Shown here: in pieces, positions 1-64,000 of the stretch | How positions within the stretch are numbered: the first letter of the stretch is position 1 | Layout: every line of letters starts with the position of its first letter | Source of the DNA: Dyadobacter fanqingshengii | Lineage (GTDB): Bacteria > Bacteroidota > Bacteroidia > Cytophagales > Spirosomataceae | NCBI RefSeq assembly: GCF_023822005.2 | Contig: NZ_CP098806.1 | Location: 2,790,001-2,854,000, forward strand | Direction: 5' to 3' | Length of the DNA: 64,000 bases | Notes under the pieces: generated by a model | Told to the model about the DNA's origin: nothing | Seen by the model: only the letters and a program-made list of their open reading frames with translations | The model's database searches: none | Program-made: the position numbers and the translations under genes

Positions 1-233
1 TCGTAATGCATGTTGATATGGTCGCAAACGGAAATAATATCTTGCGTTACCGCGTCGTCTGTTTGGAAATGCTGCACGTGGACGCCAGCATGTTTTTCTA
101 TTTTATGTCTTAATGATTCCAATGCCGGAAGCTCCTTGCCCAGCAGGATCAAATGTCTTTTTTGCATCGCCAGTTCCATGGCCGCGGCGCTTCCCCAAAG
201 CGTATCCGCGCTTCTGATTACAGAAAAATTCAT
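1..233 (-). CDS. SDR-like oxidoreductase, N-terminal part only (runs off window)
   Basis: An open frame starts at an ATG (233) and stays open to base 1, giving 77 residues. A hydrophobic first strand (MNFSVI) is followed by an alanine-rich helix (AAAMELA), a second strand with a basic tail (HLILLGK) and an Asp (FQTDD) at about residue 58. This order matches the beta-alpha-beta start of short-chain dehydrogenases, where RG..LVL.AR and a later D recur. The usual TGxxxGxG glycine motif is not present, so the cofactor site is degenerate or the family is different. The rest of the gene lies outside the window. Confidence 0.4.
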   Translation of the reverse strand, partial: MNFSVIRSADTLWGSAAAMELAMQKRHLILLGKELPALESLRHKIEKHAGVHVQHFQTDDAVTQDIISVCDHINMHY

Positions 234-355
234 AGTTTGTTTTCAAAAAAATCCCAGCTCGTTTTAAGGTAAACACGCTTGAAGTTGTCACACCCGTGCA
301 AACCGATGCCATTCAATGCATTCCAAAACCTTTTGCAAATAAAGACAGCTTCAAA

Positions 356-1159
356 ATGAAACGAAATACTGATTTATCATTACAAACCAAATCACAAACC
401 GGCTTTGGCCCGCATACAAATTCGGCTGACGATCCGGGAAAAAAGCCATTTCAATTCGACGGAACCGAACAGTATGTGCTCGAAAAGCAGCTCGCTATGA
501 TCCGCACAATGGCCCAGCTAAGCAGCAGCGGCGTCACGGTTTATGATATGCAGAATGATATCCATATTTTCACTTCCAAACAGTTTTACAAGATTTACGG
601 ATACGAAATTGGTGAGCTGCAAACCAACATTAACAACGAAGTCTACGACAGCAAGATCCATCCCGATGATCTGGAAGAACTGAAAAAGAACGGTTATGAA
701 GCCATGCAATTCATTATGAATGTGCCAGCGGAAGCGAGGAAACAATATAAGATGGTGAGTGAATACCGGATTCTGAATGGCCATAAAAAATATATGCACG
801 TGATCGAGCAACAGCAAATTTTGGAGCAAGATGCGCTGGGAAATATCTGGCTTTCATTGGGTGTGATCGACATTTCACCAAACCAGACCGATATGCAGGG
901 CGTGAAATATCAGATCAATAATTTTCATACAGGTGAGCTTATCCATCTTGCCGAACCAACCGAAAAAGGCAGCTTAACCGATCGCGAACTAGAAGTCCTT
1001 AAAATGATCAGCGCCGGAAAACTGAGTAAGGAAATTGGGGGGCTCCTGGAAATCAGCGTGCATACGGTAAACACGCACCGGCAGCGCATTCTTGAAAAAC
1101 TGCGCGCCGATAATTCCATAGAGGCCGTGAACATGGCCAAACGGAATGGCTTGATCTGA
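356..1159 (+). CDS. PAS-like sensor / LuxR-type HTH transcriptional regulator
   Basis: The C-terminal 60 residues are a clear LuxR/GerE DNA-binding domain: LTDRELEVLKMISAG, then SKEIGGLLEISVHTVNTHR, then ILEKL. The N-terminal half (roughly residues 60-180) has the alternating strands and helices of a PAS domain, with IYGYEIGEL and KIHPDDLEELKK resembling PAS and PAC segments. No receiver domain or phosphoacceptor Asp is visible, so this is likely a single-component sensor-regulator in the cytoplasm. The frame can also open at a GTG at 296, which adds 20 residues. I prefer the ATG at 356 because the added residues show no domain character. The ligand is unknown. Confidence 0.75.
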   Translation: MKRNTDLSLQTKSQTGFGPHTNSADDPGKKPFQFDGTEQYVLEKQLAMIRTMAQLSSSGVTVYDMQNDIHIFTSKQFYKIYGYEIGELQTNINNEVYDSKIHPDDLEELKKNGYEAMQFIMNVPAEARKQYKMVSEYRILNGHKKYMHVIEQQQILEQDALGNIWLSLGVIDISPNQTDMQGVKYQINNFHTGELIHLAEPTEKGSLTDRELEVLKMISAGKLSKEIGGLLEISVHTVNTHRQRILEKLRADNSIEAVNMAKRNGLI

Positions 1160-1211
1160 TGCCGCGGTGATTTAGTCCGCCATGCTATTTTTTTAAACAA
1201 AGCGTAATCAA

Positions 1212-1219
1212 TATCTTTG
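1212..1219 (+). promoter_or_regulatory. Bacteroidota-type -7 box upstream of the purine permease
   Basis: TATCTTTG matches the Bacteroidota -7 consensus TAnnTTTG and lies 17 bp before the permease ATG. A T-rich stretch about 20 bp upstream could serve as a weak -33 element. This would give a short 5' leader for the permease/nucleosidase pair. Confidence 0.45.
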
Positions 1220-1236
1220 AAATAAACCGATACGCT

Positions 1237-2535
1237 ATGTTTTCCGCTGCTGAGTTAAAGCAAAACAACACTTCGTTCTCAACTGAAATTCTCGCGGGGA
1301 TCTCCTCATTTCTGGCAACAGCATACATTATCGTTGTCAATCCGTCCATATTAAGCCAGACAGGCATGCCATTTTCGGCCGTGCTCACCGCCACGATCCT
1401 GGTTGCATTTTTCAGCAGCTTAATGATGGGATTGTATGCAAACAATCCAATCCTCGTTGCGCCGGGAATGGGGCTGAACGCTTTTTTTACATTCACAGCC
1501 GTTTTCACCGAAAAACTGAGTTGGCAGGTCGCGCTGGGAACGGTGTTCTGGTCAGGCGTTTTCTTTTTGTTATTGTCGTTTTTCAATGTTAGGGCATATA
1601 TTGTAAAGGCTATTCCAAAATCGTTGCGGTTCGCGATAGCAGCCGGGATTGGCCTTTTTATCACATTGATTGGTTTTGCCAATGCGAAATTTATCGTTGC
1701 ACATCCCGCGACGATGGTTGGTTTGGGTAAGTTGAATGCCTCTTCGCTCACATTCGCAGCCGGGCTGCTGATTACCGTGGTTTTATTGATCAGAAAAGTG
1801 AAAGGAAGCATTCTCATTGGCATTGTGCTCACGAGCTTACTGGCCTGGCCTATCGGCAGATGGTGGGGCGGAACGGAGACGATCATCAACATTACCAACA
1901 TTATTTCAAAGCCCGATTTCAGCCTTATTTTTCAACTCGATCTCGTCAATTCACTCAAATGGAGCCTCGCGCCCATCATTCTCGCATTTGTTTTCACGGA
2001 TATGTTCGACAGCCTGTCCACATTCGTAGGGCTGGCCGAAGCTGCCAATCTGCTGGACGAGAACGGTGAACCAAAAAATATCAAACGATCCCTTATTACC
2101 GACGCATTTTCAACAACCATTGCCGGACTGGTAGGAAGCAGCCCCGGCACAGCCTACATTGAATCTGCCGTGGGCATTGAGCAAGGCGGCAAAACGGGCC
2201 TTACTGCCGTTGCAGGCGCCATTTTATTCCTGCCATTCCTATTCTTGTCCCCGTTACTAAGTGCCATTCCAGCCATTGCAACTGCGCCGGCGCTCGTTCT
2301 CGTCGGCGTTTTTATGATGAAACCGGTCGTGAAAATCAACTGGGGGAACCTGAGTGAGGCGTTTCCTGCATTCTTTGCGATGGTGCTCATTCCGTTCACC
2401 TATTCTATCACACAGGGAATTATCTGGGGATTTCTGAGCTGGACTGCATTGCACATTGCCACAGGCAAGATCCGTGAGATTAGTCTTGCGCTGTGGATCA
2501 TTGATATTTTTGCCATTCTGGCGCTCACTCTCTAA
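1237..2535 (+). CDS. NCS2-family purine permease (AzgA/PbuG type)
   Basis: 432 residues with about 12-14 hydrophobic segments. The N-terminus carries the AzgA/PbuG signature: AGISSFLATAYIIVVNP, then the GMGLNAFF segment (M1-M3). FVFTDMFDSLSTFVGLA and a later GSSPGTAYIESAVG segment are the NCS2 substrate-binding helices. The family imports adenine, guanine or hypoxanthine with protons across the inner membrane. The next gene, an MTA/SAH nucleosidase that releases adenine, starts only 6 bp after the stop, so the two are almost surely cotranscribed. This makes adenine a plausible substrate, but that is inference. Confidence 0.88.
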   Translation: MFSAAELKQNNTSFSTEILAGISSFLATAYIIVVNPSILSQTGMPFSAVLTATILVAFFSSLMMGLYANNPILVAPGMGLNAFFTFTAVFTEKLSWQVALGTVFWSGVFFLLLSFFNVRAYIVKAIPKSLRFAIAAGIGLFITLIGFANAKFIVAHPATMVGLGKLNASSLTFAAGLLITVVLLIRKVKGSILIGIVLTSLLAWPIGRWWGGTETIINITNIISKPDFSLIFQLDLVNSLKWSLAPIILAFVFTDMFDSLSTFVGLAEAANLLDENGEPKNIKRSLITDAFSTTIAGLVGSSPGTAYIESAVGIEQGGKTGLTAVAGAILFLPFLFLSPLLSAIPAIATAPALVLVGVFMMKPVVKINWGNLSEAFPAFFAMVLIPFTYSITQGIIWGFLSWTALHIATGKIREISLALWIIDIFAILALTL

Positions 2536-2541
2536 AATTTT

Positions 2542-3348
2542 ATGAAAAGATCACTCCTGCTTTTTCTCTTTTTACTTGTCCAAATTCTAAGCATTCATGC
2601 CCAAAACGTGACCGGTGTGCTTGGTGCTTTCCCACCTGAACTGGTTTTGCTGCAAAGCAAAATGGAGGATAAAAAAGACACCATCATACAACAAATCCGT
2701 TTCACAAAAGGGAAATTGAATGGCCGACAGATCGTCCTCGCTCAAACGGGGATCGGTAAAGTGAATGCTGCCATTACCACCACGATCATGATCGAGCATT
2801 TCAAACCAACGGAAATTATCTTTTCGGGCATTGCCGGCGGCATCGATCCAACCCTTAACCCGGGCGACATTGTGATTGGCACGCACGTAACTTACCACGA
2901 CTACGGCATGGCAGAAGACAGCGGAATGCAATATTGGTCTACCAAAAACCCGGCGACGATGCTGGAAAACCCGCGATCATTTATTTGCGATAGCTCATTG
3001 GTACAGAAAGCATTAGCTGTGTCGAAGGGTTTGTCATTTTCCAAAATCAAACGAGGAAATGGCAGCTTTGAACCGGCAGTTAAGAAAGGCATAATTGTTA
3101 CCGGCGATGTGTTTGTATCTTCTGAAATCATCACACGGCGACTCCGCAAAGAACTGAATGCCGCAGCCACCGAAATGGAAGGCGCAGCCATTGCACAGAC
3201 GTGTTACCAGCAAAATACGCCGTTCCTGATCATCCGCAGCCTCAGCGATAACGCGAACGATAAGGCCCAAAATGACATCATGACGTTTTACGATATTGCA
3301 GCGCACAATGCCGCCACGCTGGTGATGGCCTTGGTTGGGAAAATGTAA
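2542..3348 (+). CDS. Exported 5'-methylthioadenosine/S-adenosylhomocysteine nucleosidase-like protein
   Basis: 268 residues of the PNP/UDP phosphorylase superfamily, MTAN type. GVLGAFPPEL at the start of the mature domain, FSGIAGGIDP, NPGDIVIG, the ribose-binding EMEGAA motif and RSLSDNAN with the catalytic Asp are all present. The reaction is hydrolysis of MTA or SAH to adenine and methylthioribose or ribosylhomocysteine. Unlike cytosolic MTAN (about 230 residues), this one begins with a classic signal peptide: MKR, a leucine/phenylalanine core, then SIHAQ. The mature enzyme should be periplasmic. It sits 6 bp behind a purine permease, suggesting nucleoside scavenging outside the inner membrane followed by base import. 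Confidence 0.85.
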   Translation: MKRSLLLFLFLLVQILSIHAQNVTGVLGAFPPELVLLQSKMEDKKDTIIQQIRFTKGKLNGRQIVLAQTGIGKVNAAITTTIMIEHFKPTEIIFSGIAGGIDPTLNPGDIVIGTHVTYHDYGMAEDSGMQYWSTKNPATMLENPRSFICDSSLVQKALAVSKGLSFSKIKRGNGSFEPAVKKGIIVTGDVFVSSEIITRRLRKELNAAATEMEGAAIAQTCYQQNTPFLIIRSLSDNANDKAQNDIMTFYDIAAHNAATLVMALVGKM

Positions 3349-3519
3349 TAAGCCTATTCATTTTTGGATGAAAACTTTGTCCGACACCCGGATGTGCGGA
3401 TATTCACAGACAGGTCTACACGTCTAAGGATTACAGGTAAAAGCAAATCATGTAGCATTATATTTCTTTATAATTAGAATATTCTGTTATTTGACTTGAA
3501 CATTTCTTTTGATCCCATC

Positions 3520-4827
3520 ATGATGACTTCCAGGAGAAAATTTATCAGCTCGGCTTCGGCGATGATGGCTGGCGCAGGGCTGTCGACGGCGTTGCCTTCT
3601 TCCCTATCCGCATTTCCAAAGTTTTTTTCTCCCGCCGACACCATTCGCGTGGCGGCCATCGGGATCAATGGAATGGGCTGGGCTGACCTGAATGCTGTCC
3701 TTAAAAATCCTGGCGTCACATGTGTTGCGTTGTGTGATGTGGACAGGAATGTACTGGATAAGCGTGCGGCCGAACTTGCTGCGAAGGGCATGAAGGTTAA
3801 AACTTACGGAGATTACCGTAAGATGCTGGAAGACAAGGACATTGATGCTGTCGTGATCGGATCGCCGGATCACTGGCATTGCCTGATGATGGTGGAGGCT
3901 TGCGAGGCAGGAAAAGACGTGTACGTTGAAAAGCCGATCGGTAATTCAATTGAGGAATGCCGGATTATGGTGGCTGCGCAGGAGCGTTACAAGCGCGTGG
4001 TGCAGGTGGGACAATGGCAGAGGAGCCAGAAACACTTCCGGGACGCTATTGAATTTGTACATTCAGGAAAGTTGGGAAAAATTGGGTTGGTCAAAGTTTG
4101 GGGATATTTCAATTACGGCGCCCCTATATCAGCCATCCCCGATAGCGCAGCACCCGCAGGCGTTGATTATGATATGTGGCTTGGACCCGCTCCAAAACGG
4201 CCTTTCAATACAAACCGCTTTCACGGCACCTTCCGATGGTTTTGGGACTACGCAGGTGGCATTATGACCGACTGGGGCGTTCACTTGCTGGATTATGCCT
4301 TGCTGGGAATGAAAGCAGGTGCGCCAAAAAGCATCTCCGCTGCGGGTGGCATGGTCCTGAATTTCGGGGTGGATGCGCCGGATACACTCACCACAGTTTA
4401 CGAATTTGACGGCTTTAACATTCAATGGGAACACGCGATTGGCTATGGGGCCGGCATTTATAACCGCGAGCACGGTATTGCATTCATGGGCGGAAACGGA
4501 ACGCTTATTTTGGACCGAAGAGGCTGGGAAGTGGTGCCGCAGGCACAAAAAATGGAAGCAGTGCCATTTCAAAAATCGTCCGACAATGGCCTGGATCTTC
4601 ATGCCAAAAACTTCGTTGACGTCATTCAGTCCAGAAAAATAGAAGATTTAAACGCGCCTATCCAGGTCGGTGCTGATGTTGCGATCTTGTCGCAAATGGG
4701 CAACATTGCCTATCGCACAGGAAAGAAAATGGATTGGAATGAGGAGAAAGGAAAGTTCAACGACTCCGACGCTAACAAGCTGATTGAAAAGGATTACCAC
4801 AACGGCTATAAAATGCCGAAGGGATAA
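3520..4827 (+). CDS. Tat-exported Gfo/Idh/MocA-family oxidoreductase
   Basis: About 435 residues. The N-terminus SRRKFISSASAMMAGAG is a twin-arginine signal, so the enzyme is exported folded with its NAD(P) cofactor. A Rossmann start (RVAAIGINGMGW), the nucleotide-binding strand end VALCDVD, and the Gfo/Idh/MocA EKP signature (YVEKPIGNS) follow. RWFWDYAGGIMTDWGVHLLD is a conserved part of the secreted Bacteroidota subfamily, with catalytic His in GVHLLD. Members act on sugars or cyclitols, but the substrate cannot be read here. The frame opens at a TTG at 3496. The ATG at 3520 places the RR motif at residues 5-6 and is the better start. Confidence 0.86.
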   Translation: MMTSRRKFISSASAMMAGAGLSTALPSSLSAFPKFFSPADTIRVAAIGINGMGWADLNAVLKNPGVTCVALCDVDRNVLDKRAAELAAKGMKVKTYGDYRKMLEDKDIDAVVIGSPDHWHCLMMVEACEAGKDVYVEKPIGNSIEECRIMVAAQERYKRVVQVGQWQRSQKHFRDAIEFVHSGKLGKIGLVKVWGYFNYGAPISAIPDSAAPAGVDYDMWLGPAPKRPFNTNRFHGTFRWFWDYAGGIMTDWGVHLLDYALLGMKAGAPKSISAAGGMVLNFGVDAPDTLTTVYEFDGFNIQWEHAIGYGAGIYNREHGIAFMGGNGTLILDRRGWEVVPQAQKMEAVPFQKSSDNGLDLHAKNFVDVIQSRKIEDLNAPIQVGADVAILSQMGNIAYRTGKKMDWNEEKGKFNDSDANKLIEKDYHNGYKMPKG

Positions 4828-4839
4828 TCCTTGCTCGCG

Positions 4840-5604
4840 TTACGCCCAAATATCATTGCTATGTGTTAAAATAATTGGTGCGCCGTCGGTCACCACGATC
4901 GTATGCTCGTGTTGCGCCATGAAGCCACCCTTATCCCCTACCGTTGTCCAGCCGTCCCCCGACTCCACTGCAAGCGTCGAGCGCGTTGAAATAAATGTCT
5001 CAATGGCTACCACTGAATTTTTCTTAAAGCGCCTTGTATTAGAACGGTCGCGATAATTGGCTATTTCCGAAGGTTCCTCATGCAGGCTTCTCCCGATCCC
5101 GTGACCGTTCAGGTTTTTGATCACCTTATAGCCGCGCTTTTTTGCTTCCGTTTCAATTAAAAAACCAATATCGGAGATCCTAACGCCTCCCTTAATATTG
5201 CTGATGGCTTTCTTCAGGATCTCTTTGGAAGCATTCACAAGCTGCTGATGCCCGTTCTTGTCCGGGCCCAGAACAAATGATCCGCCATTGTCGGACCAGT
5301 AACCATTCACCTCTGCCGAAACATCGATATTAACCAGGTCACCGTCGCGAAGCACCGTTTGAGATGTTGGTATGCCATGACAAAATTCATTATTGACACT
5401 AATACAAGTCCAGCCGGGAAACCCATAGGCCAGGTTCGGCGCCGACTTGGCACCAAGATCTTTGAAAAGCGCAGCCCCGAAATTATCTAGTTCTTTGGTT
5501 GATATTCCTGGCTTCGCAAAACGCGTCATCTCTTTGAGAATCAATGCAACAACTTCGCTCGCGCGTTGCATTCCTTTCAATTCTTCTTCTTTGGTAATCG
5601 ACAT
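4840..5604 (-). CDS. map: Type I methionine aminopeptidase
   Basis: 254 residues, the usual length of type I MetAP. All five metal ligands are visible: Asp in VNIDVSAEVNG, Asp in YWSDNGGSF, His in GHGIGRSLHEEP, Glu in VAIETF and Glu in QHEHTIVV. The substrate-binding His of NEFCHGIP is also present. The enzyme removes initiator methionine from nascent proteins in the cytosol. The gene is monocistronic here, converging on the Gfo/Idh gene with 12 bp between stops, and is not in its usual ribosomal-protein operon. It may therefore be a second MetAP copy. Confidence 0.92.
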   Translation of the reverse strand: MSITKEEELKGMQRASEVVALILKEMTRFAKPGISTKELDNFGAALFKDLGAKSAPNLAYGFPGWTCISVNNEFCHGIPTSQTVLRDGDLVNIDVSAEVNGYWSDNGGSFVLGPDKNGHQQLVNASKEILKKAISNIKGGVRISDIGFLIETEAKKRGYKVIKNLNGHGIGRSLHEEPSEIANYRDRSNTRRFKKNSVVAIETFISTRSTLAVESGDGWTTVGDKGGFMAQHEHTIVVTDGAPIILTHSNDIWA

Positions 5605-5706
5605 AATCCAAACTTTAAATTAATTCCGTGCCCCAATTTCACCTTTAACATAAGCAGACAAATTGCTTACTCAAATACAAATATCAAAAAATCAGCTGAG
5701 ATAAGG

Positions 5707-6264
5707 CTAAATGGCAGACAGGCGAAAGGGACTTTCGGACATTTCGAGCAGCTGTTTCTGGTCCTCGATTCCGGGAACAGGAATTTTCAGTTTTTTGAGA
5801 TCGTCGATGGTAATGTAGGAAACATGGCCCCGTTGTTTTGCAATACGGTGAAACCGGCCTTCCGAGCGTAACTTGTTCAGCATTAACAGCAGAAATTTGC
5901 CGCTTATATGCTCGTTCGCGACCAAACGCAGATATTTTGTATGCAGAACGAATTCTGGAAGATCGAACAGGACACATTTGCCTAGCTGCGCCGGACTGCT
6001 GTTATGGATAAAAATAATGTCACCCTGCCTGAATCCAAACTTCCATTTCTCACGCTCGGAAACACGCATAAACCTGGGTTCTCCCAGCATAATGTTGCCA
6101 CCCGCGATCTTTTCAATGAGCGCGAATGGTTGCAAATCTTCATCCGCCCACTCAAATTGCGGATATTGGCAGCCCGTGGTCATGCTGGCCACAGCGCCCA
6201 GTTCCACCAATTCGCAGTCTGCGAGGTCAAAATAGCTTGTGGATTCAAATAATTGCGCGCTCAT
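5707..6264 (-). CDS. HsdS-like single target-recognition-domain protein (orphan)
   Basis: About 185 residues. The C-terminal half, with RFHRIAKQRGHVSYITIDDLKKLKIPVPGIEDQKQLLEM in outline (its motif I(T/S)xxDLxxLxIPxPxxxxQ), is the conserved end of a type I restriction specificity (HsdS) half-subunit. The FRQGDIIFIHNSS segment is the usual strand before the recognition loop. Only one target recognition domain plus one short helix is present, whereas a full HsdS has two of each (about 400 residues). No hsdM or hsdR lies nearby. The frame also opens at a TTG (6297), but the ATG at 6264 is preferred. It may be a relic or a half-S protein that dimerises. Confidence 0.6.
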   Translation of the reverse strand: MSAQLFESTSYFDLADCELVELGAVASMTTGCQYPQFEWADEDLQPFALIEKIAGGNIMLGEPRFMRVSEREKWKFGFRQGDIIFIHNSSPAQLGKCVLFDLPEFVLHTKYLRLVANEHISGKFLLLMLNKLRSEGRFHRIAKQRGHVSYITIDDLKKLKIPVPGIEDQKQLLEMSESPFRLSAI

Positions 6265-6409
6265 TCCAGTCTTCAAATGTATCCGCCCGTTTATCAAAGC
6301 GATACAAAAGATAGCCCGAATGGCTAAAAAAGGGGCACAGTCTGCCGCCGAATGCCTGCAATTTCAGTTTAACTGGCTATTTTTTCGATCTGAAAAATCC
6401 AGGTTAGCG

Positions 6410-7168
6410 CTATTTGCCCAGCCATTCTTTAAAAGCCGTGATCCTGTCAATGCTCACGCAAACCTCGTTACGCGGATTTGGCTCTATTTCGACAACCATT
6501 TTGCCCCTCGGGTGTTGGTTTATCGAGCGGATAGCAGGCATTGAAACGACATACGTGCGGTTGACCCGGAAAAACTGCCTGGGGTCCACCATTTCCAAAA
6601 GCTTCTCCAAACTGTAATCCAGGCTGTAAAATTTACCGTCGGCCGTGTTAACCAGCGTGGTTTTCCGCTCATAGGAGAAATAGGCAATTTGCGCAACCGA
6701 AATGCTTTGCAAGCGGGTGCCCGCAGTGACCATAAACCTGTCTTTGTAAGTGGATTGCCTATAATTTTCAAGAAACTGGTCCAAACGGTCTGTTGCCAAT
6801 GTTGGTTTCACTATGCTTTTGAACTTGTCAATGGCATCGGAAAGCTCCTGGTAATCAATCGGTTTTAGTAAATAATCAATGCTGAATGTTTTGAAAGCCC
6901 TCAACGCATATTCATTAAAAGCCGTAGTAAAAATAACGGGAATGGTCAGTTTCAGCTCTTCTAAAATCCGAAAACCGAGGTCATCTTCAAGGTGAATATC
7001 CATGAAGATCAAATCGGGAAGCTCAGCATCGTCTTTTGCAAAATATGCCAATGTTTTCTCGACAGACGGAATTTTGTCGATCACACGAATTGTTTTGTCA
7101 TACTTATGAACAAGGTTTTCCAGGCGCTCGGCTGTTTGGCCTTCGTCTTCTATGATCAATACTTTCAT
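6410..7168 (-). CDS. LytTR-family response regulator (copy 1)
   Basis: 252 residues. The receiver domain (1-120) has the acidic pocket IIEDE, phosphoacceptor Asp57 in FMDIHLED, the Thr of FTTAF and Lys of LLKPID. The LytTR DNA-binding domain occupies about 145-250, with FYSLDYSLEKLLEM and FFRVNRTYVVS typical of the family. It overlaps the upstream kinase gene by 4 bp, so the two form a phosphorelay pair. It is clearly paralogous to the regulator at 9234-9989: the segments DLIF(M/L)DIHLEDD and IPVIFTTAF are shared. Confidence 0.9.
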   Translation of the reverse strand: MKVLIIEDEGQTAERLENLVHKYDKTIRVIDKIPSVEKTLAYFAKDDAELPDLIFMDIHLEDDLGFRILEELKLTIPVIFTTAFNEYALRAFKTFSIDYLLKPIDYQELSDAIDKFKSIVKPTLATDRLDQFLENYRQSTYKDRFMVTAGTRLQSISVAQIAYFSYERKTTLVNTADGKFYSLDYSLEKLLEMVDPRQFFRVNRTYVVSMPAIRSINQHPRGKMVVEIEPNPRNEVCVSIDRITAFKEWLGK

Positions 7169-8265
7169 GTTAGCAAAGGAATTTTCACAATAAACAAATC
7201 GTCTGTTTCTGAAACTGTTACGGGCTCATTGGTAAGCAGGCCATATCTGCGGATAATGTTAGGCAGTCCAATTTCTGCCGAAGCCGGGACCCCGTTCCTT
7301 CTCCTCACCGGATTAGTCACAACGAGCTGGTAACCAATCATTTCGATGGTGATTAACAGCGGATTTTCCAGCGACATCTGATTATGCTTCACTGCATTTT
7401 CAATCAGCAATTGTAAGGTTAGCGGAGCAATTTTATATTGATCCAGAGCCGCTTGCGGGATTTCAATGTTAACCTGCATTTTTTCTTCAAACCTCGATTT
7501 TAGCAAAAAAACGTAAGCATTAATGAAATCAAGCTCCGTTTTCAATGTTACCGATTCCTGATCGGAATGATCCAGGATATAACGATAGGATTTTGACAAC
7601 CGGTTAACATACAACACAGACTGCTGCGGGTTCTTTTCGATTAAGGAAGTAAGGATGCTCAAACTGTTGAAAAGAAAATGCGGGCTCAGCTGGTTTTTCA
7701 GTGCAAGAAAACGCGTTTGCAAATTCTCTTTTTCAAGCCTTTCCGCGCGCAGGCTCACTTGTTCCAATTGCTCGTTGCTGCGTTTGACGGAAACCATATA
7801 AATTGTCGCAAGCATAGCCATCACCGTCAATGCCGTGTTAGCCTTGGCTTTTTGCTGGAGATGGAAAGGCTGCGTCTCCTGTTCTGTTCTTTTAATGGTG
7901 ATATGCAGCTGCTGCGCCAATAATTTCTCCATATTCAACCATAGGAATATGAAGGCAAAATTGAAAAGAATCGCCAGAAACAAGCCTACAACATACGTAA
8001 ACAAGCGCCTCGGCAACTTGAACGGGGATAAATTAAGCCTGCCCGAAGAATATTGTATAGCGCCGATAATGAAAATCCAGAGTCTGAAAAACAGCAGGTT
8101 AACCAGGAATTCGGCAAGCCAGAGTGGCGCTTTGCTTAAAATTACTTCGCCGGAAAGCACCGTGTTGCTCACGAAGATCCGCACGGGAAGGTAAATGCAC
8201 ACGATCCCGGCTGCAAGTTGCCACTCTTGTTTTGAAAATAGATTTGAGGTTGAAATCAATCGCAT
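7165..8265 (-). CDS. LytS-type sensor histidine kinase (copy 1)
   Basis: About 366 residues. Four hydrophobic segments in the first 160 residues anchor it in the inner membrane without a large sensor domain. A coiled coil (about 165-190) leads into the His_kinase motif ALKNQLSPHFLFNSL, whose His is the phosphoacceptor, and ENAVKHN is the N-box of the ATPase domain. The C-terminus is short, ending with FIVKIPLLT. The frame opens at a GTG (8274), but the ATG at 8265 gives a normal start. The stop overlaps the start of its LytTR partner. The signal is unknown. Confidence 0.88.
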   Translation of the reverse strand: MRLISTSNLFSKQEWQLAAGIVCIYLPVRIFVSNTVLSGEVILSKAPLWLAEFLVNLLFFRLWIFIIGAIQYSSGRLNLSPFKLPRRLFTYVVGLFLAILFNFAFIFLWLNMEKLLAQQLHITIKRTEQETQPFHLQQKAKANTALTVMAMLATIYMVSVKRSNEQLEQVSLRAERLEKENLQTRFLALKNQLSPHFLFNSLSILTSLIEKNPQQSVLYVNRLSKSYRYILDHSDQESVTLKTELDFINAYVFLLKSRFEEKMQVNIEIPQAALDQYKIAPLTLQLLIENAVKHNQMSLENPLLITIEMIGYQLVVTNPVRRRNGVPASAEIGLPNIIRRYGLLTNEPVTVSETDDLFIVKIPLLT

Positions 8266-8334
8266 AATGAACACGGATCGCGAAGGTTATTCGCTCCGCA
8301 TTTCCGAAATTCGTAAATCTTTGGAACATTCAAT

Positions 8335-9108
8335 TTATAACCGCGCCGAAAATTCCGAAATATCCATTTTCAGCATTCTGCTCTTAAAAAGATCGGCTTT
8401 GTATTTGAAAATGAAGTTACGCAGCGACATGCCGGTGTGGTTCAGCATGCATAGGTTGGCCGCTTCTTCGGAAATATTGAATTTCATCAGCAGTTCCCCT
8501 ATCCGAATGCTCTTATTCTGCTGGATCTGACTTTTGACATATCCGATCATGGATTCCGAAAGATTGTGCTGCAAAGGCTTTTCCTCGGCCTTTTTGCATT
8601 CGAAATTATTCCTTGCCAAAATCGTCACGATGAGCTCAATGCTGCTTCGGATAAGTTTAATGAATGAGGATGATTGCTGTGAAAGCTCAAATGAAATTTG
8701 GTTGACTAAGTAACTGACGGTCTGCGCATCCCGATCATTTTTAACAGGTTTTCCCTGGATAAGCCTGATGTTTTTACACAAATTCTCAACCTGTTTGTAG
8801 ATGTCCGCAAAATCCGGACTGTATGCTTTTTTTCGCTGAAAATCGTCCGCCAAATGCGTATCGAATGCAATCATCAAAATCTCCGTTCCCCTATCCTCCT
8901 GAAACATGGGTTGCTGGTCCGGTTCGAGAAAAATGACGCCACCGTTGGAATAAGAATGGATTTCGCGATTTAAAACGAATTTTCCTTCCCCGGATATCAC
9001 AAAAATGAGCCGGTAATGCGCAAGATGTTCCCGGCCGGAATCCAGCGTGCGGGTTTTACATTGAAGCAAATGAAAACGCTTGCGGACTGTAAACTTAATG
9101 GGTGGCAT
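8335..9108 (-). CDS. AraC-like regulator lacking the second helix-turn-helix
   Basis: 257 residues. The N-terminal part (residues 1-100) has the cupin-like strands of an AraC ligand domain (YRLIFVISGEGKFVLN, GGVIFLEPDQ). Near the C-terminus, SIRIGELLMKFNISEEAANLCMLNHTGMSLRNFIFKYK matches, in short pieces, the first HTH of an AraC domain and its linker. The protein then ends at DISEFSARL, where family members continue with IA..GF......F...FK...G. So HTH1 is present and HTH2 is missing. It could be a truncated gene or a non-DNA-binding modulator. It sits between the two LytS/LytTR pairs on the same strand. Confidence 0.65.
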   Translation of the reverse strand: MPPIKFTVRKRFHLLQCKTRTLDSGREHLAHYRLIFVISGEGKFVLNREIHSYSNGGVIFLEPDQQPMFQEDRGTEILMIAFDTHLADDFQRKKAYSPDFADIYKQVENLCKNIRLIQGKPVKNDRDAQTVSYLVNQISFELSQQSSSFIKLIRSSIELIVTILARNNFECKKAEEKPLQHNLSESMIGYVKSQIQQNKSIRIGELLMKFNISEEAANLCMLNHTGMSLRNFIFKYKADLFKSRMLKMDISEFSARL

Positions 9109-9233
9109 GATACAAAATGGAGTAATGCTATTCCAATTTTGTTATTCATAACTTATCGTAAAAATTTTTGTGTCCGGAGGTCAATTATCGAATCCTGAAA
9201 AGCCATTTATGCATGCAGAAGCATTTGGAGGCA

Positions 9234-9989
9234 CTATCTTCCCAGCCAGTTTTTGAAACCCGTAATGCGGTCAGGGCTCACGTTCACCTCTTGCGACGGA
9301 GCCGGATTGAGCTCAATTTTCAGTCTGCCCGCTGAAATGGTGTGAATGTCGCGGATAGCATCGATTGAAATGAGCAGGGTGCGGTTAATGCGAAAAAAAT
9401 GGCCCGGATCGAGGATTTGTGACAATTTTTCCAAACTATACTCCACCGCGAAATGCCTCCCATCGTAAAGCCTCAGAAACGTGGCCCGCTCTTCAATGGT
9501 GAAATAGGCGATCTCCGATGTTTTAAAGGTAAAGATCCGTGGACCCGCCGTGCACAAGAAACGATCTTTATATGGCTCATTAGCAGCCACATCCACCGGC
9601 ACAACCGTTTGACTATGCTGGGAAATGGCTGATAACTTCCTGAACTTCACCAGTGCAGCCTGTAACTCCAGCGGATTAATGGGTTTCAAAAGATAATCGA
9701 TGCTGTTGGCCCTGAATGCTTTCAGCAGATATTCATCAAAAGCGGTGGTGAAAATGACGGGGATCAGCAGATTAAGGCTTTCAATGATCCTGAAACCATT
9801 GTCATCTTCGAGGTGAATGTCCAGGAAAATGAGGTCAGGTTTGATTTTCGCATCATTTTCAAGGTAAGCAATCGTTTCCAGGACCGAGGGGATAATGGCC
9901 AGCACCTGAATGGAAGGATCGATCCCCAAAATCAGTTTTTGCAAGCGCTCCGCACTCAGTTCCTCGTCTTCAACAATGAGCACATTCAT
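9234..9989 (-). CDS. LytTR-family response regulator (copy 2)
   Basis: 251 residues with the same layout as the copy at 6410-7168: acidic pocket IVEDEE, phosphoacceptor Asp57 in FLDIHLED, FTTAFDEY, LLKPIN, then a LytTR domain from about residue 150 (AVEYSLEKLSQILDPGHFFRINRT in outline). Overlap of 4 bp with the kinase gene upstream shows translational coupling. The close similarity to copy 1 points to a local duplication of a kinase-regulator unit. Confidence 0.9.
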   Translation of the reverse strand: MNVLIVEDEELSAERLQKLILGIDPSIQVLAIIPSVLETIAYLENDAKIKPDLIFLDIHLEDDNGFRIIESLNLLIPVIFTTAFDEYLLKAFRANSIDYLLKPINPLELQAALVKFRKLSAISQHSQTVVPVDVAANEPYKDRFLCTAGPRIFTFKTSEIAYFTIEERATFLRLYDGRHFAVEYSLEKLSQILDPGHFFRINRTLLISIDAIRDIHTISAGRLKIELNPAPSQEVNVSPDRITGFKNWLGR

Positions 9990-11098
9990 GACAGCAATGG
10001 AATTTTAACGACAAAATGAGCGTCGGTTTTTTCAACAATTACCTGTTTGTTTTGTAAAAGCTTATATCTGCTTTCAATATTTTGTAGGCCTAGCTTCGTC
10101 GAAGACTCATTCAATTGCCTGAGCTGCAAAGGATTGCACACCACCAGCATTTCGTTTTGGATAAATATCCTGATCGTTAGCGGATTGCTGGCAGACATTG
10201 TATTGTGCTTCACCGCATTTTCGATCAATGGCTGCAATGTGAGTGGAATGATGGAAAACCTTTCGAGATCTTCCGGTGCAATGTTCACTTCCATACGCAC
10301 TTTTTCTTTGAACCGCGTCCGCAGGAGAAAGGTGTAAGTTTCCAAGAACTTGATCTCCTCTTTCAAACTAATCTGATGCAGTTCCGCCTGGCTGAGAATG
10401 TAGCGATAGGCAAGTGAAAGCTGCTGGATAAATTCGCTCGATTTCTCCGGCTGCGATTCCACAAGCGATGCCAGAACACTCAGGTTATTAAACAAAAAAT
10501 GCGGGCTGATCTGGTTTTTCAGCGCCTGGAAACGCGCTGCCATATTTTCCTTCGCCAGCTTCTCCGAGTCAACCAATAACCTTTTCAACTTTTCCTGCAC
10601 CTGATTACTCAGACATAAATAGTAACCTGCAAGCAACGCCAGGATGGTCAACGCCTGGTTCGATCTCCATTTCACCATTCCTATTTCAGACCAGGAAGTG
10701 CCGCGAAGGATCGGCCTCGGCATGTGGGTCCAGTACGAATTCATAAAACCCCAGGTATAAATCAGTATCAGATTGAAGAGCAGCGCGAGCGCAACAGCCG
10801 GCAGCAGCGTCATCAGCTGGTTGGTTATTTTAAATTCCGACGACTTGTCACTGCCGGTGAATAATGCCAGTTTTTGCAGAAACCAGTCAATAAGATAGAT
10901 CCAGGTTGTGTAAAAAATGGTGCTGATCAGGATTTCAATGCAAAAGAGCGGTAATTTGGTAAATATGGTGTTCCAAAAGTCCTGCTGGACATTGATGAAT
11001 GTTCGTAAGGGGATGTAGACAATTGCGAGTGCGAAGCCGAGCAACCATTTCTTACCAAGAATGTAAGGCCGCATATTATTTGAATAGCATTTTTTCAA
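9986..11098 (-). CDS. LytS-type sensor histidine kinase (copy 2)
   Basis: 370 residues. Four membrane segments in the first 160 residues, a coiled coil, then ALKNQISPHFLFNNL with phosphoacceptor His200, and an ENAVKHN N-box. The end, HFVVKIPLLS, mirrors FIVKIPLLT of copy 1. It is likely an inner-membrane kinase signalling to the regulator encoded immediately downstream. Cross-talk with copy 1 is possible but cannot be judged from sequence alone. Confidence 0.88.
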   Translation of the reverse strand: MKKCYSNNMRPYILGKKWLLGFALAIVYIPLRTFINVQQDFWNTIFTKLPLFCIEILISTIFYTTWIYLIDWFLQKLALFTGSDKSSEFKITNQLMTLLPAVALALLFNLILIYTWGFMNSYWTHMPRPILRGTSWSEIGMVKWRSNQALTILALLAGYYLCLSNQVQEKLKRLLVDSEKLAKENMAARFQALKNQISPHFLFNNLSVLASLVESQPEKSSEFIQQLSLAYRYILSQAELHQISLKEEIKFLETYTFLLRTRFKEKVRMEVNIAPEDLERFSIIPLTLQPLIENAVKHNTMSASNPLTIRIFIQNEMLVVCNPLQLRQLNESSTKLGLQNIESRYKLLQNKQVIVEKTDAHFVVKIPLLS

Positions 11099-11223
11099 AA
11101 GTAAGTATAAATCTTCGGTTTCACCGGAAATGCGTAATTGTCCGCATAAACGTCAAAAATTCCTACTCTGTTCTGTTACTTCTTATCCAACACTACGTCT
11201 CAACTCCAAGAGCGGTACCATCG

Positions 11224-11255
11224 CTTGTTTCCTAATTAAGAAACTTTTACTTTTG
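11224..11255 (+). promoter_or_regulatory. Promoter of the toxin-antitoxin pair (-33 / -7 boxes)
   Basis: CTTG at 11224-11227 and TACTTTTG at 11248-11255 are separated by 20 bp, a near-ideal Bacteroidota promoter (TTTG, N19-21, TAnnTTTG). The -7 box ends only 5 bp before the apparent TTG start of the toxin gene. The transcript would then be leaderless or nearly so. Confidence 0.5.
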
Positions 11256-11260
11256 ACGCA

Positions 11261-11599
11261 TTGGAGAAAAAATTTGAAGTTGAGTTGTTACCGGAAGCGG
11301 TTAAATTCCTGGAAGAGTTAAGTGTAGAGGCGCGGGAGAAGATTTACTACAACATTAAAAAGTCTCAGTACTTAACCGATGCGGAATTGTTTAAAAAAAT
11401 AAACAAACACATTTGGGAGTTCAGGACAATGTATCAAAGCAAAACTTACAGGCTTTTTGCTTTCTGGGACGAGGGTGCCGCAAATAACACCATAGTGATT
11501 GCGACTCATGGAATTATAAAAAAGACTAATAAAACACCGGTTAAAGAAATCGAAAAAGCAGAAAATCTTCGAAGGCAATATTTAAATGAAAGGCGATGA
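11261..11599 (+). CDS. RelE/HigB-type toxin (Gp49-like)
   Basis: 112 residues of the phage-derived Gp49-like / HigB family: VELLPEAVKFLEEL, then KKINKHIWEFRTMYQSKTYRLFAFWD in outline, then ATHGIIKKTNKTP. These are the core strands and basic catalytic residues of RelE-fold mRNA interferases. The gene overlaps the downstream XRE gene by 4 bp, in the toxin-first order typical of HigBA. An in-frame TAA upstream at 11237-11239 rules out a longer product. The only reasonable start is a TTG at 11261. Confidence 0.82.
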   Translation: MEKKFEVELLPEAVKFLEELSVEAREKIYYNIKKSQYLTDAELFKKINKHIWEFRTMYQSKTYRLFAFWDEGAANNTIVIATHGIIKKTNKTPVKEIEKAENLRRQYLNERR

Positions 11600-11910
11600 G
11601 AGAATCAAATAAAGTGCTCAAAACCGTGTCGCTGGACACAATGATTAATAAGCATATAGGTGTGGTTGGCACCGAGAAGCGTGATGCTTTTGAGAATGAA
11701 TTGCGGATTGACTTGCTGGGAAATGCAATCAAAACGGCGAGAATTGAACGCCAGCTTACGCAGGAACAGTTAGGAGAATTGGTAGGTGTGCAAAAAGCGC
11801 AAATTTCAAAGCTGGAAAACAGTGTTACCAATGCTCGCCTGGAAACGGTTTTAAAGGTTTTCGCTGCATTAGGAGCACGAGTGAATTTCAGGGTTGAAAT
11901 GAATGCCTGA
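11596..11910 (+). CDS. XRE-family antitoxin (HigA-like)
   Basis: 104 residues. The C-terminal half is a classic five-helix HTH_3 domain: IERQLTQEQLGELVGVQKAQISKLENS with the recognition helix VQKAQISKLE. The N-terminal 45 residues probably wrap the toxin. Coupled by a 4-bp overlap to the toxin gene, it should neutralise it and autorepress the promoter at about 11224-11255. The C-terminus ends soon after the HTH (VNFRVEMNA). Confidence 0.85.
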   Translation: MRESNKVLKTVSLDTMINKHIGVVGTEKRDAFENELRIDLLGNAIKTARIERQLTQEQLGELVGVQKAQISKLENSVTNARLETVLKVFAALGARVNFRVEMNA

Positions 11911-12017
11911 CCTCTCTCTCAACAGTTCGCGCGTTCTTAAACCAGTTTAAGTTTTTTCAGATCGCTGCCTGCGACCTTTGTCTTGTTGTTAATCAATTCA
12001 TTAATAGTAACAAGATC

Positions 12018-12458
12018 ATGGAAAATCGATTGAATATGCTGGCTTTGCAGCCGGATGCTTACAAGGCAATGTACTCGCTAGAAGGATTTCTGAAAAATAG
12101 TCAGTTAAGCAAAGTCCATAAAGAGCTGATCAAGATGCGGGCGTCACAGATCAATGGCTGTGCGTATTGTCTGGATATGCATAGTAAAGAAGCCCTTAAA
12201 ACAGGCGAAACGGTGGAACGCCTCATACTTTTAAGCGCCTGGAAAGAATCAAACCTGTTTACGGCCGAGGAAAAAATCATTCTGGCATTAACGGAAGCGG
12301 TTACTTTGATCCACAACGAGGGCATCAATGCGGAACTTTACAAACGTGCAGAAGAGACCTTTGGACAAGTATATTTGGCACAGATTATCATGGCCATCGT
12401 GACGATCAACGGCTGGAACCGTATTGCCGTCAGCACCCATATGCAACCGGGCCAGTAA
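12018..12458 (+). CDS. AhpD-like / carboxymuconolactone decarboxylase family protein
   Basis: 146 residues. The signature NGCAYCLDMHSKEALKTGE carries the CxxC pair and the His of the AhpD proton relay. The following EAVTLIHNE segment is also typical. Such proteins are small cytosolic peroxidatic or disulfide-active enzymes acting on alkyl hydroperoxides, although the substrate of this clade is usually unknown. It has its own ATG with about 100 bp of upstream sequence and no evident partner gene. Confidence 0.85.
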   Translation: MENRLNMLALQPDAYKAMYSLEGFLKNSQLSKVHKELIKMRASQINGCAYCLDMHSKEALKTGETVERLILLSAWKESNLFTAEEKIILALTEAVTLIHNEGINAELYKRAEETFGQVYLAQIIMAIVTINGWNRIAVSTHMQPGQ

Positions 12459-12536
12459 TAAATTCGGAGCTAATGCAACGTTAGGAAAGCGATAAGGTGT
12501 CTCTGGGGTAACGCCGCACCGTTACCTTACCTTTCA

Positions 12537-13574
12537 ATGCTATCCAGAAAATTCTACCTGTCACTTACCCTAGTTGCGCTGCTGTTTGTTTTTTCGGAGC
12601 TTGTTTTCAGGCTAGCGCTTGTATTTTTCGGCTATCCGTTCTTACAGCCAGCGAGTTATCTCGAAAAAAAATATTATCCCTACATTCAACCCATGCAGCA
12701 GGCAACGGTTGAACGTGGGGATAATTCGCGTAATATCCTCATTCTGGGAGGATCGGTGGTTAACACGCACTGGTCCAGATTGGAAATGAGGCTGGACACA
12801 TTGTTTCAGAAAGCCTATCCGAATATAAAAAAATTCAATTTCTTCAATGTAGCGATGCCCGGACATAATTCCCGGGATAATGTTGTTAAATACCAGTTGC
12901 TGAAAGACCAGCACTTTGACCTGGTGATTTACTATGAAGCCATTAATGAGAACCGCGCCAACAACATTTCAGCGCAAATGTTCTATCCCGATTATAGCCA
13001 TATCAAATGGTATGACGAGATAAATTTGATCTTATTGCACCCGGAAATGAACATTACCGTGATGCCGTACGCCGCGCATTTCCTCTACAAAAGCCTGAAA
13101 GACAAATTAAGACACCGAAATTACATCAGCAACGACCAGGTAGATCCCAATTATGCTGGTTACGGGAAAGACATTAAGACCGCGGCCTCCTATTACGACA
13201 ACATCAGCGCCATTGCCCGCCTTGCCAAGGAGAAAAGCGACCCACTCCTGTTGGTCAGATATGCATCGTATTTCCCAACTGGCGTGAAGCTGACGGGCAA
13301 AGCCACTGACAAAAAGTATTTCACGCCCTGCTATATGGTGTCGCCTGTTACAACATGGGGCAAGCCTGAAAATGTGCTCAAAGGCATTCAAACGCATAAT
13401 AAAATACTGGAAAAAGTCCATCTAGAACAGAAAACCTACTTTTTCGATATGTCAGCAGCCATGCCAAAAGATTCCGCCACGTTTTGCGACGTTTGTCACC
13501 TTAGCGAGCAAGGCGCACAACGCTTTGCAAAGGAGCTTTCCGGGTATGTTGTTTCGAGTGGGCTGCTGAGATGA
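12537..13574 (+). CDS. SGNH/GDSL-like hydrolase with N-terminal membrane anchor
   Basis: 345 residues. A hydrophobic N-terminal helix (residues 8-32) acts as anchor or uncleaved signal, placing the rest in the periplasm. ILILGGSVVN contains the block I Ser, FFNVAMPGHNSRDN the block II Gly, YYEAINENR the block III Asn, and DVCHLSEQG at the end the Asp-His pair of block V. The order Ser...Gly...Asn...Asp-x-x-His is the SGNH set. The family includes esterases and acyl-carbohydrate esterases. No neighbour suggests a substrate. Confidence 0.72.
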   Translation: MLSRKFYLSLTLVALLFVFSELVFRLALVFFGYPFLQPASYLEKKYYPYIQPMQQATVERGDNSRNILILGGSVVNTHWSRLEMRLDTLFQKAYPNIKKFNFFNVAMPGHNSRDNVVKYQLLKDQHFDLVIYYEAINENRANNISAQMFYPDYSHIKWYDEINLILLHPEMNITVMPYAAHFLYKSLKDKLRHRNYISNDQVDPNYAGYGKDIKTAASYYDNISAIARLAKEKSDPLLLVRYASYFPTGVKLTGKATDKKYFTPCYMVSPVTTWGKPENVLKGIQTHNKILEKVHLEQKTYFFDMSAAMPKDSATFCDVCHLSEQGAQRFAKELSGYVVSSGLLR

Positions 13575-13642
13575 TTGCATTTTAGTCTTACATTTTCAAC
13601 TCAAAAAGTTTCTTCAAATCCATATTTAGACCAATTATCGTT

Positions 13643-13650
13643 TAACTTTG
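13643..13650 (+). promoter_or_regulatory. -7 box upstream of the ankyrin / flavin-transfer genes
   Basis: TAACTTTG is an exact match to TAnnTTTG and lies 67 bp before the ankyrin-protein ATG. The -33 region is poor (TTTC at about 13609). It would drive the three plus-strand genes from 13718 to 17901. Confidence 0.4.
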
Positions 13651-13717
13651 TGCACCTTGACTCTCTAAACAGGGAAAACGCATCAGGTTAACCCAGTATC
13701 TAATAATTCGTCTTCGT

Positions 13718-15190
13718 ATGAAAAAACTTCTTATTGCCGTTTGCGCATTCTTCTCGTTTGCTGCTCAGGCTCAGCAGAATGTGCTTCTGGAACAATCATT
13801 CTGGAAAACCGCTCCGGACGTAAATGCGGTAAAAGCGGAAATTGAAAAAGGAAGCAATCCCTCTCAGTTCAACAACAACATGTTTGATCCGGTTGTGTTG
13901 GCGATCAACGCCGGTGCCCCTAATCCTACCATTGAATATCTCCTGACCCAGCCGGGCAACACAGTCGACAAAGCGACCCACGACGGCCGCATTTACCTTC
14001 ACTGGGCTGCTATGCGCGGCAATGTGGAGCTGATGAAATATCTTGTCGCCAAAGGATCAAAAGGAAATTATGTAGACGGTCACGGCGCTACGCCAATCAA
14101 TTTCGCTGCGGGCGGCGGTCAGCAGAATACCAAAGTTTATGACATATGCCTGGCCCACGGTGCAGATTTGAAAAAAGACCTGAACAATGATGGCGCCAAT
14201 GCATTGCTGATCGGTATTGCCAATGATAAAGATCTGGCTTTAACCAATTATTTTATTTCAAAAGGACTTGACCTGAAAAGCACTGACGCCGCGGGTAATA
14301 ATGCATTCAGCTATGCTGCGCGGGCAGGGAAAATTGACGTCCTAAAAGCGCTTTTGGCAAAAGGAGTTCCTGCAAATTCAGATGCAATCTTAATGGCCGC
14401 GCAGGGCTCACGCGGAGGTGCGAACTCCATTGAAGTTTATCAATATCTGGAAAGTTTGAAACTGAAACCAACGGTGATCGGCAAGAACGGAGAAAACGCT
14501 TTGCATGCCATTGTTCGTAAGCCAAAGCAAGAAGAAATCATCAGATATTTCCTGAGCAAAGGCGTTGATGTGAATAAAGCGGACGAGGACGGCAATACGG
14601 TTTTTATGAACGCAGCGGCAAGCAATCGCGATACAGCGACCATTGGAATATTACTTTCCACTGTTAAAAACGTTAACCAGGTCAACGAAAAGGGCGTTAG
14701 CGCGCTAGCAATGGCAGTTCGTGGGAATTCTCCGGAAGTGATCAGTTACTTGATCGGCAAAGGCGCGGACATCAACACCACGGACAAAAACGGCGATAAC
14801 CTCGCATTTTACCTGACGCAATCTTACAATGGGAGAACAGCCAATGAATTTGGTCCTAAGGTGAAAGTTTTGCAGGACAAAGGTTTCAAAATTGCAGCAC
14901 CGGCAAAAAACGGCAACACATTATACCATGTGGCAGTAGCGAAAAACGACCTGGCGCTGGTAAAACTTTTGGAAGCATATCAGATTGATGTGAATGCAAA
15001 AAATGCCGAAGGCATAACGGCGTTGCACAAGGCGGCCATGGTTTCCAAAGATGATGCAATGCTGAAATACCTGCTTTCGATCGGTGCAAAAAAAGACATT
15101 GAGACCAACTTCAAAGAAACTGCTTTTGACCTGGCTGGCGAAAACGAGTCGCTGTCCAGAAACAATATAACTGTTCAATTTCTGAAATAA
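13718..15190 (+). CDS. Exported ankyrin-repeat protein
   Basis: 490 residues with a cleavable signal peptide (MKKLLIAVCAFFSFAAQAQ). The rest is a chain of about 10-12 ankyrin repeats. Typical pieces are DGRIYLHWAAMRGNVELMKYLVAKG, DAAGNNAFSYAARAGKIDVLKALLAKG and EGITALHKAAMVSK in outline. The protein should be periplasmic or surface-bound and act as a protein-protein scaffold. It is followed 5 bp later by the DUF2271 gene and then by the PepSY reductase, so it probably belongs to the same redox assembly. Confidence 0.88.
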   Translation: MKKLLIAVCAFFSFAAQAQQNVLLEQSFWKTAPDVNAVKAEIEKGSNPSQFNNNMFDPVVLAINAGAPNPTIEYLLTQPGNTVDKATHDGRIYLHWAAMRGNVELMKYLVAKGSKGNYVDGHGATPINFAAGGGQQNTKVYDICLAHGADLKKDLNNDGANALLIGIANDKDLALTNYFISKGLDLKSTDAAGNNAFSYAARAGKIDVLKALLAKGVPANSDAILMAAQGSRGGANSIEVYQYLESLKLKPTVIGKNGENALHAIVRKPKQEEIIRYFLSKGVDVNKADEDGNTVFMNAAASNRDTATIGILLSTVKNVNQVNEKGVSALAMAVRGNSPEVISYLIGKGADINTTDKNGDNLAFYLTQSYNGRTANEFGPKVKVLQDKGFKIAAPAKNGNTLYHVAVAKNDLALVKLLEAYQIDVNAKNAEGITALHKAAMVSKDDAMLKYLLSIGAKKDIETNFKETAFDLAGENESLSRNNITVQFLK

Positions 15191-15195
15191 TTTTC

Positions 15196-15690
15196 ATGTC
15201 TGATTTAATCAAAGCAACACTCCTCTTTCTCTTGCTGACCTTCGCCCAACCTCATGCGGCTGTTGCACAAACAACGGGCACCAGCAAATACAAGTGCATG
15301 ATCCAGATGACGAATTACATGGGGGAAGGCGCTTATATTGTGATCTCACTGATTAACGGCAAAGGCGCTTACGAAAAGACATTGTATGTCCTTGGGCCTG
15401 ATAAAAAGTGGTATAACAGCATGAAAGAATGGCATAAATTTCAATCCAAGCAAAAAGCCAACATTAGTGCGGTCACCGGTGCATCCGTAACCGGAGGCGA
15501 CCGCAGCGTGAATGTGTTTGAAATTGATAATGCAAAGATCAATGCGGGCTACAAAATTCGTTTTGAGAGCGCCGTGGAGGACCAAAAATACCATGTGAAA
15601 GACCTGGAAATACCATTGACCACCGAGGCCCTTTCTGCCAAAAACGAAGGCACCGGATACATTCGATACGTCCGGTTCAGCCCAAATTAA
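15196..15690 (+). CDS. DUF2271-family exported protein, candidate flavinylated carrier
   Basis: 164 residues with a signal peptide ending AAVAQ. The body is a beta-rich DUF2271-type domain (YIVISLINGKGAYEKTLYVLGPD region). Residues 91-97, SAVTGAS, resemble the ApbE target motif Dxx(S/T)GA(S/T), with Thr94 (codon 15475-15477) as the possible FMN attachment site. An ApbE FMN transferase is encoded two genes away. DUF2271 genes are known to co-occur with PepSY reductases and ApbE in extracytoplasmic flavinylation clusters. Flavinylation of this protein is inference, since the first motif residue is Ser and not Asp. Confidence 0.75.
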   Translation: MSDLIKATLLFLLLTFAQPHAAVAQTTGTSKYKCMIQMTNYMGEGAYIVISLINGKGAYEKTLYVLGPDKKWYNSMKEWHKFQSKQKANISAVTGASVTGGDRSVNVFEIDNAKINAGYKIRFESAVEDQKYHVKDLEIPLTTEALSAKNEGTGYIRYVRFSPN

Positions 15691-15705
15691 TGCAATGAGT
15701 GCCCT

Positions 15706-17901
15706 ATGACCATTTCTATATGGAGATACAGCCACCTTGCCTTGGCTGTATCTTCTTTTCTTTTACTGAGCCTCGCTGCTGTAACCGGTATAATCCTGGC
15801 GTTCGAGCCGTTATCGCAGAAAGTCCTACCCTACCGCACCGACAATTTCAGTGAAACAACACTTGCCCGGACGCTTCCCGTTTTAAGGAAACAATATCCG
15901 GAAATCAGCGAGCTGACGGTCGACAAAAACCAGTTTGTCCAGATCAAAGGCTCCGATGCCGAAGGAAAAAAGTTGCAAGCTTACATTGATCCGCAAACGG
16001 GCAAAATCCTGGGTTACCCGGCACCAAAGAGTGCGTTTTTTGAATGGGTTACCGCCTTACACCGCTCTCTTTTTATTCACGAAACAGGCCGCTTTCTGAT
16101 CGGCTTAACAGCATTCCTGCTGCTGCTGATCACCGTTTCCGGCACAATGCTCATCATTCAGCGCCAGCGTGGTCTCAAACGCTTTTTCACACGCATTGTG
16201 CGGGACAATTTCGCACAGTATTACCACGTGGTGCTTGGCAGGTTATCACTCATCCCGATTTTTATCATTGCATTGAGCGGCACCTATCTTTCGCTGGCCC
16301 GATTTGGTTTTATAGCATCGCCCAAAGTATCGTCCGAAGTAGATTTTAATGCGATCCAATCGGATCCTGTCAGGAACCCGGCTGATTTTGAAATATTTAA
16401 AAACATAAAATTAACAGCAGTCCAAACCATAGAATTCCCCTTTTCCGAAGATCCCGAGGATTACTATACATTAAAACTCAGCGACCGGGAGATCACTGTG
16501 AACCAGATTACCGGGGACATTTTAAGTGAGGTGAAGTACCCAACCGCAGCATTGCTTACCGAACTGAACCTGGATCTGCACACAGGCCGTACCAATGCGA
16601 TTTGGGCCATTATTCTGGCAGTTGCCTCGGGGAACATTCTCTTCTTTATTTACTCAGGTTTTGCCATGACCTTCAAGCGCAGGGCAAACAGAGTAAAAAA
16701 CAGTTTCACCGCCGACGAAAGCGAGTTTATCATTCTGGTAGGCTCCGAAAACGGAAGCACATTCGGCTTTGCCAACGCCATTCACAGGCAGCTGATTGCG
16801 GCCGGAAAATCAGCATTTGTTACCGAATTAAATAATTATAAGGTTTTCCCAAAAGCATCGAACATCATCGTGATGGCGGCAACTTATGGAATCGGGAACC
16901 CGCCTACCAATGCTGCGCATTTTTCAACGCGTTTAGAAAAACACAAACAACCTAACCCGGTTCGTTTTTCGGTTGTAGGCTTTGGTTCGCACGGTTATCC
17001 CGACTTTTGCAAATTTGCTTTTGAAGTTGATAACCTGCTCGCAAAGCAGAATTGGGCGATTCCTACGCTCGAAATCCACACGATTAATGACAAATCCCCG
17101 GATGAATTCAGTCAGTGGGCAGCGAGTTGGTCGCAGCAGGCAGGTGTTGAGCTGGCAGTTTCCCTTGATGCACTGACAGCCCGGCACGAGCCTTTGCAGG
17201 AACTTACCGTATTGCATAAAACGGAAGTTGCTGTCGCTGGAGAGTCGTTTTTAATCAATTTTGTTCCGAATGATCGCGCAAACTTTACTTCCGGTGATCT
17301 GCTGGCAATTTATCCTGCCAATGATCACCGTGAACGCCTATATTCCATGGGTAAGGTTGGAAACAACATTCAGCTAAGTGTTAAATTACACGAACGTGGA
17401 CTAGGGTCAGCATATCTGTATCACCTAAATCCAGGGAGCGTGATCAGCGCCAGGATTATCGGGAATGAACATTTTCACTTTCCGGAAACAGCCACTTCCG
17501 TGATCATGATCTCTAACGGAACAGGCATAGCGCCGTTTCTGGGCATGATCGACCAACAGGGTCCGCATGCGAATTGTCGGTTATACTGCGGCTTTCGGGA
17601 CCAGGCCTCTTTCTCACTTTACAAAACCGTAATTGATAAGAGTTTGGTTGACAGAAAGTTACACAGCCTGCACATTGCCTATTCGCGCGAAGGAGAGAAA
17701 CAATATGTTCGGGACCTGCTCGCGGCAGATGAAACGTTTGTTGCGGAGACGCTCGCAAATCAGGGCGTGATTATGCTTTGCGGGTCATTGTCAATGCAAA
17801 ACAATGTGGTGGCATTGCTGGACGAAATCTGCCAGGCCAGTCTGGGCAGGAGTATCAGCTATTACCAGTCGCATGGCCAGGTGCTGATGGATTGTTATTG
17901 A
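15706..17901 (+). CDS. PepSY-flavodoxin-ferredoxin reductase membrane fusion protein
   Basis: 731 residues. Residues 1-330 are a PepSY-associated membrane domain with four TM helices, including the first at about 8-32 and ones near 135, 185 and 310. A flavodoxin domain starts near 341 (FIILVGSENGSTFGFA, FMN-binding). FAD- and NAD-binding modules of the sulfite-reductase type follow (RLYSMGKV, SNGTGIAPFLGM, CGSLSMQNNV), ending YQSHGQVLMDCY. The enzyme moves electrons from cytosolic NADPH across the inner membrane. Acceptors are probably the flavinylated DUF2271 partner and ferric complexes. It overlaps the convergent apbE gene by 7 bp. Confidence 0.88.
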   Translation: MTISIWRYSHLALAVSSFLLLSLAAVTGIILAFEPLSQKVLPYRTDNFSETTLARTLPVLRKQYPEISELTVDKNQFVQIKGSDAEGKKLQAYIDPQTGKILGYPAPKSAFFEWVTALHRSLFIHETGRFLIGLTAFLLLLITVSGTMLIIQRQRGLKRFFTRIVRDNFAQYYHVVLGRLSLIPIFIIALSGTYLSLARFGFIASPKVSSEVDFNAIQSDPVRNPADFEIFKNIKLTAVQTIEFPFSEDPEDYYTLKLSDREITVNQITGDILSEVKYPTAALLTELNLDLHTGRTNAIWAIILAVASGNILFFIYSGFAMTFKRRANRVKNSFTADESEFIILVGSENGSTFGFANAIHRQLIAAGKSAFVTELNNYKVFPKASNIIVMAATYGIGNPPTNAAHFSTRLEKHKQPNPVRFSVVGFGSHGYPDFCKFAFEVDNLLAKQNWAIPTLEIHTINDKSPDEFSQWAASWSQQAGVELAVSLDALTARHEPLQELTVLHKTEVAVAGESFLINFVPNDRANFTSGDLLAIYPANDHRERLYSMGKVGNNIQLSVKLHERGLGSAYLYHLNPGSVISARIIGNEHFHFPETATSVIMISNGTGIAPFLGMIDQQGPHANCRLYCGFRDQASFSLYKTVIDKSLVDRKLHSLHIAYSREGEKQYVRDLLAADETFVAETLANQGVIMLCGSLSMQNNVVALLDEICQASLGRSISYYQSHGQVLMDCY

Positions 17902-18884
17902 GGTTGATATTCCGAAATATCGAAATTTTTGGAGGTAATCACTTCGCCTCCGTCGGTGATCATAATGCAGCTGAATTCCGGAAAATCATTGATCAGTTTC
18001 ATCCCGGTGTCTTTTCCCATAACCATTAACGAAGTGCTGAAACCATTGGCTTGCTCAGCACTGGGACCAAAGACCGTTACGCTGGTAAGTCCTGTGGCAG
18101 GGTAACCTGTTGCGGGATTGATGATATGCGAATAACGCTTGTCATTGAAAACCACAAACTTTTCATAACTGCCCGAGGTCACAACCGCGCCCTGGCGAAG
18201 CGGCACCACGGCAAAAAGTTCTCCCTGACGATTCGGGTCCGTAATGCCGATCACCCAGTCGCTGCCGTCCGGTTGCCTGCCCCACGCACTCATATCGCCG
18301 GAACCATTCACTATGCCTGCTTTAATGCCCTTTTTTAACATCATATCCCGACATTGGTCCGTTGCATAGCCCTCACCCAAGGCGCCAAAGCCAATTTTCA
18401 TCCCTTTCTTTTTCAGGAAAATCGTGGTGTGGGTTTTATCGAGGACAATGTTTTGATAACCAACTTTTTCCACGGACTTCGCAATCGCTTCGGCAGTGGG
18501 CATTTCGGTCATAGAGCCGTCGAATTTCCATATGCGGTCCATGGCTGCGAAGCTGATATCGAATGCGCCTTTCGTCAACTTTGAGAGTGCAATGGCCCTT
18601 TCTGTCAGATCAAAAACTTCCCGGCCCACTTTTACCGGACGAATGCCTGCGTTCGCATTCACTGCCGACACCTGGGATGTCGGCTTCCAATCGGAAATCA
18701 GGTTTTCTATCCGCGTGATTTCAGCGATTACTGCGTCAATGTTCGCTTCCGCAGCGGCCGAATCTTTGGCAACGATTGTAATGTCAAAACGCCCGCCCAT
18801 GAGCATGGTGGTTCTTTTTCGCAAAATCTGGGCGTGTGCAGCGAACGAGAGAAACAGGGCCATGAGTGTGAGGCAATGTTTCAT
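17895..18884 (-). CDS. apbE: FAD:protein FMN transferase (ApbE)
   Basis: 329 residues with a signal peptide (MKHCLTLMALFLSFAAHA). Family motifs are DLTERAIALSKLTKGAFDIS in outline, the FAD-binding KIGFGALGEGYATDQ, NGSGDMSAWG, and SHIINPATGYPA with the catalytic and metal-binding residues, then TSLMVMG. The enzyme transfers FMN from FAD to a Ser/Thr of extracytoplasmic proteins. Probable client is the DUF2271 protein at 15196-15690. The gene starts 1 bp after the AraC gene stop, so both form an operon on the minus strand. Confidence 0.92.
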   Translation of the reverse strand: MKHCLTLMALFLSFAAHAQILRKRTTMLMGGRFDITIVAKDSAAAEANIDAVIAEITRIENLISDWKPTSQVSAVNANAGIRPVKVGREVFDLTERAIALSKLTKGAFDISFAAMDRIWKFDGSMTEMPTAEAIAKSVEKVGYQNIVLDKTHTTIFLKKKGMKIGFGALGEGYATDQCRDMMLKKGIKAGIVNGSGDMSAWGRQPDGSDWVIGITDPNRQGELFAVVPLRQGAVVTSGSYEKFVVFNDKRYSHIINPATGYPATGLTSVTVFGPSAEQANGFSTSLMVMGKDTGMKLINDFPEFSCIMITDGGEVITSKNFDISEYQPQ

Positions 18885-18885
18885 C

Positions 18886-20007
18886 TCAAATCACCTCAAG
18901 CATGGAAGTCTCACCTGAATATTCGGAAAAAAGCTGCATGATGTATTCTGAAAAATGGATTAGATTGAATATGCCGATGCGGATCTTGTTGGGCAGAATG
19001 CCGTAGTATTTTTTAAATGCTGCGGTGAAATGCGTGGGATTCTTGTATCCGGTTTTTTGAGAAATCTCTCCAATTTTGCTTCCCGGCTGCTGCAACATGA
19101 GCATTGAATTTTCCATTCTGAGATCGTGCAAATAACCAAAAACCGGTTTTCCGAACACTTCTTTGAAATACTTTTTAAGATTGAATTCATTTGTCCCGAT
19201 CTGACGCGCAATGTCTTTTAGCGACCAGGGTTTATCCAGATTTTCGGACAAGATCTTTCGCGCCAGATGCATTTTTTCCTTATCTGCTTCTTTCAGCGAA
19301 GATGTAATATCCGGCAAAGGAAGTTGTTCATATTGTTCAAATTGCAATGCCATTAACTCGATTACTTTTGCCTTGATAAACAGGCTTTTATGATAACCAC
19401 TGTAAGAACAATTCAGTATTTCGAACAGGGAAGAAATCATTTTTGAAGTAAGCGGCAGGTTTCGCATGCTCATGAATGCAGGCAAAACCGCATCGATCCC
19501 CCGCTGAAAATGCATGTAAAGCGGATGGGTCGCCGGCAGGTTGTTGAAGAAGAAATCGGTGCTCATGTTGACAGCGAAAACCTCAACCTGCTCATTATGC
19601 TTCCATTGCACTACGAGATTTCTTTCAGGCAAGAGAAACAGGTTATGCTGCTGGGTTTTGAACCTGACAAATGGTTTGGAAGAAGTCTCGGAAAAATACG
19701 TTGTACTGCTTTGCAAACTAAAATTCATCTGGATATGCGAGCCCGAAGTTCTCACCAAAAGCGGCTTATCGGAAAGCACCTGAAAATGCCCGTACCAAAC
19801 GAATAACCCTTCCGTAATCAGCTCTTTCCCAATTCCTTTTGTCCTTTCATCATCGTAAATCAGATCATTTTCTGTGACTTCCTCTTTGGCATGCCCGGTA
19901 AAATCCGGAAACTGCCACGAATGGTTTGTCTTTTTTTTCTCTAAATCTGTTTCACAACTCTGTTGTCCCTGATACTCCATTTTACCGTATATCGTCACTG
20001 CCGTCAT
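18886..20007 (-). CDS. AraC-family (PchR-like) transcriptional regulator
   Basis: 373 residues. The C-terminal 100 residues form a full AraC domain with both HTHs: WSLKDIARQIGTNEFNLKKYFKEVFG, then KIGEISQKTGYKNPTHFTAAFKKYYG in outline. The N-terminal part lacks an obvious cupin signature and resembles PchR-type siderophore regulators. The gene lies directly upstream of apbE and close to the flavin/iron reductase cluster, so it likely controls that set in response to iron or a siderophore. That role is inference from context. Confidence 0.85.
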   Translation of the reverse strand: MTAVTIYGKMEYQGQQSCETDLEKKKTNHSWQFPDFTGHAKEEVTENDLIYDDERTKGIGKELITEGLFVWYGHFQVLSDKPLLVRTSGSHIQMNFSLQSSTTYFSETSSKPFVRFKTQQHNLFLLPERNLVVQWKHNEQVEVFAVNMSTDFFFNNLPATHPLYMHFQRGIDAVLPAFMSMRNLPLTSKMISSLFEILNCSYSGYHKSLFIKAKVIELMALQFEQYEQLPLPDITSSLKEADKEKMHLARKILSENLDKPWSLKDIARQIGTNEFNLKKYFKEVFGKPVFGYLHDLRMENSMLMLQQPGSKIGEISQKTGYKNPTHFTAAFKKYYGILPNKIRIGIFNLIHFSEYIMQLFSEYSGETSMLEVI

Positions 20008-20088
20008 TTACTCCAAACACACCTTCACAAAAATAGCCGGTATTTAGACTGCTTTTAAACAATTTCAGAAAAAAGAATTGCAGCCGCT

Positions 20089-21252
20089 TTATTTCCAATT
20101 AATTTCTTTGAACACAATGGATTGATACGCATTGAATTCATACAAAACACCCACCGTTTTCTTCCCCGTTTGCACCAGATCGGAATACGCTGTATAGTCC
20201 TTTTCGCCGTTTTTGCTTTTATCAACCACATAATGCTTCGTCCACGTTTTCCCATCGTCGAAACTGATCCTCAATGTAAGGTTATCGCGATTTTTGGTGT
20301 CGGCTGCGTTCGAGAATGCCAGGATGTTGTGCTTTTTGTTTTTACCAATGGTCAGAATGCTTCCTTCGCAAACCGGATCCGGCAGGTTGTGGTCAAAATA
20401 AGTGGTATCCCATTTCATGCCCCCATCACTGCTCACCGCCACGATCCGCGCCCGCACATCGCCTTTTTGATTTCTTGCATTGAACATAACCCGGCCTCCC
20501 GAAATCTCTGCGGCTGTTGATTCGTTGGAACCTTCGATAGCAATTGTTTCGCTTAACTTGAATGTCTTGCCATGATCATCGCTGTAAAAGCCATGCGCCT
20601 GGTAATCTGCCCCTTTTGGCTTGGGATCACCCGCTGAATGATTGGCTGCAATGTAAATTCTGCCTTTGTATGGGCCTTCGTTGAGCTGCATACCATGTCC
20701 CGGCGTGTTCGCGTAACTTCTCCAATCCGCATCCGAATTGTAGACCGCATTCACTTCCGGTTGCTTTGGCTTGTGAACCTGCGTGGTAATGTTCACCGGT
20801 TCAGACCAGGTTACGCCCGAGTCTGTCGAGGTTTTATACCAAACTTCCCGCAATCCTTTGCCCTTACGCACTTCGCCTTCGTGGTTGTTGCCGGTGTTGA
20901 AAAACAAAAACAACCTTCCCTTCGGAAATGCCGGATCGCTCAAATCGAACACAGGGGCTGGATTTCCGGCTTGCAGCTTGTCATAACCAGCCACAACTTG
21001 CGATGCTGACCAGGTTTTGCCTTTGTTTTTGCTACGCTTCATCACAATGTCAATGTCGCCAAAGTCACCGCTTCCGGCAACCCTGCCTTCGGCAAATGCA
21101 AGCAGATCACCATCTGGCGCGCGAACAATGGCCGGGATACGAAACGACTTGTAGCCCTCTGCACCGGAGACGAAAACAGGCGTTTGCGCATAAGCGGCCA
21201 TTTGGCTAATAATGAATGCAATGAGGGTCAGTTTTATAATTTTCATATTCAA
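20089..21252 (-). CDS. nanH: Exo-alpha-sialidase (BNR-repeat neuraminidase)
   Basis: 387 residues with a signal peptide (cleavage near YAQ). The FRIP motif at residues 37-40 supplies the first Arg of the catalytic triad. At least five Asp-box (BNR) repeats follow, of form SxDxGxTW: KNKGKTW, STDSGVTW, SDDHGKTF, SSDGGMKW, SFDDGKTW. EGRVAGSGDFGDIDIV is a further conserved part. The enzyme releases terminal sialic acid from glycans in the periplasm or at the cell surface. It is the last gene of the sialic-acid operon and overlaps the epimerase gene by 4 bp. Confidence 0.93.
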   Translation of the reverse strand: MNMKIIKLTLIAFIISQMAAYAQTPVFVSGAEGYKSFRIPAIVRAPDGDLLAFAEGRVAGSGDFGDIDIVMKRSKNKGKTWSASQVVAGYDKLQAGNPAPVFDLSDPAFPKGRLFLFFNTGNNHEGEVRKGKGLREVWYKTSTDSGVTWSEPVNITTQVHKPKQPEVNAVYNSDADWRSYANTPGHGMQLNEGPYKGRIYIAANHSAGDPKPKGADYQAHGFYSDDHGKTFKLSETIAIEGSNESTAAEISGGRVMFNARNQKGDVRARIVAVSSDGGMKWDTTYFDHNLPDPVCEGSILTIGKNKKHNILAFSNAADTKNRDNLTLRISFDDGKTWTKHYVVDKSKNGEKDYTAYSDLVQTGKKTVGVLYEFNAYQSIVFKEINWK

Positions 21253-22475
21253 GGTTGCTGTTTTTCGGTTTCAAAAATGTTGCTTTCCACGCTCGTTCCA
21301 ACAAGTTCCTGCATCAATTGCGAGCAATACCATTCCTGTCTTGGCAAATGGAACGGGCCTTTGAATAAATTGCCTTTCGCCGTTTGCGCCACACTTCCAT
21401 CACGGTGCAAATAGCCAAACCACTCGCCATTTTCCTGGTCATGAAAGTGCGTGTACGCCCAATCGTGCACCATAACGTGCCATTTTGCATATTTTTTGTC
21501 CTGCGTAAGCGTATAAGCGAGCAATGTGGCAATAATTACTTCGTTATGCGGCCACCAAAATTTCATATCCTGCCAATATTCCTGCACGGGCCGGTCATAT
21601 ACATCCCTGAAATAGAATATCCCGCCGAATTCCTTATCCCAGCCGCGCTCCCACATGTAGTCTAGCATTTTGCAGCCGAGTGCAATCAGGTGCGGATCAT
21701 TGTTCCTGTATTTGGCCTCGTGCAAAATGAACCAGGCGCCTTCAATCGCGTGACCAGGATTTAGCGTCCGGCCATCTATGTGATCGATAATGCTGCCGTC
21801 CGGCGCGACTTGTTCCATCACGCATTGCATGTCGTCTTTGACAAAATCATTTTCTATTTCCTTGATAAATTGGTCAATAAGCCCGTTGCAGCGCGGGTCG
21901 CCGATGGTTTCGCGGAGTTGCTGGGCGGTGTTCATCAGGATCATCGGCACGCCGATTCCTTTGGCAGGGCGAGTCGACGTGAACTTTGGTTCAAGCAAGC
22001 CGGGAATGGTCGCATACTCAATGCATTTGCCGAATAAGTAGCGCGCTTTTGCTGCTGCTTCCTCATCTCCACTTGCTTTTGCGTATGCCGCATTTGCTAT
22101 AACGGCGAATGTTTCGGAGAAGAAATAGCGGCGTTTGCGGATGGGTTCGCCGACGCGGGTCATATGGAAAAACATGCGTCCGTCGGTGTCGAAGCAGTGT
22201 TTATTCAGAAAGTCGATGCCCGATTTAGCGCCGTCCAGCCATTCCGGTCTCGGCTCAACGGTGTTATACAAAGTTGCCAGCAACCAAGCCGTACGGCCCT
22301 GAATCCACACGGCCTTGTCGTCATCGATCAAAGTTCCGTCGTGATCGCGCATTAAAAGATATCCGCCAAACTCCTCATCCAGCGACCTGGGAAACCAAAA
22401 CGGCAAGGTGTCGTTCAAAAGCTGGTTTTTGTAAAAATTGCCCAGGTTTTGCAGTTCTGTTTTTGTGTAATGCAT
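21249..22475 (-). CDS. AGE-family N-acylglucosamine 2-epimerase
   Basis: 408 residues, a full-length (alpha/alpha)6-barrel AGE protein. Conserved pieces are VWIQGRTAWLLATLYN, EPKFTSTRP, NPGHAIEGAWFILHE with an active-site His, and FWWPHNEVIIATLLAYTLT with the second His. In the NanLET-type pathway of Bacteroidota, this enzyme turns ManNAc, released by Neu5Ac lyase, into GlcNAc. It thus replaces the kinase-dependent NanK/NanE route of E. coli. The position between esterase and sialidase genes supports this role. Confidence 0.9.
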   Translation of the reverse strand: MHYTKTELQNLGNFYKNQLLNDTLPFWFPRSLDEEFGGYLLMRDHDGTLIDDDKAVWIQGRTAWLLATLYNTVEPRPEWLDGAKSGIDFLNKHCFDTDGRMFFHMTRVGEPIRKRRYFFSETFAVIANAAYAKASGDEEAAAKARYLFGKCIEYATIPGLLEPKFTSTRPAKGIGVPMILMNTAQQLRETIGDPRCNGLIDQFIKEIENDFVKDDMQCVMEQVAPDGSIIDHIDGRTLNPGHAIEGAWFILHEAKYRNNDPHLIALGCKMLDYMWERGWDKEFGGIFYFRDVYDRPVQEYWQDMKFWWPHNEVIIATLLAYTLTQDKKYAKWHVMVHDWAYTHFHDQENGEWFGYLHRDGSVAQTAKGNLFKGPFHLPRQEWYCSQLMQELVGTSVESNIFETEKQQP

Positions 22476-22481
22476 TGGATT

Positions 22482-23978
22482 CTATTTTACCTTCATTGAA
22501 AAAGTGGGTGCAGGCAAACCTGCTTCATTGTAAAGATTAGCGCGTGTAAACGGCTGGTATGCGTACATGATTGTGGTAATCAATCCGTCCTTAGGAATGT
22601 TTAAGACAACTTCATTTCCCTGAATGCTGGCATTGGCCGGCATCCGTTTTCCATCCTGCGTGATCATTTCAAACCCAATTAATGGTTTACTACCCTGGGT
22701 CGACAGCTTCTCGTTTTCAGCAAACTGAATCCTGATTACCCGATCTTTCAGCATTGCTCTGGCCGGAACCGGACCATTGGCAACAGCATTTTTTTTGTAT
22801 GTATTTCGAAGCGCCAGTAATGCCAGGCGCTCGCCCACTTCCTTTTTGCGGATCGGATGCACATTCAAAGAATCGCCCAGATCATAACTGACCGCCATGC
22901 CTGAGTTTGGAATTTTGGCTAGCATAAGTCGTTGTGAATCTCTGAATTCGGGCCAGTTTGCCCTCTCAATGCCGGATAGCTGCACATAATAAAATGGAAA
23001 TGCATAGCCCCATTTTTGCCGCCAGCTTTTCACCAGCATTTCAAAAAGCTGTGCGTGAAGCGGCACATTAAACACATTGCTTTCACCCTGATACCAGATC
23101 ACGCCTGTGATAGGGAAGTCGGTTAGTGGGGCAATGCCTGACTGAAAATTGTAACCGGGTTGGTAGGGATGCTTTTGATCCGCGGACTGGGCATTGCTGA
23201 TATTTTTTGCGGCACGTTCGCGGCACCAGTCCATAACCAATGTTGAATGTGGCCAATTGCCTAGCATTCCTGCAAATTGTTGGTTTTGTTCCAAAAGCGA
23301 ATGTTCTATCCAGGATTCAGTCGGAGAGCCGCCCACTGCGACCTGGATTAGTCCGATCGGGACGCTGGCTTCCTGTTTTATTTTTTTACCAAAATAATAA
23401 GCGACTGCCGAGAACGAGGCGGCGGATGCTTTATTGAATGTTTGCCAACTGCTGGAAAAATATTCATAACGATTGACTTTGGAGAGCGAAGCGGAATCCC
23501 ACGCAACATCGCCCGTTGAAACAATCCCTTCCATTTTCAGCAAGCGCATTTTGGAATCGAATTTTTCAGCCCTTAATTCCTCCGGCCCTGTTTGTGCATC
23601 CTGCAATGCAAATTCCATATTCGATTGCCCGGAACACAGCCAAACATCACCGATCAGCACATCACTCACAGTGATTTTCTGATCATTGGCAGAAACTGAA
23701 ATCGCATACGGACCGCCTTCCTTTGAAGCTGGAAAGACCACATTCCATTTTCCCGATTGATCGGCTTTGGTGGTCAATGCTTTATTTAAGAATTGAACAT
23801 TAACATTGCTTCCACTCGCCGCTTTTCCGTAGATTCTGATGGGTTTGCTTCTTTGCAAAACCATGTGATCTGAGAAAATCGGGGCTAATGTTAATGTGCT
23901 GTCCAAGGCATACTGTGCTTTGGAAAAATCGAAAGCAAGCACATTGAGCAACAACAAAAAGAGCATTCTCACCATCAT
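22482..23978 (-). CDS. Sialate O-acetylesterase
   Basis: 498 residues with a signal peptide (cleavage near SKAQ). The SASA-domain nucleophile motif VWLCSGQSNMEF carries the Ser of the SGNH-like triad. PITGVIWYQGESN is the second conserved block, and VHPIRKKEVGERLA holds the C-terminal His. The enzyme strips O-acetyl groups from sialic acids so that lyase and transporter can use them. A 6-bp gap to the epimerase gene and a 4-bp overlap with the upstream symporter gene place it firmly in the operon. Confidence 0.9.
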   Translation of the reverse strand: MMVRMLFLLLLNVLAFDFSKAQYALDSTLTLAPIFSDHMVLQRSKPIRIYGKAASGSNVNVQFLNKALTTKADQSGKWNVVFPASKEGGPYAISVSANDQKITVSDVLIGDVWLCSGQSNMEFALQDAQTGPEELRAEKFDSKMRLLKMEGIVSTGDVAWDSASLSKVNRYEYFSSSWQTFNKASAASFSAVAYYFGKKIKQEASVPIGLIQVAVGGSPTESWIEHSLLEQNQQFAGMLGNWPHSTLVMDWCRERAAKNISNAQSADQKHPYQPGYNFQSGIAPLTDFPITGVIWYQGESNVFNVPLHAQLFEMLVKSWRQKWGYAFPFYYVQLSGIERANWPEFRDSQRLMLAKIPNSGMAVSYDLGDSLNVHPIRKKEVGERLALLALRNTYKKNAVANGPVPARAMLKDRVIRIQFAENEKLSTQGSKPLIGFEMITQDGKRMPANASIQGNEVVLNIPKDGLITTIMYAYQPFTRANLYNEAGLPAPTFSMKVK

Positions 23979-26626
23979 TCGTACATGGTTAACCCTTTCA
24001 AATCACGTTCCGCGGGCATCATTAAACTGAATACATAACCGAAAACCACGCAGCTTACAAGCCCGGTGAAGGCATACATCAGCAAGTGAATATTGGTGTA
24101 ATGCTGGATAAGTATCTGTGTAAAGCAGCTGATGGCCATGCCGGCCATTACTCCGTTTCCGCTGGCTTTTTTGGTAAAAATGCCGAGAATAAATGCGCCG
24201 CCAATGCAGCCTGTGAACAAGCCGAGAATGGTGTTAAACTTATCCCAAAGCGAGGAAACGCCCTTATGCGCCATGTATAGCGCGATGCAGGTTACAAAAA
24301 CCCCGAGGAGTAAGGTGGCAGTTCTGGCAAAAAACAATGTTTGTTTTGGGGTAACGTCGGGCCTTAGTTTTTGGTAAAAATCAGTCGTCAGCAATGTTGC
24401 CGTGGAGTTCATACTGGCTTCGGTGCTGCTCATGGCTGCGGCGAAAATGCCTGCAATAAGCAATCCCGACAAGCCCGCCGGAAGCTGACTCACAATGTAC
24501 CACGGGAAAATGTTATCCTGATCATTCAAAGCCATATTCACCTGCTGCGGCTGCTCGCGGAAGAACAAGAACAGCAATGTACCAATGGAGAAAAATACGA
24601 GTGTGGAAGGCAATGTCAGCCACGCTCCCAGTTTTAAGCTTTTGATCGATTCCTTTTCAGATTTGGTCGTCAGATAACGCTGTACAGTGGTTTGATCCGT
24701 TCCGTAAGTCAGCAAGTTGATTGCTAATCCACTAATCACCACGACCCAGAAAGTGGGTTCGGTGAAGTCAAAACGGAAGTCGAAAACCTTTAATTTATCG
24801 GCCTGATCCAATGCTTTGAAACCTGCATTCCAGTCATTAATGTGAAATGGCAGGTAAAACAAGCAGAACAACGCGCCTGTCGCCAGGATCAACACCTGTA
24901 TCACTTCAACCCAGATTACGGCCTCAATGCCGCCCTTAACCGTGAAGAAAATGCTGATTGCACCGATCATGATGATGCAAATGTTGATGTCGATGCCCGT
25001 TACCAATGTGAGCGCAATGCTCGGAAGGAGCACCACAATGCCCATCCGGCCGATTTGAAGCAGTACGTAAAGCGCTGACGCCATCACCCGCGATCCGTAA
25101 TTAAAGCGTTTGCCCAGATATTCATAGGCTGAGGTCACATGGAGCCGCCTGTAAAATGGAATGAAATAGCCCGCCACGAGCGGCATGACCATGATGATGG
25201 TCATTAACAGGAAAAAATACGTCCAGTCCGTGCCGTAAGTTTTAGCCGGAATGCCCATGAATGTGATGGCGCTAAGCTTCGCCCCGAAGATGCTGATGCC
25301 TGCTGCCCATTGGGGAATGCGTTCGCCGCCTTTGAAATAATCGTCCGTATTGTTCGTCTTGCCAGTAAAAAGGAAGCGCCCGGCTGTCATGAGCAGGAAA
25401 CAAATCCCTAACACCGCCGAGTCGATCCAGGAGAAAAATGGCTTGTGCTGTATGGTGCCTTTGGTGATCGCAGGTGTGCGGGTTCCGGGGCGGATTTCGC
25501 CGCTGGGGATGAAAATGTCGTTGTTCCATTTCACCGCTGTGGTCGTAACCTGCGCTGCTCCCGGGAGTTGGCCGATGGTTGTCCAGGCGTCGGTAATGGT
25601 GTTGTATAAATAAATGTCTTTGCTGAAACCCTGGTGGGAAGTCAGCAGCGCGACTTTTTCTGCTTGCAGCTTTTGTTTTAATTCCGCTAACTCAGCCTGG
25701 GCGATTTGCGCGTTGAATGTTTCGATCTGGTGAAACACATTGCCTTTATCGCCACCGATCAGCAAAATGTAGGAAGCCCCGCTGGCAACACCCGTTCCCG
25801 CAGACCAGGTTGTAACCTGTTTTCCATCGCTGATGTCGCTTAGTTTCTGCCAGGATTTTTTCGCAGGATCATAGCTGAAATTGCTGCTATGCAAGTCGCT
25901 GATCCCGCTCGTCGTCGCGCTTCTTCCACCAAGCACATACACCTGGGAGTGCTTGCCATTGTTCTGCGAAACGACAACCGAGTGAGACATTGCGACAGGA
26001 AGCGCTGGTAAAATCTCCCATTTTGGCGCAGCTTCGGAAAGATTTAGTGCAAAAAATTGATTAGATGGCTTGCCATTGTTTTCGCCTCCAACTATATAAA
26101 TAATATTACCAATGCTGGTTGCGCCGGCATTGGCCAGCGCAACCGGCATATCCGGTAAGGGTTTAGAAATTACTTCACTTGTTGCAGCATTCCAGTGCAT
26201 TAAAAAAGCCTTGTTCGTCACGCCATTTTCCTGCTCTCCACCCAGACAAACAATGCCATCTGCAACAGAGACGCTTGCGCCATACGCAGTCTTTTCCTTT
26301 AAATGGGGTGTTTTCGAGACGATCCACTCATAAGCATCCTGTTTCTTTTGCAAAACATAAACCTCACCGCGATAGACCTTTTTACCGCCTTCCCAGGGCA
26401 TTCCGCCTGGGAAATTGGCACCGCCAGCCACAATCAGCACGCCGTTATGCACGCCCGTGAAGGCGCCTGCGACGCCGAGCTGTTTTTCGCCCCCGGATGG
26501 TTGCGGCAAACTCGTGAGTTCCGTCCACACGATGTCATTTGCCTTTTGATCCTGGGCATACAGGGTTGGTGACCACATAAAATGTAAGCAGAGTAGAAAG
26601 CAGATAAAAGGAATTTTGAGCTGCAT
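23975..26626 (-). CDS. Kelch (NanM-like mutarotase) - sodium:solute symporter fusion
   Basis: 883 residues. A signal peptide is followed by six kelch-type blades over residues about 30-390 (GVLIVAGGANFPGG, GIVCLGGEQENGVTNKAF, NIIYIVGGENNGKPSNQF, QVYVLGGRS, SYILLIGGDKGN), like N-acetylneuraminate epimerase NanM. From residue 400 on it is an SSS-family transporter with about 13 membrane helices (GGERIPQWAAGISIFGAKLSAITFMGIPAK in outline, later AAAMSSTEASMNS, the sodium-binding segment). The periplasmic mutarotase would convert alpha-Neu5Ac to the beta anomer right at the mouth of the importer. Start overlaps the lyase stop by 1 bp (TAATG). Confidence 0.92.
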   Translation of the reverse strand: MQLKIPFICFLLCLHFMWSPTLYAQDQKANDIVWTELTSLPQPSGGEKQLGVAGAFTGVHNGVLIVAGGANFPGGMPWEGGKKVYRGEVYVLQKKQDAYEWIVSKTPHLKEKTAYGASVSVADGIVCLGGEQENGVTNKAFLMHWNAATSEVISKPLPDMPVALANAGATSIGNIIYIVGGENNGKPSNQFFALNLSEAAPKWEILPALPVAMSHSVVVSQNNGKHSQVYVLGGRSATTSGISDLHSSNFSYDPAKKSWQKLSDISDGKQVTTWSAGTGVASGASYILLIGGDKGNVFHQIETFNAQIAQAELAELKQKLQAEKVALLTSHQGFSKDIYLYNTITDAWTTIGQLPGAAQVTTTAVKWNNDIFIPSGEIRPGTRTPAITKGTIQHKPFFSWIDSAVLGICFLLMTAGRFLFTGKTNNTDDYFKGGERIPQWAAGISIFGAKLSAITFMGIPAKTYGTDWTYFFLLMTIIMVMPLVAGYFIPFYRRLHVTSAYEYLGKRFNYGSRVMASALYVLLQIGRMGIVVLLPSIALTLVTGIDINICIIMIGAISIFFTVKGGIEAVIWVEVIQVLILATGALFCLFYLPFHINDWNAGFKALDQADKLKVFDFRFDFTEPTFWVVVISGLAINLLTYGTDQTTVQRYLTTKSEKESIKSLKLGAWLTLPSTLVFFSIGTLLFLFFREQPQQVNMALNDQDNIFPWYIVSQLPAGLSGLLIAGIFAAAMSSTEASMNSTATLLTTDFYQKLRPDVTPKQTLFFARTATLLLGVFVTCIALYMAHKGVSSLWDKFNTILGLFTGCIGGAFILGIFTKKASGNGVMAGMAISCFTQILIQHYTNIHLLMYAFTGLVSCVVFGYVFSLMMPAERDLKGLTMYE

Positions 26627-27567
26627 TAATGAGTGGTTTTGGCCGTAGGCAGGCCCGATTTAAATGAATCAAAATCCAGCACCGCCACATCCGATTGAAA
26701 TGATTGGAATTGTGCGTCGCTCATATTTTTCACTGGTAAACGAAATGTACCACAATCCAACCCAACAACCTTCATATACGCCTTACCGACCGAAATCCCG
26801 CCATATTTACCCAGCAACCGGATCATATCAATGGACTTTTGCTGCAATGCACCGGCCTTTTCCATGTCATTTTGTTCAAATGCCTCAATCAGCTCATGAT
26901 AAAGCGGCGCTGCGTAATTGAATGTGCTCCCTACCGCTCCTTTCGCGCCTACTGCCAATGCAGAAAGCATGTTTTCATCGCGTCCCCAAAGCATATCATA
27001 TTTGCCGTTTTGGAAATTCAGACAGGACTGAAAATCCATGAAATCCTCATGCGTATACTTCATCCCCGCAAAGTTCGGAAGGCGGCCATCCAGGACTTTT
27101 AATAAATCAAACATAGGCAAACCAACCCCCGTGAGTACGGGAATGTGGTAATAATAAAACGGCATTTCAGGCACTGTTTCGGCAATGGCAATAATGCATT
27201 CGGCGAGCATTTCAACATTCGCAGGTTTAAAATAGAATGGACTTGTAAACGAAACCGCGTCCAGGCCAATCTGTTGTGCGTGCTTTGCGAGTTCAATGCA
27301 ATCTGCAATGCAGGTCCCGCCCAACAATGGCATAATGGTGAAGCTCTGATCGTCTCTGGCACAGCTTGCCCATGCCTCGGCCACCTGCTTCTTTTCGGAA
27401 ATGGTCAGCGAAACGCCTTCGCCCGTCGAGCCGCAGATGAATGCGCCGTTGACGCCGTTTTGTTTTAAAAATTGATAGTAGTCCGGGATCAAATCCAGGT
27501 TAAGGCTGCCGTCGGCTTGCATGGGTGTAAACGGAGCGGCAATGAGGCCTTTCAAATGTAAATTCAT
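26626..27567 (-). CDS. N-acetylneuraminate lyase (DapA/NAL superfamily)
   Basis: 313 residues, DHDPS/NAL fold. Motifs: GSTGE (residues 47-51, carboxylate binding), the YYYHIP segment (catalytic Tyr near 138-140) and Lys170 in NFAGMKYT, which forms the Schiff base. The enzyme cleaves Neu5Ac into ManNAc and pyruvate in the cytosol. Lying between symporter and SusD genes, the lyase rather than the DHDPS assignment is favoured by operon context. It follows the SusD gene by 23 bp. Confidence 0.9.
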   Translation of the reverse strand: MNLHLKGLIAAPFTPMQADGSLNLDLIPDYYQFLKQNGVNGAFICGSTGEGVSLTISEKKQVAEAWASCARDDQSFTIMPLLGGTCIADCIELAKHAQQIGLDAVSFTSPFYFKPANVEMLAECIIAIAETVPEMPFYYYHIPVLTGVGLPMFDLLKVLDGRLPNFAGMKYTHEDFMDFQSCLNFQNGKYDMLWGRDENMLSALAVGAKGAVGSTFNYAAPLYHELIEAFEQNDMEKAGALQQKSIDMIRLLGKYGGISVGKAYMKVVGLDCGTFRLPVKNMSDAQFQSFQSDVAVLDFDSFKSGLPTAKTTH

Positions 27568-27590
27568 AATATAATATTGAAATCTGATGC

Positions 27591-29171
27591 TTAATTAGGT
27601 CTTGCAGTTTGGTAGCCGGGCGTTTGCGCAACGAGCGGATCATTGGTCCAGATCGCGGCCTCGACCGGCCATAAAATACGGTAGGCTTGTGTTGCTTTGT
27701 CGAGCAGTCCGTAGGGATGGCGTGCACTCTTAAATATAAGTGGTTCAGCGCCAAATTTCATCCTTCGCAGGTCATACCAGCGTTTTCCCTCGTGCACAAA
27801 TTCTTTGGTACGCTCTTCAAAAATCGCCAGTTCATTGGCATCTTTCCCTGCATTTTTAAACGGTTTCGGATCTTTTGCTGGCGCATAGGCGCGGTCGCGC
27901 ACGGGCTGGATAAATGCGGTTGGATCTCCGCCTTCTGCATTCACGATTTCGGCGAGCATCAGCAATCTGTCCGCTTCGCGATAAACTGGCCAATCATCTG
28001 AAAAGTAGCGTTTATTGGCGTCGATTGTTCCCAGAAACTTCACCAGGGCCGTGTTTTTAATGGTTACCGCATATGGTTTCACATCCGTATTAACTTTATA
28101 AAAATCATAGAAAGTCGCATTCCGTCTGCTATCAGCCACATCGTAAGATTGGAAAAGCTCGAATGTATAAGCATAGCGCTGAATGACCTGCATTGAATTA
28201 GGCGCAGCCAGCACCAATGGATCGACGAGGAAATTGCCGACCCCGGCGCTCACAGTGGAATCCTTGTAATGCAGTCCGTTGAAATTGAAAGTGGAATAAG
28301 TATAAGCCGCCACATTGCCCATTTCAGCTTCTCCAACCCGAAAACGGATCGCGAAAATGATCTCGCTGTTGTTCTTTTGTCCGTAGGCAAAAACGTTGGC
28401 GAAACCGGGAAGTAATGTGCTCCCGGTTACTGCATTCAGTGCTGTTTTTGCTTCCGCCAGATCGGCCGTCGTGCCATACACTTTTGCGGACCAAAGAAAA
28501 ACCTCGCCTTTGAGCATTAAAGCCGCATTAGGCGACCATTGGCTTTTGTCCGTAACCGCAGTCTGTGCGCCAAAAAGTGAGATAGATTTGGTCACATCTG
28601 CCTTGATCGCCGCCAGCACATCCGCTTCGGCAGCACGCGCTTTTCGCAATTGCACCGCATCGGTTGTCCCATTCAAAACATCCGCTTCCAGAACCAGCGG
28701 CACGCCGCCATAAGTCCGCAGCAAGTGAAAATAATAGTAAGCACGCATCGCATAGGCCTGTCCCAGCAGGTAAATTTTACGCGTTTCGGGCAGGAAACTG
28801 ATGGCTTCTACTTTTTGAATAAATAGATTGAGCTGCAAAATCGGGCCGTAAAATCCACCCCAGTTGCTGACGCCGGATGAAGTTTCTTCCAGTCGCTGCT
28901 CAATGACGGGAAGTTCGTTCAGCGAAGTGGCCTGACGATCGACTGTGCTGTAATTGCCGCCACGCATTTCGCCAAGGCGCAAAAACTGAAACTGGTTATC
29001 GCGGAATTGTTTGTGCAAGCCCACCATAAAGTTGTTGACCTGCGATTCGTTCTGCCAAAAGTTGCTGTCGCCGAAATAGTCCTGCGGCGTGAGTTCAAGC
29101 GCATCCTGGCAGGAACTCGCCAGCACCGAAAGCAGTGCACAGCATATGTAAAGTCTGATCTTTTTCATCAT
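27591..29171 (-). CDS. SusD/RagB-family glycan-binding lipoprotein
   Basis: About 526 residues. Lipobox LASSCQ marks a lipoprotein, so the mature protein is anchored at the outer-membrane surface. The TPR-rich SusD fold shows LYLLGQAYAMRAYYYFHLLRTYGGVPLVL in outline and the C-terminal ERTKEFVHEGKRWYDLRRM block. It binds the glycan and closes as a lid on the SusC porter encoded just upstream. The frame opens further at 29195, but this would overlap the SusC end, and MMKK at 29171 gives a normal lipoprotein signal. Likely ligand is a sialylated glycan or free sialic acid. Confidence 0.92.
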   Translation of the reverse strand: MMKKIRLYICCALLSVLASSCQDALELTPQDYFGDSNFWQNESQVNNFMVGLHKQFRDNQFQFLRLGEMRGGNYSTVDRQATSLNELPVIEQRLEETSSGVSNWGGFYGPILQLNLFIQKVEAISFLPETRKIYLLGQAYAMRAYYYFHLLRTYGGVPLVLEADVLNGTTDAVQLRKARAAEADVLAAIKADVTKSISLFGAQTAVTDKSQWSPNAALMLKGEVFLWSAKVYGTTADLAEAKTALNAVTGSTLLPGFANVFAYGQKNNSEIIFAIRFRVGEAEMGNVAAYTYSTFNFNGLHYKDSTVSAGVGNFLVDPLVLAAPNSMQVIQRYAYTFELFQSYDVADSRRNATFYDFYKVNTDVKPYAVTIKNTALVKFLGTIDANKRYFSDDWPVYREADRLLMLAEIVNAEGGDPTAFIQPVRDRAYAPAKDPKPFKNAGKDANELAIFEERTKEFVHEGKRWYDLRRMKFGAEPLIFKSARHPYGLLDKATQAYRILWPVEAAIWTNDPLVAQTPGYQTARPN

Positions 29172-29172
29172 T

Positions 29173-32100
29173 TCAAAAAGTGAAGTTGGCTCCAAGGATA
29201 AGGGTTGTAGGAATAGTATAAGCGCTGTTCTGCGAGCCCGTGCGCTCAGGCAGGCTCAGCATTTTATTGGTAATATAGCCCAGGTTTTGCCCTGTCGCTG
29301 TGAAGGTTAAGCCCGCGATTTTTGCTCTTTGCAGCAATGATGACGGCACAGTGTAGCTCAATGAAATTTCACGGAATGCCAGGTAAGACGAGTTTACCCA
29401 GAACATGCTGCTAGGCCTGTCGAAGTTCTTGGAATTCAGCTGATCAGCCCAGGTGTAGCGTGGATATTTGGCATCGGGGTTTTCTGGTGTCCAGGTGTCT
29501 TTTACCAATTCGGTTGCATTGAATTCTCCCTGGAAACTGCCCAGTGACCACATTTGCTGGAAATCCATTTGCTTGTGTCCCAAAGCAAAGTCCATCCGCG
29601 CAAACAGCGAGAGGTTTTTCCAGCGGATCGTCGTATTAAAACCGCCCGTCCATCTTGGAATGGTCCGTCCCAGGGAAACCATATCGCGTGTATCAATGGT
29701 GTCATTTTGATCCAGGTCTTTCCACATCATATCACCCAATTGGGTTGAAATGTAAGTGGCCCTGTTTAAGTTTTGGGAATTGATCAATGCATTGCTCGCC
29801 ACTCGTTTACCAGCGGATGCGCCATATTGCACTTCGCCCGCCGCAATGTCAATCTTGTTGTATTTGTCCAGATCTTCACCCGTGCGAATGATCCCGTCGC
29901 TCACATAACCAAAAATCTCACCCGGCTCCTGCCCTTCCTGCAAGCCCCCCGCCCAGATCACATTCCCGGAACGTGGATCATAAATGCGCTGCCCGCCCTG
30001 GCGATTGTTATCATTTCCATTAAATGGCAATTTCAAAACCAGGTTCTTGTTCCAGGCTGCATTCGCACCGATTTGCACAGTAAAATCTTGCTTCTGAACT
30101 GCTTTGAAGACGCCTTCCAGTTCTATGCCCCGGTTGCGCATGCTGCCGTTGTTCGTACGAATGCTCGCCACACCCGCGGATGTTGGCAGCAATACACTGG
30201 CAATTTTATCCGTCGTAACCCGATTGTAAACGGCAATGTTAGTAGTAATTCGGTTATTTAAAAATCCCATTTCCAAGCCGCCCTCGACCGTGTTGCTCTT
30301 CTCCCATTTCAGGTTTGGATTAGCAACGCCCGTTTGTAAAAATCCAATGCTGCCGTTATATGGAATTTGTGAGCCATAAGAACCCTGCAACTCGTAAACG
30401 CCGATCCCGTTGTTGGTGCCGATGCCGATATTGCCGTTTTTACCATAACTCGCACGCACTTTCAGAAAGGAAAGCCATGGCTGGGTGGCGGCCATAAAAT
30501 CCTCTTTGTGCACCAGCCAGCCTGCCGAGAATGCCGGAAATGTACCAAACTGGTTATCGCCGATCAGCCTGGAATAGCCATCACGCCTTACTGTAAACGA
30601 AGCCAGATATTTGCCGTCGTAGTCATAATTCAATCTGGCAAAAGCCGAGATAATGCGCTCCTGGGTGTGGTAGGAATCAGTGGTGCGCGTGTTGGCGTCA
30701 TTGATGGTCAAGCCGAGATCCTGAAAATCGTCGGTTGGCGCAAGGCGTCCTGCGGCGCTGAACCCTTTGGTCGCTTCGTCGTAATATTCAAATCCGGCCA
30801 TGGCGTCGATGTAGCTTTTGCCGAGGAAGGATTTTTTGTAATTCAAAATAGCATTGTAAGTCTGGCGGATGATGCGGTCGAAGCCTGCGGAAGAAGCCCG
30901 GTCGCGGTTCCAGCCCGTATTCGGATTGGTTGTGCTCATGATCCCGATGCGGAAATCGCGGTTGAACGATTCGGCTTCTGCTTCGTCGTACATCAATATT
31001 CCGCCAACTCTTAGGAAGAGATCATCTGTAAAATCAACCTTGAATGCTTGTCCGAGCGTGAATTTATCAGACTGGTTTTTCCTTTTGTATTTATCAATGT
31101 TCAGGCTTGGATTGCCGTCACTGGCATCGCGGCCGAGAATCAGCTCGCCGTTTGCATTGGTTCCGCGCATTGTAGGCGGTGCGGAAAGCATTCTGCCCCA
31201 GTAATTGGCCTCGCCGTTTTGCAGCGACTGATCACGCCAGTTGGCTCTGGCGAATGCCAGGCTGCTTTCTGATTTTAACCAACTTTTGATTTTGTAATCA
31301 CCATTCAATGTGAATGTCAACCGGCGGTAAAATGTGCCCAGCGAAAGTCCGTCCTCATTGTAATAACCCAAATTGGCATAGTAACCGCCTTTTTCATTGC
31401 CACCATTCATGCCAATGTTGTAATCCTGAGAAATGGCAGGCGATTTGAATGCAAAATCACCGTAATTGAAGTCTTTGTAAAGCAGATCTGCATTGGTTCC
31501 GTTGGGATCATAGGCACCTGATTCATTGGTTTTGATGGGGTCTTTCATCGTTTTCCAGCCGTCGTTTGCATTCAGCAACTCACGGTTTTGGTCGGTCAGA
31601 CGCATCGTGCTCCATATCGCGCGCGAATCGTAGTTTCCGTCCAAAATGGCTCCATTTGCATCCTTATACAGGTTTCCTGTTCCGCGCGGACCTACGCCGC
31701 TGAGCAGCGAGGATGTGGTCACGCCATTCTTGATCGCTTCCACTACACCCATCCGCGTCCATTTGATATAATCTGCTGCGTTGAGATAGTCATAAGGAAC
31801 ATTCAGGAAGTTGATCCCGGTTTTGGATTTGAATGTAATGGATGACGATCCTGCTTTTCCTCTTTTTGAAGTGATCAGAACCACACCATTGCTGGCACGT
31901 GCCCCGTAAATGGCTGTGGCAGAGGCATCCTTCAACACTTCCATACTTTCAATATCATCCGGGTTAATGTCGCTTAATGAGCCTCTCACCTGCCCGTCCA
32001 CCACGATGAGCGGGCTTCCGCTGCCGTCGAAGTTGGTTCCTCCTCGCAATGTAATGCTGGCCACCGATCCCGGGCGACCCGTTGACGTCGCTACGCGCAC

Positions 32101-32559
32101 ACCGGCAATCGTCCCGGCAAGCGCCTGAGCAGGATTGGAACGCATGCCCGTTTCCAACACTTTGGAATCCAGCTTGGCAATGGATGAGGTGATCTTGGCG
32201 CGACTGGCCGAACCGTAACCCGTTACAACAACTTCGTTGAGCGCCGACACATCCGGTTGCAGCACAATATCCAATGTTTCCGAAACGCCAACCGGCACTT
32301 CCTGGATCACGTAGCCAACCATTCTGAATTGGATTACATCACCGGCACCCGCCTGTATCGCATAGTCACCGTTGACAGATGTTTCTGCGGCGACATTTTT
32401 TCCTTTGAGTAACACGGTAACATTTGGAAGACCTTGCTTGTCGTCCCCGGATATCACCTTTCCGGTGAGCAACCTGGTCGACTGCGCCTGCAAACCCATC
32501 GCCAGGAGCATTCCAGCGAGGCTTAGCAACACTTTTAACCGCGTAATGTTCAATTTCAT
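29173..32559 (-). CDS. SusC/RagA TonB-linked outer-membrane transporter
   Basis: 1128 residues. Signal peptide, then a CarboxypepD-reg-like domain (LLTGKVISGDDKQGLPNVTVLLKG in outline), the TonB-box-like DVSALNEVVVTGYG segment, a plug domain with SIEVLKDASATAIYGARASNGVVLI-type motif (seen as MEVLKDASATAIYGARA), and a 22-strand barrel ending in F (GANFTF). It imports oligosaccharides or sialic acid across the outer membrane with its SusD lid. It is the first gene of the seven-gene operon. Promoter-like boxes and an operator lie directly upstream. Confidence 0.94.
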   Translation of the reverse strand: MKLNITRLKVLLSLAGMLLAMGLQAQSTRLLTGKVISGDDKQGLPNVTVLLKGKNVAAETSVNGDYAIQAGAGDVIQFRMVGYVIQEVPVGVSETLDIVLQPDVSALNEVVVTGYGSASRAKITSSIAKLDSKVLETGMRSNPAQALAGTIAGVRVATSTGRPGSVASITLRGGTNFDGSGSPLIVVDGQVRGSLSDINPDDIESMEVLKDASATAIYGARASNGVVLITSKRGKAGSSSITFKSKTGINFLNVPYDYLNAADYIKWTRMGVVEAIKNGVTTSSLLSGVGPRGTGNLYKDANGAILDGNYDSRAIWSTMRLTDQNRELLNANDGWKTMKDPIKTNESGAYDPNGTNADLLYKDFNYGDFAFKSPAISQDYNIGMNGGNEKGGYYANLGYYNEDGLSLGTFYRRLTFTLNGDYKIKSWLKSESSLAFARANWRDQSLQNGEANYWGRMLSAPPTMRGTNANGELILGRDASDGNPSLNIDKYKRKNQSDKFTLGQAFKVDFTDDLFLRVGGILMYDEAEAESFNRDFRIGIMSTTNPNTGWNRDRASSAGFDRIIRQTYNAILNYKKSFLGKSYIDAMAGFEYYDEATKGFSAAGRLAPTDDFQDLGLTINDANTRTTDSYHTQERIISAFARLNYDYDGKYLASFTVRRDGYSRLIGDNQFGTFPAFSAGWLVHKEDFMAATQPWLSFLKVRASYGKNGNIGIGTNNGIGVYELQGSYGSQIPYNGSIGFLQTGVANPNLKWEKSNTVEGGLEMGFLNNRITTNIAVYNRVTTDKIASVLLPTSAGVASIRTNNGSMRNRGIELEGVFKAVQKQDFTVQIGANAAWNKNLVLKLPFNGNDNNRQGGQRIYDPRSGNVIWAGGLQEGQEPGEIFGYVSDGIIRTGEDLDKYNKIDIAAGEVQYGASAGKRVASNALINSQNLNRATYISTQLGDMMWKDLDQNDTIDTRDMVSLGRTIPRWTGGFNTTIRWKNLSLFARMDFALGHKQMDFQQMWSLGSFQGEFNATELVKDTWTPENPDAKYPRYTWADQLNSKNFDRPSSMFWVNSSYLAFREISLSYTVPSSLLQRAKIAGLTFTATGQNLGYITNKMLSLPERTGSQNSAYTIPTTLILGANFTF

Positions 32560-32581
32560 AAAGAGTTAAGTTTAAGAATAT

Positions 32582-32600
32582 GTATTATGTATGACATAAT
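32582..32600. promoter_or_regulatory. Operator-like site 1 upstream of susC
   Basis: GTATTATGTATGACA (32582-32596) occurs here and, reverse-complemented, at site 2 near the regulator gene. At site 1 it is extended to a dyad ATTATG-5-CATAAT (32584-32600) with a GT-N3-AC core like FadR-family operators. The site overlaps the expected transcription start of the susC promoter, which suits repression. Confidence 0.65.
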
Positions 32601-32632
32601 AAAGGTAAAGCGATTAGGATGTTGATTGCAAG
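32600..32632 (-). promoter_or_regulatory. Probable promoter of the sialic-acid operon
   Basis: On the minus strand, CTTG (32632-32629) and TACCTTTA (32607-32600) are 21 bp apart and resemble the Bacteroidota -33 and -7 boxes, with one mismatch in each. The predicted start falls inside operator-like site 1. Confidence 0.4.
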
Positions 32633-32712
32633 CATCTTGTGAAAATTATTTTTTATGATCTTAAATTGATAATAAAAAAACTGGTTGCAGTTTGAATGAA
32701 AACCGCCATTTT

Positions 32713-32727
32713 TGTCATACATAATAC
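32713..32727. promoter_or_regulatory. Operator-like site 2 upstream of the GntR gene
   Basis: TGTCATACATAATAC is the exact reverse complement of the 15-mer at 32582-32596. It lies 13 bp before the regulator ATG, a place suited to autoregulation. Confidence 0.6.
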
Positions 32728-32739
32728 TTTAACCGTTTA

Positions 32740-33441
32740 ATGAACGACATTTTTCAAAGCATCAAGAGCATCGATACAAGCTCGCTGGTGGACAAAGTAG
32801 AGAGTAACCTGATCGCACTATTTATCGAGAAGGATTTTAAAGTGGGCGACTCCATTCCGAAAGAACTGGAACTGGCACAATCGCTTGGGGTGAGCCGGAC
32901 TGTCGTTCGGGAAGCTATGCTGCGGCTGCGGCTGATGGGTCTGGTGGAATCCAAAAAACATCGCGGGGCTGTGATCACGAGCCCGGACCTGGTTTCTATT
33001 CTTGAAAAAAGCATGAACCCGAAGATCCTGGATGATAATACATTGAAGGAAATTTTTGAAATGCGCCTGTCGCTTGAAATCGGGATGGCCGACTTCATTA
33101 TGGAGCGGGTGACATCGGAAGACATTGCTGCTTTGAAGGTTTTGGTCGAAAACGAGCCGTCTTCCTCAGACCGGATGCTTTTCCAGATCGAGCATGAAAT
33201 TGCGTTTCATGGCAAACTCTACGAGATTACCCGCAATGAGACAATGAAGAAATTTCAGCGGATGCTTTTGCCTGTGTTTGATTATGTGCACAAAAGCGGG
33301 CTGCTCCGCAAGTACTCGGCTAATGCAAACTTTGTTTCGCATAAAGGCCTTGTTGACATTATAGAAACCGGCAATTCGGAGCAGTTGAGGAATGCCATGC
33401 GCAGCCATCTGGAAAATCACTTTGCGCGACTTTTTGAGTAA
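32740..33441 (+). CDS. FadR/GntR-family transcriptional regulator of the sialic-acid operon
   Basis: 233 residues. The winged HTH at residues 20-90 has the GntR hallmark: LIALFIEKDFKVGDSIPKELELAQSLGVSRTVVREAMLRL in outline. The C-terminal all-helical FCD domain (about 100-225) contains ERVTSEDIAAL and the metal-binding His pattern (D, H..., H) in EHEIAFHGKLYE and FVSHKGLVDI. Divergent from susC with two shared 15-bp sites, it likely represses the operon and itself until a pathway intermediate such as Neu5Ac or ManNAc binds. That ligand is inference. Confidence 0.88.
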   Translation: MNDIFQSIKSIDTSSLVDKVESNLIALFIEKDFKVGDSIPKELELAQSLGVSRTVVREAMLRLRLMGLVESKKHRGAVITSPDLVSILEKSMNPKILDDNTLKEIFEMRLSLEIGMADFIMERVTSEDIAALKVLVENEPSSSDRMLFQIEHEIAFHGKLYEITRNETMKKFQRMLLPVFDYVHKSGLLRKYSANANFVSHKGLVDIIETGNSEQLRNAMRSHLENHFARLFE

Positions 33442-33494
33442 TACTTCGACAAATAATTGGCGCTAGCGACCGCTTCGTTCCTGACCCTGCACTT

Positions 33495-33806
33495 GTGTCC
33501 GCGTTTTTCTTATCGACCTGGCTTTACAAGGTTGCGAAAGAAACTTACCTGCTCACGGACAAGTTACTGATCTTCGGGGCGCCCGCAGTGGTCGCACTTG
33601 TTTGCATTGTGGCCATCGCCTACGCCGGCAATTATCAGCGGCATCAGCGTTTCGGTAATAAATACACTGCATTTGCATTGATTGTGATCTCGTCAGCAGT
33701 CGCGGTAGCCGCAACGTTCCTCCCCCAGCAACCAACCTCTGACCAGTTTTTCACAGAGGAGCAGTTCGAGAGTTATCGGAAATTGGGATATCATAGTTTG
33801 ATGTGA
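33495..33806 (+). CDS. Small two-helix membrane protein, unknown
   Basis: 103 residues from a GTG start. Two hydrophobic helices (about 22-45 and 57-78) flank a basic loop (NYQRHQRFGNK). No family is recognised. The stop lies 2 bp from the stop of the convergent caspase-subtilase gene. No ATG in frame gives a shorter version with both helices, so the start is uncertain. Confidence 0.5.
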   Translation: MSAFFLSTWLYKVAKETYLLTDKLLIFGAPAVVALVCIVAIAYAGNYQRHQRFGNKYTAFALIVISSAVAVAATFLPQQPTSDQFFTEEQFESYRKLGYHSLM

Positions 33807-33808
33807 GG

Positions 33809-36433
33809 TTAGTCAATCATCGCCTGTTTCAGATAAGGTGAAGCATAGGGCGATTTTATGACCTTCGACTTAAATTCGTCATTATTGATATGCGCAGCGC
33901 AACTGATTGGGTCTGTCAAGTTAATTACCGAATACAGACGGTAAAATTCCGGATCCGTTTGAAGGAGATCTACCAGTTCGGCCGTCAATGCTTCGACTGA
34001 TGGCTTTACCGCTTCACTTCGGAACAACTTTCGGTTTTTAAAGAAAGCGCCTATTGTTTCACCAATGCCAAAAAGGCTGCTTTCTGCTTCTGGCGATGGT
34101 TGCAAATCGGCTGCATCCGGCACGCCAACCAGCAGCGCATCGAAAGCGCGGAGGATACCATTGCCATAATATTTCTGCCATTCGGTAAAAGTTTCACCCT
34201 TGGCAGCCGCGGTGTACAGCGCATTGCGAACGGCTTCCACTTTTTTCCATTGATGACCGGGTTTGTAATAACCCTTTTGTTCGAGCTCATCGCGGTGATA
34301 TGCGATCCAGAGCGCCGCAGCCGAAGCGACCTGGGGTGTTGCCGAAGATGTTCCTCCCCCGCTTCGGAGAAATGGAATGGCTGTGGATGCCCACGGCGTG
34401 TTAGGCGTGTACGCGGCCAATGCGCGCGTCATGCGGGAAGCCGGGCCCCAGGAACCCTGCATATATTTAGTCCCAATGTTAAACCTGGCCTGCTGAATGA
34501 AATTGACATCGTAAGGTTGATGGTCATACATTGCGCCCGTGGCGGCAATTACCCGCTCATACGCAGCGGGAAACATAACGCATTTGGGCAGCAGCGCACC
34601 GGCGCCTTTGTACCAGCAGTTACTGGCGGCGGATACGATCACCAGTCCTGCATCATATGCATCATTAACTGCCCTTGCCATTTTCTTGCTGGGTTTGCCC
34701 GCCATAGACATCGTTACAACCTCGCAACCGATTTCAACGGCATACTCTAATGCATTGCAGAAGTTCTCACTGTTCATAATCACAACAGATTCGGAAATGC
34801 GGATTGGCACCACTTCCGCGAACGGTATCCCGCCAACAAAGCCTTCAAATTCATCGAATGTAGCTGATTTTGTCACATTATTTCCTGCAAGGAGCGTCAT
34901 AGTTCCCAGTCCGTGCCCATCCTGGCCAGAGGCGCTTTTGTCGATGGCCTGATTTGGGTCTTCTCCGGAAACATAACTTCTGGCAAGGGTTGTGTTGAGA
35001 TTTAAGGGTCTGGCGACGTGGCCTTCGATAAAGCCGGTGTCCAAATGGCCAACCCGGATATGCGCACCGGGCCTGTGCGTCTGTACAAATGCGTGGGCCT
35101 TGGCAAGCTGCGAATGTTTTTCGTCCAGATGCCAACCCATCCTTGCGTCAGGTTCACCCTGGTTTAGCGATGGCGGCCATTCCTTAATGTAATCGGGATT
35201 GTTGATATCCCCTTCCCGGCTGACCGCGCCATTTTGGGCCGGAGCCAAACTCAATACCGGCTCTACGATAGCATCATGCCCCAGCCTGTCCAGCTCCGTT
35301 TGGATGGCATGGACAACTGACCATGCATGTTCATTAGGAATCCCTGGAAATTCCAAAGTCGTTACCTGCCTGCTGCCTTTCACAACATTGCTGAGTACTA
35401 CCGCATCCTTTCCAGGAAAATAATCGCCGGCCAGCGCAACAGGCAGGTCAATCGTGAGGACGGCCGGTTTTTTTAAGGTAAGCATATCCCAGGGTGCTTC
35501 ACGCTCAAAACTAATCCTGGCTGTTTCCTTTTTTTGAAGACGTGGCTTTCGAAAACCTTTCACCTGATCGGCGTCGGGAATGTTGATGGTAAACGGGAAA
35601 TAATGTTCAAATGCAGGGATAATGCCTCCATATTGAAAAAAGTTGGGCCGGGGCATGAAATAGCGCTGCTGAACGGCCGCAATGAGCATTTCACAATTGG
35701 CATCTTTGTAAGCAGGATCTTTAAAGATTTCTATGAATGCTTCGGTGAAAATACCGTTGTTTTCCCCATCCAGCGTTGTTTCGTCATCCTGGCATGCGGC
35801 GAGTAATTTTACCGAAGCTTTTACCTGTGATCCCTGGGCCTTAGTCTGATATTTCTTTTGGATTGGTTTATAAATGCTTTCTCCAAACTTGACATAGATC
35901 CTTTTTTTAACATTCGTATCTAATTTCCGGGATCTTGCTCCTCCCGTCATTGCAGCTCGTTCCATGCCATTGGCAAGTATTTTACTGAGGTCAAGTTCTC
36001 CGTCTCTTGTTATTGTGCCAGCGTGGCAACTGTCCGAAACGATCAGTATCCGCGTGCCTTCTGAGAATTTTTCAAAGGCTTCGTAAAGCTCATCATCCAG
36101 TAACTGACGGTCATATAAGCACCAGGTCTGATCATTTTGTTCATTATCAAAACCTGCTGGTTTATCATTGGCCAGTTCCCCGCCATGACCCGCGTAGGTT
36201 AATAGCAGAATATCGCCCGCAACCATCTGTGTCGCATAGGAGTTGAGCGCGTGCTTGACCGCGTCCGATGTGGCGTATTCGTCATGCAGTTTACTGGTGG
36301 TATAGCCAAGGCCTATGGCAAAGGACTCCCAGAACAAAGCGTCGTTGACAGCTGCCTTCAACTCCGGCATGTCTCCGTAATGTGCTACATCGGCCCTGTT
36401 AAGACCAATATGTAATGAATATCCTGTTGACAT
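33809..36433 (-). CDS. Caspase - subtilase (S8) fusion protease
   Basis: 874 residues with two complete protease domains. Residues 1-290 are a caspase/metacaspase domain: LLLTYAGHGG has catalytic His83 and IVSDSCHAG catalytic Cys136. Residues about 430-770 are a subtilisin-type domain: HLDTG (Asp465), DGHGLGT (His507), SAASN (Asn605, oxyanion hole) and GGGTSSATP (Ser696). The linker (300-430) could be a propeptide-like or binding module. A helical tail follows. No signal peptide is seen, so it should be cytosolic. It is the last gene of a five-gene operon beginning with a CHAT protease and a STAND NTPase, and is probably an executioner. The caspase part may cut itself to free the subtilase. 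Confidence 0.9.
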   Translation of the reverse strand: MSTGYSLHIGLNRADVAHYGDMPELKAAVNDALFWESFAIGLGYTTSKLHDEYATSDAVKHALNSYATQMVAGDILLLTYAGHGGELANDKPAGFDNEQNDQTWCLYDRQLLDDELYEAFEKFSEGTRILIVSDSCHAGTITRDGELDLSKILANGMERAAMTGGARSRKLDTNVKKRIYVKFGESIYKPIQKKYQTKAQGSQVKASVKLLAACQDDETTLDGENNGIFTEAFIEIFKDPAYKDANCEMLIAAVQQRYFMPRPNFFQYGGIIPAFEHYFPFTINIPDADQVKGFRKPRLQKKETARISFEREAPWDMLTLKKPAVLTIDLPVALAGDYFPGKDAVVLSNVVKGSRQVTTLEFPGIPNEHAWSVVHAIQTELDRLGHDAIVEPVLSLAPAQNGAVSREGDINNPDYIKEWPPSLNQGEPDARMGWHLDEKHSQLAKAHAFVQTHRPGAHIRVGHLDTGFIEGHVARPLNLNTTLARSYVSGEDPNQAIDKSASGQDGHGLGTMTLLAGNNVTKSATFDEFEGFVGGIPFAEVVPIRISESVVIMNSENFCNALEYAVEIGCEVVTMSMAGKPSKKMARAVNDAYDAGLVIVSAASNCWYKGAGALLPKCVMFPAAYERVIAATGAMYDHQPYDVNFIQQARFNIGTKYMQGSWGPASRMTRALAAYTPNTPWASTAIPFLRSGGGTSSATPQVASAAALWIAYHRDELEQKGYYKPGHQWKKVEAVRNALYTAAAKGETFTEWQKYYGNGILRAFDALLVGVPDAADLQPSPEAESSLFGIGETIGAFFKNRKLFRSEAVKPSVEALTAELVDLLQTDPEFYRLYSVINLTDPISCAAHINNDEFKSKVIKSPYASPYLKQAMID

Positions 36434-36495
36434 CGGAAATGAGTTGGTTTTGAATTAGAAAAACTTAATCGAACATCAGGAGCGTCTGCCCGTAA

Positions 36496-39400
36496 TCAGG
36501 CGGGTTCCCTGAGAAAATCAAGCAACTGGCTTTGCGCCCGCTTTTCACGGAAATAGGCCAGATGCGTGCTGGCTATGGTGCGGGTGTGGGTTGTTGCATC
36601 GTAGCCGTCTATCGCGTTCATGCTTTCAATGGTCACCGCAAAGTCGTTCGGCTGGCCATCGTAAAGCGTGAATGTCAGTCCCGGGAAAAACACTTTTTTG
36701 ACTAATGCCTCCTTTACCTTTTTCAAGAACGGGTCGTCTCCGTCATACGCAGATCCAATTAAAGCAGTATCTCCGGCCACCACATTATACCTGACACCGG
36801 CGGGCTGGCGGGAGGTCTTTAACCTGCCTATAAATTCGGAGTCAGGCTTGGTGTCCTTCAAGGTCCGGCCTGGATCGGCTTTGAGTGCTTTGAGCAAAAA
36901 TGATAATCCGGAAATCGCAAACTTGATCGGGCCTGTCACATTAATGGCATGGGTAAGCATTCCAAAAACGGAAGAAACCAGTTTGGCCAGCTCTGATCCG
37001 GAACTTGCTGCTGCCACCAGAATAAGGTGATTTATGTAAATATTCCCCTGCTCCTTTTCAACCAGCCAGCGTGCCAGCAATCCGCCCTGGGAATGCGCTA
37101 TAATGGTGATTTTGGGCATTTCTATCTTGCCAAATCCAGCACTTGAGAGGAGTTTATGTAATTCCTGGGCAGCTTTATCAATGGGCGTTGAGAGATTTTC
37201 GTAATCGTACGTCAGAACGAAGGAAGCCTCTTCGGATAATTCCTGCAAAGCTTCAAGGGCTGAAACCATATGGCGGGTGTCGCCGGTAAGGCCGTGAATC
37301 AGCAGCAACACCCGGGACCCGGCTTTCGCTTTTATGATCCGCTCCATTTTGGATGGGTTGTCTTCCAACCGCTCCCAGGTGCCATCTGCACGAAAGCCAT
37401 ACAATGTCAAGTTGTTGATCCCTGATTTCTTTCGGAATAATTTTCTAAAAAACATTTTGAATGATCCGCCCAGGCTCCGCTCCAATGGACCATCGCCCTG
37501 GATCAGGCCGTCGGTTTCAGAAGGCAAAAAATCGATATGAATATTGCCGTCGGCATCCGAGGAGCCCAATGGGAAGAATAACTGCGATGTTTCATCGAAA
37601 CCGATTGGAATGATTACTTCTTCCAAAGCCTCGTCCACAGAACGCGTTAAATGCTGCGTTTTCGACGGTTTTATAATGATTGACTTACCGGCAGGAAGTT
37701 GCAGCGGCTCTCCGTTCAGTGAACGTAGTTCCAGGACCTGAACCTGACTATCGGTGGGTAAACCCAAGCCACTTGAAAAAGCATTTTCAGTAACATTTTC
37801 ACCCCATACAATTTCGGGCAGCACCATACTGGATATGATCGCGTCTGCCTCCGCATTGATCCCGCGCATCCCGGCTTTTTTCAGTTTCCGCTGTATATCT
37901 TCTCCTGTCACGGCAAAGGCTTTGGCACTGAATCCTTCCGGAACATCGATAGAAAATGCAGGAAAATATGTCGTAATACCCGGATCCAGCGTCTGTTCCT
38001 TGCTGGATCCAACGATGCGGAATTTGAAATCGAAAACTGTCCAGTCGGTCTGCGCTGTTTCAAGTGCCTCCTCCTCGCCAATTTCCCTATGCCGGTCAAC
38101 AAACTGCGTATCCAGTTGCAGCGATTCCTGCGCGTACCGGTCGAGATCAAGGATATTTGAAGACACCACTATTTTAAGATAATCAGTGACTTCATTGATA
38201 TTATACTGATCAAACCGTTTGTCTCTTGTCAGAGGAATTGTAGTGCTGATGCGGTCCGCAATAACATATGAAAGCTGCAACGGATTCGCGTTTTTGAGAA
38301 GGCGGCTGTTATCACTTCGAATGAGCTTTGTATTAATGCCATATTTGCTTCCCAGGTACAATGCGCCCACATAGCATGAAGTCAGCGCTGAATCGGGTGC
38401 TATGGTTATATTCAGGCGAAATGCGGGTTGTCTGGCATTCTTATAGTTAAAGATAACTTCATCCCCGGGTTGAACCAGCAGTGGTTCTCCCGTCAAACTG
38501 TCGGGCGATGCGTTGCTTCCATATTCACCCTCAATGCGTTCCAGATTGAAAATGAAATCACTTTTTTTAATTCGGGTGTCTGCATTTTTCAGCTCCAGCG
38601 TCGCCGTCCATTTCCCGACTGCGTTTACGTGATCAAGAAAAGTTACTGCATTTAACTGCCGCTTGAACAACGGCGCAGCGCTGCTTGCTCTTACCAGCAT
38701 CCATTCATGTCCGTCTGTGTTTTCGATCAAAAATTCTCTGGCACCCGCATTCTCAAAATCAATGTCAACATAAGGATATACGCCTGACCGGAAGGCCGCT
38801 TTAATTAGCTCCAACTGCGTATTCCGTCCGGCCAGATCTGGCGATATGCCCACCAAAAGCGCGGGTGCGGCCAGGCGTACGATCACTGCTTTCAGGTCTT
38901 CCCGCTCCAAATCAAAATTCGACATTGCGTTTTTATCCAGCACAGCGCTATCCGGTCCTACTTCGACCAAGTTAACCAATGCTTCAACTTCTCCGCCAAT
39001 GACCCTTATTGCTGTAAATACCCCTGCTTTGCCGGGTGTAAGGCCATGCTGTGTTCCTCCATTTATCTCCCAATTCGAACGGGCAAAGTTATACCTGATC
39101 TCGAACGAAGGCCGGTAAGGTTCCATTCCGGCTCCAAGAAATAGCTGGTCCAAATCCATATCCTCCCGTGCATACGCGACAGGGTTTTGCTGCGGATTTC
39201 GATTTCTAACTGTTAGGCCTATACTTTGCATCAGATCCCTATAACTTTTGGCGGTTCCACCGCTTCTCAGTGCCGTGACCAGCTTGGCTGTAAATAAACC
39301 ACCGTCATTCGTTTCCTGTGCTTTTTCCGAATCCTGCGCTGCCGCAAGGTGGACGTATCGTGCTATTTGTATCTGTGCCTTTCCATCTGAAATTTTATAA

Positions 39401-40047
39401 AAGCCGGGAGACTGGTAACCGATGTATTCTGTGAGCTTTATTTTGTTCCTGGACGAAGGAATAAACCGGTAGCGGCACCCGTCAATGCCGGTTACCATCT
39501 GCCTTGTATTATTGCCTGAGTGACAGCAATCCATGATGAGCAGCGCATGTACATCTTTATCCTGCAATGCATCCCAAATGAAGTAAGCCAGCTCTTTATC
39601 CAGAATATCGCGCGAAGCAGGGTTTAACGGGTCCCTGCTATCCACGCAAACAATGGTTTCATTTTGCTTATCGGGTTTGTTGTGCCAAAATTCCTCGGGT
39701 GCATCCACCTGCGAGCCGTGCCCGCTGAAATAGAACACGCAGATATCACCGTTCTTAGCTTGCTTCAAATGATTGAATGCTTTCTTTGAAACATTATCGA
39801 AGGTTGGCAATCCGTAAATTAGGTCAGTCCCCTGCTTTTCGTTATAGCCTTCGAGCCGCAAAAGGTCTGTTTCATCCGGTGCAAGCAAATAAAAGGGTTC
39901 GTATCGGAGTGCCCTGGTTTGCTGAGCGCACTGTTCTCTCAGCACCTGATCAATATCCAACACGTCCTTCACACAACCGCCTAACGGGGTTGTCGGATAG
40001 GCATTGATCCCAATAAGGGTAGCCCAAAGTGTACGGTTTTCAGACAT
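36496..40047 (-). CDS. Caspase - alpha/beta hydrolase fusion protein
   Basis: 1183 residues. The N-terminal caspase domain (1-305) has FYFSGHGSQ with His110 and LIMDCCHSG with Cys175. A long beta-rich middle (310-880) carries no motif I can name. The C-terminal alpha/beta hydrolase (about 905-1183) shows LLLIHGLTGD, the nucleophile elbow IIAHSQGG (Ser986), Asp near 1135 and His1162 in STHLAYF, like PGAP1-type lipases or esterases. No signal peptide is present. The stop-to-start gap to the caspase-subtilase gene is 62 bp, and it begins 12 bp after the LRR gene. A lipase arm would suit membrane damage once activated, but that is inference. Confidence 0.88.
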   Translation of the reverse strand: MSENRTLWATLIGINAYPTTPLGGCVKDVLDIDQVLREQCAQQTRALRYEPFYLLAPDETDLLRLEGYNEKQGTDLIYGLPTFDNVSKKAFNHLKQAKNGDICVFYFSGHGSQVDAPEEFWHNKPDKQNETIVCVDSRDPLNPASRDILDKELAYFIWDALQDKDVHALLIMDCCHSGNNTRQMVTGIDGCRYRFIPSSRNKIKLTEYIGYQSPGFYKISDGKAQIQIARYVHLAAAQDSEKAQETNDGGLFTAKLVTALRSGGTAKSYRDLMQSIGLTVRNRNPQQNPVAYAREDMDLDQLFLGAGMEPYRPSFEIRYNFARSNWEINGGTQHGLTPGKAGVFTAIRVIGGEVEALVNLVEVGPDSAVLDKNAMSNFDLEREDLKAVIVRLAAPALLVGISPDLAGRNTQLELIKAAFRSGVYPYVDIDFENAGAREFLIENTDGHEWMLVRASSAAPLFKRQLNAVTFLDHVNAVGKWTATLELKNADTRIKKSDFIFNLERIEGEYGSNASPDSLTGEPLLVQPGDEVIFNYKNARQPAFRLNITIAPDSALTSCYVGALYLGSKYGINTKLIRSDNSRLLKNANPLQLSYVIADRISTTIPLTRDKRFDQYNINEVTDYLKIVVSSNILDLDRYAQESLQLDTQFVDRHREIGEEEALETAQTDWTVFDFKFRIVGSSKEQTLDPGITTYFPAFSIDVPEGFSAKAFAVTGEDIQRKLKKAGMRGINAEADAIISSMVLPEIVWGENVTENAFSSGLGLPTDSQVQVLELRSLNGEPLQLPAGKSIIIKPSKTQHLTRSVDEALEEVIIPIGFDETSQLFFPLGSSDADGNIHIDFLPSETDGLIQGDGPLERSLGGSFKMFFRKLFRKKSGINNLTLYGFRADGTWERLEDNPSKMERIIKAKAGSRVLLLIHGLTGDTRHMVSALEALQELSEEASFVLTYDYENLSTPIDKAAQELHKLLSSAGFGKIEMPKITIIAHSQGGLLARWLVEKEQGNIYINHLILVAAASSGSELAKLVSSVFGMLTHAINVTGPIKFAISGLSFLLKALKADPGRTLKDTKPDSEFIGRLKTSRQPAGVRYNVVAGDTALIGSAYDGDDPFLKKVKEALVKKVFFPGLTFTLYDGQPNDFAVTIESMNAIDGYDATTHTRTIASTHLAYFREKRAQSQLLDFLREPA

Positions 40048-40059
40048 AGCAATTCTGTT

Positions 40060-41775
40060 TTAGTTAGATGCCGCAACAATCTGTTCTATCATTTTTTTGA
40101 CTTCGTCGGTACGAGGCAGGATATTTTCCTTAAAAAGCTTTTCAAAATCCATTTGAAGACGGGCGATCTGCCGGCGCGGGTTCCTAGAACTGCCTATAAA
40201 CGAAATATAGGCATCCTTTGCCTCTTCCAATCTGTTCTGTCCAAGAAGCGCGTGAGCCAGGCTTATTTTCAGCTGGTTATCCAGAGGGTCTTTTTCCAGG
40301 CCTCCGGCCGCAGCCATTTCTGCCCTCCTGAAATCTTTTTTCAGCATGTATTGATCCGCAATGTTCTGGCATGCCTGGGCAATCCTGTAATTGAGTTCGG
40401 CATTATCCGGAATGTCGAGCTCGTAAAGATCCATAATGTCGCTTCTAAGCCGGGTGTTGAATGCAATGAGCGAATCTGCATCTTTTACTGTTCTTGTTTT
40501 GATCAGCACTTCGCCCCACCATACGTTTGCCTTGGCAACCGCGAGCGCAATATTGATTTCATCGTCTTCGGGAACTTCGCTGTGATATTTTTCCAGCGTA
40601 TCCCGAAGCACGCGTTGCAAACTGATATACTTATTATTGTCGCTGTTACCGATCTGCCTGACCTGCGTAAGAATAGACTGCGGAAATTTCTGGTAGTCTT
40701 TAAAAAGAATGTCACAATCCTTTGGAAGCCATGACTTGATCTTTGCGACTTCCTGGGTAGAAATGCGATTACCCTCCAAATTGACATACCGTAAAGTGGT
40801 GAGCATTTTGACGTCTTCCGGCAAAGTCCTGAGCTGATTATTGGACAGATCCAGTTTGGCAATCTTCTGGAGGCGGCACATGCCATTCACCTGAAAAGAA
40901 GCAATTTCAGCTATCTGATTTCCTGACAAATTCACGGTTATCACATTATCCAGTTCTAAAAAACCCCTGGGAAAGCTAGTAAGGCCATTGTTTGTGAAAC
41001 TCACCGATTCTAATTGCGGAAGCAGCCTTAACCGGCCGATCAACCTACGCGATAAGACACTATTATCCCTGTAATTGGGCTCAACAAAAAGAATCTTTAA
41101 CTGTTTGTTCCCGATTATATTCTTGACATCGGCCCCATTTCGCAATGTCGTGATCAATGCTTCGCAGGTAGGATCGATGGTAAGCTGGCGGATGCTCCTG
41201 GCCAGCGGATACAGCGCTTTGGTTGTATCCAGCAAATATTCCTTTGCCTTTCCCGAAATATGATCGGCTTTAACCTGAGCGTAACCGTATTTCTGGCCAA
41301 ATGGAGTCGCTTCACTGAATTTATAGCCAATAAGTGTATCACCCGCCATATTCACAAAGCCATAGCGGCCCTGCTTGAATGCCAGCGCATAACGGTTGTT
41401 GTAAAAGTAAAAGGCGTCTACAATCTTTTGTTTTAACAGGTTAACCATTTTGAGGCTATCCCTGCTCAGCTGGATTTTGATCGCTGCCTCTTTGGCTGCA
41501 TTTTGGGAATCTATGGCGTCCTGCTTCTGCTTGTCAATCGCATTGTTTGTCCTTTTGAGCAATGCCTCGAAGGCTGTCGACTTTGCATTACAAATCAGGA
41601 GCGCAGCCTCACAATAATCCCTCGCGCGGGTATAATTGGAACTGTCAAAAGAAATCGTGGCTTCGGCCAGCATTTTCGCGCAGGTCGAATCTTCGTAGGG
41701 CTGATATTGCTGTCTTTTTTGACCAGCAGCGTCGTAAAAAGCCCATACAAATGTCAGAAGTAGGCAGTATTTCAT
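40060..41775 (-). CDS. Exported WG / leucine-rich / TPR repeat protein
   Basis: 571 residues. An N-terminal signal peptide (MKYCLLLTFVWAFYDAAGQ) suggests export. Residues 125-175 resemble a WG-type repeat (RYGFVNMAGDTLIGYKFSEATPF in outline). Four to five leucine-rich repeats span about 225-345 (LESVSFTNNGLTSFP, VITVNLSGNQIAEI, IAKLDLSNNQLRTLP, LRYVNLEGNRIS). TPR-like helices occupy 400-545. Start overlaps the STAND gene stop by 4 bp. It is a candidate sensor or scaffold whose export side would match the C-terminal tail of the STAND protein. Confidence 0.82.
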   Translation of the reverse strand: MKYCLLLTFVWAFYDAAGQKRQQYQPYEDSTCAKMLAEATISFDSSNYTRARDYCEAALLICNAKSTAFEALLKRTNNAIDKQKQDAIDSQNAAKEAAIKIQLSRDSLKMVNLLKQKIVDAFYFYNNRYALAFKQGRYGFVNMAGDTLIGYKFSEATPFGQKYGYAQVKADHISGKAKEYLLDTTKALYPLARSIRQLTIDPTCEALITTLRNGADVKNIIGNKQLKILFVEPNYRDNSVLSRRLIGRLRLLPQLESVSFTNNGLTSFPRGFLELDNVITVNLSGNQIAEIASFQVNGMCRLQKIAKLDLSNNQLRTLPEDVKMLTTLRYVNLEGNRISTQEVAKIKSWLPKDCDILFKDYQKFPQSILTQVRQIGNSDNNKYISLQRVLRDTLEKYHSEVPEDDEINIALAVAKANVWWGEVLIKTRTVKDADSLIAFNTRLRSDIMDLYELDIPDNAELNYRIAQACQNIADQYMLKKDFRRAEMAAAGGLEKDPLDNQLKISLAHALLGQNRLEEAKDAYISFIGSSRNPRRQIARLQMDFEKLFKENILPRTDEVKKMIEQIVAASN

Positions 41776-43676
41776 AAATCTGATCGGGTTTCAAGCGTCG
41801 CATTGTCCTTTATTTTATTCCTTATCTCCTTATTGAGAGGATATTTCCTGGCCGCGTTAACCAGAATTGCCCTTTCCAGCTCATGGTTATCAAGGGCGTG
41901 CATCTTGTCGGCGGCACGCATGTACTTTTTCACTTCCTCACTGATACGCCGACTGTCTGACTGCGCTGCCCTGGCCTGTGCGCTCCTGACCAAATACAGT
42001 GTTCTCTCCAAACTATCCGCCGACGATAATGCCAGATCGTTCGCCACTTTCAGCTTCTGACTTATCTCTATTTGCTTATTATAGTTGTTTAGATTTTGCT
42101 GTTTTTCTTTTTCCAACAAGACGGTTATCTCCTTCTGCAAGGCAAGTGCTTCCTGCAAGTCCGCTTTGTTTTTGTAAAACTTCCCGCCGAAAATAATCGC
42201 GGCGATCAAGAAGCCAAGACAAAGCAGGCCGAGAATGTATGCGCGTTTTTTCCGCTTTTCAGAGCTTAGCAATGCTGTTTGGAGCTCGGTTACTTTCTTA
42301 TCATTGTCATCCCGACTGAATTCAATGTAATCCAGAACAGGCTTTTCAAACTCCATCTTGCTTTTATACCTTTCATAGATCTCAATGAAGCCGGCTGACA
42401 AAAAACCGCTGTTGCTTTCCTGGAAGATCTGGTAGTTCGAAAGAATGCTTTGTTCTATGTTTCTGATCAGGACCTGCTCTGCTGTAAGGCCTTCCTGTAC
42501 AATGGTGGCAAGAGAATCATGGGCAAGTTCCAGAAAAGAAGCCTCTTTTCTGATGATCCGCGCGCTTTCGAGCTCGTTCACATAATGGGATACCATTTCC
42601 AACTCCTCAAAATTCCCCATTTCCAACCTGATCATATTACCGTCGTTGACAGTATACTTCACAGGCTGCTTTGTTCCCTGTTGTGTTATGAAATTGCTGT
42701 AAAATTGCTGTTCAAAACCTTCCCAATCGGCATCGCTGAATTCTTGTGCAGGTCCATTCTGAAGCAGGGCCCTGATCTCAGCCTTTTTTTTGGTAAAATA
42801 CCTTTTCAATACGTCCGAAACCTGGCCTACCTGGGTGAATATCCCCTCGCTGATCGTAACCTCAGGAATATTTCTTCCATACCACTCACCATTGCCGTGA
42901 TCCACGGCGTAACTGTCCCTCCATAAATTATCCAGGTAAACCTGCAAGTATGCCAATTGTCTTTCAGCTCCCCCGGTAAGCAAATTTTCTATAATTTTTG
43001 AAACGGGAATTGCATTTCTGATATTGAATGCAAGGAATGTCTTCTCAACAACCTCCTCCACATCCTTCCGCGTCATAGGTTCTATTCTCAACCTGAAATC
43101 GAACAGATTGGGCAGATACGACTCATCTTCATAAGTGTATAGCTGCGCAATGTATTCCTCCCGGATGCAGAACAATATCTTGGTAGGAATATCCGTATCC
43201 AGGATCGTCTTGATCACTTTGAAGAACGCCGCGCGCTCTTCCTCTGCTTTCATCGCTAACTGACCGGATGATTCCTGGGCGGCAAGCGACTTGTTGGTAA
43301 AGATTTCTTCGAACTGGTCGAAAATCAGATAGATAGGACGCAGGTAATAATTATAAATGCGGTTCAGGCACTCCACCGGATCTTCCTCTATCTGACTGTC
43401 GCCGGGAATGAGATTTCTGAATTCGTTGCATAAGGACGTCAGTATGTGCTCATTTCTACGGATCGTAACCGGCAGCCAATCATGAAAAGTAAGCTTCTGC
43501 GAAAGCCCGCCTTTGATCAGACTTGTCTTACCCGTTCCCGATTTTCCGTAAATGAGAATGAGATTCGAGGAGTTTAGCAGTTCCCTGAGGACCGAAATTT
43601 CCGTGCTGCGTCCAAAGAACAGATCTTTATCTTCGGGCTGATAGGGGTCCAGAAATTTAAAAGGGCTCTTTAACAT
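41772..43676 (-). CDS. Membrane-anchored STAND NTPase (nSTAND1-like)
   Basis: 634 residues. The NTPase has Walker A YGKSGTGKTS (Lys50), Walker B YLIFDQFEEI (Asp120, acidic 123-124), an Arg in ILFCIREEY (172) and the winged-helix motif LELAHDSLA (383-391), all typical of nSTAND proteins. A basic KRKKR stretch precedes a single TM helix at about 479-499, so the NTPase faces the cytosol and the C-terminal 135 residues, partly coiled coil, face the periplasm. Nucleotide-driven oligomerisation would activate the protease encoded just upstream. It overlaps both neighbours by 4-7 bp. Confidence 0.9.
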   Translation of the reverse strand: MLKSPFKFLDPYQPEDKDLFFGRSTEISVLRELLNSSNLILIYGKSGTGKTSLIKGGLSQKLTFHDWLPVTIRRNEHILTSLCNEFRNLIPGDSQIEEDPVECLNRIYNYYLRPIYLIFDQFEEIFTNKSLAAQESSGQLAMKAEEERAAFFKVIKTILDTDIPTKILFCIREEYIAQLYTYEDESYLPNLFDFRLRIEPMTRKDVEEVVEKTFLAFNIRNAIPVSKIIENLLTGGAERQLAYLQVYLDNLWRDSYAVDHGNGEWYGRNIPEVTISEGIFTQVGQVSDVLKRYFTKKKAEIRALLQNGPAQEFSDADWEGFEQQFYSNFITQQGTKQPVKYTVNDGNMIRLEMGNFEELEMVSHYVNELESARIIRKEASFLELAHDSLATIVQEGLTAEQVLIRNIEQSILSNYQIFQESNSGFLSAGFIEIYERYKSKMEFEKPVLDYIEFSRDDNDKKVTELQTALLSSEKRKKRAYILGLLCLGFLIAAIIFGGKFYKNKADLQEALALQKEITVLLEKEKQQNLNNYNKQIEISQKLKVANDLALSSADSLERTLYLVRSAQARAAQSDSRRISEEVKKYMRAADKMHALDNHELERAILVNAARKYPLNKEIRNKIKDNATLETRSDL

Positions 43677-45451
43677 AATTCAAATGAATCTCTGTCTAAC
43701 ACTATTTTGGAAAGATCCAGGAACTGCTCTTCTAAGGCATAGTAGGCTTCATCGGATTTAATCAGTTTCAGCGTGGCATCGGCATTTGGCTGAATGAAGG
43801 TTCTGGGTTTAATGATGTAATTGGTTTCATCTGATTCGGAAATATCCCGGTAGACGATCTTCTGTTCGTTTTTGCTGAAAGCGATGGGATAAAACAGGGC
43901 TGTTGTCGTAGCTTTTTCGATAAAACAGTTCCAGTCGATCAGAAATGGATAAAGATTGAGGTAACCATTGTAATCCCTATTCAGGAATCGCTCTTTGTTC
44001 GTGAGTATCACCGTGTTACTCGTGTAGTAATCCAGGACGTTCCTCGGATAATCGTTGGCGGTCGGGCCCATGTACAGAAACAGCCTGTGCGCATACTTGG
44101 GCAATTTTTTTCGCCTGAACTGAATGAGGCTGATGTTACGAATTGATATAAGTCTGCACTTGCAGAAAATCAGAGAGAGCTTCACCCACAGCGCCAGCTT
44201 TTCCTCGATTTTCCCACAAATTTTCCGCGCTGTTCTCTCGTTTTGCAGATTGCTGAAATCGCTAAAAAACTGGATGGATTCCCGATAGGACTCTTCATCG
44301 CGTTGAATTTGACTATAAATATGATTGTTGATTTCGGCAGCAAATGAAAATTGTATTTCCGGCTGTTTCTCAACCAGTAATTTTAATGCAGATTTATAAA
44401 AGGTGAGCACATCCGAATCAAAAAGCAGCTTCGCACTGCTGACAATCTCCTCCATGAGCTGTTTATCGCCCGTTTCAGTATCCTGTTTATCAAAAACTTC
44501 CAGCAACTCAGCCACCAGCACGGCAGAAATAATCTTTCGGATCGTTTGATATGCCGAATGCATATGGTTTATCCTAAGCAGGAAAGGTGTTTTATTGAGA
44601 GAAATTCTGATCTCTTCTTCCGTTTCTTTTGTAAACAGCTTGCTGAGCTGCGACCCGATCGGCTGCGGAAAGGCGGAAAGAAATTTGTTTGCATGGAATT
44701 TGAACAGAACGTCATCATCGTGCGCCAGGTTATCACTGGGATACTCCTGAACCACATCAGGCAGCAACTGCAATAAAACACCGAATAACAAGATGTTAGG
44801 CTCGTAAGTTTTGGTTTCGTCCAGGGTGGCGGAGCTAAGCGCCGGGGCGCTTGAATCCTGGTAGGACACTATCCACTTGTTGTCTGAAATTTCTGGTTCG
44901 TCTGAACCCAAATCCCGGTTGACAGATTGCACACTAACAGCAGTAGTAGCATTAGCAGCTATCCTCGCTCTCTCGAATGACTCATTGAAAGCGCCATGAT
45001 TTTGAAAAAAATGACGGTAAAATGTTATGGCAAAATCAGTGGCAGGCGTGTCGTTGATTTTCGAATTCGTCGCGACAATGCATGGTATATCCTGCTTTGT
45101 GTAAAATTGAAGCTGACCATCGGAATTGCAGCCGTTGAGTATCACCAATTTTAATGAATAGCAATAACTAAGTTGGTCTGCGATGCTTTCGGCTCGGGTA
45201 TTGAACTGACGCGTTGCAAAATACTCATGATTGGAATGGCCACTGATGTGGAAAATGCAAAGGTCAGACTCATTTTCTGAAATTTCTTTCAGCACTTTAT
45301 CCGGTGTGGGATCAATCACATCAATGTGCTTGAATTCACTGTGAAGATCCCGCATGATACGGGCAATCTCCTCCTTTTCCCGCACCAAGCTGGGAAGCAG
45401 CTCCTCAGTCTGGCTGAATGCAAATACAGTAATTAACACAGGTAGGCCCAT
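43670..45451 (-). CDS. CHAT-domain (caspase-like) protein
   Basis: 593 residues. Residues 1-170 form a CHAT peptidase domain. LCIFHISGHSN has catalytic His72, LVILNGCNSDG catalytic Cys108, and PATDFAITFYRHFF...ESFERAR is the characteristic C-terminal helix pair of CHAT. The remaining about 420 residues are helix-rich and not assigned. It is the first gene of the operon and overlaps the STAND NTPase gene by 7 bp, so stoichiometric coexpression is expected. In CHAT-STAND pairings the peptidase is usually the output or relay step. There is no signal peptide. Confidence 0.85.
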   Translation of the reverse strand: MGLPVLITVFAFSQTEELLPSLVREKEEIARIMRDLHSEFKHIDVIDPTPDKVLKEISENESDLCIFHISGHSNHEYFATRQFNTRAESIADQLSYCYSLKLVILNGCNSDGQLQFYTKQDIPCIVATNSKINDTPATDFAITFYRHFFQNHGAFNESFERARIAANATTAVSVQSVNRDLGSDEPEISDNKWIVSYQDSSAPALSSATLDETKTYEPNILLFGVLLQLLPDVVQEYPSDNLAHDDDVLFKFHANKFLSAFPQPIGSQLSKLFTKETEEEIRISLNKTPFLLRINHMHSAYQTIRKIISAVLVAELLEVFDKQDTETGDKQLMEEIVSSAKLLFDSDVLTFYKSALKLLVEKQPEIQFSFAAEINNHIYSQIQRDEESYRESIQFFSDFSNLQNERTARKICGKIEEKLALWVKLSLIFCKCRLISIRNISLIQFRRKKLPKYAHRLFLYMGPTANDYPRNVLDYYTSNTVILTNKERFLNRDYNGYLNLYPFLIDWNCFIEKATTTALFYPIAFSKNEQKIVYRDISESDETNYIIKPRTFIQPNADATLKLIKSDEAYYALEEQFLDLSKIVLDRDSFELC

Positions 45452-47179
45452 ATAGCATCAGATGAAGGTCTATGAATAGCAAGTGTATTAACCTGAACGG
45501 CTGGGTGGGGTTATTCGCAAACATTCCCGTTTTTGCAAGAATGCTTATCAACTTAAATTTAATAAACCTGCGTGTGGCGACCTATGTTTGCGCTTTTTAC
45601 TTACTTAACGGTAGGATGTGTTGGGGGGACATTGGAGAAGGTTTACTTGATTCAAAGGCCCTCCGGAACTTCTTAGATAAACAAAGCTTTCTAGCTCTCT
45701 GTGAATCTGTCCTTTTAATCAATTGAGAATTGAGGGTATTCTTGATTGAAACTGCCTCCGGTTTTGTGAACGTTACAGATTGCACCAGCTTTACAGAGGC
45801 TGGGCTGGGATGCCGTGGAATATTGTAGAATTTTTAAGAGGGTATTGAGGATTGCTGATGTTTTTTCGAATAACATTCGCAGTCTATCTTTAGTAGCAAC
45901 TTATTGACGTTTTGTAAACGTTTTGGGACTTGGTAGTTTTAGAGAGGGATTCGAACGGCTGACCTAAAACACTCACATCCAAGTATTTAGTATTTCCCTA
46001 AAAACTCATTCCATGATACACGAAACATCAAAAATCCCGCTCTACGCTAATTCAGTTAACCAGTTGGCTATCAAATGATTACAACTCCCTGCTTCTTAAA
46101 GTTAAAACTTTGATTTTAAAAGTCAAAAAAGTGATGCGTGATTCATGGAATTCTGAAACTAAAGCAAACGTTCTTACTATTGATCTTTTCATATTCTTGC
46201 TACATCCGGCGGTTTGACAAGCCCTATCACCAGGTCGCTTAAATGTTCGGTAGGCCGTCAGCAATAACTTTTTGACTTCCCCACTAGAAAGTGATAGTAA
46301 TGGATGATTAAAATCGTATGCTCGGGAGTAAAGCTATCTCCTGGTTCCGCTAGCCAAGACGTTACTGCTGGTCAAAAACTTTGAGCTAACCGAATAACGA
46401 ATTATATCCTTCATTTGACCTATTGCCCAAAGGCACGACTTGGCAAATAGGTTAAAAACAAAATCGAAAGCACTCTGTAACTTAAGACGCCAGCGCTCGA
46501 GAGCATGCTTTCGACGTAATACGGTTCTCCTGTGCTACGACATATGAATCACTTAGCATTAAACAATCGAAAAATCATTGACTGCCGGCGCTAGGAGCCT
46601 AAGAGTTACCTACACTGAGTTCCCGGAACTGATCGTTGCCAAGTATGTAAACATTTACAATCATCACGTATTGTCACGTTTTTCGAATGACTCAGGTAAC
46701 AAAAGCATTCCAGTAGAAAGAGACGTCATGTACATATGATTCAACTAAATACCGTTAAATAAGAAAATAAAGTAATCCCGGTAAAATTGTGACAATTATA
46801 TTACATTGTTGACAACTCGACCATACAATTAAAAGACGCCAGTTGAGAGCCATAATAAGGTCAATTAGAACCGATGTAATGCCTTTTCTCGAAATTCTTC
46901 CTGACAGGTATTTACTTTCTTGAATAACTCTGGTACTCCTGTTTGACGTTTTGTTATAAATCTGATTTTTTTAAACTGATATTTCTTACGCTCGATTTAT
47001 AGAGACCCCAAATGACTGCAGTTTACACTATTACTAGACGTTATAACACAATGGGTCAACTATGTCAAAGGAAAAATTAGACTTTCTTTTTTCTGATTAA
47101 ATAGATACAGCGAGTATATTGATCCAAATCTCGCTCAAAAATAAATGTAGTAGTCCAAATAATAGTAAAATTATTAACT
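45452..47179. other. 1.7-kb AT-rich gap without convincing genes
   Basis: This stretch has frequent stops in all frames. An 84-residue frame at 45472-45726 (+) shows no domain and is not called. It holds the 5' region of the CHAT operon, with no good promoter boxes, and a tRNA-3'-end-like fragment at 45941-45957. Beyond that I see nothing coding, and the base composition resembles decayed or foreign DNA. Confidence 0.6.
45941..45957 (-). other. tRNA 3'-end-like fragment, possible attachment-site remnant
   Basis: On the minus strand the sequence reads CGTTCGAATCCCTCTCT, the T-loop and 3' T-stem of a tRNA. The 5' T-stem does not pair (CGGCT against GAGGG), so this is not an intact tRNA. Such tRNA 3' ends are common integrase targets. 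A 13/14 match (GAGGGATTGGAACG) lies at 56009-56022. Confidence 0.3.
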
Positions 47180-47659
47180 ATGTTGAGCCAGTTGATTATT
47201 TTTATTGCAATTATTCAAAATCCCTCAGCCAATCCGCAAATTGCAACTTTCCGAAATGCTGGATATGTTGTCAGATCTGAACAAAAACCTGTAATAGACA
47301 CTCTAAAAAACGGAATAGAATCTACAAAACCCGTTGAGTACCTCGACTTTGTAAAAGACCATAATGTGGAGTTGAAAATATCAAAGGCCACGTTGATTGG
47401 AGTTTTATCAGAAAAGAAAAAGTACTATTTCTACATTAACAATGCGCCTCCTGCATTAGAAAAAATTGGAAATATAAAAAAAGACAGAAAAGAAAGCCGA
47501 CGAAAAAAAAACTCCGCCTTTGACCTATCTCCACTGATCAGAGAAAAGTACAAGACAGATGCGGAATCGAGTTTAAAATTGACTATTTCAGTCAGTACTG
47601 ATTCCTCAATGAAAATAATTATATCTCCATATTTAAAGAATACAATAGATTGGCAATAA
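47180..47659 (+). CDS. Hypothetical exported protein
   Basis: 159 residues. The hydrophobic N-terminus (MLSQLIIFIAIIQNPS) looks like a signal or anchor. The rest is strand-rich with a lysine/arginine-rich linker (KKDRKESRRKKN, near 103-114). No known family is recognised. It has host-unlike AT-rich codon use and lies 24 bp before the next gene, so the two probably form a pair. Confidence 0.55.
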   Translation: MLSQLIIFIAIIQNPSANPQIATFRNAGYVVRSEQKPVIDTLKNGIESTKPVEYLDFVKDHNVELKISKATLIGVLSEKKKYYFYINNAPPALEKIGNIKKDRKESRRKKNSAFDLSPLIREKYKTDAESSLKLTISVSTDSSMKIIISPYLKNTIDWQ

Positions 47660-47683
47660 CTTCCCTCTAACTATAATTATCGT

Positions 47684-49105
47684 ATGAAACAATCGTTTAC
47701 ATTATTACTACTACTGTTTATCTGCTCATCGGTTGTTCGAGGCCAAAAGGCTAAGGATATCTTAGAAGATGGAATACCTGTTCAAAGCGATGGAAGCATT
47801 TTTATTAAGTTTTCAGATAACTCAATCAAATATTATGCAGGTGACCTTCCAAAAAGAAGTTTATCAATTAAAGATTCGATAATATTTTTGCCAAAAAATA
47901 GCTCAATAAATGTTTTTATAAAGCCTCTAAATCCACTCAATTTTTCGTTTAATTCAGAAACAAAGATTGTGATTGATCAAATTGACGCGGACGCTGCCAA
48001 TGCGCAAAAATCAATTCTAGAATTAAATTCAAAATTCAATGGTGCTGCGGCTAGATCGATGATTGCAACCGCAACTTGTCCCTTTGGAGGTTTAGAGTCT
48101 AGTTTAAAAAAGATTAAGGATTCGCTCGAGGTAGACACCAAACCGAAGATAGTAAAACTCTTCAAATCGCTGAAAGGTTTATCATTCAATTCTGAGGATC
48201 AAACAATTTCCACGTTGAATGATGTTGAAAAACAGATTGATGATCTGGATAAACATTATAAACGGATCGTTGCCGCAATAGCTACCTTTCGCGATGATGT
48301 AAAGAACTTCACATGCCCTGTTGCAACAGACAATCCATTCATCATTAAGTATATTTTTGATCAATTGGCCGCCGAAGCTGAGAGAGTTCAAGTAATGCAA
48401 TATCGTCGAGTCAATAACCTAAAACGAGCCTATGATATCGTAAAAAAGGCTCAGGTCGATGCCAGTGAAGAAAAAGACGGATTGAGGTGGTGCACGTTCG
48501 TTAAAGAGGTTGAGATAGAAAAAGGTAAAATAAGTATATTTACTATAACAATTTATAAATCTGGTTTTAGATTATCGAATTCCGACGATGAATCTATCGA
48601 AGTCGACGAAATTATTGAAAATTCAAAAGTTGAAGTTACAAAAGCGACCATTAGGTTTAGAAGATTTCAAAGGTTTGTACCTGAAGTTTCCGCCGGAGTA
48701 GCCTATGTAGATTTAAGCTATCCTAAGTATGGTATCGATAAAGACGCAGCTTCTAACGAGCAAAGAGTCGTCAATTCAGGTAATGATAACATGAAAAGGA
48801 TTAACATTACAGGCATGATAAACTACAATTATTTCATTCAAAATTCCCAGGTACACCCGTTTGTACAGTTGGGAGCAGGAGCAAATATTGATTTTCCAGT
48901 CTTATTAATAGGAGGAGGTCTTCGGTTTAATTTTGTTGGTGGAAGTCGATTGGCATTTGCTGGTGGAATCGCCTCCTCTTGGATAAAGTCGTTGGACAAA
49001 CTCAAATTAGGCTCCGTTGTTAACAGTCAAGCGGATTTAGATAGTGATATAAGATATCAATTTGCCAAGCCAAAAGTATATTTTGGTGTTCAATTCGGGT
49101 TTTGA
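47684..49105 (+). CDS. Exported protein with C-terminal outer-membrane beta-barrel
   Basis: 473 residues with a signal peptide (MKQSFTLLLLLFICSSVVRGQ). Residues about 90-270 are helical or coiled-coil (SILELNSKFN, DDLDKHYKRIVAAIATF). From about 330 to the end, amphipathic strands alternate (VPEVSAGVAYVDLSY, FVQLGAGANIDFPVLLIGGGLRFNF in outline) and the chain ends in Phe (FGVQFGF), a hallmark of outer-membrane barrels. No specific family is recognised. Together with the preceding gene it may form a surface complex. Confidence 0.65.
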   Translation: MKQSFTLLLLLFICSSVVRGQKAKDILEDGIPVQSDGSIFIKFSDNSIKYYAGDLPKRSLSIKDSIIFLPKNSSINVFIKPLNPLNFSFNSETKIVIDQIDADAANAQKSILELNSKFNGAAARSMIATATCPFGGLESSLKKIKDSLEVDTKPKIVKLFKSLKGLSFNSEDQTISTLNDVEKQIDDLDKHYKRIVAAIATFRDDVKNFTCPVATDNPFIIKYIFDQLAAEAERVQVMQYRRVNNLKRAYDIVKKAQVDASEEKDGLRWCTFVKEVEIEKGKISIFTITIYKSGFRLSNSDDESIEVDEIIENSKVEVTKATIRFRRFQRFVPEVSAGVAYVDLSYPKYGIDKDAASNEQRVVNSGNDNMKRINITGMINYNYFIQNSQVHPFVQLGAGANIDFPVLLIGGGLRFNFVGGSRLAFAGGIASSWIKSLDKLKLGSVVNSQADLDSDIRYQFAKPKVYFGVQFGF

Positions 49106-49791
49106 AGTTGGTTAGCGAAATGCAATTTTAAGTTTCGAAGGGTTACCAATAAAGCCGGGCGAGTAAAATATGGTAATGTTTGCAATAGATACTAACGAAA
49201 GAGTTATAATTTGATATACAAAGACCATTAGGTGATACATGAATTTTTAAATAGAGAAATTGCTCCGGTGCCGCCCCTATATGTAATGGAGCGATTTTGA
49301 ATAGCCTCCATTGTAAACCGTATATCACAATCCAATCATAAAAGGTTTTTTTTCTTAACATAGTATACCCGAGGTGTTCCAGCTGATGATTTAAAGTTTA
49401 ATATGCGTATTATTTTACTTCTGAATTTTTACCGATTTGGCAAATTTAAAGAAGGAGGTGTGGTCTTTGCAATTTATTGTTTGATTCAATGCAGATAACT
49501 CGAGCCGTTTCTTTACAATTCCTTCATTATTTTATAGAAATACTTTTGGATTTGAATTTTACTATATTTTTGTGTGAAGTCGGTTTAAAGGGAGGTGCAA
49601 TGATGGGCGTTGCCGCGCCTTGCCATCTTATTTCTACCATGGAAGATGCGATTCAATACAGAAGAGAACTTGTGACTATTTTTTCATATTCAATATAGAG
49701 CCTAATGTTTTATAGCTATATAAACAGAAAGGGCAAGTTATATTCATCAAAGAGTTCTATAAATATAATTTATCAAAAATAAATCAGCGCA
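49106..49791. other. AT-rich gap with one doubtful short frame
   Basis: A 73-residue frame at 49477-49698 (+) starts with TTG and contains LKGGAMMGVAAPCHLIS, but no family is recognised and it could be a gene fragment. The remainder is AT-rich and shows no repeats or hairpins that I can support. Confidence 0.5.
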
Positions 49792-50349
49792 ATGAAATTT
49801 TTAGAAAAAACGAACGTCGACGCAGCCCAGAGAGATCTCGGCAATGGGGGATACACTGTGCCGAATACTACAATTACCTGGTTGTCTATAATTTATATTG
49901 TCGTTAATATTACTGCCAATTCGTTAAACAGTTTTATATCAGGTATGCCTCAGAGAAATTATGAGAATAGAGCATTTGAGTTAAAACGGCAAAATTTCCA
50001 ACTACAGGCGCTTCAAAGAGTCCTGGAGATAAGCGATGAAGAAGATAGAAGATTTTCTTTGGAGTTGCTTGTCAAAACAGGGATCCTTTCTGATAATAAG
50101 AATGGTATGTTGTTGGATTTTATTAAGCAAAGTAAAAAAATACCGCATTGGTCAGCTAGGTCACTTGAACTACTGAATAACTACTTGCCTAATCAAGGCA
50201 ATACTTATCTGCCAACAGGATCTAATTTGCAGATTGGTGGAGCGGGAAACAATACCCCACCGGGGAATGTCAGTAACAACGGCACGGTAAACTCAGCGGG
50301 GAGCATGCCCAGATCTATCAATGATTCAGCAAATCGGGCAAGTAGGTGA
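49792..50349 (+). CDS. Hypothetical single-TM protein upstream of the trypsin-like protease
   Basis: 185 residues. A TM helix spans about 29-47 (WLSIIYIVVNITANSLN), followed by a helical segment (60-135: RQNFQLQALQRVLEISDEEDRRFS in outline). The C-terminal 50 residues are Asn/Gly/Pro/Ser-rich and likely disordered. No family is recognised. It is 52 bp before the S1 protease gene and on the same strand, so it may regulate or anchor the protease. Confidence 0.6.
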   Translation: MKFLEKTNVDAAQRDLGNGGYTVPNTTITWLSIIYIVVNITANSLNSFISGMPQRNYENRAFELKRQNFQLQALQRVLEISDEEDRRFSLELLVKTGILSDNKNGMLLDFIKQSKKIPHWSARSLELLNNYLPNQGNTYLPTGSNLQIGGAGNNTPPGNVSNNGTVNSAGSMPRSINDSANRASR

Positions 50350-50401
50350 CAGATTGTTAATTACAAGATTTAATAAACTACAACAAAAAAACAGGTAAAC
50401 T

Positions 50402-51301
50402 ATGTGTAACAAACGAGGGTGTCAATGTGAAGAAAATTTCGATGCAGAAATTGCATTCAAAAGACTGAGTGAAAAATATAATGATCTTGCCGAAATTGTT
50501 GCCAACTATTTATCAGAAGCTGATATTGCTGACAGGTCTATTCGTGCGAAATCTGCACAGCGAATGGCAGAGTTGCTCATTAGAATAGTGGGCGGTTCAA
50601 GAGTCGCGGAGGGCGAATACCCTGAATGCTGCTTGGTTGGAACAAAAAATGTAAATGGAACTTCAGATTGGTTTTGTACAGGCATTTTGGTTCATCCAAG
50701 AATTGTTTTGACAGCGGCTCATTGTTTCCAGCCGGGGAGTTCCTATGTTGTCGCATTAAACACCGTGAATCAAAATGGATTGTCAAAAGCAGAAATTATT
50801 GATGTAAAGAAAGCGGTTCAACATGCAGGGTATCAACAAACAGGAAAATTCAATGATATTTCAGTTCTAGTATTGAGCAGAACAGCTGCTACCGTTCCAA
50901 TCCAAATTGCATCCTCAGACGAAATAAATACTGCCCTGAATACAACGTTAGTAGGCTTTGGAAATGATGACGTAAATAGTACTGTTGGATTTGGCATCAA
51001 AAGAGTGGTGAGCGTTCCCATAAACAGTATCAGAAGAGCAATTCATGATAATTTGGACGCGGATGAAAACTATTACGATTATGAATCTGATTTGGAGTTC
51101 GTTGCAGGAGGAAACGGCTATGACTCATGCAATGGGGATAGTGGCGGACCTGCATACATAGTAGTTGATGGAGTGAGAAAGCTGGCTGGATTGACATCAA
51201 GATCAACGGCGAGGGCAAACACGCGCTGCGGTGATGGAGGCATTTACACACGCGTTGATGCGCACCTTAACTTCATAAGCGCGCTCACTCCTATTTCCTG
51301 A
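50402..51301 (+). CDS. Trypsin-like (S1) serine protease with zymogen-type activation site
   Basis: 299 residues. The N-terminal 60 residues are helical and followed by R61-IVGG, the classical trypsinogen cleavage point. The triad is complete: LTAAHCF (His107), FNDISVLVL (Asp152) and CNGDSGGP (Ser247). Asp241, six residues before Ser247, matches trypsin Asp189, so cleavage after Arg or Lys is predicted. That specificity fits its own activation site. There is no evident signal peptide, which is unusual for trypsins and suggests action inside the cell, as in conflict systems where a helical adaptor precedes the protease. It follows a small TM protein by 52 bp. Confidence 0.9.
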   Translation: MCNKRGCQCEENFDAEIAFKRLSEKYNDLAEIVANYLSEADIADRSIRAKSAQRMAELLIRIVGGSRVAEGEYPECCLVGTKNVNGTSDWFCTGILVHPRIVLTAAHCFQPGSSYVVALNTVNQNGLSKAEIIDVKKAVQHAGYQQTGKFNDISVLVLSRTAATVPIQIASSDEINTALNTTLVGFGNDDVNSTVGFGIKRVVSVPINSIRRAIHDNLDADENYYDYESDLEFVAGGNGYDSCNGDSGGPAYIVVDGVRKLAGLTSRSTARANTRCGDGGIYTRVDAHLNFISALTPIS

Positions 51302-51713
51302 TTTTGCCTGAAATATTTTGTGATGGTCAAATTGAATAAGCTGTTAATTCGGGTTGCAATCTTGTTCTCAACAAAACGGAAATTACTGAAATCGACATAG
51401 ATGAAACCGATAGGTATTTTTCTTATTCTTCGGGAGCTAAGTTTAAAATCTCTCAAAGTATTCGAGAGTGACAGTATTGGCGAAAAGGCGAACTGGATTT
51501 TGTGTCTAATAGTACCCATACTCATGGGCCTAAAAAAAGCCATAAATGGCAGTTCGTGATTTCGAAAATTCGCAGAAGACTGAAGTTATGAATGACCAAA
51601 GGCTGATATAGAGATTTTCATAGCCTTGATTCGCGGCATTTAGTCAGCAAAATCTGCACTGAGCTAAAAGTTTTAAAGCTTACAATATTAGCAGCCAAGG
51701 ATTAAAATGAAGT

Positions 51714-51755
51714 TAGCCGCTTCCTAGGCAATAAGATAAGCCTAGGAAGCGGCTA
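51714..51755. repeat. Perfect 16-bp inverted repeat
   Basis: TAGCCGCTTCCTAGGC at 51714-51729 and its exact complement at 51740-51755 enclose a 10-base loop. No T-run follows on either strand, so it is not a standard terminator. It stands out as GC-rich in AT-rich DNA. Confidence 0.8.
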
Positions 51756-51907
51756 CCAAACTTTGAGCAATTTAACATGTGATACTTACTGTGCAAGACT
51801 AGGTATTTAGGCTGACTATCAGAAGCGACGTAAGTGGCCGTAATATTATGATATGAAATTTGACATCTTAGGGCTAGTTGTTTTTTAATATCGTATTGAT
51901 AGATAAA

Positions 51908-51930
51908 AGCCTCAGAAAAATTCTGAGGCT
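51908..51930 (-). terminator. Rho-independent terminator of the subtilase operon
   Basis: AGCCTCAGAA, loop AAA, then TTCTGAGGCT form a 10-bp perfect stem. On the minus strand TTTTATCT follows. It lies 29 bp after the end of the 81-residue gene. Confidence 0.75.
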
Positions 51931-51958
51931 AAAATAATTCAAAATAATTTTACAGGTC

Positions 51959-52204
51959 TTAATGAAGCTGATATTTTTGTTCTGCACGTATATTGACACC
52001 GTCGATATGAGCTCGATGTATAAGATCAATATTACTTACAGATCCACTGATAGTGCCTGTGAATCTTCGAATCCGATCTATAACAAAACCCATATCTTCC
52101 ATAGTTTCAGCAACTTTTTCAATTACTTCAATATGACGATCATCAACTACAGCAAAAAAAGGTATAACCTCATCCTCATTTGTTTTTGTTTGTTGCTTGA
52201 GCAT
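51959..52204 (-). CDS. Free-standing I9-like subtilase propeptide / inhibitor (putative)
   Basis: 81 residues. The order strand (FFAVVDD), helix (IEVIEKVAETMEDMG), strand-turn-strand (FTGTISGSVS), helix (NIDLIHRAH), strand (IDGVNIRAEQKYQLH) is the ferredoxin-like pattern of inhibitor I9 propeptides. The C-terminal strand VNIRAEQKYQL resembles the end of the prodomain of the adjacent subtilase (ILVMRPEQKVYAL), both with R-[AP]-EQK. It is the second gene of the operon, 60 bp after the subtilase stop, and could block the active site in trans. The family call is by pattern, not by search. Confidence 0.6.
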   Translation of the reverse strand: MLKQQTKTNEDEVIPFFAVVDDRHIEVIEKVAETMEDMGFVIDRIRRFTGTISGSVSNIDLIHRAHIDGVNIRAEQKYQLH

Positions 52205-52264
52205 GGTTAATATTAATAGTTACCCTCCAAGATAACAAAAATATTAACAACTTCCAAATTAATT

Positions 52265-53587
52265 TTAGATGGCTTGAACTAAACCGCACCCCGAATCATA
52301 TGGGGATAAATTTAGTGACTTGGCATTTCTAGTAAGATAGTTACGAAACTCCATAGCTGGCATGTCGGGGTAGGCTTCGGCCACTAGCGCTGCAATACCA
52401 GAAACAAGAGGCGTAGCCATACTGGTTCCACTATCGACAAAGTAATTTTGAGGGCCGATATAGGAACTTCTGATATCAACGCCTGGTGCGACTAAATCTA
52501 CTGAACTGCCGCAAGAGAACAGGTCCAGAGTACCACAAGAGAAATCCGCAATACGGCCGTCTCGACTTATCGCTCCGACAGATAGAATCGATGGACAATT
52601 TGCAGGAGAATTCACTGGTTTCACTATGTTACCAGGACGATCACTATCGTTTCCGGCAGCCGCAATGATGATCGTGCCATGCTGCAACGCTCTCCGCGCG
52701 ATAGTCTCATACATTTCTTGAAAAGGGTCTGTAACCTCGACTGACCCACCCAAGGACATAGAAATAATCTTGCAATTATTACTAATCGCCCACTCAATCC
52801 CTTCAGTAAGTGACCCGTCTGTACCCTCTCCATTGTCATTCAGCACTTTACCAACGAATAGGTTAGCTTCAAACGCAACACCATATCTTTCACCAAGACT
52901 CGATGTTTTCGGGCCTGCAGCAATTCCGGCACAATGGGTACCATGGCCCAGCCGGTCGTCCGCTGAGGTAGCCCCTTCTGCGAAAAATGCACTTTGAATG
53001 GAACGATTGGCGAAATCAGGATGATCAAAATCAAAACCTGTGTCCAACACAGCCAAATTCACTCCTTTTCCAGAATATTTAGATGCCAAAACATTGGTCA
53101 TTTCCAAATGCCAAGCTCCGCTCAGTGCTAGATCTGTCCGCTCTGTCTTCGAACTAGCTCCAATTGTAGCGCCACTCGGTTCTAACGACTTCTCATATAA
53201 ATGCTTTACTGCGTCAAAATAACCCTGCATGTAGAAGGGATTAAGATTGTTTAGTGCATATACCTTCTGTTCTGGGCGCATCACCAATATATCTTTATCG
53301 TCTTCAATTCTCTTCATCAATTGTGCATCTTTTCCATCCAATACTATAACTCCTAGCTGTTGTAAATACAAGCCCTGAGCTCCTTCATTAAATGCTTGTA
53401 CCGAAAACCCCTTCTTTTTGTTGTTATAATCATTTGACGATGCGATTCGAAGTGATGTCTTTCTCTCAATAGTGTTCTTAATTTTCTTGTCCTGAAAATT
53501 TTTTACGACTGCAATGTATCTACCCGTTGTTTTTGACCCATCAATCGAGGATCCCCTCTTTACGGGATTTATGGAAAACTGGCTCAT
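52265..53587 (-). CDS. S8-family subtilisin-like protease
   Basis: 440 residues. Residues about 20-113 are an I9-like propeptide (RYIAVVKN ... ILVMRPEQKVYALN). The catalytic domain has LAVLDTGFDFDHPDF (Asp182), GHGTHCAGI (His215), AAAGND (Asn313) and GTSMATPLVSG (Ser389). There is no clear signal peptide, so it may work inside the cell. It is followed on the same strand by the 81-residue inhibitor-like gene and a terminator, forming a two-gene unit convergent with the trypsin-like gene. Confidence 0.92.
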   Translation of the reverse strand: MSQFSINPVKRGSSIDGSKTTGRYIAVVKNFQDKKIKNTIERKTSLRIASSNDYNNKKKGFSVQAFNEGAQGLYLQQLGVIVLDGKDAQLMKRIEDDKDILVMRPEQKVYALNNLNPFYMQGYFDAVKHLYEKSLEPSGATIGASSKTERTDLALSGAWHLEMTNVLASKYSGKGVNLAVLDTGFDFDHPDFANRSIQSAFFAEGATSADDRLGHGTHCAGIAAGPKTSSLGERYGVAFEANLFVGKVLNDNGEGTDGSLTEGIEWAISNNCKIISMSLGGSVEVTDPFQEMYETIARRALQHGTIIIAAAGNDSDRPGNIVKPVNSPANCPSILSVGAISRDGRIADFSCGTLDLFSCGSSVDLVAPGVDIRSSYIGPQNYFVDSGTSMATPLVSGIAALVAEAYPDMPAMEFRNYLTRNAKSLNLSPYDSGCGLVQAI

Positions 53588-54239
53588 ATGTAAAATTGTT
53601 AATATGGGGAAAATTTGATGTTAGTAATATAAATTGAGTACAAATTTCTTTAATAACACAAAACACGTGATACTACACAATATATTTATCCATAATACCA
53701 AATTAGGTACTATATACGGAAGCGAGACGCTCACAAAGTAGAAGTTTACATGAGCGAATTTAGGACAAATCACTGCTGGTGAAATTAATAAAAAAAGTAT
53801 AAAATAAATAAATATATCGTTTGTTATTTGATGACTCTGTTCACCAAATGTATGCTAGCGGGTGGATCAAAACGCACAAAGGATTTCAATCCAGTAGATG
53901 ATGGATTGCTCTAAGTTTCCTTTGGCAGTTTCTTGCCAATTTAAATTCCGACTGAGGCGCTGTTTAATTTTCGAACCTTGGACCTCAGCCTACCTTGCCA
54001 GTGACAGGCCAGTGTTGTAACGGTTTACTCCTTGCACAGTGAGGTGTATATATATTGGTAATGCTAGTCAATTGCGGACGTCAAAAGCTATTGCGATATG
54101 CTAGGATATAAACTACCTGACCGTTTAGTAAGTTTTCTAGCAAGGTCAGCACTATGTACGAAAGAGTTTTTATATTGTACAATCACTTTTTTGGACCATT
54201 GGTATTCATTTACCTTCCTAACTTTATCTATTTGCAGTC
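53588..54239. other. AT-rich gap upstream of two divergent genes
   Basis: No gene is seen. It must contain the promoters for the subtilase (minus) and the 284-residue gene (plus). TAACTTTA at 54219-54226 is a near match to a -7 box, 13 bp before the plus-strand ATG. Confidence 0.5.
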
Positions 54240-55094
54240 ATGGAATACAAGAAAGAAAAAGAGGAATCTGCTGACGTACAGGTTGGACCGTTTTTACTAA
54301 GTAGAAATACCTACCGTTTTATTATTCGATTCGGCGGACCCTTTTTTACAGTGTTAGGGCTAGTTCTATCAATCTTTCAAGTTTACCAGGCGACTGCAGA
54401 TTCAAAAGAAAACCAGGACCGCATGGTTGAAATTCTTGCGAAGATGTCTACAAAGAACATCGGAGAGTTTCCAGCTAATTTGAATAAAATCAACATTTTA
54501 CTTGAAAATGCAAAAGACAGCGTTCATATATTGGCTGATGTGCCTGCCTACGGGCAGTTCTCTAGCCCCGACGATTATCTGAAGTATAAAAGATTTCTCG
54601 ATGGTATCAATGCGGGGTCTAAAAGGAAAATCGAGGTGAAGATGGTTACGTATGGAGCTGATAAGAGAATAGAAAAGATAAGAGAGCAATTCTCACAAGC
54701 TAAAATAATTTACACAGAATTAAATCCTAACGGCACCCTGAAAAAGAAAATTGACAACTACTTCGAAAAACTATTTACTCGTAGACAAAATGAAAAAATC
54801 GATATAAAAGAATACGACTTATATAGATATATTGAGGAAGTTAATAAGAATTTGGTTTACAGCATAAAGACAACGACAACTATTGACTATCTCGAGGAGA
54901 ACAGGTCAAATTTTCCAATGTTTATTTGGGTTCGGGATGGAGAGGAAGCGATATTTTCTTTGATAAATTATCCAAATAACACGACGGAAGTTGCTTTCGA
55001 AACAGTTGATAAGCCCCTTGTGAGTATGCTAGAAAATATTTTTCAAGGAGCATATCTGCAAGCGAGTAATTCTCCCAAAGATTCCACCAAATAG
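54240..55094 (+). CDS. Hypothetical membrane-anchored protein, possibly PLD-like
   Basis: 284 residues. One TM helix at about 33-50 follows a charged N-terminus (MEYKKEKEES), so the bulk may face either side. The soluble part (ILLENAKDSVHILADVPAYGQFSSPDDYLKY in outline, then FPMFIWVRDGEEAIFSLIN near the end) resembles, in layout only, the degenerate phospholipase-D-like domains that sense or bind nucleotides. No HKD motif is present, so it should not be catalytic as a PLD. Function unknown. Confidence 0.5.
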   Translation: MEYKKEKEESADVQVGPFLLSRNTYRFIIRFGGPFFTVLGLVLSIFQVYQATADSKENQDRMVEILAKMSTKNIGEFPANLNKINILLENAKDSVHILADVPAYGQFSSPDDYLKYKRFLDGINAGSKRKIEVKMVTYGADKRIEKIREQFSQAKIIYTELNPNGTLKKKIDNYFEKLFTRRQNEKIDIKEYDLYRYIEEVNKNLVYSIKTTTTIDYLEENRSNFPMFIWVRDGEEAIFSLINYPNNTTEVAFETVDKPLVSMLENIFQGAYLQASNSPKDSTK

Positions 55095-56134
55095 CGTTTA
55101 TTTTGGCCAATCCAGCGGCGACTATTGCCGTTAGATAACATTTATTTAAATGAATTTATGGTTTGGTAGTAGGTGTCGAGCAAAGATACTTAGAATAATC
55201 CCGTCATCCTAAAGCGCGACCTATATGCCTGACCTATCAAACTACATACGTGTTAATTACCGATCTTTGTTCATGTTTTGAGAATACCGATCGGAGATCT
55301 TTTATGATTGATAGTGGAGATGTGTAGCGGGGCATTTTCTAATCAATTGTGGGAGACAATGTTTTTTTTCCGATAGCAAAGAAGAGAAAAACAATGGCAG
55401 CGCGCTATGCACTTTCGTGCGGTCTTGGAGGAGATAGTTTGTGGACCCAGGACTAACGGGCGTATGGACTTTTCAGTTTGATTATTCCGACGCACTGAGC
55501 CCGGATCTTCAAGCACAAATTTGATCCGACAATGTTTTCTAGCAAATACGACTATTTTAGAAGTTCAAAATTTGACTTGTTAGCAGTACAATTCAAGATA
55601 TTCATTTGATGAAAACTTTGTATTTCACGTATTTAATGCGATTTTTCGATGCGATTAAAGACGCACCTTTGACTTGTGCCTCGATCGGAAAACTTCTTCT
55701 TTCAAATTGTTGATCTACATCCTTTTCTTCAAAGATTACCATGGAAAGTTTGTGATCTATTAAAAGTCAGTTTGCCATTCTTTTACTTTTCTTAAGAAGT
55801 CCTAAGATTATAAGTCATTTACGGAAAGCAATTCTCACGAGGAACTTTACTAACTACTTTTCAACAATGAGATCCAATTATAAGCAAATAACCCTTAGAG
55901 AAATCGGGAGATAGAGCTATTTCACAATATTAGTGTCCTGGCTATTCAGAAATGCAGAATCGAGAGGTGCGGTGTCTCGGCGCTAGCTGTTAGAGAATTG
56001 TGAGAAGCGAGGGATTGGAACGAGCAAATCAATTAGCTGCTCTTCAACCAGTTCGAGTCCCAAACAACTTGTAATCCATGATTCACGTCTCGAGCTCGTT
56101 TTTCCACCCTGATAAAGCTTAAAGAGATTAATTT
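55095..56134. other. 1-kb gap without genes
   Basis: No frame has coding character. A 14-base near copy (one mismatch) of the tRNA-like fragment at 45944 lies at 56009-56022, and another T-loop-like word (CAGTTCGAGTCCC) sits near 56050. Otherwise I see nothing. Confidence 0.5.
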
Positions 56135-56172
56135 ATAGCGATACAACCGGTCATAACCGGTTATATCGCTAT
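56135..56172 (-). terminator. 17-bp hairpin downstream of ardA
   Basis: ATAGCGATACAACCGGT (56135-56151) and ACCGGTTATATCGCTAT (56156-56172) pair with a single mismatch around a 4-base loop, 8 bp after the ardA stop. The T-run that follows on the minus strand is weak, so termination is likely but not certain. Confidence 0.55.
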
Positions 56173-56179
56173 TGAAAAC

Positions 56180-56737
56180 TCAGTAGTCAGCAAACACGTA
56201 CCCATCCACCTCAGTATACCCTTCCAGGAATAAATCCCGAGCAAAAGCGTCATAGTCAAAATACCGTTCAAGCACCGAAGGGGTATTAGCTAACATTCCT
56301 GTGTCCTCAACGTACTGATAAGCATACTCTATTTTCGCATCCTTCATCGATCCTCCGAAGTACCCGCGGTAGCTCTCTTGAAATGAGTCGACCTGCTCAG
56401 ATAGTGCCTTTCCATTCGCCGGCCAGCTACTAATTTGTTCGCAGTAGACCTTGAAAGCTTCGGCTGTATCATCATCCATCTCGTCCAGTGCTTGGAAGTA
56501 CTCAAACACCTTATCGTCCAAACTACACTCTGAAATCAAGAAATCAGGAATGTTTTCCCATTCCTGAAACATAAGCTCTGGGTCAAACTCATTCCGATGA
56601 TATTCATAGCAATCCTGATAAAACTCCTTTGCATCAGCATAGTCTGTCAAATCAAACCATTTCCCAAAGAGTGAACCGCTGTTGTACATTCCATAAGTGC
56701 CTACATAAATCTTTGGAGCGTTTTCTGATGATTTCAT
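56180..56737 (-). CDS. ardA: ArdA-type antirestriction protein
   Basis: 185 residues, very acidic. Conserved ArdA features are the start (PKIYVGTYGMYNSGSLFGKWFDLTDY in outline), FLISECSLDD, the anti-restriction core with many Asp and Glu, and the end region YFDYDAFARDLFLEGY. The protein mimics B-form DNA and blocks type I restriction enzymes when a mobile element enters a cell. It stands beside relaxase and MobC genes, as expected for a mobilizable element. Confidence 0.92.
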   Translation of the reverse strand: MKSSENAPKIYVGTYGMYNSGSLFGKWFDLTDYADAKEFYQDCYEYHRNEFDPELMFQEWENIPDFLISECSLDDKVFEYFQALDEMDDDTAEAFKVYCEQISSWPANGKALSEQVDSFQESYRGYFGGSMKDAKIEYAYQYVEDTGMLANTPSVLERYFDYDAFARDLFLEGYTEVDGYVFADY

Positions 56738-56786
56738 GATTGAAAGTCTTTAAAGTTACGAGCCCCGGCTTTGTGCTCAGGGCAAT

Positions 56787-56907
56787 CGCCTCCTTCAACC
56801 GAAGAAAAAGTGACGGGGCTTGCCCCTTGGGTGCAAAGTCGGGAGGCGGTTTAAGGAGCTGCGCCTAGCCGCGGTAAATAGCCGGAGACTTTGCTCCCGT
56901 CACTTTT
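56787..56907. repeat. GC-rich complex of nested inverted repeats upstream of ardA
   Basis: Two arm pairs are visible: AAAAGTGACGGG (56806-56817) with CCCGTCACTTTT (56896-56907), and CGCCTCC (56787-56793) with GGAGGCG (56842-56848). The pairs interleave rather than nest cleanly, so alternative folds are possible. The stretch is much richer in GC than its surroundings and lies between the relaxase stop and the ardA start. Confidence 0.65.
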
Positions 56908-57000
56908 CACTTCGTAACTTTCGTTGCACTGACTGACAAGTGTGCGTGGTTTTCAACTCTGGAAAACATATTATTAGCAGTTGCTCTGTTCTAATATTCG

Positions 57001-57846
57001 TTAGATACTTAATCCTTGTTGTTTCCGCCGAGACTTTTTCTTGCGTTTTACAGGCACAAAAGCTTGCGACATATCCATACCCATTCGCTGTTCAAGATTT
57101 TGCAATGAATAGTCTTTCCCCAGGTCAGAACCTTTCACTTTCATCCGATTTTGCATATTGAAAAAGGCTATACCTCTTCCTATATACGTCTTGAATCCGT
57201 GCGTTTGCATCTGCTTTTCAAACTCGTCGATTGAAGATGCTTTTGCTAAAACTTGATCTACCAAACTTCTAAGGTTGATGATTGCGGTATCCTGCCTTGG
57301 TGCTTGCTGCTTTCCTTTTTGATTCAAGCTCATGTCAGAAGTTATTGTGAGTCCAAGTTCTAATTCCATGCGTCTTGAAAATTCTCCCGTCCGCGCATAG
57401 TTTTTAAAATGATCGGCGGTGTTTTTGCCGTTGTAGTTGATCCGGTTTGCGACAATATGAATGTGCTTATGCTTCGTGTCGTTGTGCTTGAAGGCAAGCA
57501 TTTGGTTCTCTGCAAAACCAAATTCTTTTGCAAACTCCACGGCCAAACTTGTAAGCTTCGCTGCGGGCGGATCTTCCCCTGGCGGAAAGCTGAACGATTG
57601 ATGCCAAACATATTTGTTGAGATTTCTGTTTTTGTCCCTGTTATCCAGCATTTGCCTGGCGAGATAATCCAAGTCCAGCCTTCCATCCGGCATTGCATTT
57701 ATGCCAAGATGCTGAATGTAAATAAGCTCTCCCCGCACATCGTCAATCGTAACTTCTTTCAATTGTTTTGCTGTCAATTCCTTTTCGTAATAACAATAGC
57801 TCAATATTCCCTTCGCGAAGTTTCCCAAACCCACTTTTCCAATCAT
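57001..57846 (-). CDS. MobA/VirD2-family relaxase
   Basis: 281 residues. N-terminal Tyr candidates lie in ILSYCYYE. The metal-binding three-His motif appears as KHKHIHIVANRIN. KYVWHQSFSFPPGED is another PF03432-type block. The relaxase nicks oriT and pilots the strand. Many Bacteroidota relaxases are longer (350-450 residues), so the C-terminus (ending SRRKQQGLSI) may be short or trimmed, but the catalytic part is complete. It overlaps mobC by 4 bp. Confidence 0.88.
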   Translation of the reverse strand: MIGKVGLGNFAKGILSYCYYEKELTAKQLKEVTIDDVRGELIYIQHLGINAMPDGRLDLDYLARQMLDNRDKNRNLNKYVWHQSFSFPPGEDPPAAKLTSLAVEFAKEFGFAENQMLAFKHNDTKHKHIHIVANRINYNGKNTADHFKNYARTGEFSRRMELELGLTITSDMSLNQKGKQQAPRQDTAIINLRSLVDQVLAKASSIDEFEKQMQTHGFKTYIGRGIAFFNMQNRMKVKGSDLGKDYSLQNLEQRMGMDMSQAFVPVKRKKKSRRKQQGLSI

Positions 57847-58505
57847 AAGTCGAAACGTTTAAGTATTGCCGTGACCTTCTCTTCAATGATCCTATGCACT
57901 TGATCTGGATGATCCGCTACATCCGATTTCCATACCCGAAGTTGTCCAGCCAGCTCAGCTGGTTGATAGTAGCTGTCATACTTTGCCAGTAATTCTTGGG
58001 CATTACGAAAGATGTTTTTGGTCGTTTCAAGAATGCTGGTCTTGTTTTGAGATTCCGGAAGAATCCGCTGAATGTATAGCGTCAACTGGTGCATCCACTC
58101 CTGCACATTATTGAGGGTCTTATGGAATGTCCTGATCTCAAAATCTTCAAATATCCAGAGCGTGATGACCTGCGAAAGTAAGCGCAGGTGCTGACTGCTC
58201 TGCATCCATTGCCGACTTTGCATCTGATGATCCTTTGTTTTCAAAACCGCAAGCGACAAAATGCCACTAAGCTGTTCGAGCGTCCGGATCATCTCCGCCG
58301 TTCGGGCGGGCAATGTTTTCTTTTGTGGTCGTTTGATGGGTGTGTCAAGTGCCAGTGTCAAAAAGAATTGGCTTGCTGAAAGTCCGCTCTTTTCGATCAA
58401 CTGTTTAATCCTCGCTTTTTCATCTTTGGTAACCCATACAGAAAAGTGATCCCTTCGCACAACCTTCTCCTCTTTCGGTGGTCTTCCTTTTCTTTTGCTT
58501 TCCAT
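57843..58505 (-). CDS. MobC-like relaxosome accessory protein
   Basis: 220 residues. The basic N-terminus (KRKGRPPKEEKVVRRDHFSVWVTKDEKARIKQLIEKSG in outline) has a ribbon-helix-helix-like DNA-binding segment as in MobC/MbpB proteins. The rest is helical. It should bind oriT, probably the hairpin region immediately upstream at 58520-58640, and help the relaxase. Overlaps the relaxase gene by 4 bp. Confidence 0.82.
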   Translation of the reverse strand: MESKRKGRPPKEEKVVRRDHFSVWVTKDEKARIKQLIEKSGLSASQFFLTLALDTPIKRPQKKTLPARTAEMIRTLEQLSGILSLAVLKTKDHQMQSRQWMQSSQHLRLLSQVITLWIFEDFEIRTFHKTLNNVQEWMHQLTLYIQRILPESQNKTSILETTKNIFRNAQELLAKYDSYYQPAELAGQLRVWKSDVADHPDQVHRIIEEKVTAILKRFDL

Positions 58506-58519
58506 AATATCTACGATTT

Positions 58520-58640
58520 AAGCTATGAGCCGCGAGGCGAATAGCAGGGGTCCAGGGGTTTTCCCATGGCCAGCCGCCGGGGAGTCGCTTTTTGCGACGT
58601 ACCGGCGATAGCTGGCTGTGGAAAAACCACCGTGGTTCCC
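58520..58640. other. Candidate origin of transfer (oriT)
   Basis: A GC-rich block upstream of mobC contains hairpins: GTCGC-TTTTT-GCGAC, surrounded by CCAGCCGCCGG and CCGGCGATAGCTGG, and a separate CCACCGTGG dyad. Such nested repeats beside mobC are typical for oriT. The nic site is not identified. Confidence 0.5.
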
Positions 58641-58710
58641 GAAAATATTAGAGTTTGTTTGTCTTTGTTTGAAAATGTTCGAAATCTGATCTCAGACTTA
58701 CCAGGCGTTA

Positions 58711-59691
58711 CTACCGCCCAAGTGGAATGAGCATTTCCTTAGTCTTTTTGTCAAAAAAGTATTCTCGACCGATCAACACGTCACTTTTCTTTCCTTGAGG
58801 TCGAAGCTTCAAAAAATTCCCACGCTCATCTTGCACGATCTCACCATTCTGCATTAACAGACGATATTCCGGTGCATTTTTGTAAGCCTCGATAATCCTG
58901 CTGCGCTCTCGGTATTCCTCGTCAGTTGAGATAAGCCAAGAAAATAAAAACGATAAAACGATCGCAACAACAGACCATGGAAGACTCAGCGACAAGCCAT
59001 AATAGAAGGCTTGCTTTTTGTTGGAAAAATGAACCGGTCGCTGGTTACTTTTTATCGCAGCTGCCGCTTTGTCAATTGTGTCTACGGATTGATCGACCTC
59101 GGCCTTAATTCGTTCAAAGTGTTCCTCAACCTCGGCTAGCAGCAAAGCGGACCAGTCATCGATTTCTTGGGCGTATTCGAACTGAGAGATAAATTCGAAA
59201 TCCAACTTTTTTATATCGAAATCGTCTTCTTTATATTTCCACTTGATGAACTCACGGGTGTGTTTGAGCGAAGTCTCGTATCGTTCGAGTGTGCCTGGTG
59301 CAAAGTCGGTGCCGACAAGTTCTGCGACCTGCTCATTATGCTCCTTGAAGATTTTTAGGATTGTCATTTTGCTCTCTTCCTTTCCGAGCATCAAATTTTT
59401 GATCGCGTCCGCGGTCAACTCTTTATCTGCGTCTAATAATGCTTTCTTAGCTTGAAACACTTTCGTTGTCAGTGAGTCTAGATAAGCGTTGAGCTCCTTT
59501 GTATCTTCTTTATTCCCGGTTGCTCTCCCGGCTCTGACATTCCATTTGGATGGATGCCAGATTCGCCTTGTAGCAATGTCCCTGGCCTGATGATTCACTG
59601 TGACACGCATGTAGATTGCTCTTGTGCCATCTTCGTTTTCTGCCCTTGGGGTTTTCAAAAAGAAATTCAACCCGAAACTGTTTTCTAACAT
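58711..59691 (-). CDS. Fusion of a tyrosine-recombinase N-terminus to a mobilization-type membrane protein
   Basis: 326 residues. Residues 1-175 match the arm-binding and core-binding (SAM-like) domains of Bacteroidota tyrosine recombinases (RAIYMRVTVNHQARDIATR, APGTLERYETSLKHTREFIK). The catalytic domain with R...HxxR...Y is absent. From about 176 the sequence switches to a coiled-coil and TM protein (helix near 231-254) ending FLKLRPQGKKSDVLIGREYFFD region, like proteins encoded beside mob genes. A deletion has probably joined two genes. It should be inactive as an integrase. Confidence 0.7.
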   Translation of the reverse strand: MLENSFGLNFFLKTPRAENEDGTRAIYMRVTVNHQARDIATRRIWHPSKWNVRAGRATGNKEDTKELNAYLDSLTTKVFQAKKALLDADKELTADAIKNLMLGKEESKMTILKIFKEHNEQVAELVGTDFAPGTLERYETSLKHTREFIKWKYKEDDFDIKKLDFEFISQFEYAQEIDDWSALLLAEVEEHFERIKAEVDQSVDTIDKAAAAIKSNQRPVHFSNKKQAFYYGLSLSLPWSVVAIVLSFLFSWLISTDEEYRERSRIIEAYKNAPEYRLLMQNGEIVQDERGNFLKLRPQGKKSDVLIGREYFFDKKTKEMLIPLGR

Positions 59692-60075
59692 AATACAACC
59701 GGTTTTAGATGAACAAAAATCGAATTGTTACCATTGAAATGCAAGATGTTTACGTGGTGAACATCTTGCTAACCAGTTAGTTAAGTACCTGATCGTGGAA
59801 GTTTTTTTGCGATTATGTTACTTCCACGAATCGCTACATTTTTATCGGGATTTTTTGAATATTTTGGTATAACCCAAAAACGCAAAAACCCCGTTTAAAG
59901 CGTTTAAACGGGGTTTTTTAATGTTTTGACATCATGTCCTGCAGAGAGAGAGGGACATGAAATATGTCTATATCTAACTGAAAATCAATATTTTACAACT
60001 TCATAAAAAGTCTGCTCACCGAATTGCTCACCGAGATTTCTTTGGACTGCAACTACCCGCAAATTTAACAATGAT
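59692..60075. other. Gap with terminator and a second hairpin
   Basis: No gene. It contains the strong terminator at 59884-59921 and an 8-bp hairpin TCATGTCC / GGACATGA at 59933-59960. The first bases (TACAACCGGTTTTAGA) follow the recombinase-fusion start. Confidence 0.6.
59884..59921. terminator. Bidirectional rho-independent terminator
   Basis: AAAAACCCCGTTTAAA, a GCG loop, then TTTAAACGGGGTTTTTT form a perfect stem of 16 bp flanked by A-run and T-run, so it works on both strands. It marks the right edge of the mobilization block. Confidence 0.85.
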
Positions 60076-60537
60076 TTGACCGAACGACAAACTGTTTGGG
60101 CAGCCGAAAACGGAATGTACCTGCAAAGTTCCACGTTGAAATACGATGAAGGTGGCAAGCCTTTTCATGTGCAGCAAGCTGAGCAGATGAGGTTGTACAA
60201 GGAAGCGGGGAAAAAAAGCAGGACATCAGCGCGAACCAAGAGTTTCCCTGATTCGGTCAATTTTTGCATTGGTAAACGATCGGACCACTATTATTTTGGA
60301 CAGGAAAGCGATCGTCGTGATAAAATTGGAATGATTGAACAGGACAAACGAGTAATTTTTGGTAGAAGCTATGCTGCGGAACCAGATCAACTCATCAAAG
60401 AGTTGGCGCAAGACGAAGCTATTCAGGAAGCAGATACAGTTCTCTTGACGATCCCCAACACATTGGGAGTTGATTACAACGTACACGTACTGTCTTCAAT
60501 TTTAGAGCATGTGGCGCCCGGATTGGGGTGGCGATAA
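60076..60537 (+). pseudogene. Fragment of a luciferase-like (LLM) flavin monooxygenase
   Basis: 153 residues from a TTG. The C-terminal part (ADTVLLTIPNTLGVDYNVHVLSSILEHVAPGLGWR in outline) looks like the end of LLM-class flavin-dependent oxidoreductases, where the chain closes with HVAP.LGW. The middle (RDKIGMIEQDKRVIFGRSYAAEPDQLIKELAQ region) also fits. The TIM-barrel bulk (about 250 residues) is missing and the N-terminus is unlike the family. It is probably a remnant left by rearrangement at the island edge. Confidence 0.6.
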
Positions 60538-60596
60538 AGCCTGGTCTGGTAGCTGTTAAAGATTCACTTGGGAAATGACATTTCAATAACAGTCTG

Positions 60597-60629
60597 AAAG
60601 GCTTGCAAATCAACGGTTTGCAAGCCTTT
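60597..60629. terminator. Bidirectional terminator between convergent genes
   Basis: AAAGGCTTGCAAA and TTTGCAAGCCTTT pair perfectly (13 bp) around a 7-base loop, with TTTT on the plus strand. It separates the monooxygenase remnant from the M15 peptidase gene. Confidence 0.8.
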
Positions 60630-60680
60630 TAAATTCCCCGCCAATCGTTCAAATTTCTTAATTCTTAGTCTCACTAAAAC

Positions 60681-61760
60681 TCAGCCACCCAATTGCACCG
60701 CCTTCTGCATGGCCTGATACCTTTGATCCCAACGGGCTAAATCCTGGTTCAGGTTATCATCGATATGGACAGGATCCTTGGCCTGGAAATTACCACCCCA
60801 GCGAAGATTGGGATCATCAATAATGGATTTGATAAACAGCCGCACTGGCTCCGGCACCTGCGGGTATTTTGCAAGTACTTTGGAGTCGGCCAGTTGCTTT
60901 TTGTTGTCATAGACTACGTTCATGTCGATAGCATGTCCAGCCATATGATTGGAACGGGTAGCGGGCTTTACAATTGCTCCGGCTACATTCGCGGAGGTTC
61001 GGAAGGAACTCGTGACATGAACAAACACATTGGCTCGCTCAGCATGCTGATTGATCATCTCCAGCGTCGGTACAAATAGTACATCGGCCCGGCACGGTTT
61101 ACCCTGAAATCGGGAAGCTTCGAACAAAACGAGGGGTGAGTTGGCACTTGGCAGATTGTTTACAGCGAGGTCGCTCCAATTTTTACCGTAAAAAGCATTG
61201 ATGTCCCTGAGCATCAGATCCATCAACGGCCTCGTCAGTAAATCGCCATCAGAGTCGATCTGATTATCCCGGGCATAGGCCTTCATAGCCTTGCGGGTAC
61301 TGTCGCCATACATCCCGTCCGCTCCGAATTTTTGGAAATTCAGCTGTTCGGCATACCCTCTTTCAAATAACATAAGTTGAATGGCTGTGACGCTCATCCT
61401 GGTACCTCTGGAAATATATTTTTTTGCCCGCAAATCGGAATTGTAGATGGACCATAACAAGTACATTTCGGGCAAAAAGCTATGACGCTGCAGCATTAGT
61501 TTCGCTAAGGAATTTGACACCGAAGTTCCATCATCTGTCAGTTTGTTTTTTGTCGCAAAAGCCGCTACCGCGTCTGCAGTAGCGGGGCCGAAATCTCCAT
61601 CGACCTCGTATTTATCCAATTTCAATTCCTTTTTGAAGCCCAATTCAAAAAGGACCTTTTGCAGATCTTCTATTAAAGCGAGATCCGCAGAACCTTTGAA
61701 CAGAAAGGCACTAACATCTCCTTGCTTCAAAGCAGTGGCAATAAGGTTCGAGCATTCCAT
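60681..61760 (-). CDS. Peptidoglycan-binding / M15-family peptidase
   Basis: 359 residues. Two peptidoglycan-binding domain-1-like repeats (about 30-90 with DKYEVDGDFGPATADAVAAFA, and 120-185 with FGADGMYGDSTRKAMKAYA) are followed by an M15 domain. Zinc ligands are His272 and Asp279 in SNHMAGHAID and His332 in KDPVHIDD, with RWGG at 320-323. No signal peptide is present, so release needs lysis or a secretion device, as for phage endolysins and injection-system lysis proteins. A 635-bp gap separates it from the nuclease gene. Confidence 0.85.
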   Translation of the reverse strand: MECSNLIATALKQGDVSAFLFKGSADLALIEDLQKVLFELGFKKELKLDKYEVDGDFGPATADAVAAFATKNKLTDDGTSVSNSLAKLMLQRHSFLPEMYLLWSIYNSDLRAKKYISRGTRMSVTAIQLMLFERGYAEQLNFQKFGADGMYGDSTRKAMKAYARDNQIDSDGDLLTRPLMDLMLRDINAFYGKNWSDLAVNNLPSANSPLVLFEASRFQGKPCRADVLFVPTLEMINQHAERANVFVHVTSSFRTSANVAGAIVKPATRSNHMAGHAIDMNVVYDNKKQLADSKVLAKYPQVPEPVRLFIKSIIDDPNLRWGGNFQAKDPVHIDDNLNQDLARWDQRYQAMQKAVQLGG

Positions 61761-62396
61761 ATTATGTTGTTTTCAAAACTGTGATTGTTTCTATTAAGAG
61801 CCTGTCGTTCATGGATCTTCCTGATCATTAAACTTAGGCAGAAACTTTTACGGCTGTGCTCAACTGTTATGCTTCGTAGCCCGCAAAAGTGAGCAAATAC
61901 ACTGTTTTGTTTAGAAGAATGACATCTTAAAAACGTATTCTAGATTGGCGATGAATTTGGAAAAAGGGAGTGTATGCCTGTTCAGAAAGTTTGTAGATTT
62001 TCAGGAATAAGTTGTTTCGATGAAGGTGCTTCTTATAGGTTGATGAACCAATAGGCAATTCAACTTTTGGCTTAATATTTCTTGACTAGCTCGCACCGAT
62101 ACAGTTCTAACCTATTCGTTGCCTGGTTTAATGCGTGGTGCACGTTCTTATCAGGCAGCCATCATTCCAAAAATCTTTAGACTTATAAATCGTATTTGAG
62201 ACATATTATACTGGAAGCTAAGGCATTAATTTCTTTTCCATTTTCGACGTTGATTCCTCCTGGAAGCCTACGCTGCTCGTCTTAAAGTTAATCCACTAGA
62301 CAAGCTCAGACATTACTGAAAATTTATTATCGACTAATCCGCCCTAAGCTAAATCATTGCCGGACAAAGTTTGTGATGTCTGCTCCCGGCCTTTTG
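61761..62396. other. AT-rich gap between M15 peptidase and nuclease genes
   Basis: No frame with coding character, and no hairpin or repeat that I can support. It probably holds the promoter of the M15 gene. Confidence 0.5.
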
Positions 62397-64000
62397 TTAT
62401 TGAGTTATTCGTAGTCCAGGATTTCTTCTTTCCAATGTCTTTTTGGAAATTCCAATCTGATCGTAGTAATTGGTAATTCTCTGATTATTTTTTATTCTTT
62501 CTACAATGTATCCGGCTATTGTATCACCTACTCCATTTAGCGATTTTAATGAACGAATGGCTGCCGCATCATCTGCCGCACTATTCACTGTCGTTGTTAA
62601 GTTAAAAGCAGTTTTTGGAGACGCCCCTGTTTTATAGTCTGCGAAAGAACTTGAAATACTTGTAGGATAAGAAATATCATTTGCAATTGGAGCAGGCACT
62701 GATCGGGTGCTTCCATCGGTATTTACTAACTCAGCAAAGCAGGAAAGCCTGGTCGGAACCGAAACCTCTGCTTGAAGGATTGCTCCGATTTTGTCTAGAT
62801 TTTCGGAGGAATCTAAACCGGTTGGCCAATCATCATCGTTGGGATCTTGGATTTTTGCCACCCAAGGGGAAATACTTCTACCATAAATAGCTTCCACGGA
62901 GAAATTGCTAACATTTTTTCCACTTTCAATATGATCCTTGACATGAGATTCGAACCCCCTTTCATGATCTCCATTGGCATTTTGAAAGAGAGGGGTAAGG
63001 TTTTGCCAGTCATTACCCGGCCCCCCTATATGCCAACTGAGTAAATGGCCCCTGACATAGAATGCTCTTGCTCCTTGTTTGCGATCATTGAGAATAGAAT
63101 AATTGGTATTAAACAAACTGCTGTTAGCTTCACTTCCACCTGTGCGACTCGGCGCTAGCGATGCTACCTGAGCATGAGTACCAAACCCCCCAACCATTGG
63201 TCCGTACAATGTAGGTGTATTATTTGCCGAAGCTGGAATAGCTGCATTTTGGGTCAGTGTCACCAATTCAGTAAAAAGCTGAGCAATTCGAGAATTCTTC
63301 GTGTCTTCTTGATCTGGCGAAACACCTCGAGCTTTCTCTGTCTCAATTTCTTGCGCTTTTGATCTTAAAGGAGCGATAATAGTTGCACCAATTTGCGGAT
63401 TTGCCTCCAATTCGGCTACCCAGTTTAGATAGTTGATTGGTGTGGAAGCAATGATTAATCTTGCATTTGCTCCAGTTCCTTCAAAATACATTTGATGACT
63501 ATGTCCATCATAGGTCTGAAATTTTTTCCTCAGTCCCAACCATCCCAGAACTTTATTCGCCGCTTGCCCCACTTTTTGTTTCCCGGCTTCCACTTTTCCC
63601 TGAACCTTGCCTTTGATCTTCGCTACTGCCTTCTGTACTTTCCTGACAATTGGCCTGGCCTTTATCAGGATGAGATCAATTACCCTGTAAATAGGTTTGC
63701 GTATCATCTCAATGCCGCGTTGCAACTTGTCAGCAAAATTCCCTAGCCCTACAAGCTTGGCCAGGAAGTCAATGGCGATTACAACGCCATTGGTTAGAGC
63801 CCTTATTACGTTTTCCTTAATAGCAGAAACGTTGCCCTGAACGGCCAGCCCGATCGCATCAAGGAATGAATTGACAATCTCGGCGATGCGGTCAATATTG
63901 TCCACCAGCCATTTTAGTGCCTTATATGCAGCCTGGATGAGCTTAATGAATCCAAGCCCCGGGATAAATAGTTGTGCTACCCAGAGCAAGAATTTTCTGA
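62397..64000 (-). CDS. Large protein with DNA/RNA endonuclease and helix-hairpin-helix C-terminus (5' end outside window)
   Basis: More than 530 residues, open at the window edge, so the N-terminus is missing. The visible first 150 residues are hydrophobic and amphipathic helices (VQGNVSAIKENVIRALTNG, LAKLVGLGNFADKLQRG) plus a Lys-rich stretch, similar to DUF4157-linked proteins of contractile-injection loci. The nuclease centre is YVRGHLLSWHIGGPG with DWQNLTPL and NANGDHERG, a ββα-type DNA/RNA non-specific endonuclease (RGH, then Asn and His). The C-terminus has a helix-hairpin-helix (SLNGVGDTIAGYIVERIKN in outline). Likely a toxin or effector. Confidence 0.75.
   Translation of the reverse strand, partial: RKFLLWVAQLFIPGLGFIKLIQAAYKALKWLVDNIDRIAEIVNSFLDAIGLAVQGNVSAIKENVIRALTNGVVIAIDFLAKLVGLGNFADKLQRGIEMIRKPIYRVIDLILIKARPIVRKVQKAVAKIKGKVQGKVEAGKQKVGQAANKVLGWLGLRKKFQTYDGHSHQMYFEGTGANARLIIASTPINYLNWVAELEANPQIGATIIAPLRSKAQEIETEKARGVSPDQEDTKNSRIAQLFTELVTLTQNAAIPASANNTPTLYGPMVGGFGTHAQVASLAPSRTGGSEANSSLFNTNYSILNDRKQGARAFYVRGHLLSWHIGGPGNDWQNLTPLFQNANGDHERGFESHVKDHIESGKNVSNFSVEAIYGRSISPWVAKIQDPNDDDWPTGLDSSENLDKIGAILQAEVSVPTRLSCFAELVNTDGSTRSVPAPIANDISYPTSISSSFADYKTGASPKTAFNLTTTVNSAADDAAAIRSLKSLNGVGDTIAGYIVERIKNNQRITNYYDQIGISKKTLERRNPGLRITQ

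What the first reader, a model, noticed from the sequence alone, without database searches (positions are those of the whole stretch)
33809..45451. Five-gene operon: CHAT protease, membrane STAND NTPase, LRR/TPR protein, caspase-hydrolase, caspase-subtilase
Seen: five genes on one strand, four junctions of -7, -4, +12 and +62 bp, with intact catalytic motifs in three caspase-clan domains, one subtilase, one alpha/beta hydrolase and one STAND NTPase. Known: STAND NTPases pair with CHAT/caspase or trypsin proteases in bacterial conflict and regulated cell-death systems. Inference: a sensor (LRR/TPR), a switch (STAND), an initiator (CHAT) and two executioners (lipase-like and subtilase) make a layered cascade like apoptosis. 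I do not know a described system with this exact gene set.
Basis: partly seen in the sequence, partly recalled or inferred. Interest (0 to 1): 0.95.

Follow-up and report, generated by a model that had tools for sequence, protein, structure and literature searches.

The report
Predicted membrane-spanning bacterial cell-death operon
Five neighbouring bacterial genes look like an alarm that reads something outside the inner membrane and, through a molecular switch crossing that membrane, sets off protein-cutting enzymes inside the cell; parts of the design recur in relatives with exchangeable pieces, but nothing about it has been tested in the laboratory.

Summary
The five genes, junctions and catalytic residues are as described. 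The genome, probably Dyadobacter, has only two C14 caspase matches, both here. Comparison changes the picture: the LRR/TPR protein has a signal-peptide-like start and STAND one membrane helix after its NTPase, so the sensor is predicted to lie outside the inner membrane. Of 46 CHAT-protein/STAND pairs (window included), 18 are followed by a sensor gene; all 18 pass my signal-peptide rule (STAND and caspase-hydrolase proteins: none; CHAT: 5 of 50). STAND is 527-641 aa in these and 760 aa or more in 27 of the other 28. WG-LRR and WD40 sensors share one N-terminal module. A caspase gene lies in the same stretch for 33 of 40 CHAT pairs, but in 7 of these the only caspase is itself exported-looking. 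The exact five-gene set was found only here; four of the five recur together in another genus (L163). Best reading: a split, membrane-spanning NLR-like receptor activating CHAT, then caspase-linked lipase and subtilase. Trigger, cascade order and outcome are inference. New variant of STAND-protease conflict systems.

The parts
43670..45451 (-). Gene 1, CHAT protein (593 aa), predicted cytoplasmic initiator protease
   Evidence: Its start MGLPVLITVFAFSQ is as hydrophobic as a signal peptide (12-residue score 2.26) but has no K/R before the core, is not among the 5 CHAT proteins that pass the rule, and corresponds to the first strand of the CHAT fold
45128..45238 (-). CHAT catalytic stretch, H72 to C108
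   Evidence: both invariant in 10 of 10 aligned
43673..44944 (-). C-terminal part of the CHAT protein (about aa 170-593), which stays next to STAND where the CHAT domain is replaced (L190, L191, L192, L185, L101)
   Evidence: the AlphaFold model of this part is low confidence
41772..43676 (-). Gene 2, nSTAND1 STAND NTPase with one membrane helix (634 aa)
42477..43676 (-). STAND NTPase domain (about aa 1-400): Walker A GKSGTGKTS, Walker B region DQFEE
42186..42242 (-). Predicted transmembrane helix aa 479-497, preceded by KRKKR (N-terminus inside)
   Evidence: 45 of 47 STAND proteins have exactly one such segment, 39 of those 45 have more K+R before it than after
40060..41775 (-). Gene 3, WG-LRR-TPR protein (571 aa), predicted exported sensor
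41722..41775 (-). Signal-peptide-like start, aa 1-18, cleavage AAG|Q by my reading
   Evidence: its hydrophobic score (1.78) is the second lowest of 18 sensors
41416..41685 (-). Helical hairpin with Cys pair and long helix (aa 31-120), module shared with WD40-type sensors
   Evidence: hhalign probability 97.5; helices 31-42, 45-59, 66-120
41200..41391 (-). WG-type beta region, aa 129-192
   Evidence: a matching segment follows the STAND membrane helix in fused P0009
40705..41136 (-). Leucine-rich repeats, aa 214-357
40066..40689 (-). C-terminal helical (TPR-like) region, aa 363-570
36496..40047 (-). Gene 4, C14 caspase + alpha/beta hydrolase (1183 aa), predicted executioner
39118..40047 (-). 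Caspase domain of gene 4 (H110, C175)
36499..37335 (-). Alpha/beta hydrolase domain (DUF7379-like), likely triad S986/D1135/H1162
33809..36433 (-). Gene 5, C14 caspase + S8 subtilase (874 aa), predicted executioner or processing protease
35564..36433 (-). Caspase domain of gene 5 (H83, C136)
34064..35173 (-). Subtilase domain of gene 5 (D465, H507, S696, N605)

Best explanation
A membrane-spanning, split NLR-like receptor wired to a protease cascade that kills or arrests the cell. SHOWN by sequence: five intact genes; CHAT and STAND adjacent and inherited together in relatives; STAND with one membrane helix after its NTPase; a signal-peptide-like start on the WG-LRR-TPR protein and none on genes 2, 4 and 5; catalytic residues in place. 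INFERRED: the exported sensor docks, through its N-terminal helical hairpin and coil, on the periplasmic stalk of STAND. A ligand or damage on that side of the inner membrane (phage entry or exit, an attacker's toxin, envelope breach) lets STAND bind nucleotide and assemble in the cytoplasm. The CHAT protein, held through its C-terminal part, is brought together and switched on. CHAT cleaves and activates the two caspase-led enzymes, freeing the lipase-like hydrolase and the subtilase to attack lipids and proteins.
For: Pairing: 46 CHAT-protein genes followed by STAND on the same strand, of 63 CHAT-protein hits in 70 sources; the 40 with a CHAT domain have junctions of 20 bp or less; distance matrices correlate, r 0.978 (40 pairs) and 0.896 (24 left after dropping 16 near-duplicates), 0 of 2000 permutations reach either. 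Topology: 18 of 18 separate sensors pass a composite signal-peptide rule, against 5 of 50 CHAT, 0 of 21 caspase-hydrolase, 0 of 15 amidase-caspase, 0 of 6 caspase-subtilase, 0 of 48 STAND and 160 of 688 other ORFs over 200 aa; 45 of 47 STANDs have exactly one helix. STAND is 527-641 aa with a separate sensor, 760-1232 aa in 27 of the other 28 pairs. Fusions: P0009 is STAND, helix, WG and LRR in one chain; L170 and L190 also join STAND to WG-LRR. Executioners: a caspase gene in the same stretch for 33 of 40 CHAT pairs; caspase-hydrolase on the same strand next to CHAT-STAND-sensor in L163, L175, L176, L179 (upstream there, downstream in the window). Subtilase-caspase fused to a DUF7379 hydrolase in L093 and L096 (Pfam) and by profile in L097, L207, L208. 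Both C14 caspases of the genome are here. Patchy: the pair is in 12 of 48 genomes of the genus. Precedent: chain 8tl0 is SAVED-CHAT (passages of PMC11417357).
Against: No experiment. Signal peptides and helices rest on my own scripts, written after seeing the sequences. The first rule was unspecific: it also fired on 17 of 50 CHAT and 12 of 21 caspase-hydrolase proteins. By hydrophobicity alone the window CHAT start (2.26) exceeds the window sensor (1.78). 6 of 45 single-helix STANDs do not have more K+R before the helix. In L162, L164, L165, L166, L171, L182, L183, L184 the caspase after a long STAND has a signal-peptide-like start, so a cytoplasmic CHAT could not simply cut it; leaving out pairs with only that type, 26 of 40 have a caspase. 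The triads L083 and L084 have no caspase of these types in 58-59 kb. Gene 5 was seen beside CHAT only here; its nearest homologues (about 60-66% identity, some in Chitinophaga) have unknown neighbours. 17 of 63 CHAT-protein hits are not followed by STAND. CHAT model poor (pLDDT 45); only 'caspase' among PADLOC matches below 1e-3; no promoter above chance; no proof of island insertion.
Confidence: 0.5

Rival explanations
1. Core plus passengers: CHAT-STAND-exported sensor is the working system with its own unknown CHAT substrate, and the caspase-hydrolase and caspase-subtilase genes are a second, separately moving protease module that merely lies downstream.
For: L083 and L084 keep the triad without these caspases nearby; caspase-subtilase has its own distribution (173 proteins, best 120 listed) and in L095 lies with a caspase and a hydrolase but no CHAT hit; gaps to genes 4 and 5 (+12, +62) exceed those in the core (-7, -4).
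Against: 26 of 40 CHAT pairs have a non-exported-type caspase in the same stretch; caspase-hydrolase adjoins CHAT on the same strand in L163, L175, L176, L179; the host's only two C14 caspases are here.
Confidence: 0.26
2. Envelope quality control rather than death: the exported sensor reads envelope stress and the proteases tune regulators, with survival as the outcome.
For: A transmembrane switch with an outside sensor also suits stress signalling; caspases that look exported at 8 loci could act in the envelope.
Against: Patchy presence (12 of 48 genomes of the genus), and exchange of effectors (hydrolase, subtilase, amidase, GDSL) and of sensor repeats favour conflict or cell death.
Confidence: 0.14
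3. One reading: an all-cytoplasmic apoptosis-like cascade with an intracellular LRR/TPR sensor.
For: Domain set; analogy with known STAND defence proteins that sense inside the cell (recalled). The export evidence is from simple scripts.
Against: Signal-peptide-like starts on 18 of 18 separate sensors and a membrane helix between NTPase and repeats in fused forms.
Confidence: 0.07
4. The lytic proteins are delivered into other cells and the CHAT-STAND unit controls their release.
For: Relatives encode an amidase-caspase-GDSL protein, an odd enzyme for the cytoplasm.
Against: No signal-like start on those proteins and no secretion or injection family among 10 neighbours scanned with Pfam.
Confidence: 0.03

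Closest known systems
SAVED-CHAT / type III-B CRISPR cascade of proteolytic cleavages (Steens 2024 Science; not held; seen only as a reference and in passages of PMC11417357)
   Same: Homologous CHAT domain (8tl0, E 5.5e-17). Recalled: there CHAT activates a caspase-like protease by cleavage after oligomerisation.
   Different: No SAVED match and no CRISPR match in the five proteins; STAND with an exported-looking sensor instead of cyclic-oligoadenylate sensing; caspases fused to hydrolase and subtilase.
nSTAND1, VMAP and EACC1 conflict systems of multicellular prokaryotes (Kaur 2020 PMC7159879, Kaur 2021 PMC8195603; passages only)
   Same: STAND NTPases, caspases, and (VMAP systems) a caspase always with a neighbouring alpha/beta hydrolase; exchangeable effectors; some components placed at the membrane with extracellular domains.
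   Different: No MoxR or vWA match here; EACC1-type caspase score far below cut-off; the passages read describe no CHAT-nSTAND1 pair with a separate exported sensor.
DGR-diversified conflict systems (PMC10907252; passages only)
   Same: nSTAND1/NACHT, CHAT and S8 peptidase named at such loci; several sensors predicted periplasmic or secreted, so the idea of outside sensing is theirs already.
   Different: Diversified CLec sensors; no CHAT-STAND-exported WG-LRR/WD40 core in the passages read.
Avs and other antiviral STAND proteins (recalled)
   Same: Sensor-switch-effector logic.
   Different: Single-chain and cytoplasmic (recalled); no Avs match for the five proteins.
Apoptosome / NLR-caspase cascades (recalled; apoptosome in a passage of PMC7159879)
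   Same: Repeat sensor, STAND switch, caspase-clan proteases.
   Different: Predicted to work across a membrane with a separate sensor; caspases carry lipase-like and subtilase domains.

Membership tests
nSTAND1 STAND NTPase | Profile match with Walker A and B | tested here: met
   PF20703 1.6e-30; motif residues invariant in 9 of 9 aligned
CHAT protease (PF12770) | Profile match above the curated cut-off | tested here: inconclusive
   Window protein 18.0 bits against 24; relatives 51.1 and 39 bits; family profile hits 8tl0 at 5.5e-17
CHAT protease (PF12770) | His/Cys dyad | tested here: met
   H72/C108 invariant in 10 of 10
C14 caspase | Profile match and His/Cys dyad | tested here: met
   4.6e-16 and 8.6e-19; dyads invariant
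SAVED-CHAT proteolytic cascade | SAVED sensor and type III CRISPR genes | tested here: not met
   No such match in the five proteins at E 0.1
SAVED-CHAT proteolytic cascade | CHAT cleaves and activates a caspase-like protease | not testable with these tools
   Needs biochemistry
EACC1-caspase system | EACC1-type caspase above curated cut-off | tested here: not met
   21.6 and 30.7 bits against 140
MoxR-vWA-VMAP ternary system | MoxR and vWA components | tested here: not met
   No such match in five proteins or 10 neighbours; whether a VMAP model is in the library was not checked
Antiviral STAND (Avs) | Avs profile match | tested here: not met
   PADLOC scan of the five proteins at E 0.1; a neighbouring trypsin has a weak Avs1b match, 1.6e-4
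Anti-phage defence system | Protection against phage | not testable with these tools
   No experiment
Split transmembrane STAND receptor (proposed here) | Exported-looking sensor gene after a short single-helix STAND; no WG-LRR or WD40 sensor gene directly after a long one | tested here: met
   18 of 18 and 27 of 27; one pair cut by a contig end. 8 long STANDs are followed by an exported-looking caspase instead

The most novel reading that the evidence does not exclude
A modular class of bacterial transmembrane NLR-like receptors: cytoplasmic STAND plus the C-terminal part of the CHAT protein and an exported docking hairpin as constants; exchangeable sensor repeats outside the inner membrane (WG-LRR, WD40, others; fused or separate), exchangeable initiator (CHAT or another N-terminus) and exchangeable caspase-led lytic executioners (alpha/beta hydrolase, subtilase, amidase-GDSL). 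It reads threats outside the inner membrane and starts a two-step protease cascade inside, in some lineages perhaps reaching an exported caspase too.
Probability: 0.45. Interest if true: 0.86.

Novelty: new variant of a known kind. Interest (0 to 1): 0.7.

Why it matters
The bacterial STAND immunity proteins whose mechanism is known sense invaders inside the cell (recalled). A STAND switch with an exported sensor would be a bacterial counterpart of a surface immune receptor driving a caspase-clan cascade. It would make two questions testable: how a signal outside the inner membrane can trigger death, and whether initiator-executioner protease layering arose in bacteria. Split and fused forms are natural controls.

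Tried and rejected
Genome-contig scans with gene 4 and gene 5 found no relatives; they rely on exact short patterns. A viral-contig scan with the CHAT alignment found none. Phylum sample with the CHAT alignment: 12 of 395 genomes, the window's own included. Gene 5 at E 1e-40: 2 of 395 (phylum) and 4 of 395 (class), own genome included, so the Chitinophaga homologues could not be put in context. Island insertion: a flank ending at about 33.44 kb matches in one piece in 12 of 46 relatives, but in the ten stretches from six relatives compared no shared synteny resumed: inconclusive. CHAT fold: model too weak, no fold search made. Promoter pattern (consensus recalled): 4 matches, 3.61 expected, none upstream of gene 1. 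Rfam: none. Pfam and NCBIfam gave no convincing match for the N-termini that replace CHAT; that L190's resembles DUF4062 and that L101's neighbour resembles a nucleotide cyclase is recollection only. My first signal-peptide rule proved unspecific on checking and was replaced by a stricter one, itself written after the fact. In one search, 2 of 10 WD40-type sensors (second gene of L175, first of L176) were left out before the profile comparison.
Full report
OBSERVATION. The five genes exist as described on the - strand, with junctions of -7, -4, +12 and +62 bp. Pfam supports caspase + subtilase, caspase + alpha/beta hydrolase, LRR/TPR, nSTAND1 and, below cut-off, CHAT. Two relatives score above the CHAT cut-off, and the family profile reaches chain 8tl0, a CHAT domain-containing protein (E 5.5e-17). 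The hydrolase triad is most likely S986/D1135/H1162. The host genome (6.27 Mb) has two matches to the C14 family, both in this operon.

HOST.

CORE UNIT. I searched 79 genomes (78 relatives and the window's own) with each of the five proteins, then 395 genomes of the phylum and 222 of the family with a CHAT alignment: 12 of 395 and 52 of 222 matched, own genome included, with at most 3 and 5 candidates scored per genome. I took stretches of 11.5-20 kb around selected hits, covering 40 of the 52 matching family genomes; with the window this made 70 sources. Scripts found 63 ORFs with a CHAT-protein hit; 46 are followed on the same strand by a STAND gene, 40 of them with a CHAT catalytic domain, and 17 are not. 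CHAT-to-STAND spacing in the 40 ran from -127 to +20 bp; starts are those of the longest ORF. Distance matrices of the two proteins correlate at r 0.978, and 0.896 after dropping 16 near-duplicates; no permutation of 2000 reached either. Shared ancestry adds to this, so it shows joint inheritance, not contact.

TOPOLOGY. The window STAND has one strongly hydrophobic segment at aa 479-497 after KRKKR. Of 47 STAND proteins, 45 have exactly one such segment, L185 none and L166 two; 39 of 45 have more K+R before it than after. The window's LRR/TPR protein starts like a signal peptide (MKYCLLLTFVWAFYDAAG|Q). My first rule passed 18 of 18 separate sensors but also 17 of 50 CHAT and 12 of 21 caspase-hydrolase proteins. 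A stricter rule (K/R, uncharged hydrophobic core, cleavage site), written afterwards, passes 18 of 18 sensors, 5 of 50 CHAT, 0 of 21 caspase-hydrolase, 0 of 15 amidase-caspase, 0 of 6 caspase-subtilase, 0 of 6 caspase-GDSL, 0 of 10 caspase-WD40, 0 of 48 STAND and 160 of 688 other ORFs over 200 aa. By hydrophobicity alone the sensors separate from the CHAT, caspase and STAND groups tested with AUC 0.96-1.0, but from other ORFs only with 0.84, and the window CHAT start is as hydrophobic as a signal peptide; in the model it is the first strand of the CHAT fold. Trained predictors are needed.

FUSED AND SPLIT FORMS. STAND is 527-641 aa wherever a sensor gene follows (18 pairs) and 760-1232 aa in 27 of the other 28; L101 is cut by a contig end. 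None of those 27 is directly followed by a WG-LRR or WD40 sensor gene; 8 are followed by a caspase gene with a signal-peptide-like start (L162, L164, L165, L166, L171, L182, and L183, L184 after an inner Met by my reading). For 9 of the 27 no repeat profile matched beyond the NTPase, so a fused sensor is assumed there. P0009 carries STAND, helix, WG and LRR in one chain, with the IVDAFYFY motif of the window's sensor.

EXCHANGEABLE PARTS. Of the 18 separate sensors, 8 match the WG-LRR profile and 8 of the other 10 a WD40 profile; the last two have beta-propeller matches in Pfam, mostly below curated cut-offs for the L176 one. The N-terminal modules of 8 WG-LRR and 8 of the 10 WD40 sensors are homologous by hhalign (probability 97.5, E 5.2e-12 for a single comparison; a control stretch of the same WD40 proteins gave 0.2). 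Two cysteines 30-38 residues apart occur in 16 of 18 by my reading. A model of the window sensor (mean pLDDT 74.8) shows the hairpin, a long helix, a beta region, LRRs and a helical end; Foldseek matches are mostly LRR proteins, with a few TPR proteins, at low TM-score. At the other end, L190, L191, L192, L185 and L101 keep the C-terminal part of the CHAT protein with another N-terminus; in L101 that N-terminus and the end of the next protein share AEKIYNI...A.F, as expected of an adaptor pair (my reading; no family match).

EXECUTIONERS. A caspase-type gene is in the same stretch for 33 of 40 CHAT pairs (31 of 38 stretches), caspase + alpha/beta hydrolase for 17 of 40 (15 of 38). Leaving out 7 pairs whose only caspase looks exported, 26 of 40 remain. 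L163, from another genus of the family, has caspase-hydrolase, CHAT, STAND and WG-LRR on one strand: four of the five window genes. Elsewhere the caspase is fused to a GDSL domain, with or without an amidase. Four same-genus relatives of gene 5 are 1842-1921 aa proteins with two subtilase domains and a caspase; Pfam finds a C-terminal DUF7379 hydrolase in L093 and L096, profiles find it in L097, L207 and L208. This links the modules of genes 4 and 5. Against: L083 and L084 lack these caspases in 58-59 kb, and gene 5 was seen beside CHAT only here, while homologues at about 60-66% identity exist in Chitinophaga and unnamed sources.

MECHANISM. The most economical reading is a receptor in three polypeptides: exported sensor, membrane-spanning STAND, cytoplasmic CHAT. 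Sensor engagement would let STAND assemble and bring CHAT molecules together; CHAT would cut and activate the caspase-led lipase and subtilase. Only anatomy is shown; docking, assembly, direction of cleavage and outcome are inference. SAVED-CHAT is the precedent for a CHAT-to-caspase cascade (recalled; named and cited in PMC11417357, passages).

KNOWN OR NEW. Passages of Kaur 2020 say that caspases in VMAP systems always have an alpha/beta-hydrolase neighbour and that some systems have extracellular domains; passages of Kaur 2021 name nSTAND1; passages of PMC10907252 name CHAT, nSTAND1 and S8 peptidases and predict periplasmic or secreted sensors. None of the passages read describes this unit. 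I call it a new variant of STAND-protease conflict systems.

CONTEXT. A relaxase and an integrase-like gene lie at 57-60 kb and GC is 0.35-0.40 at 46-56 kb: an accessory island is plausible but unproven. The CHAT-STAND pair occurs in 12 of 48 genomes of the genus.

Noticed in passing
L162, L164, L165, L166, L171, L182, L183, L184: The gene after a long STAND is a caspase (Pfam 8.8e-15 in L164) whose start looks like a signal peptide, i.e. a possibly exported bacterial caspase.
   Followed up: partly
window 50402-51298 (+) and 52268-53587 (-): A trypsin-like protease and a second subtilase in low-GC DNA; PADLOC gives LmuA 1.1e-11 and 'subtilase' 5.8e-31 as best matches.
   Followed up: partly
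window 57004-59691 (-): Relaxase and phage-integrase-like genes near the operon.
   Followed up: partly
window 45452-47179: About 1.7 kb upstream of gene 1 without an ORF of 100 aa or more and without an Rfam match.
   Followed up: no
L085, L089, L098, L104, L105, L106, L107: Recurring island with genes on both strands: CHAT, long STAND, caspase-hydrolase, caspase-WD40 and amidase-caspase-GDSL.
   Followed up: partly
L093 7304-13057 and 13904-17461: A 1917-aa protein with two subtilase domains, a caspase and a DUF7379 hydrolase, close to a multi-helix membrane protein and a patatin-like protein.
   Followed up: partly
L190, L191, L192, L185, L101: CHAT domain replaced by other N-termini while the C-terminal part and the STAND neighbour stay; L101's neighbour shares an adaptor-like motif.
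   Followed up: partly
G010:C39 577527-578433: A degraded caspase-hydrolase copy with several stops, some 5 kb from a short CHAT protein (L091).
   Followed up: no
L210, L211 (Haliscomenobacter hydrossis plasmids): CHAT-like N-termini on proteins annotated as TPR proteins, carried by two plasmids.
   Followed up: no
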